DNA of 64,000 bases from NCBI RefSeq assembly GCF_020085105.1, contig NC_058063.1:6606501-6670500 (forward strand). Reading direction: 5' to 3'. Below the pieces are notes generated by a model that was not told the origin of the DNA, ran no database searches, and saw only the letters and a list, made by a program, of their open reading frames with translations. The position numbers and the translations under genes are program-made. The DNA is from Siniperca chuatsi (lineage: Eukaryota; Chordata; Actinopteri; Centrarchiformes; Sinipercidae). Of the stretch, positions 1 through 64,000 are shown piece by piece; positions within the stretch are counted from its first letter, which is position 1, and the number at the start of each line of letters is the position of its first letter.

Positions 1-1031
1 TTATTTCAAATGTAGTGCAGTGTTAAGTTATTATATATTATAATATTGGTTTGTTATTACTAGTGCATTCATGCATTTTAATGTGGCATCTGGTCGAGAC
101 AGAGCTACTTTTAACTACTTGACATGCTGTTGGGTAGTTTCATTTAAAACAATGTATCGCCTTTTATAAACTGATGATATGCTTTGTATGTAAACTATTA
201 ATTTGTAAAGTAATGGAATGAAATGTAGTGGAGTAAAAGTATGAAGTGGCATAAAATGGAAATACTCAAGTAAAGTACAAATACCTCAGCACTGTACTTA
301 AGTACAGTACTTGAGTAAATGTACTTAGTCTAGTTACAATCCACCACTGAGATTGTTTGATGTTATTGGGGGTTTTTAAAGTCAATACTACCTGATTATA
401 AAAAATACAAGTTCCCAGATATCCAGGAAGCAATTTCCTCCAAAACATATCTGGCAAAACAAATTAGTAGCAAACACCAGTAATATGAGATTTGTTAGAG
501 TTCTATCTGATGTACAAATTTGAATATAAAGGAAACTCTGCATGAAGTGCCCCCTGCAATCTACCCAGCTCTACACATAACACCAGTTAGATCAAAGAGG
601 ATACAAAGCAGCAAACTTTGTATCCATCACCCATAATTCTGGGCTATAACCAAAACCAACATCTACAGGAAACCACTATCTCAAAAGATAGCTCAACACA
701 CCAGTGAGGTGCTTGCTAAGAACAAAGGTCCACGCCCCTCACTAAGGATTAAACGCTGCTGTCTCCTGACCGGAGTTATTCTTTAGCCCTGCTCATCAGC
801 CACATGCCAAACTCAGAGGAGAGAAAGATTCCACCAGAGCTTTCCCCTTTTTCTGGTACATGCATGACTCAGAGCCAGCCTGCTGTACTCTGCCTAGAAA
901 GTTGATGTAAATCATTCTTCAGAGTGAAGTATAATGATAAAGAAGATGACTTACTTGTGTAAGAGTTTTGTTATCCCAGGAAAACCAAGTACTGGGCACA
1001 GTTTTGTTAGTCTGTCTTCTCACTTTGACTC

Positions 1032-1088
<57 letters not shown>

Positions 1089-2051
1089 CTTTGCTTGACT
1101 GCAGTGTTTTGGTGTAAATATGAAACTGTCAGATAAGATGGGTAAACAAGACACCATGTTCCCATGACAATTAATTCTGCTGACCTGCCGCAGTTTATTC
1201 AGAGACCTCAGTGAGAGCTCAGTTGATGTCTAAAATTATTTTAATCGACCAGTCAGTGGCATTATGTTTGTTAACCTTCAGTGGTAAGGTCAATTCCACT
1301 TTATCAAGTTATTGCCCCCGTAGAAAAGAAGAGTATTTTAGTTTGAGAGTTACACCACTGGGCTCTCCTGATCTGTAACAGTTGAGTAAGAGGCACGAGA
1401 AATCACAAAATGTCATCACAAATCACTGAGAGTAATAATATGACTTACAAAGATGATGATTTTTTTTTTTTTTAAAGTGAGCTATAATGATGTTCATTAT
1501 AATTTCCCTTTTTAGGATTCTGAAAAGGCTTCAAATCAAATGAGAAGATTTACACGATCAATGGAATTTCACCATATGGCATTGCTGCATATGTAAGGGT
1601 TTCCAAAGATCACTATCACTGAAATAGTGCAACATAAGAAATTCCTTTACTTTGATATCTGATTTCTCATTGTCCTGATAGAAGTGAGTGAAACAGGAAA
1701 GGCCCAGTGGAGTAAATCCGACCCCTATGAAGCAAAACCCGTCTCCTCTTCCATAAGGGCTACAGCTGACACATGTGATCATACAGTGGATTAACAAAGG
1801 TGACATTCATGGTAGGTAAGAAGGTAGCACATCCACCCAAGAACGTAGAACCTGATCATTCACAGTAAAAACTGACAATGACAATATAATTTAATACATT
1901 TAATAATTTTATTAATTTACATAATAAAAGTATTAAGAAGAACTGACTTTGGCTACTTGACAACAAATACAAAAGGTATATGAAATCGTGATGAATGTTT
2001 CAACCAGTGTTGAAATTTATTTCACAACCATTTCCGTAAAGAAATCTTAGT
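1..2051. other. Intergenic stretch, no gene seen
   Basis: I see no exon with convincing splice sites or a protein family match. Its only clear structure is a TG microsatellite near 1.03-1.09 kb and a short T run near 1.46 kb. The open frames here are short and have no recognisable domains. Confidence 0.5.
1033..1086. repeat. (TG)n microsatellite
   Basis: About 27 uninterrupted TG units, typical of fish intergenic DNA and probably length-polymorphic. Confidence 0.95.
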
Positions 2052-2460
2052 TCAACAATTTGGGAAATGTTTGCTTTTTTGCCAAGAATGAGATGAGAAG
2101 ATTGATACCACTCTCATATGTGCGCGATAAATATGTAGCTGGAGCTAGGAACCGGTTAGCTTAGCTAGGCATGAAGACTAGAAGCGGCAGAACAGTTAGC
2201 TTAAGAAGTAGTCCGGCACATAGCCCCCATAAATCGGCTAATTGTTGTTTTTACACTTTGGTTATATTAAATACATGAGATATAACGTGTTAATTTGATT
2301 TTGTTACTTTTGGACAGAGACACTCTGCTGTCCTAACTGTTTCCAGTCTTTGTGCGAAGCTAGTTTACAGGCCGCTGGCTGTAGCTTCATATTCATTGCC
2401 GCCTACAGACATGAGAGTGGTATCAATCTTCTCATCTAACTATTCCCAAAATGTCAAACT
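2052..2460. mobile_element. Fold-back (MITE-like) element, perciform type
   Basis: The left end reads roughly TTTGGGAAAT, then a GAGATGAGAAGATTGATACC motif and a GGTTAGCTTAGC motif. The right end carries the reverse complements (GGTATCAATCTTCTCATCTA, then CCCAAAATGTCAAA). The arms are imperfect and about 150 bp long. Further copies lie near 7.7-8.3, 13.35-14.4 and 27.0-27.2 kb, so this is a dispersed family. It lies directly 3' of the cysteine-rich gene. I see no coding capacity. Confidence 0.75.
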
Positions 2461-2536
2461 ATCGCTGAGCTCAACTTACATTCAAATGTACACAAACAAA
2501 AAAGTAAAGCAAACTTTCTGTAATAGAAAATATGTC

Positions 2537-2542
2537 TTTATT
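2537..2542 (-). terminator. Polyadenylation signal AATAAA for the cysteine-rich gene
   Basis: The minus strand reads AATAAA about 250 nt past the stop codon at 2792-2794, with a GT-rich stretch (TTTTTTGTTTGTGTAC) a few tens of bases further on. Both hexamer and downstream GT-rich tract are what a cleavage site needs. It is inferred from position; no transcript was seen. Confidence 0.5.
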
Positions 2543-2791
2543 TACAATGTCAAAGACATCTATAGCATATTACAAGGTTGATGTGTTGCATAATGTGATG
2601 TAATTCCATGTCAAGCTGTGACTGGTGCGAACCTTAAGTGATTTGATATGCTGTTTCTTATGTGAAATGACATAGTGGGCTGTAGTGGTTAACAGCATGT
2701 GATAGTGCAGTGAAGTGGTTATTAGATCGTGTGTGATGTGACATGATGCTGTGTTCAAGGTCCTTCAACTCTCTCTCATTATTCCACTCAT

Positions 2792-3663
2792 TCATGCCAG
2801 GGTGATTGGAATACCAGGATGCCTCATCGTGCAGGCTACCTGAAACCCTGGAAACAAATGAAGAGAAAAAAAAATTAAAAAATGGCGACAAATGAAACAC
2901 CTTCACTGAATATTAACACAGAAAAGAGATAATCTCACACCCACATACAAATGTCAGTTCACTCACTGTGTTGGTTTGTTTTCCAGCAGAAGCAATTTAG
3001 CAAGTTCTGCTTCTCCACATTGTTTGCAGAAAGCAGTGGGGAGCGACAACTTATTTTTCCATTGGTCAAAACTGCAATGAGAACAGAGGTGGTCATTGAA
3101 ATTCACATCATGGAAACTCCGATCATAAGCACTTTTAATGACTTTTGTCTGCTTTACTTGACAACATACTGTAGTATTGTGTACAATGGCACAAAAGTCC
3201 CCAACAAATTCTTTCAGCCAATAGGAGACCCCAATACAGTATCATAACAGCCCTGGCTCTTTTACTACATTCATGCTGACTTTCACCATTGCTAATTTTT
3301 AACCAAAATGTATGAAAGACACTCACCTCTGCACTTGCACTTGTGTCTGTGCACTTTGGACACATGTGCAGCTGTTCACAGTGGAAAAAGAGAAATAGCA
3401 AGAAATAATTTATGTGGAACAACAATACATTACCCATCAACCGCTTATAACGTTTCCCGTCAAATACAAATTCACTTGACGTGTGTATATTTTACAAGCA
3501 GAGTCAATGATTTACTCTAATGTTGGCGAGTAAATGTTAATCACAATATGCATCTATGCAGAAACAATTAAAATACAAATTTGTCTTTGTGTTTACCTGT
3601 GCTGTGGTAGAAGCTGTCAACCAGAATGATGAACAGGAGACTAACACATATGATCCTGGACAT
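2792..3663 (-). CDS. Small secreted six-cysteine protein, unknown family (four exons)
   Basis: I do not recognise this gene, but its structure is coherent. Exons are 3597-3663, 3327-3371, 2967-3071 and 2792-2847. Every junction is GT-AG, and all three introns are phase 1. The joined frame encodes 90 residues ending in TGA. Residues 1-22 are a hydrophobic signal peptide (MSRIICVSLLFIILVDSF...). The mature part is basic at its start (HVSKVHRHKCKCR). It has six cysteines, at 34, 36, 46, 64, 66 and 78, giving CxC-x9-C-x17-CxC-x11-C, enough for three disulfides. The last residues have no membrane segment or lipid-anchor signal. A TATA box lies 71 nt upstream of the start, and AATAAA lies 250 nt past the stop. 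The length and spacing of some cysteines recall chemokines, but the extra cysteines and the missing C-terminal helix argue against that. A von Willebrand C-like or microseminoprotein-like fold is another weak possibility. The function is unknown; the protein is probably an extracellular ligand or defence peptide. Confidence 0.72.
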
Positions 3664-3733
3664 GATGGCAGTGTGTTCGCTCTGTTCACGACAAAGTCTT
3701 CAAATTGTTCTACAGGAGAAGAGAAACTGACAA

Positions 3734-3740
3734 TTTTATA
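3734..3740 (-). promoter_or_regulatory. TATA box of the cysteine-rich secreted gene
   Basis: The minus strand reads GGTATAAAATTG here, a near-perfect TATA box. It sits 71 nt upstream of the ATG at 3663. Initiation about 30 nt downstream would leave a short leader of about 40 nt. Its placement supports the gene call, and it suggests a focused, regulated promoter. Confidence 0.55.
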
Positions 3741-3759
3741 CCAACCGTGGGAGTCCACG

Positions 3760-5640
3760 TGGGTCTGCATAGTTTGATCTACAGGCAGATACGTCTTGGC
3801 AAGTTTAAGGGGGGATTTTTTTTTATCTCGCAACTGTGGATTCAGCCATAAAATGCGATGAACATGGAGATAACGCATTCCCCCACAAACAAACAGGCAT
3901 AAAGATGAAGAACAACAAAAAAATAAATGGGTTGAACTTTTACCTAAATTATATCCAGTAGATTCTGATTTTTACTCGATAGTATGTGATATGTTACAGA
4001 CAGAATGGCTCCATGGAATTGTTAGTTGGCATTCAACCTCAGAAAACACAATAGCTGTGGCAGATCCTTGGCTCCAATCCATAGAAGACTGGAATTGTCG
4101 ATGTCCAGACTTGGATTGTTTGTTGTTGTTTTTTTCAGTAGGTTTGGTAAAGTTTGCATTCATACTACTACCACTTGGAGTGGCAGAAGCTGGATGGTTT
4201 ATCCATCTATTATCAATTACGTTGTCCATTTGGACTTCTTTGCTCACTTGCTAACAAATTTTCATGCACTCAACCACAACACGAGATGTTAAAGTGTTAC
4301 AACTGAGTCTCGTTTTTGGGAAACTGAGCCTGTCCTGTGCAGTCAGTCTATTGTAGGTGGAAGGTTAAAATCAGCCTCACACCAATTTGTAATGCTATTT
4401 GGCTGTTTTTTGTTTATTTTATGGCTATGTATTTTTTTTTTCAAATTAGCTAAACTACTCTGGTGGTACAAGCACACCTGATTGTTTAATATAATGACTG
4501 AATAGAAAAAATAACAGGCCTACATGTTACAAACAGTAATGCATATGTACTGATCATTTATTGATTTTAATCATTGAAATAATGTATTTTTTATGTTGTT
4601 ATATCCTAATAATGAACCCCTTAACGTGTACTTTTCCCTGACTTCCTCCTTAAGTACCTTTTAAAGTTAGAAAAAAAACCCCCCACCTTATTCCACACTG
4701 GTGGACAGTATCATTAACTTTTTCTTCACTGAAGCTATGCGATGTCTTTTGTTTCTCATGTTGATACTACTCGTCATTAAAGCTGTGATGGTCACACTGA
4801 GTGAAATATTCAAACCCAAGGCTTCATATTTGTATTGCTGCGGCATTTCACCAAATGGAAATATTCTACATGTCTTCTGCATCATTTTATGCACATTTCC
4901 CCCATTTTCCCGTGAAATCTTTGGTATCTTTGAAAGCTTTGGCATATCCCCTACAGTTTAAAATGACGTTATGTGGGTTTGAACAATGTTTGCCTGCACA
5001 GTAAAAGTTTGTAACGACTGACAGGTCCGTTGGGTTTAAGAGGTTAAGGTGTAGGACTTGCAATCCCTTTGCCTAAATAAGACAGTTGACATATTTTTGA
5101 CACATTTGACAGTTTTTGCATCGTAATTGCAGGCAACATAAGAAATCAGTTCTTCATACATCGGGATTGTCCTCTGTGGGTTGGGATAAGTCTCAATAAA
5201 TGAGGTTATGGTTAGGTGTTGCAGAGATAACTGGTTGGGATTAGGGTAAGGTATGCAGAAACTCAAATCAATGAGGAAACAGACAACGCTGTCACTGGTT
5301 AAAGATCAGTGAGTCTGTTTAACAAGCAGCAGTTCTTGACAATGAACAAACTGAGCAAATAATCTTGTCAGTGAATCACTGAGCACTGAACTACTTAAAC
5401 ATGTTTGAAATGTTTGGTCATAAATGATGTTAGATACATGAACGGATTTGTCTTTATTATAGTGTATATTTTTCTTTCCCTCAGTAACAAATGTATTTTT
5501 CTTTCTGTATGGAGCTGACTTGAACTGCTGCCTCTGACATAAAGCATTGCATGCGTTGAGTATGGGGATTACTGAGCAGTGTCTGTCATTGGCTGGCGCC
5601 TGAGTCACTCTCTCATTACTGAAGGTGCGTAATTACGCAC
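3760..5640. other. Intergenic stretch between divergent genes, nothing supported
   Basis: This lies between the promoters of the cysteine-rich gene (minus) and the CAMK2N-like gene (plus). A plus-strand frame from 4737 starts with a hydrophobic, signal-like segment (MRCLLFLMLILLVIKA). It has no good splice donor and no domain, so I do not call it. Confidence 0.45.
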
Positions 5641-6422
5641 TGCGCCCTCGAAACTTTGGCACACCTCCACTGTAAAATCCGAAGTGTCAGCACTGTCCTT
5701 TATATCAACCGCACGGTGACGTTAACATGCCGCCATGAGTCAAGACACAATACGAGGAAATCCCCAAGGCCGAGAAAACGACGAGAGGCCCCTTTAAATC
5801 GACGCTTCCTCCGTGTTGTGCCAAGAGAGAGAGAGAGGGAGAGAGAGAGCTCTGATAAACAACAACACTGTTCTCAGAAGCCGCTTTTACCGGATCCAGC
5901 TCTGTACTGTGGCATCGGTGAAGAACAGGTGAGTTCATATTTATGATATTTAACTGTATTTCTAAAGGGTTATAGGGGAAGCGATCAGTTAATGTTGATT
6001 TTAGAAGCGGGCGGGGGGGAAAAAACAGTTTATTATAGTGAGTAGACCAAACGGAAGACGCGTTATTGTACTGTTCAGCTATTGTAATGGCCAGGAAGGC
6101 ATTTGCTACACCTGTTAGTTGTAATAGAGCGGAAAACACAAGAGTCCATCGCTTGTCTCAGTATAAACAGCGGAGAAGACTCTGTGCGCACTTGCCAAAA
6201 ACTGGCCGCTCTCTGACGCATGAGAGCTATTTTTGACAAACGTATTCACTTTCTTTCACAGGCAACGAGGACTTTCTGTCTGTTCTGTCCAACATTTTGT
6301 CGTCTGTCGTTCATACATTCATTGTTGAATGCCATTGCGGAAGTGAGAAGCTTTTCGACACGACACAAAGCTTGGGCTGTAGGGACATCTAGCGGCCAAT
6401 CAGGAGAAGGCGCCTACTAGAG
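5640..6422 (+). promoter_or_regulatory. Probable promoter and 5' leader of the CAMK2N-like gene
   Basis: The stretch holds a GA-rich tract (about 5825-5850). It also has a textbook splice donor (AACAG|GTGAGT, exon end 5928) and a strong acceptor (TTTCTTTCACAG, exon start 6262). A 333-nt intron in the leader, upstream of the ATG at 6423, is therefore plausible. An in-frame TAG at 6390-6392 closes the frame upstream of that ATG. No clear TATA box was identified. Promoter location is inference. Confidence 0.4.
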
Positions 6423-8547
6423 ATGTACGGAGCTTCAGGTATCCCAGAGCTCATCCCGCCCAGCGGGCCCCCCCGGCAGCCGGGTCCGGCAGGCCAGTTC
6501 AACCCGGGACACCCCCAGGTCAACGGCGACGGCGGTGGGGCCAACCCTCAGAGACTGGGACAGAGGGCACCCAAGCTGGGCCAGATTGGTCGGTCCAAGA
6601 AAGGTGCGTGGACTGATACTTTTTAAAGCAGTCTGTTTGTTTGTTTGTTTGGGGCCCCACAAGACGCAGTGTCACTATTCTCTCACACACAGCTCACACA
6701 CTTCCTGACACAGTGACAACCAGCTACACCCATATGAACATGCCCGATAAAACATGACACACAACATTAGGTGAGAAAACCGACACAGACAGGCTGTGAA
6801 ACAATAAGTAGTACTAGGCCTATACAAATCAGTATTATCATAATGACTAAGATTAAAAGGCAAAAAACTCACTTTGAAGTCTCTTTTCATTAATATTCTA
6901 AAACTAGACACACAGTAATCTGTCGAGGGAGTTCAATCCATTCCTACATTGCTCGATATGTGACCTTGAGCCGCGTGTCTAGCACAATAGTTCTGCGTAT
7001 CAATACTTAGAGTTCAGTTTTTGTACAAAATGTATGACGTCTTTGTTAATATGATAAAAACTATTAATGGATACATTGATCTGCTTTTAATATTAAGTGG
7101 TTCCCAAACTGAGCTCATCAGAGCAAAAGGGGGGATAGAATTTGTAGAGGTTGTTTGGTTTTGTTTTGGAAATTACTCATATGGAGAAAGTGGGAATTAA
7201 AATAGCTTCTTTATAATGCATGTTCATGTAGGGGCCCTTAAGGCATATTTTTTTTAATGGGGTTGGGGGTCTGTGAACCCCTGTCCTGCCAGGAAACATT
7301 TTATACTAAAAAAACACAATAATTAGAACAAACCATGAACACCCAGATCACATAAGAATTACAGAATGCACGTAAGGTTTGTAGGGCTGCAGTGACGATC
7401 TGATTGTTCGGAGAGTAATTATACCACTTCTATAATTTAACAATAACACAGTTTGTATTACCTGCATGCTTTGCCTATCCTCAGAGAGCACGACGACACA
7501 ATTTGGTGAAATATTTGGTGAATATTATATTTTTCAAAACGTAGCTGATAGTTGCAGCCCTAAATGTTAACAAGGCGCTGCTCAATTACATTTAGTGTCA
7601 TATAAACTTAATCTGTAAATACTGCAGCCTCTGAAACAGGGATGATGATCACAAATTGCAAAATATTTATAGTTAAACATTTTGGAAAATATGCTTATTT
7701 GGATTCTTGGCGAGAGTTAGAAAAGAAGATTGATACCACTGGCACATCTGTTTAATATTTAAAGGGACAGTTCATCCCAAAATCAAAAATACATATTTCT
7801 CCTCTTACCTGAAGTGCTATTTATCCATCTAGATTCTTTTGGTGTGAGTTGCTGAGTTTTGGAGATAATGGCCGTAGAGATGTCTGCCTTCTCTCTAATA
7901 TAATGGAACTCGATGGCACTCGGCTTGGACGTAAACATTAACGGCGTCCTCCTCAGCTGAGCTGTAACGTTAGCTAGCTCAGTGGCGCCAGGTGAGCTAG
8001 CAGTATCAAACTATTAGTTAGAATATTATTGTTGCTATTTGTTATTGTCGCGTGCTTGCTTCTGCACGGTGATCCGGTCGGTGGGTGTAGTTTGACTCTA
8101 CGGCCGATATTTCCTAAACTTGGCAACTCACACCAAAACAATCTAGATGGATAAATAGCACTACAGGTCAGAGGAAAAATATGTATTTTTGATTTGGGGG
8201 TGAACTGGCCTTTTTAATATTAAAATAAAGCTAGTAGCCGGTTAGCTTAGCTTTACATAAAGACTGGAAACAAGGGGAAACAGCTAGCCTGGCTAAGCGA
8301 ATGAGCAACTTTTATAAAACTTTTTCATTAAAAAAAACAACCATCCAATTAATCTCTCTAAATGGACAAAATAGATATAAACAGCCCTATTTTAGCTGCA
8401 TTATCTGGTATTAGCATTCTTCACCTAGAGGCACACATTCCTGACTTTTTTGTCCTTTCCTCCTCAGTGGACTTGGAAGATGAAGACTTGGATGACATCA
8501 TGAACAACAACGGGCAGTGTCCTGTATCCCTGTCGCCCATCTCCTAA
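6423..8547 (+). CDS. CaMKII inhibitor (CAMK2N)-like protein, divergent, two exons
   Basis: CAMK2N proteins are small cytosolic inhibitors that bind the active CaMKII catalytic domain. Coding exons are 6423-6603 and 8468-8547, joined in phase 1 (G|TG) at a GTGCGT donor and a TTTCCTCCTCAG acceptor, giving 86 residues. Residues 49-60 (APKLGQIGRSKK) match the family's inhibitory core, followed by an acidic VDLEDEDLDDIM where known members have VVIEDDRIDDVL. The ends differ from known CAMK2N1/2. The N-terminal half is rich in proline and glycine (MYGASGIPELIPPSG...), and the C-terminus is NNNGQCPVSLSPIS rather than a PPGV ending. The ATG at 6423 is the first after an in-frame TAG at 6390 and has G at -3. 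The 3' UTR may end near AATAAA signals at 9572 or 10101. It is likely a separate fish paralogue; the exact orthology is unresolved. Confidence 0.85.
7676..8310. mobile_element. Second copy of the fold-back family, interrupted by another element
   Basis: The left part (TTTTGGAAAATATGC..., GAGTTAGAAAAGAAGATTGATACCA) and the right part (AGCTAGTAGCCGGTTAGCTT...) belong to the same family as the 2.05-2.46 kb copy. They are split by the nested element at 7760-8212. The copy sits inside the single coding-region intron of the CAMK2N-like gene. Confidence 0.65.
7760..8212. mobile_element. Nested terminal-inverted-repeat element with target duplication
   Basis: The ends are long inverted repeats. The left begins AAAGGGACAGTTCATCCC and runs to ATCCATCTAGATTCTTTTGG; the right carries the reverse complements and ends GGGTGAACTGGCC. 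TTTAATATT is present on both sides (7751-7759 and 8213-8221), consistent with an 8-9 bp target-site duplication of hAT type. There is no transposase frame, so it is non-autonomous. Confidence 0.7.
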
Positions 8548-10100
8548 ACTTCACCAAGAAGTGCCAAAAAAATCCCCCGGGACGCCAAAACTCCCCGTCA
8601 GTGATCTTGGCCTTGAGCCTGTCAAGTGTCCTACTGAAGCCTCTGATGGCTCAACAAGGCACAAAAAACAGCTCATTTAGCGCCAGCTGAAGTCTAGGCA
8701 CTGATTGTACATAGTGTTTATTTAACTTACCTTTGGTCAGACTGTGAATGAATTGCATTGCATCGCCCTCTACTCTATACCTCGGTAGACAGTAGACTAT
8801 CAGGACTTGAGAAAGATTCGGAGAAAGTGTCTATATTTTTCAAAGCTTCTTAACAAGGGCTATGTTTCTAAAGTTGCACTGAGCAAATCGTTAGATGAAA
8901 AGCAGCTTCTCACCTGCCTTTTTTTCTGTTTTGAGGGTTTCTCATTGTTGGTTGTGTGAGGGAACACAGGCCTGTTAATGTGTATCACACAGGTCAAATG
9001 TTAAGCTTTGGTTGTGCAATGACTATCATTCTCTACTCTCACACTGATGCAAGTGGTGTACTAATATTAAGTGGATGAAAGCTCGCTATTTACTGAAAAA
9101 AAACAAAAAACAACTACTGCTAATTATTGTTTAAAAAATGAGAAGAAACACTTTGTTGTGTTATGGCTTCTACATGTTTTTTACTTTTTTCTGAATGGAA
9201 ATTTGCTTCAGTCATCTAAAACTGAGTTTTATTATGTTTCCAAATGGTGCACTTTGTGGGAATGCCTGTTATGTGAAGTGACATGTTGCAGAATTCTATG
9301 CATGGAGTCTGTTAAAGCATCAAAACATGTAACTGGTATCCTGTTATTAAGGGCTATGTAGTAGTATTTCAAACCACACCACCATTATGCTCTTTAGATC
9401 ATGCAGAGTCAACATTTTCCTAAGCTCATTGTTGGCTTTAGCTGCAGCCTCAGCAGTAAAATATCGTGAACAACAACATATTTATGGAGGTTTTGTTTGT
9501 TTTCAAAGGCAGGGTGTTGCAGTTGGCCAGACAACTGTGATAAAAATACATGTACAGTTCTAAATGTATTGAATAAATTGCCAAATGATACTTGATGCTT
9601 TAATCAGATTGATAAGTAAAATGGATTCTGATTGGCACACAGACATACATAATGAACAACACTAACTTTGTATTAATATTTAGTTATACAGCAGTAATCT
9701 GCTTGTTAAGCTACACCCAGATGGAGTCAGTGTCGTTCAGGTTCAGGTGAACTATTTAAAGATAATGTCAACCTTTACAATTGCAGTATGAGATTATGAA
9801 AACAAGCAGCCTATGATTAGCTCTCACTGCTGAGACAATCTTAACACTGATGGGTTTTTTGGGTCATTTGGGTTTTTTAAAGATTGCAGTGGACCTTGAA
9901 ATGACATATTATTGTCTGTAAAGACTCATGCTGATGTCATGTTACTTAGTCGGCTGTGAAATTGTTACTAGTTCACTTTTACTTTTTTGCGTCATGGAAG
10001 CACTGCATTTCACAGCTCGTTCTCTGGCTCGAAGATTGTTGTTTGGGTTGTGGTTATCATTTGCATGGAAATGGTAGACTTTTCATAATGCATCTCGGGA

Positions 10101-10106
10101 AATAAA
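10101..10106 (+). terminator. Candidate polyadenylation signal of the CAMK2N-like gene
   Basis: AATAAA lies 1.55 kb past the stop codon, followed by T/GT-rich DNA (GAATCTTTGTGGAATCTTTG). A second AATAAA at 9572-9577 is an alternative. Which is used cannot be told from sequence; CAMK2N family genes often have long 3' UTRs. Confidence 0.35.
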
Positions 10107-10109
10107 AGA

Positions 10110-11889
10110 TGAATCTTTGTGGAATCTTTGTATTTTATGTTCCCTGGGTGTATTTTAACTGCGCTGATTTACGTATTCTTCGGATGCACTTGTGCACAAT
10201 GTCTCCAAATTGTGTTCTACAACTTCAAATGCACTCATAACTTTTAATGCGTCCTGTTTTTTCACACACTTCTTTTTACTTTAACACAACTTTCACATAG
10301 AAAGCATGGTTTGCGGAGCATTTCACACAAGTGCAGACACTGAGTGCAGATTTCAAATGACATTATTTGTCTGTCAGTATGCTCAATCTTATTCCCAACA
10401 AAAACAAATGTGTCTGTTGTGTTGACTCATTCATTGTGTGAACATAAACATAAACATGAAACTTTTGACTCCTTAACCAGTATAGAGTCACATGTAAAGG
10501 GACACACCAGGTTGGTTACCTGCTCCACAAAAAAGTTTAATTTTTTCACTTCTTAAAATAATATCTACTCCACTAAGTAATTTGATAGTACTTTATATTA
10601 TATATAAATATAGTAATGCTAGAAACTTTCCTCCTTCAGCAGATGAACGTGAAAATGATTTTATGCTCAAAAGGTTGTTTTTCTATTTGCTGTCTTGAGT
10701 GAGGACTTTACAGTTTTGTCTTTTTAGATTCAAGTACGTGATTTTGTTGATTGTATGAAGAATTTTGAAAACACAGTATCACATGGAGCATTTGGTTTTG
10801 GTGTTTGTGTCACCTACTCTCCAAACTGGTCTCTTTGTTTCTGACAATGGAGAAAAACGACTGTATAATCAGCTACTATGACCACCACACAATTAACAAT
10901 GTTGCAATATCTTTATTATTTAAGTACTGTTGGACATGTTCAAATTGTTCTTTCATTCATTTTTCAGTACACCATTATCTGATAGATGAGCCAAGTGTAT
11001 AAAACTACGACATTTAAAAAAAACTGCCCACACAGTTCAGAGCATAAAACCTCTTAATAAAAATATGACTTTATAATCTCTGAATGCTAGAAGTGGGCCA
11101 CAGTGAACTACTAATTATATAAATCTACACAGGAGCAAACACTTCATCCTACGTCTGACAAAATAAATAGAGGCAGTTCAATCTCATAGTGACTGATATG
11201 GAAGCAATTAAGGCAATAATGGCACAGTGACTACATAACAAAATATTTCATATCTGAGCAGGGTTTGTAACAGACTGGTATGAAGAGCTGCAGGGCCTGT
11301 AGTGAGTGTTGTAGTAAGGCCTGTGTGATACGGTCACCCTACACAGTGAGCACTGTGTGTGAAGTCACACCCTGTGCATCGTAACGTCTATTTTAGAAAC
11401 CACCAACAGTTCATATAAAACACTGTATTGTCACGCTGTGTCCCTGCTGTAGCCACCAAACTGGAATGGATTGCTTACAATTACATGGCAAATGCTAATA
11501 GATGCTGGTTCTAACATGGAGGTGCAAGCGTTGGCTGTAATCCACCATTTAGGCTACAATTCAAGAGGTTACACCCCGGGGGCTTCTGTATTAAGTCAGG
11601 GGATCCAATTATATTGTATTTGTGAAGATCACTTGTAAACAATTGTGGAATGTGTGGACGGGGTGAGAGACATCATTCATGAAACAATTGAGAGTGCTGC
11701 ATGATAATCAAGGGGTTATCAAAGGCCTGCCTGAACAGAAAGAAAAGAAAGTCCCATTTCAGTAATTCTTTGCCTCTATGATTCACAACTTCCCAAACAC
11801 CTTCAGTTTTACTCCTCGCTGATGCTGCAACAAATGGGGGAAACTTCTTCGTCAGCTTCTGTTGGAGTCCCGAGCTGTAGGGGGCGCTC
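10110..11889. other. Intergenic stretch and claudin 3' flank
   Basis: No exon was recognised between the CAMK2N-like 3' end and the claudin stop codon at 11890. The claudin 3' UTR lies in the upper part. The nearest clear minus-strand AATAAA is at about 10914-10919 (plus TTTATT), which would give a 3' UTR of about 970 nt. That reading is uncertain. Confidence 0.4.
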
Positions 11890-14800
11890 TCAGACATATT
11901 CTTTAGTGCTGCTCGGCGGGCCGGAGCGGGAACTGGCCATGGATGGGTACTTGGACACTTGCTTCTTTCGTGGACAGGAAGCAGCCAACATGGCTCCACC
12001 CAGGACATCTAGGAGGGAGCCGCCCCAGGCGATGAAGATGGCAGCACCAAACTCAAACCTGGGGCAGACAAGATGGTATTGACCAATTATTTCAAAAAGA
12101 AAAGTTTGGATTTCCAGCGACAAACTAAACTTCTGGCAAAGCCGATTTCTCCATTTTGCTGTTAAACACGTACATTTCTGTCTCATCAGTTCAGTTTATA
12201 AGATAATGATTTCAAAACCTTGCAAACATTCAAACCTATGATAAAATGATGAAACCAATGGTGGAAGATGTATTCAGGTCTTTTACTTAAAGCGATACTA
12301 TGTAACCATTTATGGGATAATGGTAGATGCTAAAATGTAGTTTAAGAGTAGCACAAGTGGAGAAGAGTCATAAAGCCAGCAAACCGACTCAGTAATGTCA
12401 TTTACAGCAATATCTAAGGTTTGATAACATTAGCTAACATTAGCCTCCATAGGCTAATGGTCATACAATTCCAAGTAAGACTGTAGCAGCAAAACCTCTC
12501 AGTGTATTGAATTGATCGTGGGTGTGTTTTATTGCTTATGCATTGAACATTTCATTTGTTTTCATTTCATTTCATAATGTGTTAGTTCTTTTATCAAACG
12601 TTAAAATAGTGTCACTTTAAGCAGAAATACAGTAATGTCGAATGTATTCATTTAAAATAAATGTTCTGCATTCAAAATTAGACACAATTACTTCGTTTAC
12701 AGTTTTATCAGCAAAATGTACTGAAGTATCAAAAGTAAAAGTACTCAAATATGCAGAATTATTGTATGATATTAGGCAAGTCAATCTTATTTATATAGCC
12801 AAATATCACAAATCACAAATTTGACTCAAGGGCTGACAATCTGTACAGCATACGACACCCTCAATCCTCAGACCCTCGATTCGGATGAGGAAGAACTCCC
12901 CCTCAATAAAACCCTTTTAACGGGGAAAAAATAGAAGAAGAATGTCTGTCCGTCCCTCCCAGGATGGACAGACATGCAATAGATGTTGTGTGTACAGAAT
13001 AGACTAACATAATCAAATTACAGTATGGACAATCAAATGTTATCATTATTGCATAATGTTATTTGATTTTTATTAATGATTCATTAATGTGTAAGCAGCA
13101 TTTGCTCATTGAGGTGGAGCTCATTTTAACTACTTTATGGTAGTTTAATCTATAAAAATGCACCATATATTATAAAATGATCATATGTTAAGTCTTAATC
13201 TGCAGAAATAATGGTAACTATAGCTGTCCAATAAATATAATGGAGTAAAAAGTGTAATATTTCCCTCTGAAATGTGATGGATTAGAAGTATAAATTCGCA
13301 CAAAATGGACCCATACTTCAAAACAAATCTTAAAGGAATGGTAAAATAATGCTTAAAGGAATCGTTTGACATTTTGGGGAATACACATATTGACTTTCTT
13401 GCTGAGAATTAGATGCGAAGATCAGTACCAATCTTATATCTGTCTGTTAAATATGAAGTTACAGCTAGCAGCCAGTTAGCCCAGTTAGCTTAGCATAGCA
13501 TAAAGACTGAAACAGCTAGACTGGCTCTGGAACGTTACTGCACTGGGCCAAGAAATAGTCCAGCACATAAGCTAAAAACCCAGACTGTCCTCACCAGAAA
13601 AAAATGTCCATATAGGTAGTTTATGCAAGCAGCTTATTACGACCCATGTTTATTGTAGGAGTCGACCTCTAGTGGGCGTGGTAATTATGATGGGAGCAAA
13701 CCAGGAAGTCAGGTGACGTAGTATAAAGAGCTGAAAAGTCAGCTTATGGAGGTGGTGGGGTGGGTGGATGGATGGCACAAACAAACTAAGGACTTTCACC
13801 CAGGAGACTGGGGTTTGTGTTCTGTCAATGTCAAGTCAATGTTGACTTATTTAAAGTTTTAAGTTGCATAACGTTACGTACGTGACTTATGTGAGTTACG
13901 TAACGTACTTATTTTAACCCGAACCATGATTTTTTCCCAGCTAACCAAGTAGTTTTTTTGCCCAAACCTAACCAAACTGCAACCATTTCACAACGTTAAC
14001 CACGTGTTTAATGTCACGTGGTTTACGTAACGTATGCTTGCAGCCCGTCCTCATCTTACAGCCCATCCTCAACTGCCATCATTAGTGGCATTCATTTAGG
14101 AACTGCTCCCGTGTGTCGTATTAGAGGGTAAGAACAAACGACCTATGTGGTCGTATGGAATGTAGGTTTTTTGTACAAATTAAACAAATGAGATACATCA
14201 TGTTAATTAGTGTGCTTTAGAGGTGCTGGTAGGTGTATTTTTTTTTTACCTTTGGACAGAGCCAGGCTAGCTGTTTCCCCCTGTCTTTATGCTAAGCTAA
14301 TTGTTTCCTGGCAGCAGCTTCATATTTAACGGCAAATATGAGAATGAAATCGATCTTCTCATCTAACTCTTGGCAAGAAAGTGAATAAACAATTATCCCA
14401 AAATGTCAAATTATTCCTTTAATTACAGTGCATGAAAACAATATGTTTTTGGTTACTCACTTGGTGTTGACTGGAGTGTAGGGATTATAGAATGCCCGGA
14501 TCACATTATGAGCAAACCATGAGCACGCTACGATGGCACACAGCCCTGAGAGGAGAGAAAGTCAACAACAAAGATCAATCAGCCATCAGCACATCATCAA
14601 AACCTGAGAGAGTAGACTTGCTTTAATCGCCTTTATAGGCACCAGGCGGCTCGCTATTGACTCCAGCACAATTAGCTTTTAGTGTTTCTGTTCTCTTCAG
14701 AGCCAGTTAGACCTCTTATGTTAGAATCAGTGCCAGGAGTACTGGACTCATTCAGTCTAATGACCTCTGAAGGGCTGGAACAGAAGCGTGGGAGGAGAAG

Positions 14801-17760
14801 CTTTTTGGACTAGGGATCAAACCTCCTCCTACCTACTGTATGATGTACGATCTAAGCAAAAATGTGATGATATGGTAAGTTTGGGTGGGTTTTGATGAAA
14901 TATGTAACCGGGTTGTATTGATTATCATAGGTCCCATAGACAATAATATAGATTGGCACAGGTCCAATACGGTGGCTATGGCTATGAACAATCATTTAGT
15001 CACCACCCTTTTCTCATGTATTGTATCATATTACCATTTCAACTGATCGTATGTAAATTGTTTGCAATTTTACTTGTTATATGTTTTAGCCACACCAGTG
15101 GTGTGCTTCTACGGATGGCAATCTGTCAGTCGGTCGACCACTTTGGTCCAGACTACAGATATCCATGGTGCTCAGACTATGAATCCTACTGACTTTGGTG
15201 ATCCCCTGACATTTAGCGCCACGAGCAGGTCAAAGTTCTCACTTTTTCTAAATATTTCTAAACATTTCCTAAATATCCTAAGTATCCTCAAGAATTTGAT
15301 GAACCCCCCTAGTATCTCTAGTGCCACCATTAAGTTCACATTTGTGCTTTTGAGTGACTTTTTTGGTAATACTTTGCTTTAAGTCGCCCAATTTAGCATT
15401 TATAAGCAATATAAAAACATTTACACATTAAAACATTTAAACACATTGTAATGCTGTAGTTCACAGCTAAGTGTTTATTAATGTACAGTATATGTCAGTA
15501 ATTATACTTATGAAGACATTTTATATTATTACAACTTTGTTTTACTATATTGTCATACATTATCTGTTTATATAGCAGCCTCCACTTATGGGTGCCCACG
15601 GGAGGTGTTACAGTTGTTAATAAATACATTATTTAAATACATTAATAAAGACTTATGTCTGCTTAAAACAACATTATTAAATGTTTATATACTGCTTATA
15701 AATGATAAATAGGGGGACATCAAATAAAGTGTTACCACTTTCGACAACTACTGGATGGACTGCCATTAAATTTGGTACAGATGTTGATCGGCATGAATTG
15801 GAATCACTTTGGTGATCCCTTAACATCCATATCGCGCCATCATCAGAATCACTTTGGTTTATGACCAATTACCTGCAAACGTTACTTTGTGTTTAGTGCT
15901 AATTACAGTAGCAAATGTTAACATGCTAACACTCTAAGATGGAGAACATGGTAAAGATTATACATGCTTAACATCAGCATGTTAGCATTGTCACTGTGAG
16001 CATGTTAGCATGCTGACATTAGCATTAAGCTCAAATTAAGCCTCACAGCTGGCGTGGATGTATATTCTTGTTTAAAAGCTGGCAGTGTTTCCTAAATTTT
16101 AAATGTTGTGAAAGCCATTGAAAAGCCCTGTTTTTCACTATAATGAACTGTTATGCATCATAAAATATACTTTAGGTCAATTAAAACCACAAATAACCTT
16201 ACAAACATACAGGCGGTGACAAATTAAAGGAGCATAATGAATGCAGATGCTTCAGTACAGGGTTAGGGTTCACTGAATGGTTTGATGAAAATCACCTGAT
16301 GCAGATGCTATGGCCTTTGCAGTCACCTGGTCTCAACCCAGTTGAAAACCTGGAGATTTTGGAGCGACTAAGGAAATATATTTCAGAAGAATGCTGCCAT
16401 TGCTCCAGTGGAGTTCCACACACAGAAGCTGTTCTTGCAGCTTGTGGTGGAACAACACCTTTATGTTGGTTTTCCCTTTAATTTGTCATCCATCTGCATC
16501 GAATCAAATTTCAGTCACACGAATTGTCATCAGCAATGTAGTTGTCTCATACAGCAATGAACCCCGCAGGTTTTTGAAAATTAAATGAAATACATTATGG
16601 TCTAATTACAATTAACATGCATCAGAAATGTAAGTGAAGATGCAGTTATGAGCACTGTTGTCATGTTGTGTGATCAGTCACAGTGTGTTTTACCTAATGC
16701 TCGGTTGTTAATATAAGAATAAATGGCTTATTTTTCATAGTTTCTTAAATGCTAACTTTTTGGGAATACACGTTCACATCTGCCATCAAGCAATTGTTGA
16801 CCACTGTGGAATAAGCAAGTGCTTTATCCAAACTACACCCTTCAGGTGAATCAGTGAAATTTATAAAGGAGCATTTGCATCCTTACCTCCCACTAGTAGG
16901 ATGATGCCTCCTGTCATGGCGATGCAGGACTTGCGTAGTTTCTCACTCCCTCCACAGGTGGTACACTTCATTCCCATACAGGCCACTCCCAGACCTGCGA
17001 TGGACACAATGATGCCAACTATCATCAAGGCACGAGTTGCCTGAAGTGAACCTGGGACAGACAGAGAGAAGGAAAAAAATGATGTAGTATGAGAACAGTA
17101 CAGGATAAGTATGTTGTTTTCGTTAGGGGAGGCAGTGAAATAGATGGCCTTTTGTGTTGTGGAATGTGGGACTGTAGTTTAAAAAGGTTAAAAAATACAG
17201 CACTGTGCAAAAACACAAAGAGCCTATAAAGCCAAGTAATCAATCCTGTATGCAAAGTGCAAATCTGGAAGCACAGACTGGGAAATGATAAGGAAAGACT
17301 AATAAACAGGCCTCGCCCTATAAGAGAGGCTTTATGTGTGTGTCCAGAAGTTGTGAATTATATTCACATTAGCCTGTCAGGACATTTTAATGTGAGCTTT
17401 TCCTGGAAAAGAAACCATGGGATACAGATGAACACACACCAGCACACACAAACAGAAAGAAAAATCCATCTCACACTCTTTCTTTTTCACTGTCTCCCTC
17501 CCTTGCTGTTTGAGAGGTGGATGCCTGCTGAAACACTACTGTTAGGATCCTCATCTGTCAGTGCCCCCCCCCCCCCATCTCACCCTATAAACCTATCACA
17601 GGGTGAGCCCCCCCTTTGTCTCTTCCCCTCTGTCCACCTAGAACCAGTCTGTGCCAGTCTAGGCCATCCCTGCCCTGCCCAAACAAACAAAACCCTCCAT
17701 CAGCGAGGGAGGGACTGAGGGATGGGTAGAGAGAGACAGAGGGGAAGAGGATGCAGAGAG

Positions 17761-17796
<36 letters not shown>

Positions 17797-19102
17797 GGGG
17801 GTAACTCTAAAAACAGTGAGACATAGGAAACAATAGGGTGGATTATATAGTAAATGCAGACAGCGAGCAGGATGCACAGTATCCTGGCTTGGAGTTAGAT
17901 CACACTGTTCTCATTATTGTTACTGAGCCGCCTCTGGCAGCTTTACAGTTGCTCCACAATATATATATTTTTTTTAAATAAGGGCCTTTTACTAGACAGT
18001 TAGACAACACAGATACTAATGCAAGACAGATCCTGTTTGAGGCCATTATTTTTTTCAGCTAATATTGTGCTTCAGTGATGTTATTGTAATTCTGACTCCT
18101 TCCAAAACAAATTTGAATATAATCAGATTTATGGCGGTGAAACAGAGAACAGCATTGTGTCGATGAAGTTGTCAGTCACTCAGATACACTTGGGATACAC
18201 TGGGTAGACAAGGTTGTGTCTTTTATCACTGGGGCTATATTTTTGACAAAGGCACGGCCGTAGAGACGAAAGATACAACTCATCTATGCTTACGCAAATG
18301 ACTGTCTTTCTTGAAGATGTCCCTCATCCGAGAGGCTTCATCATGGATCACGGAATTAGCTCTTGAAACTTGGATGAGGCATCATACTGTATCTAGGTTA
18401 GGTGTGTTGAGTGCTTGGGAAATGTTTGGAGATGGGTTGGGAGGGTTTCCCAGAATGTAACAACTTGTGGGTGAGGTTTCTGAGGAATGCTCCTTTCAAA
18501 CTTTTTTTTTTCTCCTGGACTCGGCCACTGTCGTTGTACAAGCAAGCCTTATGAAGAAGACAATGTCCCACTATAGTGACCGATTACAGTGGACCTGTAA
18601 TTGCTGATAGTAGAGTGTTAGAAAATGTGGTGTGATGAGCAGGTATACCCTGAGGAGGCAAACTTAATCAGTGATAACACTGTGGCCCACTGAGGTCTCC
18701 CTGTTGGTGGGTGTCCAGGTGGAGAAGCTCAAGTCATGAATAAGAGACTGTGTGAAGATCAGCCTGCTACATCACCTGAACTTCAGTTAGCTGTCAGCTG
18801 CTGGAGATTAAAAACCAGTTTTAGCAGTGATGATTGACATTTCAGTACTTAGGAACCCCAGTCACAGTGGACTACTTACTGTCGAGTTGCAGAATGGAGT
18901 CGTAGATTTTACACTGGAGCTGTCCGGTACTTTGGAAAGCGCACGACATCCACAGCCCCTGGTACATGGCCACCGCTGTGATGATGTTGTCCCCGATGTA
19001 TGCTGACATCTTCCACTGCGGCAGAATAGTCCCGATGATCAGCCCAACGATGCCAATTAGCGACAGGAAAAATCCTAACAGCTGAATACCGGAGTTGGCC
19101 AT
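11890..19102 (-). CDS. cldn7: Claudin-7-like tight-junction protein (four exons)
   Basis: Claudins are four-pass membrane proteins that form tight-junction strands and set paracellular permeability. Coding exons are 18880-19102, 16887-17051, 14461-14545 and 11890-12058, all GT-AG with matching phases, giving 213 residues (human claudin-7 has 211). TM1 is about 8-28. The first extracellular loop carries the family signature W30...GLW51-x2-C54-x9-C64. TM2 is about 83-103, TM3 about 118-138 and TM4 about 161-184. The tail ends KEYV, the PDZ-binding motif of claudin-7 (claudin-1 ends KDYV). The start [11 protein letters not shown] matches the family. An in-frame upstream ATG at 19189 would add 29 residues, but it is not conserved in claudins, so I chose 19102. 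Proximity to beta-1 receptor genes parallels human 17p13.1 and supports claudin-7 over claudin-1. Whether this is the a or b fish copy is undecided. Confidence 0.9.
12283..12620. mobile_element. Short MITE with TAAAGYGAYACTATGT-type ends
   Basis: The left end reads TTAAAGCGATACTATGTAA. The right end reads AATAGTGTCACTTTAA, its approximate reverse complement. The interior (GCTAACATTAGCCTCCATAGG...) resembles the stretch at 47.25-47.57 kb, so the two are relatives. It is noncoding and lies in claudin intron 3. Confidence 0.6.
12776..13045. repeat. Dispersed fish repeat in claudin intron 3
   Basis: It contains CTTATTTATATAGCC, CCTCGATTCGGATGAGGAAG, CCTTTTAACGGGGAAAAAA and GACAGACATGCAATAGATG, a string I know from many teleost genomes as interspersed repeat DNA. 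It has no coding capacity. The class (SINE or MITE) is not certain. Confidence 0.55.
13353..14422. mobile_element. Long fold-back element, about 1.07 kb
   Basis: The left end TTAAAGGAATCGTTTGACAT is mirrored on the right by ATGTCAAATTATTCCTTTAA. Internal arms share GATGCGAAGATC-type and CTAGCAGCCAGTTAGC-type motifs with the 2.05 kb copy. The centre (about 13.66-14.1 kb) is unrelated to the shorter copies. It includes ACGTTACGTACG and CACGTGTTTAATG motifs, so it may hold a second insertion. Confidence 0.65.
15110..16060. repeat. Two partial copies of the GCTAACATGCTAAC-type dispersed repeat
   Basis: The first part (about 15110-15330) has TTTGGTCCAGACTACAGATA and GACTTTGGTGATCCCCTGAC. The second (about 15735-16050) has AATCACTTTGGTGATCCCTT and TTAACATGCTAACACTCTAA. 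The same motifs recur near 32.5-33.7, 38.4-38.8 and 56.1-56.4 kb. It is noncoding, in claudin intron 2. Confidence 0.6.
16205..16500 (+). pseudogene. Tc1/mariner-like transposase remnant
   Basis: A plus-strand frame reads [19 protein letters not shown], which matches the WPxQSPDLNPIENLW block before the last catalytic acidic residue of Tc1-type transposases. It is followed by a decayed tail (VLAACGGTT...). Only about 80 codons are recognisable, and the frame shifts, so it is dead. The copy sits in claudin intron 2. Confidence 0.6.
17764..17794. repeat. (TG)n microsatellite followed by a G run
   Basis: About 15 TG units end in GGGGGGG. It lies in claudin intron 1, inside a GA-rich, low-complexity stretch. 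Confidence 0.85.
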
Positions 19103-19209
19103 CGTTTTCAAAAAGTCTCCTTCTCTAAATGATCTTAAATGAGTGGTGTCGGTGGATCCTGAGTCCCTCTCCTCCTCTGCAGACTGCAAAGCTTCTGATA
19201 TGTCTGTTA

Positions 19210-22200
19210 AGATCTGTTACTTGTCTTTAAGTGATGCAGAAAGCCGCTGGTAGTGTCCGTGTCGCTCCTGAGTTGTGCACCGGGGGTCTTCAGTCGGGGA
19301 TGGGCATCCGAGATGTGGGTGATGGTGTGAAGTGGGTGTGTAATTATCATGCCAGCTGATGCATGGAGATGTAATTCTCTGTGGGAGTAGCTGCTGGGAA
19401 ATGCCCCCTCTGCTTCCAGCAAAGCAACAGGTTGTCTCTCCGTTCACCACTTTTCTTTATCAGTTTCTATCCTTTTCATCTGTGTCAGCGGCTCCATTAT
19501 AACACACTCATGTTGAGCAGCCAAACACAACTTCTTTTTAAATTCTCATCAAATGTATACCTACTACTGTAGAGATGGCAGGCTACATTTAGGGGCTTTT
19601 AACACATTTTGTTTGGGGGAAATTGTATTTGCATATGGCATGCTGAATATACATTTTCAATATAATGGTAAAGACATAGAAAACATGGCATCATGGTAAT
19701 ATAAGCATCATGCGTAAGGATGTGTTTGGAAAAAGAAAATACAGACTTTAATATGATAATACAGTTTAGAACAAAATGTTTTTAAGTTATAAAGCCATGG
19801 GAATTAAGGAGAAATTTTGAGTTGACAAGGTTTGAAGAGTATTCCTTTCTTATCAAACAAAGAAAGCTAACAATAGTGAATGTGTTGTATGGGTGTTGCT
19901 CCATCATCATTTATGTATTTCACTCTAAATATTCTTTATTTATATTTTTCCACTTCTACTTTAGTCTAGAAAGGGTGTGTGTGTGTGCATACAGTTTACA
20001 CAGTTAATAGTCCACAGTCTACACTGACCCAGATTGATGCTGTAACTCAGGTCCCTGTCGACCGTCCTTTTACCACAGATCACCAATCACTGGCTCAGAG
20101 CAGATTCATGATCCTCTCTGTTGTTAGTGATGCGGCAATGAGGTGCAACTGCCGAGTGGAAAAATGAAATGCTGGAAACACGTCAAGTCGAGTGCAAGTA
20201 GCAGTTTCAGATATGTTCAGAAACCGGAGGAGCTGGAAGAAGACTGAACTACCATATGACTCAAATGACTGGTTATGAGACAGTCACATATTGTCTTTTA
20301 CAGAAAACTTGAACAGTGTGAGCTTACATGGGGCCCTTAAATTAGAGGTCAAACCAGTGCAGTTATTTGACTCTTGCACTTGGAGAAGATGGCACTGTGA
20401 CTGCATTGCCTCATTCACTTGCCTTATAGTATGTTTCTGCTTCAGTGATATGTGGGGCTGTTAGTTTTGTCAGTTATTTGTTCAAAAATGTTGACAAAAT
20501 GTTCATTTTAAAAGAGGAACTTTTGTTGTGTCTTGCATTTATTACAAAAGTATTAGTATTACAAAAAAAAAAAAAAATACCAGAAGCAGAGTAGGATGTA
20601 CAAACTGTCCAACCTTCCTGCTTTGGTGACCTGATGGACTTTGATGAATGATTTATCACTGCCAGAGAGGCTGTCATCTGTGCCATCGCGGGTATGGAGA
20701 CCACAGAGTGCATCCAGCCAGACTCACCTTCATTTCAGCACCTCAGAGGGGCTGGAAGAGGGAGTCCTGGCGGAGACTGAGGCTTCACCACAAGTCTTTC
20801 TGAATGAAAAGATGGTTTCTGACAAGACCACTATGGTAGCTGTTTTCACATTATGGCACAATGGGTGTTGTTAGAAGGAAACATAAAACCAGCGTACTGG
20901 GAATACAGTTTTACATGCTCACATTCGCTTAAAATCCGTTGTGCTGACACATCTTCAGTCAGATTGGAGAACGGTGTGGTTCTGACCTCATCCAATGAGC
21001 TGGAAGAGCTACAGGAGAAATGAGGAAGCCCTGGTTAAGGACTCTGACTGCAAGGGGAAGAGGGAGAAAAAGAAGAAGAAGAAGAAAAAAAGGAAGTGTC
21101 AAAGAAATAATGTAATAGTATGTTTAAGAAAAGTGTGAGAAAATAATTACTCATGCCTTGTAAGTTTATCAAAAACAATGAAAACAAGTGAAAGTCAATG
21201 CAAATAGACAAACAACATCAGATCATGCTGACTGACTGGTGCCCGGGCGTAAGTCACCGCATGCTGCAGTAGAGTTGAGGCTGTGCAGGCCACCAGCTTA
21301 CTTTACAAGTTTAAGTCCAGTTACACCTAAATAAGATTTCACAAAATGTAATGAATACAGTAGGGGAAATCAAGTTGCACACCATCATATATAGTTTCTT
21401 TTTACCAATATATCAGTTCCATTAGGTCCATTAACATGCCAGTTGTAGCCCCTTTCCTGCAGTGAATGGACAAAAACCAACAGACAATAGCAGGCATTGT
21501 CCATATCAGAGGTTCAGCAGTGTGTGTGACTTCACACTGAGGCTTAACAATAGTCCTACAGCAATGGGAGAGGAAGTAATAACCCATAAGCCTGAAGGAA
21601 GTCATCCCCACTGCCTAGTTAAGGGGAATGTGCTCACCTACTGGCTGGATTACCAATTTAAAATGTAATGAGGCTTTGCTAGATCGGGCTCGCAGGTCTG
21701 TTACTCCTCTTTTCTTCTTCCACCAATCTTTTGCCTTGAACTGTTCTTTCATATTCTCACATTCTTGCCTCCCCCCCCACACACACCTTCACCCACCTCT
21801 TCTCTCACTATAACTCTTTTTCCCCATACTGTACCCAGGCTTGGATAATAGGCCTCGAGTCCTAGTTGTTGATGCCAACAAATGCCTCATTGTTGCTGGG
21901 GAGGAATGACCCCATAGCTCGAGCTATCTGTTTCACTTTGATACAGAGGTTGGTGAGGAACAGGAACGGATGGAGGGTTGAAAGAGTTGTTAGGATCAAG
22001 GTGAGAAGGGACAGATAAAGGAAAGGTGATAAGGAACAACATATGAAGGTTAGAAAGGTGTGCACAAAGCGCTGGGTGAGCTGTAGAAGAGGAAGATGAA
22101 GAAAAGCAGGGGCCAGTCTCAGGCCTACCAGTGCTGTTGCCACTGGTAACCTGATTTATCTGATGTCCTCTTGGCTGCTTTTTCCACCCAGGTCCTGGAT

Positions 22201-25200
22201 TGCAAAGAACACAAAAAGAACATTGCTCTTTCTCCCCTCTCTTCCCTTTTACTACTTTCTTTTTTTAAAGCGTAAACACACATTTGTCTTGCTGGTTTCG
22301 TCGTCGCTCAATGCTCAAAAGGAGCTGAAACAGAAAACAGCTAAATCAGCCCAAAGAAGGGCACTAACAACATTCTCTCTGGGGCTCTCCCTCCCATTTC
22401 TGAGGCCTCCTCTGGGTCTGAAGTGAGCAAGTGGAGTGCAAATCCAATGATTGAAGTCCTTTAAGTGCCCTTGGAAGTCACTGAGGCATTAGCAATAAAA
22501 AACGCTGGGCCCACGGCTTTTCCCTGAAAAGCTCAGAGTGCGCAAATGAGGGGGATGGCGCCCTTCTCTACATGTCCTCTGTCTTTATCGCCTTCAGTCT
22601 TCTTATGCAACAAGACTTGGCTTTTGTGCAGCAGCAGCAGGACAGGACCAATAGATTGTGTTCTTGGTCTTGTGGACTCATTCTTCTCGTCTTCTCTCTG
22701 AGGCAATGAGAGAGAGATGTGTTCTTTTTCTCCTAAGAGCTTAGCAAGTGCCACATGCAGCGTAGAAACATATTTGGACAGTTTGGACACAATGCATACA
22801 ATCACAGACTCAGTGGCTCGATGCTGTACCTCAGCGAGCATGAAACTGGCTACAGTGTAACTGTGGAATTTACTATACTGTAAGACAACCTAATCAGCTA
22901 CGAGGCAGCGCACTGCAAAGACCCAACGAATGTACTAGAAATCACTGAGTCAAAATTGACCCAGTTTGGGTCAATATAAACACTAATGCAATTCTGGGTT
23001 AACTTTACCCAGCCCCCATGGGTTGTTTGGACACAGTGTTGCTGTTATTTTTATTTCACTATTGGGTTATTTACCCAAGGGTGGGTAAAAATGTGTTCAG
23101 ACTCAAAGTTAAATCCCTGGTTCTTGGTAATAATAAACTTTAAATTGTTAATACATTATTTATTCAATGTAATACATGAATGCCAACTAAAACTTTAAAG
23201 TTAAATACTCTGAAATGAGTTAAATACATGAAATAATATTCCATTTTTACAAATGTTGTGTCTCACTGTGGTCGTTTTGCATCTCTTTTTGGTCGTTCTG
23301 CGCCTATTTTTAGTTATTTTGTGTTTCTTTGTGGTCGTTTGATTGACTTTCCAACAAGAAATGTTATTAGTCACTTTATGCAGCGGTACCAGGTACAGTG
23401 GTCCAGGGGCCCCTGGGCCTATGACCTAACCTATCACTTTCTGACTCTGGTAGGGGCGTGGGGGCACCAGGGGCCACCCCTCTGGCCTTGTCCCTATATT
23501 CACCCAAAGTAAAATATGGTTATTGATCTAGCATTTGACACAATGAGATCAATTTTTACTCTAAACTGTCACAAATGTATTGTTAGTTGTACAAAACGAT
23601 GCACACATGACACCCAAAAAGGCATAGGATACGCATATTATTAAGAATCAGTAACAAATAGTGATATGTAAGTTTAAAAAGAGCTAGAGTAGATTATAAC
23701 AGTTCACAACCATACCATATTTTAGTTTGGGTAAATAACCCAACAGTAATATAAAAAATAACACTAACACTGGGTCAAAACAACCCATTGTCTTGGGTTT
23801 GATTGGTGACCCAATGGTTCTCCACCGATGGATACTGGGTAAAGTTAATCCACTATTACATCAGTACAGAACAATGTTGACTTCTTGAAGCCTCGGTATG
23901 CTTTTGTGCTTTTAACGTTTACATTTTTTTATTAACCACCTGACAGAGTATGTGGAGGTTAAAACATGTAACTCAAATAATCTAAATGGTTCACCTGCTG
24001 CTGATAATCAGACATTTTGTACTTTAAATGGAACTACTACTAAATGGAACTTGTGGTGAGATTGAAACTGCAGTTTCCAAGATCAAGACTGGACTTAGTT
24101 CCTCAGTTTATACTTCAAGCTTGAATTACTTCCTGTAAATAGAGTAAACTGAGAGATGGCCATACTCAACACAGTACGAATTTCAGTTAAACTTTATGTG
24201 TTTTAGCCACACAATTTAACCTGATTAAACAGCGGCGTAATGTTGCCTTGTGCAGCACTGCAGCTCTACTAGACAAATAAAAGACTTGATTTATATGTGT
24301 CAAAGATTGACTGAAACATTGATGTTTTCATGGAAGTCAGATTTAGGTATGAACAATCGCTTAATGTGTAGCTCATGATGTGACAGAAGATGAGAAAAAA
24401 TCCCTGAAAATTATGGCTCAAAGGATGGGAACACAGAAAAAAGTGAAAGTAATTACATTTAACCCTTGTGTTTTGTTGCCAGTGGCTTTCCTTCCGCATT
24501 GACGGGGATCCCACCGACCCCACTGCTGTATGTGTGAAAAAAATAATTGCAAACTCAACCAATTTTTCCTTTAAATAAAACTTTTCTTTACTTCTGACCT
24601 TATTAAAACCTAACATGCAGAACAGCACTGCAGTGGTAATTTTCTTTGCCACAAACTGGGTTTTTGCATTTGATAAAGGTGGCAACCTTTTGTTCTTGTT
24701 TGCTGTTGTACTGTTCACACCAATCACAGATATGGAAACTATGAAATCTATTAAATTTAACCCTGTTTTATAGCTATGGTTTCTGAGCTCCCAAACCGAT
24801 GTACAGTAATTCATCATTTCCTGTAGTGTACTTCTGAAACATGTTGTCAATACAAAATCATATTTGCTCAGTATGGGCCTTGTAAGGTGGTCATTCCAAA
24901 AGAATAGTCATTCTCCCTTAATAACACTTACTATATATGGTGTATTCGTATGTAACAAAACACAAAACTACAAGTGTTAATAGTTTCCAAATGAATCTAA
25001 GTTAAGTCTTTCTAACTCAGAATATGTTCCCCATTCTAAAGTGAGCTCATAACTAATTCACTAGTAGTTTGACACTTATTAACCCACACATGTTCCCTAT
25101 TCTAAAGTTGCCTCCTCTTCACACTTAGTAAATGCATTATTGTCTACTTGCACAATGTAGTGTGACGTATATCCGTTTTACAAACTGCACATGACGGTCG

Positions 25201-26147
25201 TTACCATCGCCTCCAACCTTAGTGATCACCTTACAGTGCTTTTTCATCTTTAAGTTAGTAACTTCACTTTTCACTGTTAGCTTTGTACATATTGTTAATA
25301 TTATTGACCATTGATAGTTCCAGTTTTTGTAAATAGTGTTTTTTTTAATCATTTTGATAATCACCACAGTGTCTTGGATAAAAGTCATGGAGTATCAAGG
25401 TGATAAAACAATATCAAATATGTTTCATGAGCTTTTAAAGACTGTTTGGGATCTCCAAACAGAACATTAGGGATAAACTTTCTTATATTCATATGTAATG
25501 GGAGACTGACAAAAAAAACCTCAGAAATATGAACCTTTTGCCAGTTTTCTTTCAACAGCAGTGTTCTCATCTTTTGAATTAGCATTATATTACTGCCCTC
25601 TACTGCCCAAAGGCCAACATTGCAATCACCAAGTGTAATCACTGTTCTTGCAAAGGACAACGCAGATTCAAACACAAGCTAGTGGTTTCCTGCATGTTCC
25701 ACAAAGTACAGCACATTTATAAAGAGGGTGGCACTTTAAACAAAAACCCAACAGTGTCACTGTCATGTCAAGAAACATGTATTTCAAGCTTTTAGACTCA
25801 AATAACAAAGATCACAATGTGTTAAATATATGATTTAGACAACAACAAAAAAAACCAAAACAATGCAAAACCATTGAGGGTTACCACATATACATTTACC
25901 TTCTATAGATCTACACATGGATTCTGTTATCATGTAGGCTGTGTGTCAGGCCTGTGTACATGGTTCTACACGTTTTCTTCTGCTATCTGATCTTACAAAA
26001 ACATTTCAGAGGCTGACAACAGAAATATGGAATAGGTTTAAAGGTATTTATGGAAAGTCAGAACCAGTGAGCTCAGAAATCACCAATAAGAAGAAGTGAC
26101 GACCAAACAATGTAGCAAGCTCCAACTGTGTGTGTGTGTTTTGTCTT
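19210..26147. other. Intergenic stretch between claudin 5' end and chrnb1l 3' end
   Basis: No complete gene was found. One terminal-inverted-repeat element is described separately (22.95-23.85 kb). Near 24472 the string TTTAACCCTTGTGTT resembles a TTAA-flanked piggyBac-type terminus. A good acceptor-like site on the minus strand at about 21050 (CTTCCCCTTGCAG) could mark an untranslated exon, but no open frame supports it. Confidence 0.4.
22951..23850. mobile_element. Terminal-inverted-repeat element with TTTACCCA-rich arms
   Basis: The left arm has GGGTTAACTTTACCCAGCC, then GGGTTGTTTGGACACAGTG and ATTGGGTTATTTACCCA. The right arm repeats these as reverse complements (GGGTAAATAACCCAACAG..., CTGGGTAAAGTTAATCCA). 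The arms are about 100-150 bp and imperfect. The roughly 600-bp centre has no recognisable transposase. Confidence 0.65.
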
Positions 26148-26304
26148 CTATGGGAAAGGGTTGTCAGGTGTGTAGTTGAAACTTGCATCCAAGAACATGG
26201 CCAGGGTGCCCAGGGTGGTGATGATGACAAACAGCCACAAGAAGAGACGGTCCACCACCAGGGCGATGAACTGCCAGTCTCCTGTCATCTGGAGGGAACA
26301 CACA

Positions 26305-26350
<46 letters not shown>

Positions 26351-29300
26351 AAACACTTACTGTAAGCACTGTGTCAGCAATGTTATGTATGTATGCAATG
26401 ACACTTGAACATCGTCTGGGTACGTTTGGAACACTCTGTGCTCAGGAACTGCAGACAGACTGAATAACGAGCTGCCCGACAGTGTGTGTCGTGTTGTGCA
26501 CATTTCCCACCGTGTCGTCCGTGTCCTGCTTCTTCAGCTGCTCGGCCATGTATGTCACGGCAGCGATGGCTGACTTCAGGTTGGGAGGGAGAATCAGACA
26601 GTAGCTGTCAGTGTCCGGGAGCCGCTGGAGCTGCACTGTGCTCTCACACCTTCAACACAGAGAGGGCAGAGAGAAAAGGGGGGAGAGGGATCAGTTCAAC
26701 AAAGAAGTGGGAAAGTAGAATGCAAAGTTAAAAAAAAAGGCGTTGAAACACTGACATTGGCTGCAACAAGGAATTTAGTCTAGTTCTGAGTCTTTAAAAC
26801 TTCTATCAAACATACATTCTAAGCTTAAGTACAACAAATAATGTTTGTGAAGGTTGTTGCAACATGTTTGTCAAAAAGCTTATTAGCATGTTGTCATCAA
26901 CACGATACGTAAAGATATTTTACGCACCTGTGCTATGTGCTGGTGCTTTTCACTGTAAAAAATGTCTGTCTTTACAATACTTTCGAATGTTATAGTCCTA
27001 TCTTGTTTTTACAAAGGTTTGCTTTAAAGGAATAGTTCGATATTTTGGGGAATGTGCTTATTTGCTTTCTAGCGAATAAGAACAATAATAATAATAATAA
27101 CTAGTGATCTTTAGATGTGCTGGTAGGTGGATTTTGTTACCTTTGGACAGAGCCAGGCTAGCTGTTTCCCCCTTTAGAGTGGTATCAATATTATCAAGAA
27201 GTTAACTATCTCTCTTTGGCTGAAGACAAGATTTTAACATTTAGTTTATTATTGACTTTTTATTTCTATTCTTGTAATTTGCATGAAGACTTGTAATGTA
27301 CTTTAATTGCCTCCCTTTATTTTATTGTTTTTCTTTTTTTATTACTTATTCTATTCTATTTTAGTATGTATATGTATTCTATTTTATTATATGTGAATAT
27401 ACTCCGTACTTTATGTATACTATGTATATTATTTTACCATGCATACTAACAGAAAAAAAAACTTCTACTATCATTTTAGTCAATTTATTATTTGATAAGA
27501 TAAGAAAATATATGATAGCACCTTTGCTATGCACTACGCACACATAGTAAAATAAAATAAAATAAAAATAAAAATAAAACCAAAATATTTACATGATGGT
27601 GCAACACATGAATGAAAGTGCAGGGTACCAGCTGCAGTTTATTTTTATTTTAGTGTTATTATTTTAGTTTTCATCTTCATTATATGCAGTTTATGTTTTA
27701 AGAAATCCAAACCCAAAGTATAATTACAGTGAACACATGGGCATGGAGATATCTCTCTGTTGAGTCTCATGCTAACAGTTGGAAGAAGTTAAAAAATGCA
27801 GCAAAACCCTTCACAAATGTTCCCTGAGCTCAGATTTATGTTGTGTATGTCATGAGTCACTTGCACCGCATTGTTCACCTCTGCTGGAACAAACCATCAC
27901 TGACATCAGCTGCCCACTGTAGGACATACAGTGTTGTGTACATGTACATGTCAATACAGTATGTGTCCTTGTGTACCCTCTGAACACTGAGTGACAGCAG
28001 CAGCACACACCTGACACAGGGGTGACATTGACAACAACACTGGGCCAACATTTATGTGATGCCATGACCTCTGACCCCTTCATTCTTCCCCTCACACATC
28101 TGTTCCATAAACCAAAACATAGAGCAGAGAGAGAAAGAGTCTTATTGACAGCGTTCTTATAGCGCCTTAATGCTTTTGTGAGTAACTCTTTAACTGCTCA
28201 ACCATAAATAAATCATTTTGAAATTATATCTGAGGAATTTCAACAATCTCTAAGTTGTTTTATCTTTGAAATCAGAGGGAAAGAAATCTTGGGACAAACT
28301 ATAATATCAGAACTACAATAATTCTAATAATAATGATATAGGATACATTTACGTACCCTATGTCAGCCTATGTTAACCAACCAGATGGCCAGGTGGAAAT
28401 TTAGGGTAACACAGAATATATGTGTAGCCTATGTATAAGTAGATTGTGTCAAGTTCAAGTTCAAACTCTTATTATTTACACTCAAATTTTATTCAAGTTT
28501 GAGTTGGAAAAATTTTAATGTCAGCATTCAAGGGCTACACCACCACTGTATATCATGACTTTTATTAAATCATTTGAGAGGGAGTCAGCAGGTGTTGGTT
28601 GCATGTTGGTTTCCTTTTCCACAATACCTTAAAACATGTCATTAACAGAATCAGACAAACTGTTTACAAGAATTTACAGAAAAAACCCACTTTGTTCAGT
28701 TAACTTGCATTTGGCAAAAGCCTAAAAGTTCCGGAATATTTGACCCAACAATATACACTGTACTTATATAGCAGGTCAGGTCACAGACACTCGTGGCTGA
28801 CCACAGTTACACAGGTTGAAGCAAACACTTAAATAGGTGTTAACTATTAGCTACAGATTCCACTTCCTCCTGCTGCCCTGTGCTTCCCATCACCCCATTC
28901 ACCCTTCACCTCTTGTAAAACCTGGATGTATTTTGTTTATCCTCAGTGTCAGGTGAAAACCATATCTCAAAATTTTATAATGGTCATTTTTCATGTTTTA
29001 TGTTTGTGTATTTAAAAATCTGATTCTTCATTGGCAAAGTCTGTGGACATCCAACAGCCCCTTACTGGATGACTCGCACAGTCACAAGCCTGTTTTTTTA
29101 GAGGAAGCAGGTGAATGGTCAAGGGGGAGGTTACCAAAACTGCTCTGTTTCGAGTTTGAGTTGGAAAAAATCTAATATCAGCACTTATGGGCTACACCAC
29201 CACTGTATATCATGACTTTTACTAAATCATTTGAGAGGGAGTCAGCAGGTGTTGGTTGCATGTTGGTTTCCTTTTCCAGAAAATACCTTTAACATAATCA

Positions 29301-31548
29301 GACAAACTGTTTTACAAGAATGTGCAGAATACGTAGTTGTAGCATCCAGTAAACAAAGAAGATAAGCTAACATGTTGCATAAGGAATAGAACAATCTGGT
29401 ATATATATATCCAAGATGTAGCTTGTGCTTTCCTTTTAATGTGTTAATTTTGTTTGATGTTTAACTCTGCTGTATAAGATGTAATGCTTTGTATGTTTGT
29501 GTTCCTGTCTAATACTGTATTCTGCATTTGTAACATTGTCATCTTCGCTTTTTTCAGAAATTTCAACTCACATTCTGATTGCTTATTCACTTACTTACTG
29601 CCTGTTACGTTACGCTACTTTGCAAGCTTACGCAGCTTTCTGGTTTGGACTGCACAGTGATGCTATGCTATTTTGCGGCCTGGTTCATCTGGGATGCTCA
29701 TCGGTGCCACTATTTTCAAAATGTAATGGTAGTTTTGGTTTGCTTGATAGTCTCTTAGTAATTATTGCTTATTTCTTTATTGATTTATTTTCTTCTTTAT
29801 ATTTTAACTTGTTTGTTTTTATTTTTGTCTTGTTTGTGCATTTTTGTCCTCATTAGGGCCCAAGCAGCAACCGGTATGAAGTCACTTTTGTATTTGTAAG
29901 GATTATTATTATTATTAATAAAAGTTAATCGCAGTTTTAAGGGGCTAAAGGTGCTGAAAAACTCGTGAAACTTTGCACACTTGCCAGAAGTGGTGAACAT
30001 TTACATCTAATATGGGTCTTAGGCATGGGTGTGGCAAAATGGCTCCATTTGCCCCAGAGTTCACACGTTTAATAAGAGTCTCACCCTGAAGACATCTACA
30101 TGCCAATATTCAGTCACAGTCATAGCGCCACCTACTGGCAACCGGAAGTTACCCTTCTAAGAAGTAGCCCTTGTGGTACGTTTCACCTAGATGTACGAAA
30201 TTTGGGTGGTGGATGTATCACCCCAAGACATACAAAAAAGCCTCTTGAAACCATACCCTAGACCCAACAGGAAGTCAGCCATTTTGAATTTACTGGGCAA
30301 TTTTATAGGCATTTTTTGCCATTTACAGGCTCTGTACTTTAACAAACTCCTCCTAGAGAATTAATCCGATCGACTTTAAATTTGGGCAGGACAATATAAA
30401 GACTTTTGTGATAAAAAGTTGTTCAAAGTTTGAGTTTTCGTTGAAGGGCCTGTCCGTAGTGTGGCGTTGAATTTCCATGTTTCGCAATGAAACAGGAAGT
30501 TCGCATTATTAGCCATGAAATAGGAAGTTGCGACTTCAGTGTAAATTGTCCAATCTTCCCCAAATTTCACATGTTTGATAAGAGTCCCGGGCTGAGGACA
30601 TCTACATGCCAATTAGGGGTTGTAGTCATTGCACCACCTACTGGCAACAGGGAGTAAGCCTTGCGTAACAATCATCTTTTGATTTACATGAAAATTTCTG
30701 GGTGTGGTGTACACTTCATAAACTGTAACATGATGTATGATTAGTGGGTGTTCTCTAACGCCACAGAACAAACACAGGAACTGACATCTAAGTCCTTTGT
30801 GCAGCGTCCCGAACACATGAAAAGTCAAAGCCTTGTTGACTGACCTCCGTCAGCAACGTGCAGTCAGGTGCGAGGGCCCGTTCATTGCTGCTTGCAGCTT
30901 TAATTTGTAAATGAATATTCTTTGCTTTCTTGTAGTTGTGTTTATTCATTTGTACATCAGTGTGTTAAATTGTTTTCCATTCATTTACTCATGTGTTAAA
31001 CTATACAGGATGCTATGAAGGATACTAACTAGCTACACTGGCTTTGGTTTCATTCTTTACCATTGTTGTCACACGATCACTAAGACATGACTAAAGAGCT
31101 CTACATCAATATGTGTCACCTCCTGAAAGTGTCGACACCACAGTGCACCTGTCAGATTGGCACTTAAGTACATGTCTACAGTACATGCAGTCCATGTATG
31201 TAGGGAATACATTGCGTATGATGTTAATAATGTGCAGATCCTTTGGCACCAGAGAGGGGAAGGTGTCAGTGAAGGAGCAGGACAAGTTATAAGAGTCACA
31301 GAGAGGCAGCGTGACAACAGATGGACTGCTGCACAATAAAAATGACCAAGAGTAGGAAGGGTGTTGTGTGTGTGTGTGTGTGTGCGGCCACAGCACAGTG
31401 CAGAGCTATGCAGTGCTCTACATGCTGCATGCCATTCACATTCCACAGCTTGTATTCATTACTGCAGATACATGGAGCCCTTCTCACTATGACACACACA
31501 CGCACACAAGTGCACACACACACAGACACCCTTACACAAGCACATGTG

Positions 31549-31607
<59 letters not shown>

Positions 31608-31698
31608 TATATATGGTGTACATTGCGTATGATGTTAATAATGTGCAGAACCTCTGGCACCAGAGAGGGGAAGGTATCAGTGAAGGAGCAGGACAAGT

Positions 31699-31731
<33 letters not shown>

Positions 31732-34349
31732 GTATACATATACATGTGATTCATAATTAATTGTATACTCACTCAAACAAACCCCCATTGGTGATGTACA
31801 GCAGAAAAAAATACTTTATTAAATGTATTAAATACACTCGAATGGAGATGCACATGCAAGCAGCTCACATCATCAAACATGCAAACAACTCTCATAAATG
31901 TGTTGTAAAGGACAGCACCTGGTTTCTAACTAGCCCTCTGACAGAATAACAAGATCAAGAGAGATGGATGACGGCAAAGATATCTACATGACACAGACTG
32001 GGAGATGGCGCCTGATAGCGCAACCACCATCTCTTCCACATCAAAAACAACAAAATCCTTCCCCGATCACTCAGCACAGGTCTTCCCTTCCACTCATCTA
32101 CCCCTATCAATTCTTCACCCTCCCTGCACCTCCTTTCTGTTGGATTACCCCCTAATGCCCAACCTAAACAGAGGCTTAGTGGCTGGCGACTGTGGACGGG
32201 GGTGTGGGGCTTAGCTGGGGCTGAATCTGATGCCTTTGGAACGGGATGAGAGATGCTGTTTATGATGCCAGGGCTGGGTGGCAAGGCTGATTAGTCAGAG
32301 TGAAGCCAGCACGGTTGAAGGGACAGTACAGTTTGAAACAACATTTTAGATGAAAAAAATGTATATTTTAATAATCTTTTTCATGGATTGATGTACAGTA
32401 TAGTAACTCATCCTATGCTCAGCTCATTAAAGCTTTATGATTTGTTGATCTAAACACCCAGCAATTGGTACACAGTACACACAAGAGCTAATAGCACCAA
32501 AGATGGATTCTTTTTTGCTAAAAAAAAATAGGGATAGCAATGTTCCCCATAAGCTGTATCCTACTGACTATGGTGATGCGCTTAAATGGACTATACATGT
32601 ATAGCGCCTTTCTAGTCTTTTCGACTACTCAAAGCGCTTCCTACCCTTACTTCTTGTCTAGCGCCACTATAAAGTTGGAATTGTTGGTTTTTAGTGAAAT
32701 GTCTCAACTATTATTGGCTGGATTGCTATTTTGTTACTATACTTTGGTTTATGAATAAATAACTGCAAAACTAGCCTCAGCTGTACTTGTGTTTTGTGCA
32801 AATTAACAAAAGTTAGCATGCTAACACACTAAACTAAGATGGTGAACATGGTATACCTGCTAAACATCACCATGTCAATATTGCCATTGTGAGCATGTTA
32901 GTATGCTGACATTAGCATTTAGTTACATTACAGCCTCACAGAGTTGCTAGCATGTCTGTAGACTAATTGTTTACTGCTTGAGCAAGAATGCTTCATTTAC
33001 AACAAATTGACTGAAGATAAACGAAATACATCAAATAATTGTTCCAATAATAAGTGATTGAATATCATAGAAGCAAGCTTGTGAGACAAACCAATTTCAG
33101 TCTTTGCTGAAGAAAGCAGTGACAGATGATTAATTTGTGTTTCTAACTTAAACCATGAGAGGCAATATACCTGTGACCAACACTAAAATTCAAATGAACA
33201 AAACATAAAAAAAAGAAGAAATAATTTAACAAGACCAAGAATCAGAGCCATATAGTAGCAGCTGTGAGGCTATACTGACAGACAGCTGTACTTTGAGCTA
33301 AATGCTAATGTCAGCATGCTAACATGCGCACAATGCTAACATGCTGATGTTTAGCAGGTAATGTTTACCATGTTCACCATCTATGTTTAGCATGTTAGTA
33401 TGCTAACATTTGCCAATTAGCACTAAACACAAAGTATCCTACAGCTGAGGCTTGAACCAAATGTTGACCTGGTGGTGCAGGAAGAAAATTCAGAGAATCA
33501 CCAAAGTCACTAGCATTCATCCTGTGGGCACCATGACATATGAATGTACATCATTTCAATTGCAATCCATCAAATAGATGTTGAGATATCTCAGTCTGGA
33601 CCAAAGCAGTAGACTGACTGACGATGGCTTGACATTGTTATAGAGCCACGCTGCTAGCATGGACAAAAAGCTACGTGCATACAGTTTTGTTTTTATTACA
33701 AAAACCCCACATAAGGTTATCCTTACAAATATTGTGCATTGAATAAGTGCACCTCAAACATCCTATATACCTTGGACCAACCCTCAGAAATTAGGGTACA
33801 ATAAATAATAACATAAATAATTTAAAATGACACTGAGTTTAGGCTTCATTCGTGACTGTTATCAGAATGCGAACAACAGTCTACTCCATTTGCTGTTATT
33901 GAGCTGAATCATTAATCCTTCTTTTTTGTTCGTCAGAGTACCTTTCATGTGGCTGTATTAAATATGGTATCAAATATGTGAGGCTGAAGGAAGTGCACAT
34001 ACTGTTACTGTCTTGACAGATTCTCTGAGCTGCTGTGGTGATGGCTGTAAGTCTGCCAAGTCTAGCACGCTGTGTACTTTACTGTAATAGCTAGTTTGGC
34101 ATCACATCCAACATTCACACTTTGGCACACTCTACAAAGAAGATTCATGCCTGCACTGGCTTTTATTAACATTAATAGAAATAGCTTTCTGCTAGTGTAA
34201 CACATCTTAGCCTAGAAAGAGTCTGAATCAGGATGAATGACTTTCATGGGTATTACTTCAGGTCTATGGTGTATAACAGTCTTGACAGGTAAGAATATAG
34301 GCACCATAACTTTTTGCCAGTTTATCTCTCTCAATAACTCAAACCAAGA

Positions 34350-34430
<81 letters not shown>

Positions 34431-37400
34431 CAAGCTTCAACAAAAATTTCTTAGATTTGTTAGATTTGTATCTTTTCTGTTGTTGTAGGAAATAATGTTA
34501 ACTATTTCCATAAATTGCACTACTTTATATTCATTGCACTACTGTTCTGCCCAGTCCAATTCATTATTGTATATGTCCATCAGTGTACTTCTGTTTATAG
34601 TAATGCCATCTGTATATAATGTCCATAGTACCACTTGTTAAATATTTTCATAATACTGCTCTATCCTGCATTTATGCACACACTTTATGTCCTGCACTTG
34701 CTTATTGCACTTCTGGTTAGACCTAAACTGCATTTCGTTGCCTTGTACTTGTACATGTGTGATGACAATAAAGTTGAATCTAATCTAATCTAATCTAAAT
34801 CTAGCCTGTCGCTGGATATTCATACTGTTAGCAGTTGGCATAAACGAAAGAGAAAAATCTCTTTGCCAACATTAAATTGACTAATTCTCAGTATTTTGTG
34901 GTTTATTAAGCAGATTTTATTTTCTTTGCACTAAAGAAATGATAAACAAGTGTGACAAATTTATTACAATGCTCATAACAAGACAGATGAAAATGCACAT
35001 TTTTAATACATCTTTGTCTGCGTATCAACTTTGTGCATCCTGTAGCCTTTCTGTTAGTGTGATGGCCTTTAATCAGACTTGGTGTTGGAAGTCTTATAGG
35101 TTTGACTAGGTCATATTTATGGAAAAGTGACCTGGACGCTTCAGATATGCTGATCTGCTTCTCTTGAAAGAACTAAAAGTCAGCAGTGTAATTACGTAAT
35201 AGTAATCAGTATACAGACAAACATATAGGAGATTGGTGTTAAAACTATTGAAGAATCTACACTATATCGATGATTATTGCTTTAGATTACGGCCTGCAAC
35301 ATACCAGCATACCCGGTAGTTAAAAATACTTAAAAAATAAGTTATCTTTAAATTCCTCCCAAAAGCCAGATTGTTGTTCAGTAGGTCATACTGTGTACCA
35401 TAATATTAGAATAGGTACCTGTTAGTAAAAAACAAACTTATAGTATAAATTATTTTTAAGTTCCCAGATTGTTACCCCCTAATCCCCTAACTTCACGTCT
35501 TGTTCCCTTGTACCTAAATGTATCAGTGCATACTGTACTGATACACTGTTATTAAACTGTAAATTGGGAAGAATTACACTGTACGTTGCAGGCCATAATC
35601 TAAAGTGTTACCGTAATTTTTGAAATACCAAAATCAGTTCAAAATCACAAACTGCCAGTTCACTGCTTTTACAATGTCATTTTTCATTTCGATCAATTGA
35701 GGCAGTATGAATTGTTACGCTGATGGAGTCATGCCTCTGGTAGATTCCTTGTTAGTAAATGTGGCCTTACCTGCCTCTCCAGGGTATGACGAGATCAGGG
35801 TTGATCTTGCGAAAGAAGTACTCTCCTCCAGGCTGCCTGCCATTGAAGCTTCGGGAGGGCGTGTCATCACTAGACCCCTCCTTTAACAGAGGCTCCTCTG
35901 GGTTTGGCCTCGTCATGCCGATGTACTTGGGCAAGAAGTGAATGAATACCTGTAAATATGAGGTGAAGAAATCAGTGAAATCAGGGTTCTCGAAGGTATT
36001 GGAAGAGCCTAGATGGATGCTCAGTGAATTTGGATAAATGTTAAACCTGGCCTCACCTTTCGAACCCAGTTTGGCATGATGTGTGTGCTTGGCGTTCTGT
36101 GGTGCAGATTGAGGACAACCACACTTAGGATGACAGAGAACGTGACCAGGATCATGGTGAACATGACGTAGTTGACAATAATTGGGATGCCGAGAGAAGT
36201 CTCAGGGACCTTGTCAGCCAGCAAAAGCATGAAGACAGTCAGAGCGATGAGGACAGAAATGGAGAGAGTCATCTTCTCTCCTGCAGATAACAGGGACAGT
36301 TTGGAGAATTAATTATGACAGAGAAGCAACAAATATTACTCTGCTGACTTTCATGTTGACAAGGGCAAACTTTAAGACATGATTACCTTTGACTGCAATA
36401 TTTGTTGTGGATAAACATGCAACCGATGAATTGGCTTTATCTTTTAAAATGTTGGACAGCGGCATGTCTGCAAGTGCAGAGCTTACTGGTCCGTTGTAGG
36501 TAAAGAAGACAGTTGCCTGATTTAGCACTGTCTCACGGATTTACGTAAATTGAGTTTGTGCTCCAAAAATTCAGCATGCTCAGACTGTAACTGCAATCAA
36601 TCCTGCTGCTTTCTGTTGAATCTATATTTTCCGCTATGTCAATGAAAAATCACTCACTATAATATATCGTAAATTCCTTCAAAGGTTTCCCTGCCTCATG
36701 AAGTTGTCTGTATTAGAAACATACTTCTTGTCATGACATTAGACATTGTATCAAAGTCTCCCTTCCTATTCCTATATCACGTCTTGGCAGTGATGTGTAG
36801 TCACACAATGTCACAACATGTCAGATGTGCTGACCTGCTCCAGGAGGCAGGTAGAAGACAAATATAGCCAACACGCTGGTGAGGATGCAGGGCACGATGA
36901 TGTTGATGATGTAGAAAAGAGGCTTCCTTTGTATGATGAGGTAGAAGGTGATGTCCTCATACAGGTCCTCCTTTACGTTCTTTCTTGAGGGTTTGTGACA
37001 GATGGCCCATTCTCCGTTTTCTGTGGAGAAAGAGACGTGCAAGGCAGAAGATATTGAGAAATTGGTGATGTCTACTCCTTCAGTAATATAGTCCAATTTC
37101 AAATGATCAGCAAGCAGGTTCGCTGTTTAGATAAATCTCCTTGAATAAAATGCAGAATAGAGATTTTCTTTGTTTGACATCGCTTTTTGCCCTGGAGCAT
37201 TTGTGAGTGTTTTGAAAAATGTAACATATATATAATATGCTTATTATTCTTATACATCTTGTACATTAATATGGTAAAATTAATTAAAAACACCAGGTGG
37301 CTAAAGTTTGGCTAAAGAAGAAGATTTAAAAAGCCATAGGTTCTGAATGAGGTACCAACCAGTGAAAGCGTTCTCATCTATAACAATCTCGTGAATCTCT

Positions 37401-40400
37401 TTGCCCTCATCATCCAGAAAGTACTGCAGGTCCACCTCAGAGGCGTCATAGGTGTACGAGCGGAAAACCATGCTGCAGTTCTGCCAGTCAAATGGGAAGT
37501 ACGACACCTGTAAGAGTGGAAATTAAAGAACTGCTACATCACTTTTCAAAGGGAAAGGGAATATTCACAAATATGAAATTCTGGATGAAGATCCACGAAA
37601 AAAGAAAGTAAAACACTAGGGTATTGCATGTTTAATATTAGTACAATCAAGCCATACATTGTCCTTCCTATCTTTACACACAACACAGTTGATCCAAATG
37701 GCTTTTTAGCACACATAGAGAAAAAACAGAGCAAAAGAAAGGAGACAAACACAAGAGAATAAACACCACATAGAGACACATCAGTTATTAAGGGATTTAC
37801 ATTTTTAGTTGTCAGTGTGCCAGTGGTATGTGATCCTAAAGGACAGTACCTCTATAGAGCAGGAGCTGCGGTAGATGGCTGGGGGAAGCCAGTTGACTGT
37901 CCCATCACTGTAAACCAAGACGTTGACGTACAGAGCCACGTCAAACTGACCGTCATTACTGTATGGAGGAAATAGAAAGACAAATGTGATGTTCATATTT
38001 CAGACATTTTAGTATACCACAACATTTCACATGTCCTTCTACATCCTGTACCCTGTAAATACGAGACGACGGCTGGTTCAGGAAGAGTGACGTTCTCTCC
38101 TTAGTATGCAGATTATATGTAAATCATGCCCTCTTTGCCCCCTCCCCTCAGACCCTCCACACCAAAGCGGTGACAGAAAGTTGAAACATAATAATAATAA
38201 AATTATTTTTAATGTCTGTGTATTATTTTTCTGTGAAACTTTTTTCAGTGCCAACACAACTTTTTCCAGTACAAATGTTTCAATGCAAATGTTTCCTTGT
38301 TCAGTTCCGGGTTTTGTTTTCGATGCCAAATTTTAAAGTCACTGTCCTGGCTCCATATGCTAGAGGCTCAGTGAGGCTGTACTAGGTACAGTGGCGCTTT
38401 GAGCTAAATGCTAATGTCAACTTGCTAACATGCTCACATTGACAATGCTAACATGCTCATATTTAGTAGATGTACCATGTTCACCATCTTAGTTTATTTT
38501 TTTTTAGCATGCTAACATTTGCTAATTAGCACTAAACACAATGTACAGCTGAGGCTGACGGGAATGTTATTAGGTTTGCGGGTACTTGGTCATAAACCAA
38601 AGTATTGGACAAAATTAAAATTTTGACCTGATGATTATATTTCATCCTGAGGGGGACAAGAATGTCTGAACCAATTGCATGGCATTCTGCCAACAGCTGT
38701 TGAGGTATTTCAGTCTTGAATTATGTCACTTGACTAACATCGCCATCCCTAGAGCCACTCCCCATTCATGTGTTTTTGCATTGTTTTAGCATACTTTTTA
38801 AAATTTTAAAGTGAAACATGTTTTGTTGCGTTTCATAGGATCTATCAGCTTTGCCTTTGGAGCAAATCCTCTGTTAGTTAGATGATACGGATGACTGTGT
38901 GACTGCAGATAGGACACTCACTTGTTTATGAGGTAGATGTCAGGACGCCACACCTTGTTGGGAGGAATCCTCAAAACATTAATGTCGTCATATTCCTCCG
39001 GGTTCCATGACAACCTGTAGTCCGTCCATGCCTGGGAAGGAAGGCAGCAAGGAACGGAGGAAGAGCAAGTAAAAAGAAAGTGAATAACAAGCATAGCGGA
39101 GCAGACATTACCACGGTGCCCTGATGTCTCTGTCATTTACATCCTAGTTTCTCCGGTCTTTGATAAGTAATTTAAATACCACTGATCTAGACACACACTC
39201 ACACACCACTGTCACAACCACTCAATTCTAATTAGCGACGGCGAGGGACAGAAATGAAAGAGTGAGTAAGGGAATAAGAGAGATAAAGCAAGAAATTATT
39301 TGCGCTTATAAAAAGTGACAAGTCCATTTGAGGGCCGAGCGACAGAGCAGCAGCGAGAGAGGAGATAGGAGTCGGAGCGGCAGAGCGAGGCTCAGTGATG
39401 AAGATGAATGTTTTCATGCTCATACCAGATTCATGAACACGTTGGTTGTCATCTCTTCATTCTTCTCGTTCTGTAGCAGGATAGAGGGACACAGAGACAG
39501 AGAAAGAGAGAGGAGACATGCATTAGTGACTCCACCATATCTTGTTGTGTATGACAGTGCTGTTACTTTCAATCCTGCTGTATGGAAACTAATTGGGTAT
39601 GGATGAATGGATGACAGTGTAGCACCCAGCAGTGATCTGGCCAATGGTGTGTGTGTGTGTGTATATTCATATATAAAGGACTCAAATAATTCACAAGGTT
39701 GTATTTGCATGTATGTGCATGTCACCTCTATGTTGCATGTGTGTGTTTGTATTTACCAAGCTGACAAGCTGAGAGAGGGTCATCCCCACTCGAACCATCA
39801 CCTTCTCCTCCCAGTAATGAGCTGGTCTGACTTTCATGTTGTAATTGTTAAACAGCTTCTGATGGAGCCTCCGCTCTGTTTCTGAGGCTCCTGGATGAAA
39901 CGATGGATGCAAAGAGACAGAAAATGATGAGGGGGAAAATGATAACTAACGAACCAAGAGCCGCTACTACCTGAAAAAAGAAATGAATAGCAGTGAATGG
40001 CGATATGGATGAAAAATGAAGAGCAACAAAGAAATAGGAAAAAAAATGATAAAAGTAAAGAAAGAAGGGGGGATATTTTTTATCCAGTGAAAGTGCTTTG
40101 ACAAAATTATTACTGGCTTGAGAATAAACCTTACTGAATGTGTGAAACTGGTCTTTTCACATGTGAAATATTACATTTCACATTATGTCACATGTTAAAT
40201 GCATGAAAACCAGATGGGGATTTTCCTCACATGTGAAATGTCCGAAATCCACATGAGTACATGTGGCATTAACGTCTTTGATGTAAAATATGTGAAAATC
40301 ACATGTGCATTTATGATGGGAAGTTTTCACATGTGAAATGGTGTTCCACATGTTATAAACAAGCTTAATTCACATGCTTTTTTGCAAGATATCCTAATTT

Positions 40401-41964
40401 TGACATTTGAATTTATGTATAATGATTGAAGAAACATGAGATCAGCTACAATTGAGAAAGAACTACATGGTTTTGCACCAGTCTGCTTGTCTGAAATAAT
40501 GCTTCAAATGTTTTAAGGCTGTTGATTTTATTGTTGATCCTCATTTTTCTCTTTAATTGTTTTATTGTCTTATTTTTTTTTTATTCATCACATTTTTTAT
40601 GATTCTTCCCCATTTTAATCTCTATAATGTTCTCTTTGGTGTGCAGTAGTCTCATATTCATTTACTGTACATCTTTCAATTGTTTTAGTATTGCTGTACA
40701 AAAAAGTTTGACTGATTGATGAAGAATACACAAAAAGGAAGAGAATGAAAGCAAAACCAATGCAGGGCTAAAAAAGGCTGGAAAAGACAGAGAAGGACCG
40801 ACAGGACATGCAAAAGCAGCAGTCAGCAGGGCAGGTGCTGTAGCAAAGGTGACTGAGCTAATGTAATTGATATGCAGCGGGGGGATGGGATCAAAGGGAT
40901 GTCTGGGATACCAGCTCCATCAGGGACAAAAATAGACTCTGATTAACAAACAATGATGTGTTAATATGATTCATTATATGTTCCAGAGCAGGACAGTCTT
41001 GGTTTTTTTTTTTTTTTTTTTTTTTTTGCTTTTCGAGTGGAACAACATAAACTTCTTCAACAGGACATAGAATAAGGACTTGTTTCCATTGGGATTTCCC
41101 CCTCTGTGTCTCCTGCTTCTTCTCTCTCTGTCCCCTTGCTGTTGGACCTTCTCTTCTTGGAAATGCAGTTGTAACATTGCTCTAGCTGTGGGACTTACAG
41201 AGGGACAGGAACAATACACCACAACCCCTGTGGAGGTCACCAACAAGTGCAGGGCAGCTTTTTGCTTTCCACTCCCATTGGGGTCAGAAAGTCAAAGTCA
41301 AAACCCTTCAGCTGAGCTCAGATAAGAACTAGTCATTGCAAATCGATTCTAATTATGATTTTATCCACAAAAAAACCCAGAGGAAGTGGAATCAATACCA
41401 ATTTAACTGAACTGACAGAGTGAAGTGGGATGTGAGATGCTTGTCTGTTATCTGATCATACTGTAGCTACCCTGAATGCAAAAATGCCTAAATTTGTATA
41501 TGCTTGGAGGTGAAAAGGATTCTCTTCTTGGCAGCCCAACAAGAAATTGGTAGAAAAGTGTTTGGACAGACAGAGGAATGAAAACAGAAATACTGCACCA
41601 CAAGTCGCCAAAAAGCACAGGGCAACAGTTTGTTTTCCAAGCACAAACATATGTGTGTGTTTTTTTCTGTCACTGTACAATTCAACATGTACGTCTTAAT
41701 TTAAAAGGCACAGGAGCAAGAGAGTTTAAAAAAAATCATTGAGTTAGTGTTAGTGGGTTAGTTTGATCTCATTTATTTTGAAAAATGAATAATATCAGCC
41801 AATGTTAAACTAAGTGAAAAATCATCCACACAAATGCAACAAGCATTCCATAAAATGTCCTTACCAGTAAAAGTGAGACAGAGGCAGCTGCATATGATGA
41901 TAAATGCGTTCATCCTCACATGAATGTTCATCCTCATCTTCATTTGTCCAGTCATGACAGTCAT
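26148..41964 (-). CDS. chrnb1l: Muscle-type nicotinic acetylcholine receptor beta-1-like subunit, complete
   Basis: It encodes a Cys-loop ligand-gated cation-channel subunit of the postsynaptic muscle membrane, in a pentamer with alpha, delta and gamma/epsilon. Eleven exons, all GT-AG: 41865-41964, 39757-39890, 39426-39470, 38922-39031, 37850-37958, 37360-37507, 36835-37020, 36057-36280, 35771-35949, 26511-26649 and 26148-26288. They join to 504 residues (human CHRNB1 has 501, also eleven exons). Exon 1 is the signal peptide. Exons 2-7 are the ligand domain, with the Cys-loop C-x13-C split across exons 5/6 and an NCS glycosylation site. M1 is in exon 7, M2-M3 in exon 8, the cytoplasmic loop in 9-10 and M4 in 11. 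M2 reads [16 protein letters not shown], with isoleucine at 9' instead of leucine. The loop end ([13 protein letters not shown]) has lost the FPKPNRFQPE block. It is the more divergent of the two tandem copies. Six in-frame ATGs leave the true start (41964 or later) open. Confidence 0.92.
26299..26346. repeat. (CA)n microsatellite beside a chrnb1l 3' splice site
   Basis: On the gene strand this is a (GT)n run ending about 10 nt before the exon 11 acceptor (TTCCCTCCAG). It therefore takes the place of much of the polypyrimidine tract and branch region. Confidence 0.9.
27028..27210. mobile_element. Deleted copy of the fold-back family
   Basis: The left end is TTAAAGGAATAGTTCGATAT; an internal CCTTTGGACAGAGCCAGGCT matches the 14.2-kb copy; the right arm is cut to AGAGTGGTATCAATATTATC. 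An (AAT)n stretch interrupts the left arm. Confidence 0.6.
28496..29328. repeat. Pair of direct repeats, about 180 bp each
   Basis: Segments 28496-28680 and 29153-29328 share AGTTTGAGTTGGAAAAA, GGGCTACACCACCACTGTAT and GTGTTGGTTGCATGTTGGTT with few differences. They are separated by about 470 bp. They may be a local duplication, or the ends of a small retroelement. Confidence 0.75.
29853..30903. mobile_element. Interspersed element, about 1.05 kb, GGGCCC-type ends
   Basis: The left end is TTAGGGCCCAAGCAGCAACC. The right end is CGAGGGCCCGTTCATTGCTG, then CTTGCAGCTTTAAT. The body has repeated CATAGCGCCACCTACTGGCA motifs typical of a fish interspersed family. No long frame was seen. Confidence 0.55.
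31209..31701. repeat. 82-bp direct repeat pair with (TG)n and (TA)n between
   Basis: Segments 31209-31290 and 31620-31701 differ at three positions by my count (both begin ACATTGCGTATGATG). A TG run (31365-31384) and a (TA)n run (31556-31604) lie between them, and more TA follows the second copy. Confidence 0.85.
32545..33660. repeat. Inverted pair of GCTAACATGCTAAC-type repeats
   Basis: The first copy (about 32545-32970) runs forward (AACACACTAAACTAAGATGG). The second (about 33240-33660) is reversed (ATGCTAATGTCAGCATGCTA). The first carries an insertion with TAGCGCCTTTCTAGTC (about 32590-32665), itself a common fish repeat fragment. Confidence 0.6.
34352..34427. repeat. (AT)n microsatellite, 76 bp
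   Basis: An uninterrupted AT run. The long reading frames through it on both strands are repeat artefacts. Confidence 0.95.
34490..34800 (+). mobile_element. LINE 3' end with (TCTAA)n tail
   Basis: The segment ends ATTTCGTTGCCTTGTACTTG, GATGACAATAAAGTTGAATC and then TCTAA repeats, the 3' tail style of L2-type LINEs in fish. Only the 3' UTR remains. The clade assignment is from memory of such tails and is tentative. Confidence 0.55.
35279..35611. mobile_element. Small MITE, about 330 bp
   Basis: The ends TGCTTTAGATTACGGCCTGC and GTTGCAGGCCATAATCTAAA are reverse complements over about 23 bp with two mismatches. It has no coding capacity. Confidence 0.65.
38366..38770. repeat. GCTAACATGCTAAC-type dispersed repeat
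   Basis: This copy is in reverse orientation (GCTAAATGCTAATGTCAACT, then TTAGCATGCTAACATTTGCT). It lies in chrnb1l intron 4, between exons 5 and 4, and is noncoding. Confidence 0.6.
40140..40380. repeat. Cluster of CACATGTG palindromes in chrnb1l intron 1
   Basis: CACATGTG occurs at 40158, 40228, 40300 and 40328. Near-variants (CACATGTT, CACATGAG, TACATGTGG) lie between. Each is an E-box (CANNTG). This could be a decayed tandem element or an intronic regulatory cluster. Confidence 0.6.
41003..41027. repeat. Poly(T) run
   Basis: About 25 T in chrnb1l intron 1. On the gene strand it is an A run. It has no further structure. Confidence 0.9.
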
Positions 41965-42039
41965 GACATCTTACACTTCTGTGTGTCAATCAAAGGCCCC
42001 ACACTCCGCTACACAGGCACTTTGACCCCTCCGCAGCCT

Positions 42040-42045
42040 CACCTG
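42040..42045 (-). promoter_or_regulatory. CAGGTG E-box upstream of chrnb1l
   Basis: On the gene strand this reads TTCCAGGTGAGG, about 75-80 nt upstream of the first candidate ATG. CAGGTG is a myogenic bHLH-type site, and muscle receptor subunit promoters are known to depend on E-boxes. A single hexamer is weak evidence on its own. Confidence 0.35.
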
Positions 42046-43010
42046 GAATCTAGATGGAGCGTCCTGAGAAGACACACCTTTCTAGCTTAGGCATTTACAT
42101 GCACAGCTTCAGTTGGATTGCAGCTATAGATGGCACCTTCAGCAGCACACACTGTTCAGCTAACGTCTCTCTCTCCTGTCCCTTCGTCTCTTTGTGGCCA
42201 TGGCTCCGTGGGTGAAACCACGGGCTGATTGGGTGCGTGTGCTGGGAGTGACGAAAGGGCGGAATGTGTTTGTACTGGGAAGCCTGTGGGGCAGGCACCT
42301 GTTGGTGCTCACCAATCTGAGGTTAGCACTGTGGGGACGGTGGGTGGGAGGAAGAGGAAGTGGAGGGGGTGGGATGGGGCAAAGGAATGGCAATGAGCTA
42401 CGGGTTATGACAAAGGAGATATTTTTGGGGGGAGAACAAGTGGGCGGGGTGGAGCGTGGAGTTGATTGGGGCGCTAACTTTCTCTGTGGACAAAGAATGA
42501 CTGGTGGTGATTTGGGGCTGAAGTGGTTAATAGGTGGCATCTCGTGCTCATTTCACTTTTTAATGCCTTCTTCATCCTGTAATTGACCTCTCCCCCTACC
42601 CCTTCTTCTTTCCTGTTAAATCTAATCAAACAAACAAATCAAACATTCGTTAGCCTCCCTCCTTTAGCGCAGTGGCACTCATTCCCATTGTGCTGCGTGG
42701 TGTCTGGTATACAGGTTTTTTGAAAACAATGGTGAAATTCAAATTCATGTTTTATATCTCAGGGTCGAATTGGTTGTCAAATTCAATTGATTTTATTAAA
42801 AATCATCACAAAATTAATGTAATGTGACGGAATTGACACTTAAATGAGTTGTGGATTTAATAATTTCAACTATCTGATCTAACTGCACTTGTATGACTTA
42901 CAGCTCATTAGTTTACAGGCAGAACTTGTCATCAATTTTGCAGTTTTAAGCTCTTTATACAGCTGTAGTCAGTTATCCTGAAAGTATCCTGGGAAAAAAT
43001 ACACAATGAA

Positions 43011-43294
43011 TTAAAGCCACTGTGTGTAGAATTTTAAGATTCCCAACTTCCCAATTGGTGCCACCCATTGGTAGAATAAGACACTGTGGCAGACAGCAAT
43101 ACACACGCATAGAGAGGGGGCGGGATGGGGTGAAGGAATGTCCCAAGGATTCAGCCTGGGACAATGAGATGAATGGTCTGAAAGCAGCACATAGACTGGA
43201 CCAACTTTGGCTGGGATTGTTTCATTTTTCTACAAACAAAAAGATTTATAATCACATAAGAATATGTGGCCTTAGGCACACAATGGCTTTAAGT
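43011..43294. mobile_element. MITE, TTAAAGCCACTGTGTG-type ends
   Basis: The left end is TTAAAGCCACTGTGTGTAGA. The right end is AGGCACACAATGGCTTTAA, its approximate reverse complement. Length is about 285 bp, with no coding frame. Confidence 0.6.
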
Positions 43295-44554
43295 AAAGGA
43301 ATTTAGGAACAAATAGATTATCAGAACTGAGATGGAACCTGCAATAACCTTAGTGCAACAGAACAATGAGCCATTCTTAAAATTACAAGCAATGGCAAGA
43401 ACAGAGATCAGATCCACAGCCCTGGCATTATTTTAGTGATGTTTGAGCGATTGTGACGTAAAATAAAGAGAGAGATAAAGAAATTGCAGTTAGTAGAGCA
43501 GAAAAGAAATTTTTTTCAGCAGCGCAAAGCTGACATGATGTGGCTTTATACGTCCCTAAGCCATTAAAGCTAGTGAATGCGTGGGAATTAAGATCAGTGA
43601 CGCTGAAAGACTCTGCTCCACAGCATCTGTGGAGCAAAAATGAGTCCAGAATTACCAAACTTCTTGGCAGAAGCAGTGAGGTGTTGTCAGTAATGATGGA
43701 GAGGTCCTTTAGGATTCACGAGTTTGAGCAGAGAAGGAGCACCTCAGTCTGGCTGATATTGAGTTTGAGCTGAGCTTGAGGCAAGAGAAGTTAAGGATGT
43801 CGAATAAGGTATAAAAATAGAGATGGATGTTGTTGCCATAGAAATGGTGAGGTAAGTTCTGAGACGTGAAGACTGTGTTGATGATCGATGAGGTGAAGGC
43901 CTTGGAATGAACTCGGGATCCTGCTGCTTCTTGGATCCTTCGTGTTGCTTTTTATGAAGTTGATGTTGGTATTTCAGGGGTCAGAAAGTTATTTTGTCTG
44001 TTACGCAATGTATGAAAAAAATGCACTTTTTTTTCCATCACCTACTCTCTGTCTCTGCTTTCTATTACCTCCTTTCTGTTGTATCTGAGGTCATACTATC
44101 CTCTCTCCCTCACGCCGGTCAGGGTTTCCAGTGCAAAACACAAACAGGCCATAAATCAGACCCAGGTTGAGAGTTGAGAGAGGCAAAATGTATCCGACTT
44201 GCCCTCCTGCATACCGCCACTCCCAATATAAATACATCATACGTCGGAATGGTCCCTGTGTGTTTTTGTGTATCTGTCGAACAGCCCGTCTTCTCAGTCT
44301 CATGCAAGGTCAGAGTGTTAGATAATAAGCTGAGGATGGAAATGAGTGCAAGTGAAACATGTGTGGCAAGAATGCTGCAGCCAGGTCTGTAATATTGAAG
44401 CACTATCAGCACCGTCGCCACAATGAGCTGTTGAGAATGACTGCAGACTTTTCAGCCTTCAAATGCTTCAGCTCACACTGCATATATGCACGAGTGTATT
44501 TACACACATAGAAATATCAGGGAAGCCCATGCAGCAGTGTCTGGTAACCAGTGC

Positions 44555-44556
<2 letters not shown>

Positions 44557-44592
<36 letters not shown>
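44557..44592. repeat. (TG)n microsatellite
   Basis: About 17 TG units between the two receptor genes. Confidence 0.9.
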
Positions 44593-44594
<2 letters not shown>

Positions 44595-46078
44595 GATTAT
44601 TAAGGATTATTAATAGCAAGGTGGGCAGGTGACGGAGCGAGGGTCGCAACGGCAGCATTCTGACAACAGATGGAGCCTTTGATACCCCCCGTCAGATCTT
44701 TATTTAAAAAACCAAAACAAAATGAAAGCACAGGCTTAAAAGAGCAGGTGTGTGTCAGTGTCATGTGAGAGAATAAAAAAGGTGTTTGTGTACGTCTGTG
44801 AGAAAGCGAGACATTAAGAGGCACAGGTCTCCTACATAATGAGAATTCCACTGCGTATTGGTGCAGCTGGTGAATCGAGTTGGCATGCTGCTCCGCACTC
44901 CGACATCAGAATATCCTCCATGCAAAACCAGTGCTGAAAATACAAAGAGGATTACCACGGTTGCATAAATATACACAAGGCATGTGCCACACTCCAGCAG
45001 ATTCTGACACAGGGAAATGAAAGGCACATAGCATCTGGTTTGTCTTGGTGTTTATGTGTGAACACCACATGTGAAAATCCAAGATTGGATCCACACTCTT
45101 CAGACCTAGAGTCCTACTGTAGCTAATACACTAAAAAACACACCAGTAGTTTAGATTTATGTATTTATACATGTCAGGTACACTGACAATGGCTTGGTTG
45201 GTATATTTCATGCAATTATCGATGTCCTTGAACACATAATGCAGTTTTGGCTAATTTAAATGATCTATGTCAAGAGATCTGTCCAAATATTTCTTATTGG
45301 CAAGACATTTTCATGTGATTAAAGCAAAAAAAAAAAAACTGAGGCCAAGATGTTCTTGAGCACTGCTGCTCATTCAGCTGAGAAACATCAAGATGCTCAT
45401 TCATTTGCATTTCCTTACAAATTGAGGTTGAATGCAGAATTATTGACAGCTTACAGCAAACATGTCATCCTCTAAGGGTAGGTAGAATAAAGATACATGC
45501 CCTTCTGTTCAAGCTTAATGTTCAAATGTTAGTGACCTGGTTCGTCAAATTTTGTCAACTTTGGTCTGGAAGCAGCGGTGCAGCTAAGGGTCAAGAACTG
45601 GTTGAACAGGACTTATGCTTTATGGGTTCCAAGTCTGAGACTTACGAATTTAAAATCACAGTCTTTGAATTCCATATGGCCAAGAATGAAAGTGTTGTAT
45701 TAGAAATTATAGTTTGACACGATAATGGAATATTGTCAAGATGTATTTCAACATTTGATACTGTCTACACTAAAGGCGAATGAATAAGATCAACATCTTG
45801 AGGTCATTTGGGGATTGCCAGTCAGAGAAAGTAAAGCAAATTGGCAGTGCATTCCAAGACACAAGATCACAGTGGAAAACATGTTAGGTGTGGTGTACAA
45901 GTTTCTTGCCTGGAGTACATACTGTATAAGAGTTTCTCAGTTGTTGGCACAATGGGCCGATGGTGAACTACATCCAGAGAATCATTTAGCCATTTAATAC
46001 AGTGATTTCTTCCTCCCTATTTACTGAGGTGGTAAATCAGGATGGGTATAGCTCAAGAAAACCAAACGTCCCACAGCT

Positions 46079-46999
46079 TCAGGGGGATTTGAAGGGGTCA
46101 GTGGGTGTGTGGTTGAAGCTGGCATCGGCGAAGATGGCTAAGGTGCCCACAGTGGTGAAGACGACGAAGATCCAGAGGAACATGCGGTCCACCACCATGG
46201 CCACGTACTGCCAGTCCTCCTTCAGCTGGATGAGGATGGATGGATAAAAGGGAGGACAAATTAAAACAGAATGGGAGAGGAAGAAGAAGATGGGAAGTGA
46301 AAGGGGGAGGATGGGAAAAGACACAGACAGACAGAAGGGATACAAAGAAAACAGAGCAGAGTTCAGAAACCAAATAAAAGAACCAAGGAACAAAAATGGT
46401 CTTTAAAAAAGACAGGAGTGAGGAAGAAAAATATGGAAGAGCATCACAGCTAACTCCAACAGGCAAACCTACAGCTTCATAGTCCTTCTCAGCCTGCAGA
46501 GCCTCAGCGATATATGTGATGGCCTCTATGGCTGACTTGAGCTCGTCAGGTAGTGTGAGGTAGCTACTAGGGCCGTCAATGAACTTTCTCAGATCTGTAC
46601 ACATGCCCTCTGGCTGAAACCTACATGGAAACACACACACACACACACACATTAATGTCACAGGAAAACATCCATAATGCACAACATTTGATTACAAATA
46701 AATCTCAGGATTGATTCAGGAACAATGGAGTGAGTGCACATAGAGTGTCAACATCTAAACTGAACAAATGCGGCTTGCAGAATGTAGCAACGTGTGAGCA
46801 GATGTCGGTTCAGACTAATTAAAAGCTGTAAAATAGTAAATGAGAGAGGCCGCACGTCTCCTTTGCACTCTTCAGACGTCATTCAGAGAGGAATAAAGAG
46901 AAGGTCAGAGGAGCTCCCCGGGCTCGCTCTGCCAGTGTGGGAGTCACCGCTCTGCATCTGCTGACTGGGCTGCTCTGGCTGACAAACCCTGCTTGTGTG

Positions 47000-47048
<49 letters not shown>

Positions 47049-50000
47049 ATGTTTCTGTGTTTACTTGTTGCTGCTATGGTGTGCCAGCAGTTGCTGGGGG
47101 AAGCTGGGAGAAGGTTGCTGTGGGTGTCTTCATAACACGCCTAACTCTGCTGTCACTCACAACTTTTCACACGAGAGGTCTAACAGTAGGTCAAATTTGT
47201 TTTCATTCTTTATTAAAATCATAACAAAGCCTTAGAATGAGTTTCACCATTTTCTCAAATGAAATTCTGTTCACAGTCAAAGTGATTGAGGAAACTTGGT
47301 TGAACCAAGCTACGAGAAACAATGCGAACTGCTGAAGCACAATCACGCACAATTATCTAGCTCAACTTTGTTAACATTAGCTGACCCTGTTTGCCAACAT
47401 TAGCTTAGGCACCATAAACTACTAGTCATACCAGACCAAGTAAGGCTGCAGCAAAAGCCCTGAGTGTATTGAAATGTGCAAAACAGCATTTGAATGCTAT
47501 GAATTCAACTTTTCATTTGTAAGAGGACGAACGTGTTATTTCTTCTTTCAAAAGTTCTGTAGTCTCACTTTAAAGGGGCAGTGTGTAGGATTTAGTGGCA
47601 TCTGCTGGTGAAATTGCAGTTTGCAACCATTTGAATACTGCCCGCCTCACCCTCCCCTCCCAAGCGTATAGAAGAAACTACGGTCGCTGCGATGCTCGTG
47701 AAAAACGCGAACGGCCCTATCTAGAGCCAGTGTTTGGTTTGTCCGTTCGGGGCTATTGTAGAAACACGGCGGTGCAACATGGCGGCCTCCATGGAAGGTG
47801 ACCACCTCCCTCTGTAGATATAAATGGCTTATTCTAAGGTTATGAAAACACAACGATTCTTATTTTCATGTGATTATACACTAATAAAAACATACTTGTG
47901 AATATTATATTCCATTTCTGGCAAAATGTTACACACTGGTCCTTGAACACACACAATGAAGAAACTCAAAGCATTACTCATTAACCTTTTCTGCTCTGAA
48001 TTTCCCTGCTGCATTTCTATGCATGATCGTAGAGAGTGTCCTTGAGCACTGACACATGGATTTCCATTAGCTGCTTCCAGTAGAGCATCAGACACAGAGC
48101 TCTAAAAGTCCTATAACTTTAAGTAGTGATACAGCACGACTTTCTCTGCAGGACGTCACAGCTTAAATGCTTGGTTGACAAATGACATTTCCTGTGAAAT
48201 TAAAGGAGAATTCTGGTTTATTCCGTATTTTTGTAGCTTTGGCTGTCAATTCTATCGGTTATGATAACACTGATCTGAGAACACAGCAACATCACTAAAA
48301 CAAACAAAGCCTAATGTACATAGCTGATTGTATATTTTAAGCAATAAACACATACATTCAGGTATGAGACATTGCCTCTAAAGTGTGTACCTGCATATAC
48401 TGTTTGTAAAGTGATGTTAAACAATATTAAACCAGAGATAATGTATTTGTTTCATTTTGAGCAGTATCAACAAAGTCTCTAAAACTTGTCATAACCTTGT
48501 CCAAACAAAGATAACACACATTATTATCCTTGCAGAACAGCTGCACTGTGCTCTTTACAAACATCTGTTTTCTTATGAAACACCTCAAATATTAAACACC
48601 TCCTTCACATTCATTTTTTAGATCCTAAGAAAAAAAAATCATCCCAGATAAAATGAGTTGCAGGTCAGGCAGCTCACAACCAGAGGGCAGTGTGACACTG
48701 TGTCTTTCACTGGAAAACATTCAAATGGAGTGTAACCTGACAGTCAGGGCAGAGTATAGAGCTGCTTGGTATTCAGTGCAGCAATTTGGGAGTTTACAAT
48801 GCAGCGCTGCCATTGCTGCTGCTCCTGTGAGTGTGGCAGGTGAAGAGGCTGTAACCTACAGAGGTGGAGCTTCTTAGATGGAGAGAGAGAGATAAGTGAG
48901 GCAGAGAGCGTGAGAGAGACACAGTTTGGCCTCTTAACCCCTCCTCCCTTTTCTCTCTTATGTGGCTCAAAGTAGCACTTCATCAGCGAGAAGTAAATGA
49001 CTATTCAGGAGACTAATTCAACTAAAACTCACTGCTTCTGGTGCCAAGACATGCACTAAACTCAATTAAGAAGGTGTGCGTGAGTGTGTATGTGTGTGTG
49101 TGTGTATGTGTGGCCTCAAGAGAGATACTGCTGTCTCATCAAATTGCTCTAATAGAGCCCCCCTCCCTCCTTCTTCTGTCACCCGTTCTTTCACCTAGAC
49201 ACGCAACGTCCCGCTCTAATGTGTCAGAGTCGATTTGTGCGGGTCATTATTATTTTAGCAACGATTCTCTGCCACCTCCAGTCTTTCCCTCTAGACATAT
49301 TTCGGTTTTCACAGGAGGTGAAGGATAGAGAGGGAGGGATAGCTACAGACTGTGAGGAAGATGTTTGGTGTGTACTAATAGAGCAGCAGGCAGGCTGGCT
49401 AGTTAAGAATGTCACATAGTAGTCCCAGGACGTCCAGTTACTCGTTATGCCAAAATCACCAGATCAAGGTCACCGATTTCCTGTGTACAAAGTATAGAGA
49501 CTAGAGATAAGCTGATATAACGGTTTGTTGCCAATTTATGTGCCAACATTGGCCCAAATCCAGCTCCTTACTCAACAGCTTCAGGGGCAGCACTCTGTAA
49601 AACTATAAAAGATGAAAATCATCAGTCTGGGATCACTGGAGGTGTTTGGGTTTTAAGGTCAAAATGCCTTTTTAGAGGCTGTTCCACCTTAACAAAAATG
49701 TTTTGAACTTTTTTAACATAATACGCCCACAATTTATATATTGCCAGTTTATATCTAAATCCAGTGTCCTGGTGCACACACTTCTCACAGTCTCAACCAA
49801 AAGTCAGCCAGTTTGACTTCTTAAACAACTTTTTCCCTGATCAGCTACAAAAATGAGGATAACTTTATTTGACAGCCTAAATTTTGGCAGTAAGTGCAGC
49901 TTTTACTGCAAGCGTATAAAAAATTACATTGTGATATTTGCAGGACATGTAATACTATATGTGACAGTTACTTTTAAGATGATGTCTAAGTTTGTTTGCA

Positions 50001-53000
50001 CAGAAACTTTAGTGCAGCCTGAAGCAAAGCAATGAACCACCTGAAATGCCTGCGTGCATCACCTCGATTTCAGTTGTAATCTAAACAACTGAGATATGGG
50101 TATGGGAAGATAAGATGTGCGCAATTGCCTATTAAAAATTCTGTCTTTTCATATATGAGGTTACTGCTATGCCTGGTAAAGTTTATGAATGTAGAATGAG
50201 AGTTGGATTTTATAGGACAAATGCAAGCTGTGGGAAAACAGCAAATTCTGGCCAGCTAACTGCAAAGATAACCTGCTACACAGATCTGAAGCTCTATGAA
50301 TACTAAACACAGGAAATGATAAATAAACTATTGAATTTAATTTCATAGTGCTATCTAACACATTTTTGCAGTTTACTCTTAATGTGTTTTTAATCACTTC
50401 TACTGCACAACATACAATGTTCAAGAGAGTCAGAAATGGATTATGTATTACAAGTGGATATAAAACTTTGAAATCAAAGCTTTTATGTGTAGCGCTCTTG
50501 CATTTGCTGAGGTCATACAGGATATCATGCTTGAAAGTCCTCTTTCACAAAAAAAAGGAACAGGCTATTAACACCCTCAATAATGTACCCACTTGTTTTA
50601 AGAATACCATCATTTTATACAGTTGACAATAGCTAAAAATATCTATTTAATGACAATAATCATTTAATCATTTTATAACCACAAATATCACGTTTTTAAG
50701 ATGTTATATGTCTGTAACATAGGTCTTGGCAAACAGGTTAGAAAGGTATAACTGTCAACATGTGCATGACTAAAACGTCAATATAGAGTTGAGTAATTCT
50801 AAATATTTAAAGGTTATACTGATAACATTTTTATATAGACGAATATTTAAAAAATAATAATACATCCACAGAGCTTTTAGAAAAGTGTAGAATAAAAGTA
50901 TCACTTTCCACCCCAAAAAATTCTGATTGTGAATTAATCATTTTAAAAATGTTGACGGGTCCAAAACGAATGTTTTGTTTATCTCTGTGTGAGATGTCTG
51001 AAGTTTGGTTCCTGCTTTTAAGAAGGCTTGTGAGCCAATAGTATAATGATGTTGGTATCACGTAGTATAGTTGCCAGTTAGTGTGGAAAAAACAGACACT
51101 GACATATAGCTTTCTTAGCTTAATAGAACAACAATAACCCATAAAATTACAGTTCTGCATATTTAAACAAAATAAACAACAGCTACCGACAGCCATAGTC
51201 CTTACAACCTTAAATAATGTGTTGTCACCGGTTAGATTGTCAAAATTAGAAAAATAACAGCTTCAATCCCTGAGGAGCTACGTTAGCATTAGTGACGGTT
51301 TGCATCCAGTTACCTAACGTTATAGTTCCCTCAAACAATGTAAAGTTATAATGAAGATGCGTATCAGTGAGGATTTAGAAGTGGGCCAGGGTCTGACATA
51401 ACCGTGATCCAAAACGTGACTTTTATTGAGGGTGTCATCTCATATAGCAGTCTAACATTAGCCCTATTATGAGACACTTCGCCATGGGTACATTTGGCTA
51501 GCTAGCCATGTAGCCAGCTGCGTTGAGCTCAACAGATACTGTACTCATGTTAATATGAAAATCTGAAAATACTGACATGATCATACAGTCATCCTTTCTC
51601 CCTGTATTGTTGCCATTGTTGCTGTGTGGCGCTCAGCTGTTTTTTAAAACCCACTATAAGATTTGTTTTCAGCAAGAAAACACTTCGACTAATTTTAGGT
51701 CAACACAATGCGCTAGCTAACGTAAATTTTTAATGTAGTTGTCTGTCTTATGTCGAGCGCTGTGGGTTTTAATAGCATCCCTACAATGTACTGTACTGTA
51801 CTCTTTGATTGGATTAAAATGTAAATATTTACCTAATGTCTTATAAAGATGATTGAAATGTCATTTTACGATAAGTGTTGCAATATAGGGCCCCTATAAT
51901 TATTAAATGATGGGGAAAAAAGGGTTACCTAAAGCTAGCTAGCCATATTAATAGATTACCTTAGATAACGTTACATGAAACACCACCGCACAAAGTAACC
52001 TAAATCTATAGCTAATGTGTAGTTATATGTTGCAAAAGGAATTCATTACTCTATCATGAAAGATTCATCACTTGATATGATTCTGACTATCACTCCACTC
52101 GACCATGAAATATGCAGGTTGTGCAATGAACTGGCAGCCACTGTAATGGAATGGAAGGGGGAAGGTGGAGTGCGTCATCTAGTGGCTGGATGTCATCAAT
52201 GTTATCAATAGCACCTTTAATTCATCACACTGTAAAGGTGTGTTCAGGCAGAAAGCTTCCTGTTGTATCAGCAAATTTGACAGCAGGACCGTTTGTGCAG
52301 TGTGTTTATTTATTATTACAGTCAATGGACCGACTGTACAGATGTTAGCTAGCTAGCAACATACACAACGACCATGTGTGTGGAAACATTTTTAACTTGC
52401 ACTAGGCGAATTTGCGTCTAATCGTGCCCCACTTGCGTCTTTCTATTGACTTTGCATACACAAAATTCACCTTCTGTCTGAACACACCTTAAGATGTGCA
52501 CACAGATATTCACATACATGCTGACCAAAATGCATACCCAAGCGCAATCAGATGCACAAGCACTAATACATAAACCTATAGTATGACCCTGGACCCCAGA
52601 GTGGGTCTGGTCTCACCTGTTGGGCTTGGGGAACAAGATGGAGGAGTCGGGCTTGCGGATGAAGTATTCATCAGCCACCTTGCTGATGGCGACAATCTTT
52701 TTCTCTCGGCGGGGCATGGTCTCCAGGGACAGGGGGGTCTCTACTTTTGGTCGCAGCATGCCTAGGTAAGGAGGCAGCATGTGGATGAAGATCTAGGAGG
52801 AAAGGAAAGATGAAAAGCAGTAGAGTTATCTCCACAACCTACAATAAAACCAGTTTCAATTTTTTCTTCTGATTTGATTTAAAAACAGGATTGAGTTGAT
52901 GAGAGTTTAAAACTGGAAATCACAAATGTTAAAATACCCATTCATGAATATTGCTTTGACAAAACCACTTTGGGAAACAGAAGATTATTTAACTGTCCTT

Positions 53001-56000
53001 TCCACTTTCAGTCAATAGCTTGTTGGCTCTCCCAGACCTCCGAAATCCATCGTCTTTCATGGGAATAAAAAATCAATTTTGTTTGGATTTCCTGTTTCAT
53101 AATTTATGGGAGAGTTTAAATGTACTTGCTCTGTATTTGCCTATTAAGGCTGAGAAATGAGACAAAATGTTGAATTTAGCAGTGAGATAACCTTTGAGAA
53201 CAGTTGCTGCTAAATGATGTGGGTGGGGGAACCAAATGGGTAATGCTTCCAATTCCTCAACGTCTACTCTCAAGGTGTCCTTGAGCAAAGAACATAAACG
53301 CTAATTCTCCAGTGGAGCTCTTAAAGCTATGGTAGGTAGTGTATTTCAGAAGCACTTTTTATTAGATTTGTTGAAATTCACTTTACATCCTAACAGCAAT
53401 CAGTAAATCAAATGCTCTGGGGAAAAAAAGAAATCCGGTATCTGTGGCTGTCACAGGCCTTTAATTAACGCTGCGTTCCATTTGAACTGGGAAGTCCGAG
53501 TTCCCAGTCGGAAATTTCAACTGGAACGCCCCCCTGAAGTTGGATTCCGACTCGGAAAGTTGGAAGAACCTCACCACCCCCGACCTCAAAATCCAAAACT
53601 GTTAGTGAAAGCTGAAGTGATATACTGTTTATTAGCACTTCTGTCTTTTGTGGCTTATTAAATCAGTCGTACACACAGTACTGTGTGTGTTATTAAAACA
53701 GAAATACATGTTTGATAAAACCTGAGAAAAATGAAGTAAATCTTTTTATATAACCATCACTTGGTACTCATTGGCTGTCAGACTTGGAGCTGCCTTTCAA
53801 AAGAATACCAGAGGAATTTGTCTTGAAGATAAAACAGCAAATCGCTGGGCCAAATGTTAGTCTTGATCAATATCATAAATGCTGTTTGCCTCTGTAAATG
53901 GCTCTTTTATCAGCACTTTGAAGTGCTTGGATATAATTCTTTTGAAATTACTATTGGCTTCCCTGTATTGACAGATGGCGGTCAATAATAGCCTGGCAAG
54001 GATCATACTGTACTGTAGCTACAAAGCAGAATGTAACTTAAGGTGAAGCAGCTTGTTTGTATTGTAGTTTCAAAGAAAAAAGGGTGACTTCATTCAGAAT
54101 CAAATATGTCCATGTTCTTATGTGACCACCTCTGGTATTTCTTTCTATTCTATTCTCCCCTGTTTCCCAGTACACTACAACATCTGTCATGTTTCCCGTA
54201 GACTGTTCTCTCTGTGTGGGACAGTAGATCAGTAAGTCACACACAGTGACATGACTATGGCAACAAAAAGCAGTCAAAGTGGCCAAACAGCGGGAGCTCT
54301 AAGACACGTTGTTGAAGCAGTGCGTGTGGGTCAGATTTACTAAGAAAATGGCGTTGCGCAAACGTGCACTGCGGTTTTCATTGAGTTTGTGGACGCATTC
54401 TGTGTGTGTTCAGCGCCTGATATACTAAAACAGTGGCGCCTTACGCAGTCAGCTCCTGGACTGAACCTGGAACTGAACCTCCGGACGCACTCTGCCAGTG
54501 AAGAAGAGCTCATGCAGTAAGTGCAGTTCAGAGGTGGGATTTCTGCGTTTTATAACATATTGATCTTGATTTACAAAATATTTCCTTGATACACAAGGTA
54601 GGCCTACATGGCACCAGAGGGAGGGAGGGAGGGAGAGAGAGAGGGAAAGACGGAGCAGGTGGAGGTGGAGATGTTGTTGATATTGATGTTGAGATAAATG
54701 CAGCCAAACGCACTTAGTTTAGTTGTAGTCTGTAGTGATTTTACGGTTCCCTGATCATCAAATCAGTTCAAATTCAAGTTTGATGAAATCAAACCACAAC
54801 ATCCTTCCACTATTCATTTGACTACAGTAATCAGATATTATGTTAATTAATAATAGCCTAATTGCTTTTGTTTTTAGTTATACACAAGCCTATATTCAAT
54901 ATATGTTTATTTCCGCCACTACAACCTTCCTTTTCAGAGTGGAGAATTTTCCCCACATATTTTTTTGTCGCGTATAGCGTGACCTCATTAAATCCAATGG
55001 AATACATTATCATCCTTTGTTAACATGTATCATCCTATTATTTGTGCGATCCTCCCTTATACGCATATGCAATGAGGAGAGAGGTGCAGCCACTGTACAC
55101 TAAGCTGAACGAGGGAGGCCGAGGACTAGTGAGTGTCGGAACCACTGTCCAGGATGAAACAACAAAGATCCAGGAGTACATCAGGAAGATGGCCCCCAAT
55201 GATGAACGGCTAAGCGAATACCTCAGGCAGCAGAAACCCGAGGATGATGAGGAGGAGGAGGATGAACCATCATGGAGAGACAAGCCCCTGCACGGCATGT
55301 ACCACTGACAGATAGAAGAAGTGGCTGATATCAAGAAATCCTACCAGTGGCTGGAAAAGGCTAGACTAAAGGACAGCACAGAAGCACTAATCATGGCAGC
55401 AAAAGAACAGGCACTCAGTACAAAATCAATAGAGGCTCCCAGTGTACCACACCAGACAGGACCCCAGGTGCAGACTGTGCAAAGATGCCCCTGAGACAGT
55501 TCAGGACATAACAGCAGGGTCTAAGATGCAGGCAGGAACAGCGTACATGGAACGCCATAACCAGGTGGCTGGCATAGTGCACAGGAACATCTGCCATGAG
55601 TATGGGCTGGAAGTCCCAAGGTCAAAATGGAAGACACCTCCTAAGGTAGCTGAGAATGACCGAGCTAAGATCCTGGTGAGGGCTAACCAACCAGACATCG
55701 TGATGATCGACAAACAGCAGAAGAAGGCAGTGGTGACAGATGTAGCAATCCCAAGCGACAGCAACATCAAGAAGGAACACGAGAAGCTCGAAAAATACCA
55801 AGGGCTGAAAGAGGAGCTAGAAAAGATGTGGAGAGTAAAAGCAACAGTGGTGCCAGTGGCAATCGGAGCACTGGGGGCTGTAACCCCCAAACTGGGAGAG
55901 TGGCTCCAGCAGATTCCAGGTACAACATCTGAAGTCTCTGTCCAGAAGAGTGTAGTCCTAGGAACAGCTGAGATACTGCGCAGAACCCTCAAACTCCCAG

Positions 56001-59000
56001 GCCTCTGGTAGAGGACCCGAGCTTGAGGATGACAAAAACCACCCCACAGGGTGAGAGGGGGGATTTATTATATATATTTATTCATCTATTTTCTACCATC
56101 TTAGTTTAGAGTGTCAACATATCAACATTTGCTAATTAGCAAAGCAGAGCTGAGGCTCATTTGTGTTGCAAGTATTTGATCAGAAACCAGAATATTGAAT
56201 AAACTGAAATTTTGACCTGATAATGGCACTAGATGAAAAGTTAAGGAATCACCAAAGTGATTTCAATTCATCCTGAGGGATTTGTATCCAATTTCATGGC
56301 AATCCATCCAATAGTTGTCTAGTTATTTTGGCCTGGACCTGTGGCTAGACTGACCGACAGATTGACAGGGAAATCCCTAGAACCACACTGCTAGCATGGC
56401 TAAAAACCTGTACTTGGATATTTTAAAGGCTGGTTCCAGAATGTTTGACACTCTGCATATAAACATTTGACTACTGTTGACTAAGTGGCCAACAATAAAT
56501 AAATAAATGAAGAACTGAATATGCCCCCACCAAAATTTGATCCCTGGCAGTGTGGAGAAGATTTTGAAACACTACTTTGCCCTTCATGTTGGGGAAAAAC
56601 ATTACAGACAATATGATTAAGTGATTAGATAAATTAATAAAATACAATCCAAAAAATTGACTTATTTTTAGACTGTTGAAACTATTTAAAGTCCTGGCTA
56701 TGTTCCTGGTGGAATAGTGTAGTTAGTGTAGAAAAGGATGTTTTTGTCTGCAGGTAAAACCCTGCAGGTGTGATTCTTCCCACTGTCTGAGCACAGTCCG
56801 ACCAGGTCATCCGACTGACATGAATTAATGCTTAGCCAAACTACTTTCCAGTACAGCCCATTATTGACTCAGCTCTGGAATATTCCACTTGTGACACTTG
56901 TTCAAATATAAGTACATCCAGGAAATGCTGAATAATTTAATTTAAAACACACATACCTACATTTCAAGCCTTTGCTGGTTTTAACACACACACACTTAAA
57001 CATCAGACACCTGTTGGATTTCCCACAGCTTGGCACATCATGAAGAGGAGCGCTCCACTTCATCTACCTTATATCACAACGATGGCTGCCGTAACTCAGC
57101 TAGTATCGCTGCTCTGTCTATGTGAGACCAGAGCCTCAGACACAGCGACACGATCACAGCAGCAGAGCGCATCCGAAGCGACGTCAAGGCTGAGCTGAGG
57201 GACATGGTGACTGAGCAGAAGGAGGAGCTGAAGGCCAACAAGGCTGCACTTGACACCCAGAGGACCTTGGTGGGTGACCTGAGGAGAGAGAACTCAGCCC
57301 TGAGAGCCTCACAGCGCACCATGGCCATCTGAGTTAAGCAAATGGAGAAATAAAATGAGATGCTGAAGGCAACTGTCAAGATGAAGAAGAAGGAAAAAGC
57401 AGCAGAGGTGATGTCTGTCCAGAGACTGAACGCTTTGGGGACCAAAGTGACCTTTTCTGTTGCTTTGGACTGCCCTGGTGGAGATACATATGGACCATTT
57501 GACAGACTTAAAAAAGTCATTTTCAAATGGGTCTATGTCAATGTTGGCAATGCCTACAACCTGGCTCCAGGCACCTTCACTGCACCTGTGAAAGGAGTCT
57601 GTTACTTCAGGTTTAGTAGTAATAAATGGATGGGTGTTCTCTTGTATAAGAATGATCAATCTGTAAAGTACACACAATTGCAAAATGGGGATGGTCATTT
57701 GAATTTGTCCTTTACCGTGATTCTACAGCTGGAGACGGGAGATGTTATTGACACCCGTATATTTCCTAACATTAGATTTGCCCCGTCAGCATCAGGGGAT
57801 ATCACCCTCCCCTGGCTTACTGCTGTTCCCTCTGTAAGGGCTATGAGGTGACGAATGTTTCATGAAAAATATCACAGCACAAGATTCCAGCACAATTTTC
57901 CTTCAACATGTACCAGATTTCTGACAAAAATTGAGACTCAAATTTGTCTCGCAAATGACTTTTTCCCTGCTCATATGAAATTTCTGCTGATTGGCTTAGA
58001 TGTGAAGATTATTTTAAAGGATGGCGGGGCTAAATGCCCAGCTTGGAAGTGGTGCCATTAAAGAATAATGACTGTAATAAAAGAATGCTCAGAGAATAAA
58101 AGTCAATATTTCCCTCATTTCAGAATATAATTATTGTATTAGTAGAATGGACAGGTGCCCTTTTGTCAGTGATGATTTATATTCACTTAAAATTAGATAA
58201 TTTGAATTTTGTAATTCATCACAGACGTTCCAGAAACTGCTATACTGCAAACAGCATACATTAAAGTGTGCATGCTATTTCTTTCTTGTTGCTTGTTCTT
58301 AAGTAGCATAGTCTACACTGCAGCTTCACATGTACTTTATTTTTGTCATAAACATGTCCAAAGTTCTAAAAAAACATACAGTCACCAAGCAGTCTCTTCA
58401 TTGTTTCACATTAGTCTCTATAAACAGATATCTGCATAAGAATGCAGAATCTGTAGGCAAGGGACAAGATTTTGGGTTCTGGTTTCCATTTGTAGTCTGT
58501 TTGTAGTTCGGGTAGTATTGACCAATCACACAGTTGCCTATTTACACATCCTGTAGACACAGAGCAACATTAGCATTCATTTGGAGTCATGTTTCCAGCT
58601 GCCTGATTGATGTAAGTCCAAAATTCACTCTGCTTTTTACTTTGTTTTGGTTTCCACCGACTCCTAAAAAATAATTCTGGCTCTTCAGAATTCTTCTAAA
58701 TGCTTCAGTATGCTCACTAGCAGGTTGCTAACTTTCTACTGCTGCTGCTCGGTGCTGAGCAGGTAACACTGTGTGTTACCTGCTCAGCACCACCTGATTA
58801 ACATCGTATGTTCTCCTTTCCACATTGTATATCAATCAGTTTTCACTGAAAACAGCTGCCTGCTGCTGGAAACTATGTTGTTGAGACTGAACACAAATAG
58901 TAACTAATAGTAACCAAAACACTGAGCTGAAAAATGCAAAAAATACTCTCCGCAGCTGAGGGGAGCTGCAAACTTGGGTCATAATTCTCTGTGGGTTCAT

Positions 59001-62000
59001 CACTGCAAGTGCCCCCTTTCACATTCTGTGTTGTCTTTGATCCATTGTTAGTATATAAATATTGATTAGTGCAGCTTTAAACAAGACCAATACATACCTG
59101 AACATCCAAAAATTTCCCACTACCAATGTTCCGTGCACAAATCTTCCCTCTCCACATTCATGACACTGATCGTCTAAATAGTAGGAGTGAAAAGAAGCAG
59201 AACCTATAATGTTCTTTTCTCCCATCAATCCAGTACCAAGCAGCTTAGTTCCATTAAACCATGCAAATCACCCGTGTATGAGCCTTTCAAAGGTGAATGT
59301 TCCCTGAAAGCGTAACGGAACTTGGAGCAAAGTATAGAGCTGCTGCTCAGGCCTGTAATTAGCTTCACATAATGTACAGTGAGGGCAACAGCCACTGATG
59401 GAGGTTAATGGTATAACATGACGTTCAGGGTGTTGAGCAGTGTGTCAATTTAATCCAATAGTCTGCCTGAACCTAAACTACTATTGCCTCCATCACCAAA
59501 TGATCACAAAAATTAACATTACATTGATTAATTATTTCAAGGCCACAATTTACTACATCGATGGAGGCGTTGCTTGCTCACATAATGGATGATGTGCTTA
59601 AATTGATTGATTTATTTATTTATTTAGTACATTTACACCCTCATTTTCATTATGTGCACATCGTCATGACTTGTGCTTATTAACAGGTGCCTACAAGGTA
59701 ATAAAATGTGTACATGGTTGTAAAGCTTTTGCCTCTGATTTCACTCATCTGGTATAATTTGTTGGATTATTCATTATGTTTAATTAGTCTTAATAAGTTA
59801 TTGTCTTAGTTTTCTTGTTGAATAAATATATAGTAAGGCAAACAAAGATTTTATATGTGACATTGTATATTTAGCATATACTATAGAGTTTATAGTATCT
59901 TAATGGAAAGGAGGGGTGTATCTTACATTTTAATTAATGTCATGTGATTTCATTTTGATATCTATTTGCAGATTGTGATCCATGCATGTTTTATCTGCAC
60001 ATAGGAGCAGGTCACATGCAGGAATGAATACTTGTTGCACTGCAGAACGTGCTGAAAATGGCTGGTTAAACATCACTCACCATGCCTCTCTTTGATGCAG
60101 ACTGCTAAGAAAATGAAAGCCCAGACACTGAAGATATTGCCTTCATCTTTGTGAGCTGGTATCCTGCTAAAGCCTCTAACAAGAGAAAGTAAGCGTTCTC
60201 ATTCTACTAAACTGCTCTGAAATATGACAAGTGCGCAGGGGAATGAGCTATCTACGGAGAAAAAAAACAACATGTTTTGTGCAGAGCCACAGAGCCCAGG
60301 AACACAAAAATATCAATTCAGTTAAACATGTAGAATCATGTCAAACTATTTCATTCATTCATCCTCAAGTTTGATTTGATAATGTAAAGCTGTAACCAGG
60401 CTATGTGACATTTCATACTTTAGCCCATGGAGGCAGGGAGCTCACCTTGCGGACCCACATGGGCATCAGGTGAGTGTTGGGTGAGCGGTGGTGCAGATTG
60501 AGGACGACCACACTGAGGATGACAGAAAATGTGACCAGGATCATGGTGAACATGATGTAGTTGACAATGATGGGGACACCCAGTGAAGTCTCTGGGATCT
60601 TATCAGCCAGCAGCAGCAGGAACACAGTGAGGGTGAGCAACACGTTGATCGACAGACCCATCTTCTCGCCTGGTTGGGGGGGAGGGGCAATTAATACAAC
60701 GTACTTAACAATGTGGAGAAGATCTTATGTAGGCCCCATGCAGTTTACCACCAATGGCTTTATTTGGTATCTGTACATATGGAAGTTGGTGTTCAATATT
60801 TACTTTTGTTGAGGAAAATAATTATTACAGCGTGTTCCTTTAGGTCCGTGTTACAACTCATGTAGTTTTACCAGGACAAGGTGTGTTCCTTCTTCAGCTG
60901 AGTGAGATCTACTATTTTACCAGCAGCTGGCCCATGTAATTCACCAGTAAAAAGTCTAATGGAAAATGCATCTCCCATTTTAAGTGAAGGTGATTTGCCA
61001 ATAGAGCAAGACCTCTCAGGTGTGTTCAGTGGTCACTTATAAGCTGTGTTTACCTAAGACTGGTTAGAGTTGGTGGGTGATGAGAAATTGATGTGCATAG
61101 GGCAGTGCATGCTCCAATAGTGAGAAACTGTCAAACCAGAGGCATTTCACTTCAACGTGTCTTGCCAGACAGGTGATCTCTGGGAAGTACAGTGCAAACA
61201 ATTATTGATTAACAGCAAAAATGTTGTAAAAGAAAAAATATATATCTTTCACTTTAATGTCCTTGACTTTAATGTCTCTGTGTCTGGGGGGAGGATTATA
61301 CTACATGTCTGCAGATTGTGCAGGAGCACAGACCTTAAGGTCACACAAGCAGAGGGTGTAAGATTAAAAAAAAAAAAAAAAAATCAGGGGCAGCCAGAAA
61401 AAGCAGAAAGCTGTATGCACACACACACCACCTTCAGGGCCATAACCAGGATTTTAGCAATGCTAAGGCCATGTGTCCAAATTCCCCCAGAGCTACCACA
61501 CATACCCGGAAGAAATGTTTGAGAAGCCACCAAAAAGTCTGTAAAATGTTCAGATTTATTTTCTTCACATTTTAGCTTTCTTTTTTTCATTTTGTTCTAT
61601 CCATCTATCTCCCTACATGATGCTATAAATGGTGTTTCAGAAGAAGACATGCTTAATACCTTTTACTTTAATTCAGTCATTTATTTCCTGTGCTCAATAT
61701 GGAGCAGCATTTAAGATAATGTGTCAACAATGTATTAAAACCAGCTTTTACAAAAGTGTAATTCAAGTGAAATTGTAGAATGTAGACTACTCCTCATGTC
61801 AGTAAAATTCCCAGAAACAATTTCCTATAGCTATAAGGTATAGGAATTCTATGTGCCGTTGTATTATGAGCTTAAATGAGTCATTACACATGGCCATGCA
61901 GTGTGTGAGTGGTATAGTGGGTTCTTATTGGATGCCATGCCTGAATCTGGATTCACACTCTAGGACGAAAGAGCTGAACTGAGGAAAAATAATTATAATG

Positions 62001-64000
62001 TGTTATATAACATAACACATTATAATTATTTTTCCTCAGTTCAGCTTGTTGTTATTATATGTCGTGTTATGGTCACTGTTACATACCCTAAGGTGAATGT
62101 GGAACTAATATGACCTCAGTTGCTCCACCGGCTCTGTGGGCCTCAATTTTAGGTCCACCTCCTCCACTAGTGCAATTGTCAGCTGATCACTGACCATCTG
62201 GGGGTATATAAGGGCCAAAGGGCTGCACATTTGGACCTCTTGGCCATTTTCTGTCACCTTTTGACCTTCAGAGTATTTGTGGAATGGGGGGTATTTGGTC
62301 GGGACCAAGATTAGTCCATAGCACATGTCAGGATGGAGGTAGCTCTGTTGTAAACTTTGAGTTACTCTTTAATTATTTAAAATGTAACATTTATTTTTTT
62401 TTTAATCTTAACTTCTACTAATTCTTGCTAAGAAGCTCTGTGACAGCTGCCATTTTATTAACTTCTCTTTTCTCCTGATTTTTGTGTTGTTAATATCTTA
62501 TTGGATAGTTCATTAAGTATTGTGGTTGTATTTCTAGCCAGGATTTGTCGGTTTGTTATTTTGGCCTGGGCTCTCCCTGAGATTCAACTTAAGCTTGAGT
62601 ATTAGAATCCTCATATTTGTCATCTAGTGTTATCTTACTCTCCTCTCCCTATAGATCAACTTGTCAACAGTCACGATGTGTTAAGTGCCATGAATATATT
62701 TGTTTATCTGATTATCTAAACTGGTATAAAATCTTAATAGGTATAATTCAGTTAACCAAAAAGGTAACACATTTAAATGTTTTCCTCGGTTTTCAGTCAA
62801 ACGCATTAGTATGTTTTTTTCCAAAAATGTCAGATGTCAGTACCTGGATATTGTATTTATTGTGCAAAGCAAACAACATGCTGCCGTGCAGTGGTGAACA
62901 CCTGCAGACTGATTACCCCGTGAATCCATGTAAACAAGTCTATTACAGAGTGTTGTGAACAAAGTATGAACAAAGTGTTAAACTGATTACTCTATTTCTC
63001 TGATTTCTGCTATTTTCATTTTCAAGGTTATTGATTCAGCAGTGCTCTATGGGAAACAGTTATCTAATCTGAAATTGAATCCCTTTGTGCCAGTAATTGG
63101 ACAAATGTGTGATTACCCAGTTCAAACGGACCACACAAACACAATTAGGAAATGGTATTAGCCGTTTTAGAGAGCAATGATAAGGCAGTATTATCCTAAC
63201 CAAAGCTACATCAAGGTGGAAACTGTATGCAACTGACTTTGAACCATCTTTACCTTCAGCTCATAGTAAACTGGTTTGTATGTATTATTCTGTATTGTTG
63301 GTATACCTGCATCAGGTGGCAGGTAGAAGTTAAAGATGGCGATGATGGTGATGAGGATGCAGGGGAGGATGATGTTCAAGACGTAGTACAGAGGCTTCCT
63401 CTCGATGATCAGGTAGAAGGTCATGTCCTCATACAGATCGTCATTTAGGTTCTTCCTGCTCGGCTTGTGTCTGATTTGCCACTCGCCTCCCTCTGGAGAA
63501 ACATTCACATTTTAAGAATTTAGATCAGCAAAATGATGGCTTTTACAACACAAACAACAAACAGGTAAAAACACTGCTGTGACTATGATTGAAATATTAA
63601 GCAAAAGCAAGCAAGTGCCTAATGAGAGAAAACAAAAAATCATTGACTGTATTAGGACTACTACTTTGTCATTTACTGTGCAAATATTCCTACCCTTAAT
63701 ATCTTTTATTTTTTCCTCTAACAATAAACTGAAACTGCTTAAACGTGGAATTGTGGCAATCTACTAAATGTTTCACATATTCATTCATATAAAAATTGTG
63801 TGCTGTGTCATGTGACTTTTCCCTTCCTTTCTAAAAGCCCCCTATTCCCTTTACTGCTCCATCCTTCCATCCATCCTGTCATGTGTTCCCCACCAAATTC
63901 TCACCACTGTAAGCTTCGTCCAGTTGGATCTCCCTGATCTCGTTGCCTTTTGAGTCCAGTGCATACTGTATGTCGATCTCGGTCGAGTCATACGTGTAGG
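46079..64000 (-). CDS. chrnb1: Muscle nicotinic acetylcholine receptor beta-1 subunit, partial (exons 6-11)
   Basis: This is a Cys-loop channel subunit of the neuromuscular junction. Exons seen: 63905-64000 (exon 6, cut by the window edge), 63307-63492, 60446-60669, 52617-52792, 46473-46620 and 46079-46225 (stop TGA). Phases match chrnb1l exon by exon. Exon 7 gives M1 and exon 8 gives M2-M3. M2 reads [16 protein letters not shown], with the usual leucine at 9'. Exon 9 gives the cytoplasmic loop with [18 protein letters not shown], close to mammalian beta-1. Exon 10 gives the amphipathic helix ([20 protein letters not shown]), and exon 11 gives M4 ending PTDPFKSP. It resembles human CHRNB1 more than the neighbouring copy does. 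The signal peptide, Cys-loop and promoter lie beyond 64000. Introns are large: 8 is 7.7 kb and 9 is 6.0 kb. Confidence 0.92.
46630..46652. repeat. (CA)n microsatellite beside a chrnb1 3' splice site
   Basis: On the gene strand it is (GT)n ending about 9 nt before the exon 10 acceptor (TTTCCATGTAG). The chrnb1l exon 11 acceptor has the same arrangement. Confidence 0.9.
47001..47047. repeat. (TG)n microsatellite
   Basis: About 23 TG units in chrnb1 intron 9. Confidence 0.9.
47250..47574. mobile_element. Relative of the 12.3-kb MITE
   Basis: The segment shares TTAACATTAGCTGACCCTG-type sequence, CAAGTAAGGCTGCAGCAAAA and a terminal GTAGTCTCACTTTAAAG with the element at 12283-12620. Its left end is unclear. 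Confidence 0.45.
47573..47946. mobile_element. MITE, AGTGTGTAGGATTTAGTGG type
   Basis: The left end is AAAGGGGCAGTGTGTAGGAT. The right end, AAATGTTACACACTGGTCCT, is its approximate reverse complement. The family is frequent in perciform genomes. It abuts the preceding element. Confidence 0.65.
48000..52616. other. Rest of chrnb1 intron 9
   Basis: AT-rich DNA with a TG-rich patch near 49.07-49.11 kb. No exon, RNA gene or clear transposon was recognised. Confidence 0.5.
53458..53600. repeat. Fragment of a fish interspersed repeat
   Basis: The string GCTGCGTTCCATTTGAACTG, then GGAAGTCCGAGTTCCCAGTC, is a familiar teleost repeat terminus. It has small internal inverted motifs (AGTCCGA/TCGGAAA). 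It is noncoding, in chrnb1 intron 8. Confidence 0.45.
55042..56050 (+). pseudogene. Decayed LINE 3' portion (restriction-like endonuclease type)
   Basis: A plus-strand frame from about 55066 ([16 protein letters not shown]...) runs to a TGA at 55306. It resumes in the same frame ([14 protein letters not shown]...), then shifts near 55440 to a 189-codon frame that ends at 56011. That part has CRLC then VQDITAGS, where a CCHC knuckle would need H and C. It continues with [20 protein letters not shown], which resembles the PD-(D/E)xK-like endonuclease of R4/Dong/Rex6-type LINEs. The stop, the frameshift and the lost zinc ligands show that it is dead. No reverse transcriptase remains. It lies antisense to chrnb1 in intron 8. 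Confidence 0.7.
56098..56420. repeat. GCTAACATGCTAAC-type dispersed repeat
   Basis: This copy directly follows the LINE fragment, in the same orientation as the copies at 33.2 and 38.4 kb (AACATTTGCTAATTAGCA, then ATGGCAATCCATCCAATAGT). Confidence 0.55.
57082..57837 (+). pseudogene. C1q-domain protein pseudogene, intronless
   Basis: The parent family is the secreted fish C1q-like proteins: signal peptide, coiled coil, then a trimerising C1q domain. Here ATG 57082 opens a signal-like [14 protein letters not shown] one-base shift near 57125 is needed to enter the coiled coil ([20 protein letters not shown]...). That is broken by TGA at 57330-57332 and TAA at 57351-57353. The C1q domain follows (57360-57770; [41 protein letters not shown]). 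The canonical C1q ending GLLLFPL, with its own TAA at 57835, is in a different frame from the domain, so there is another frameshift. The continuous frame instead runs on to 57851. AATAAA signals follow at 58076 and 58095. The lack of introns suggests a retrocopy, antisense inside chrnb1 intron 8. Confidence 0.75.
58751..58791. repeat. 19-bp perfect inverted repeat with 3-nt loop
   Basis: The arms GGTGCTGAGCAGGTAACAC and GTGTTACCTGCTCAGCACC are exact complements around TGT. It lies in chrnb1 intron 8. Confidence 0.9.
58800..60445. other. Rest of chrnb1 intron 8, no gene seen
   Basis: AT-rich DNA with a (TTTA)n-like patch near 59.61 kb. No exon or mobile element was recognised. Confidence 0.5.
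60670..63306 (-). other. chrnb1 intron 7
   Basis: A 2.6-kb intron between the M1 exon and the M2-M3 exon. It holds an A run at 61366-61383 and the 62-kb palindrome. No gene was seen inside. Confidence 0.6.
61972..62046. repeat. Perfect 35-bp inverted repeat, 5-nt spacer
   Basis: The arms 61972-62006 and 62012-62046 are exact reverse complements, starting AGCTGAACTGAGGAAAAATA and separated by ATAAC. It is AT-rich towards the centre and able to form a cruciform or hairpin. It lies in chrnb1 intron 7. Confidence 0.95.

What the first reader, a model, noticed from the sequence alone, without database searches (positions are those of the whole stretch)
2537..3740. A compact gene for an unplaced six-cysteine secreted protein
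Four small exons with consistent phase-1 junctions and GT-AG sites join to a 90-residue frame. It starts with a signal peptide and has cysteines at 34, 36, 46, 64, 66 and 78 (CxC-x9-C-x17-CxC-x11-C). A TATA box 71 nt upstream and AATAAA 250 nt downstream complete the unit. I cannot match the cysteine pattern to chemokines, defensins, Ly6 proteins or microseminoproteins. It could be a fish-specific cytokine-like or defence peptide.
Basis: partly seen in the sequence, partly recalled or inferred. Interest (0 to 1): 0.8.

Follow-up and report, generated by a model that had tools for sequence, protein, structure and literature searches.

The report
Fish CXCL17-like chemokine with capped tail

Summary
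In detail: on the minus strand, four GT-AG exons with phase-1 introns encode 90 residues, a signal peptide followed by CxC-x9-C-x17-CxC-x11-C. It can be placed. Zebrafish CXCL17-like, an experimentally shown GPR25 agonist, also has four exons, Cys at 36, 38, 48, 66, 68, 86 (CxC-x9-C-x17-CxC) and lies near ponzr genes, ugt5g1 and cldn7a (PMC12905490). Here PLAC8 (ponzr-type) exons begin 3.7 kb away, a UGT lies beyond them and a claudin 13 kb on the other side. It is most likely the cxcl17-like orthologue of this unnamed fish.

New: (1) the agonist tripeptide, here IPI, sits where zebrafish has its terminal LPL, but TLA follows, so the motif is not terminal. (2) The same genome holds a cxcl17 gene (ending TPI) at a cnfn-pafah1b3-ceacam-type locus, and an open GPR25 frame. 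The two ligand genes share three phase-1 introns, intron 2 straight after CxC-[KR], and CFC in exon 3. This suggests common origin, although their residue similarity is no better than chance. No transcripts and no other fish were examined.

The parts
3735..3740 (-). TATA box (TATAAA)
   Evidence: pattern scan, starts at 3740, 71 nt before the ATG
3597..3663 (-). coding exon 1: ATG, hydrophobic leader (residues 1-22, plus the first base of codon 23)
   Evidence: donor GTAAAC, phase 1; A at -3 of the ATG
3327..3371 (-). coding exon 2: basic stretch and first CxC (C34, C36); intron 2 follows CxC-R directly
   Evidence: acceptor CAG, donor GTGAGT, phase 1
2967..3071 (-). coding exon 3: C46 and the second CxC (C64-F-C66)
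   Evidence: acceptor CAG, donor GTGAGT, phase 1
2792..2847 (-). coding exon 4: C78, tail TMRHPGIPITLA, stop
   Evidence: acceptor CAG; no alternative phase-1 last exon ending in [LIMVT]P[LIMV] among 233 candidates
2804..2812 (-). I85-P86-I87: tripeptide at +7 to +9 after the last Cys, the place of the terminal LPL in zebrafish CXCL17-like
   Evidence: zebrafish positions from PMC12905490
2795..2803 (-). T88-L89-A90: three-residue extension that makes the motif non-terminal
2537..2542 (-). AATAAA polyadenylation signal
16864..19216 (-). claudin gene (two exons recognised at 18875-19216 and 16864-17178), cldn7-like: conserved neighbour
   Evidence: PF00822 E 3.3e-13 and 1.6e-10, joined piece E 7.7e-26; the name cldn7 rests on position and recalled sequence; the best PDB match is claudin-19

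Best explanation
The gene is the cxcl17-like orthologue of this teleost. It encodes a small basic secreted protein, presumably held by three disulfides as modelled for zebrafish (by analogy C34-C64, C36-C46, C66-C78), that acts as a chemoattractant through GPR25: the basic body binds glycosaminoglycans and holds a gradient, and the C-terminal aliphatic-Pro-aliphatic tripeptide enters the receptor pocket. In this species the tripeptide (IPI) is followed by TLA. The reading I think most likely is that the peptide still belongs to the GPR25 axis, but that its full activity needs removal of TLA or a pocket that tolerates it. Shown here: the gene model, the locus, the cysteine spacing, the position of the motif, and the presence of a cxcl17 gene and an open GPR25 frame in the same genome. 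Inferred: secretion, disulfides, receptor binding, chemotaxis, and any trimming of the tail.
For: Exact CxC-x9-C-x17-CxC spacing, four exons, pI 10.1 against 10.0. Same neighbours: PLAC8 exons from 3.7 kb away, a UGT (PF00201, E 1.4e-154), a claudin. IPI at +7 to +9 after the last Cys, the only aliphatic-Pro-aliphatic in the protein. Zebrafish CXCL17-like activates zebrafish GPR25 (EC50 about 20 nM), and loss of its last three residues nearly abolishes this. GPR25 candidate: 374-aa frame at C2:20251708, 48% identity, E 1.7e-64, next best 36%, with a Lys (K275) close to the K274 reported to hold the ligand's carboxylate.
Against: The C-terminal motif is not terminal, and in zebrafish the last three residues decide activity. 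C5-C6 spacing is x11, not x17. I never saw the zebrafish CXCL17-like sequence itself (figures and supplements not held), so no residue-by-residue identity was computed. No transcript data. Pfam, NCBIfam and PDB give no match. The GPR25 query was human sequence typed from recall.
Confidence: 0.6

Rival explanations
1. It is the cxcl17-like orthologue but has left the GPR25 axis: the TLA extension blocks the pocket, and the protein now works without it, for instance by binding glycosaminoglycans, through another receptor or as an antimicrobial, while cxcl17 on C9 (ending TPI) serves GPR25.
For: Motif non-terminal; no alternative last exon that restores a terminal motif among 233 candidates in about 5.5 kb; a second ligand gene with a terminal Pro-Ile exists in the genome; human CXCL17 is said to act on MAS-related receptors independently of its C-terminus.
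Against: The IPI is intact and exactly placed, which suggests selection on it; the frame, splice sites and six cysteines are intact.
Confidence: 0.3
2. It is an unrelated fish secreted peptide that resembles CXCL17-like by chance.
For: No residue-level comparison with the zebrafish protein was possible; no sequence similarity beyond chance to the cxcl17 of the same genome.
Against: Exact spacing over five cysteines, exon number, motif position and three kinds of shared neighbour together.
Confidence: 0.04
3. The four-exon model is an artefact of picking splice sites, and no such protein is made.
For: No RNA evidence at hand.
Against: 0 of 200 shuffles give the cysteine pattern; conserved locus; complete TATA-to-AATAAA unit.
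Confidence: 0.03

Closest known systems
Zebrafish CXCL17-like (si:dkey-112a7.5, chromosome 7; PMC12905490)
   Same: Four exons; signal peptide; CxC-x9-C-x17-CxC-C; basic (pI 10.1 against 10.0); aliphatic-Pro-aliphatic at +7 to +9 after the last Cys; neighbours of the PLAC8/ponzr, UGT and claudin families.
   Different: 90 instead of 95 aa; x11 instead of x17 between the last two cysteines; IPI followed by TLA instead of a terminal LPL.
Fish CXCL17 (zebrafish zgc:158701; in this genome C9:10642067-10643013)
   Same: Four exons; in this genome also three phase-1 introns, intron 2 directly after CxC-[KR], CFC in exon 3, exon 4 opening with V-[SA]-C; a PLAC8-type neighbour.
   Different: Cysteine order CXC-CXC-C-C instead of CXC-C-CXC-C; terminal TPI; residue similarity to the window protein no better than chance.
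Mammalian CXCL17 (acts on GPR25)
   Same: Small basic secreted protein with six cysteines and an Xaa-Pro-Yaa motif near the C-terminus (per PMC12905490).
   Different: Other cysteine order; no overall sequence similarity is reported even for the zebrafish proteins; no Pfam match.
Canonical CXC chemokines
   Same: A CxC motif near the mature N-terminus and a chemoattractant role (for CXCL17).
   Different: Six instead of four cysteines and another spacing; CXCL17 stays apart from canonical chemokines in cluster analysis (PMC10792014, passages).

Membership tests
Fish CXCL17-like | Signal peptide and a short mature peptide (under 200 aa) | tested here: met
   hydrophobic leader, 90 aa in all; judged by hydropathy, no signal-peptide predictor was run
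Fish CXCL17-like | Six cysteines in the order CXC-C-CXC-C | tested here: met
   C34, 36, 46, 64, 66, 78; first four spacings identical to zebrafish, last one x11 against x17
Fish CXCL17-like | Locus near ponzr, ugt5 and cldn7a; four exons | tested here: met
   PLAC8, UDPGT and claudin families found; four exons; finer names (ponzr, ugt5, cldn7) not proven
Fish CXCL17-like | Sequence alignment to zebrafish CXCL17-like | not testable with these tools
CXCL17 family (functional criterion) | Xaa-Pro-Yaa as the last three residues | tested here: not met
   IPI is at 85-87 and the protein ends TLA; no alternative last exon found
CXCL17 family (functional criterion) | Activates GPR25 | not testable with these tools
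   only the presence of a GPR25 frame was tested
CXCL17 family | Match to a curated Pfam model | tested here: not met
   0 families at E up to 10 for this protein and for the C9 cxcl17; the paper says zebrafish CXCL17s cannot be found by BLAST with mammalian ones either
Canonical CXC chemokine | Chemokine domain with four cysteines | tested here: not met
   no Pfam match; six cysteines

The most novel reading that the evidence does not exclude
In this fish lineage CXCL17-like is a pro-chemokine: IPI is capped by TLA, and extracellular carboxypeptidases remove the cap and stop by themselves at IPI because a penultimate proline resists them, so that GPR25 agonism is switched on at the site of proteolysis. 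[quoted passage not shown]
Probability: 0.2. Interest if true: 0.65.

Novelty: new variant of a known kind. Interest (0 to 1): 0.42.

Why it matters
Fish CXCL17s were reported only in January 2026, found in zebrafish by a strict C-terminal motif filter. The window gene fails that filter although its locus and cysteines fit, so the filter would miss orthologues of this kind. It gives a natural test of whether GPR25 needs a free Pro-Xaa carboxylate. The shared gene structure and PLAC8 neighbours give a testable case for a common origin of the two ligands.

Tried and rejected
Family searches gave nothing: Pfam, NCBIfam (a prokaryote-oriented library) and PDB (one match at E = 1, a fatty-acid-binding protein, taken as chance; none). 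Searches used a mis-spliced 91-residue version with one extra Gly; searches used the right 90 residues.

Residue similarity between the window protein and the C9 cxcl17: local score 29, reached by 347 of 1000 shuffles and by 679 of 1000 cysteine-fixed shuffles. This speaks against claiming homology from sequence; the case for common origin rests on gene structure and neighbours only.

An 80-kb stretch around a PLAC8 gene on C14 lies in a histone cluster and showed no CXCL17 candidate to the eye. The hormone-sensitive lipase loci (C9:10.40 Mb, C17:7.48 Mb) were used only to pick out one of 150 listed GDSL matches, the one at C9:10639655, which led to the cnfn-pafah1b3-ceacam-type locus. L008 was fetched and not examined.

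The C9 cxcl17 was found by eye; the control (any matching three-exon chain in 1 of 300 shuffles, both strands, against 4 nested variants in the real + strand) used limits set after the gene had been seen. The junction pattern search was built from the two genes themselves, so its single match is no evidence.

A GTATGT 18 nt beyond the exon-3 donor would add six codons but contains an in-frame TGA (sequence), so it cannot supply the zebrafish x17 spacing. An acceptor 8 nt further into exon 4 leads to a long cysteine-free frame and was set aside.

Not done: structure prediction and fold search were not called, because a single 67-residue orphan without an alignment would give a weak model. dN/dS was not possible without relatives.

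Full report
Check of the observation. The unit is real and lies on the minus strand. Four coding exons (3663-3597, 3371-3327, 3071-2967, 2847-2792) with GT-AG introns, all phase 1, give a 90-residue protein with cysteines at 34, 36, 46, 64, 66 and 78 and one more, C6, in the leader. TATAAA starts at 3740 and AATAAA at 2542. In 200 dinucleotide shuffles of the 1401-nt region no pair of AG...GT exons gave CxC-x9-C-x17-CxC; the real region does, at the proposed exons. In the 719-Mb genome that holds the window (C22:6606501-6670500) all 3 matches to the protein are exons 1 to 3 of this gene.

What it is. Family libraries are silent: 0 Pfam families at E up to 10, 0 NCBIfam families, 0 PDB chains. 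The cysteine pattern and four exons recalled CXCL17, and a literature search led to PMC12905490. Of that paper I read the abstract and outline, the section on identification, the first of two parts of the discussion with methods, passages, the introduction and part of the reference list; not its figures or supplements. It describes zebrafish CXCL17-like: four exons, 95 aa, cysteines 36, 38, 48, 66, 68 and 86, pI 10.0, last residues L93-P94-L95, on chromosome 7 near ponzr3-6, ugt5g1 and cldn7a. The window protein has the same spacing CxC-x9-C-x17-CxC, then x11 instead of x17, and a mature pI of 10.1.

The locus agrees. Left of the window lie PLAC8-family exons between C22:6591528 and 6605323 (6 of the 12 matches; joined pieces pass the Pfam cut-off with 40.3 and 50.0 bits), the nearest 3,714 nt from the gene. 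Beyond them is a 548-aa open frame of UDP-glucuronosyltransferase type at C22:6583977-6585620 (PF00201, E 1.4e-154). On the other side, 13 kb away in the window, is a claudin. The finer names ponzr, ugt5 and cldn7 rest on position and on recalled sequences; the best PDB match of the claudin piece is claudin-19. Conserved neighbours plus identical cysteine spacing make the gene the cxcl17-like orthologue. I could not align the two proteins, since the zebrafish sequence was not at hand.

The tail. In zebrafish the three last residues carry the activity: without them binding and activation are nearly lost, and modelling puts the terminal carboxylate against K274 of GPR25. Here the only aliphatic-Pro-aliphatic tripeptide, IPI, lies at +7 to +9 after the last cysteine, the exact place of LPL, but TLA follows before the stop. 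The codon after IPI is ACC, which is more than one base away from any stop codon, so a single sequencing error does not explain it. Among 233 phase-1 last-exon candidates (frames of 5 to 60 residues) in 2,966 nt of window and 2,500 nt to its left, none ends in [LIMVT]P[LIMV]. By the published criterion the protein therefore fails the C-terminal test while passing those of locus and cysteines.

The partner genes. Following a GDSL-family match on C9 (one of 150 listed) I read 40 kb and found, in order, a PLAC8-like frame (10625581-10626093; E 0.0017, 19.7 bits, below the cut-off of 34.4), a leucine-rich-repeat frame, a GDSL exon of pafah1b3 type (10639511-10639909; E 9.2e-5, below the cut-off) and Ig domains on the minus strand from 10644208. 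Between the last two lies a four-exon gene (10642067-10642130, 10642427-10642507, 10642655-10642729, 10642910-10643013), 107 aa, with cysteines CXC-x11-CXC-x16-C-x17-C, ending in S-T-P-I. This is the order cnfn, pafah1b3, cxcl17, ceacam1 described for zebrafish cxcl17; the names are by position and recall. It is single in the genome: 4 of 5 matches are its exons and the fifth has E = 2.2. A search with most of human GPR25, typed from recall, gave one clear best match of 137 scored (48% identity, E 1.7e-64, C2:20251708-20252574) with an open frame of 374 aa from its first Met. The next two look to me like apelin receptors (36 and 37%). The candidate has K275 in the context WLPFNIFK, near the published K274; whether its W98 or W108 corresponds to the published W104 is not settled.

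Shared origin of the two ligands. In this genome both genes have three phase-1 introns; intron 1 splits an Ala codon in both; intron 2 follows CxC-[KR] by one base in both; CFC lies in exon 3 of both; exon 4 opens with V-[SA]-C in both. Both lie near a PLAC8-type gene, 3.7 and 16.0 kb away. The two searches show 10 PLAC8 loci, weak ones included, and reading adds the C9 one; with 11 loci in 719 Mb a random gene would lie within 16 kb of one with a chance of about 5 in 10,000 (my estimate). Against this, the residues align no better than shuffled ones (347 of 1000). [quoted passage not shown] I think a common origin is more likely than not, but it is not proven.

How it most likely works. Secretion, three disulfides, binding to glycosaminoglycans by the basic body and insertion of the C-terminal tripeptide into GPR25, as published for zebrafish. 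The open point is TLA. Either GPR25 here tolerates it, or exopeptidases remove it (a penultimate proline is known, from general knowledge, to resist carboxypeptidase A, so trimming would stop at IPI), or the gene has left the GPR25 axis, leaving that task to cxcl17. These three are separable by one binding assay.

In print. Searches for 'CXCL17-like' and 'dkey-112a7.5' list one paper, PMC12905490; 'zgc 158701' and variants list none (that gene name does occur in PMC12905490, so this spelling was not caught). CXCL17 with GPR25 since 2023 lists 8 papers, of which I read passages of PMC10792014; it had called CXCL17 mammal-specific. Subscription papers and preprints are not held, so earlier reports cannot be excluded.

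Verdict. Ordinary in the sense that it belongs to a described fish chemokine group; unusual in its capped agonist motif.

Noticed in passing
window 36024-38000, 60416-63511 (minus strand): Exons of nicotinic-type ligand-gated channel subunits (PF02931, PF02932 in 3 of 10 frames scanned); further frames at 26151, 38921, 46101 and 63209 look alike by eye.
   Followed up: partly
window 57354-57848 (+): C1q-domain frame (PF00386, E 4.3e-12).
   Followed up: no
window 55024-56008 (+): Frames that look like pieces of a retrotransposon; no Pfam match for the one scanned (55433-56008).
   Followed up: no
window 6393-6623 (+): Frame with an ATG at 6423 downstream of a GC-richer stretch, perhaps the first exon of a gene on the plus strand; no Pfam match.
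   Followed up: partly
L006:302-1528 (+), L006:2613-4114 (-): Rhodopsin-family GPCR frames on C22 beyond the UGT (PF00001).
   Followed up: no
C9:10628466-10631420 (L034): A 985-residue open frame with leucine-rich repeats, Toll-like by eye, between the PLAC8-like and GDSL genes of the cxcl17 locus.
   Followed up: no
C9, between exons 1 and 2 of cxcl17 (L035): A possible extra short exon that keeps the phase (seen by eye in the sequence); the paper mentions alternative splicing of some fish CXCL17s.
   Followed up: no
Neither the PLAC8 profile search nor the PLAC8 protein search listed the C9 PLAC8-like frame, so PLAC8 counts in this genome are lower bounds.
   Followed up: no
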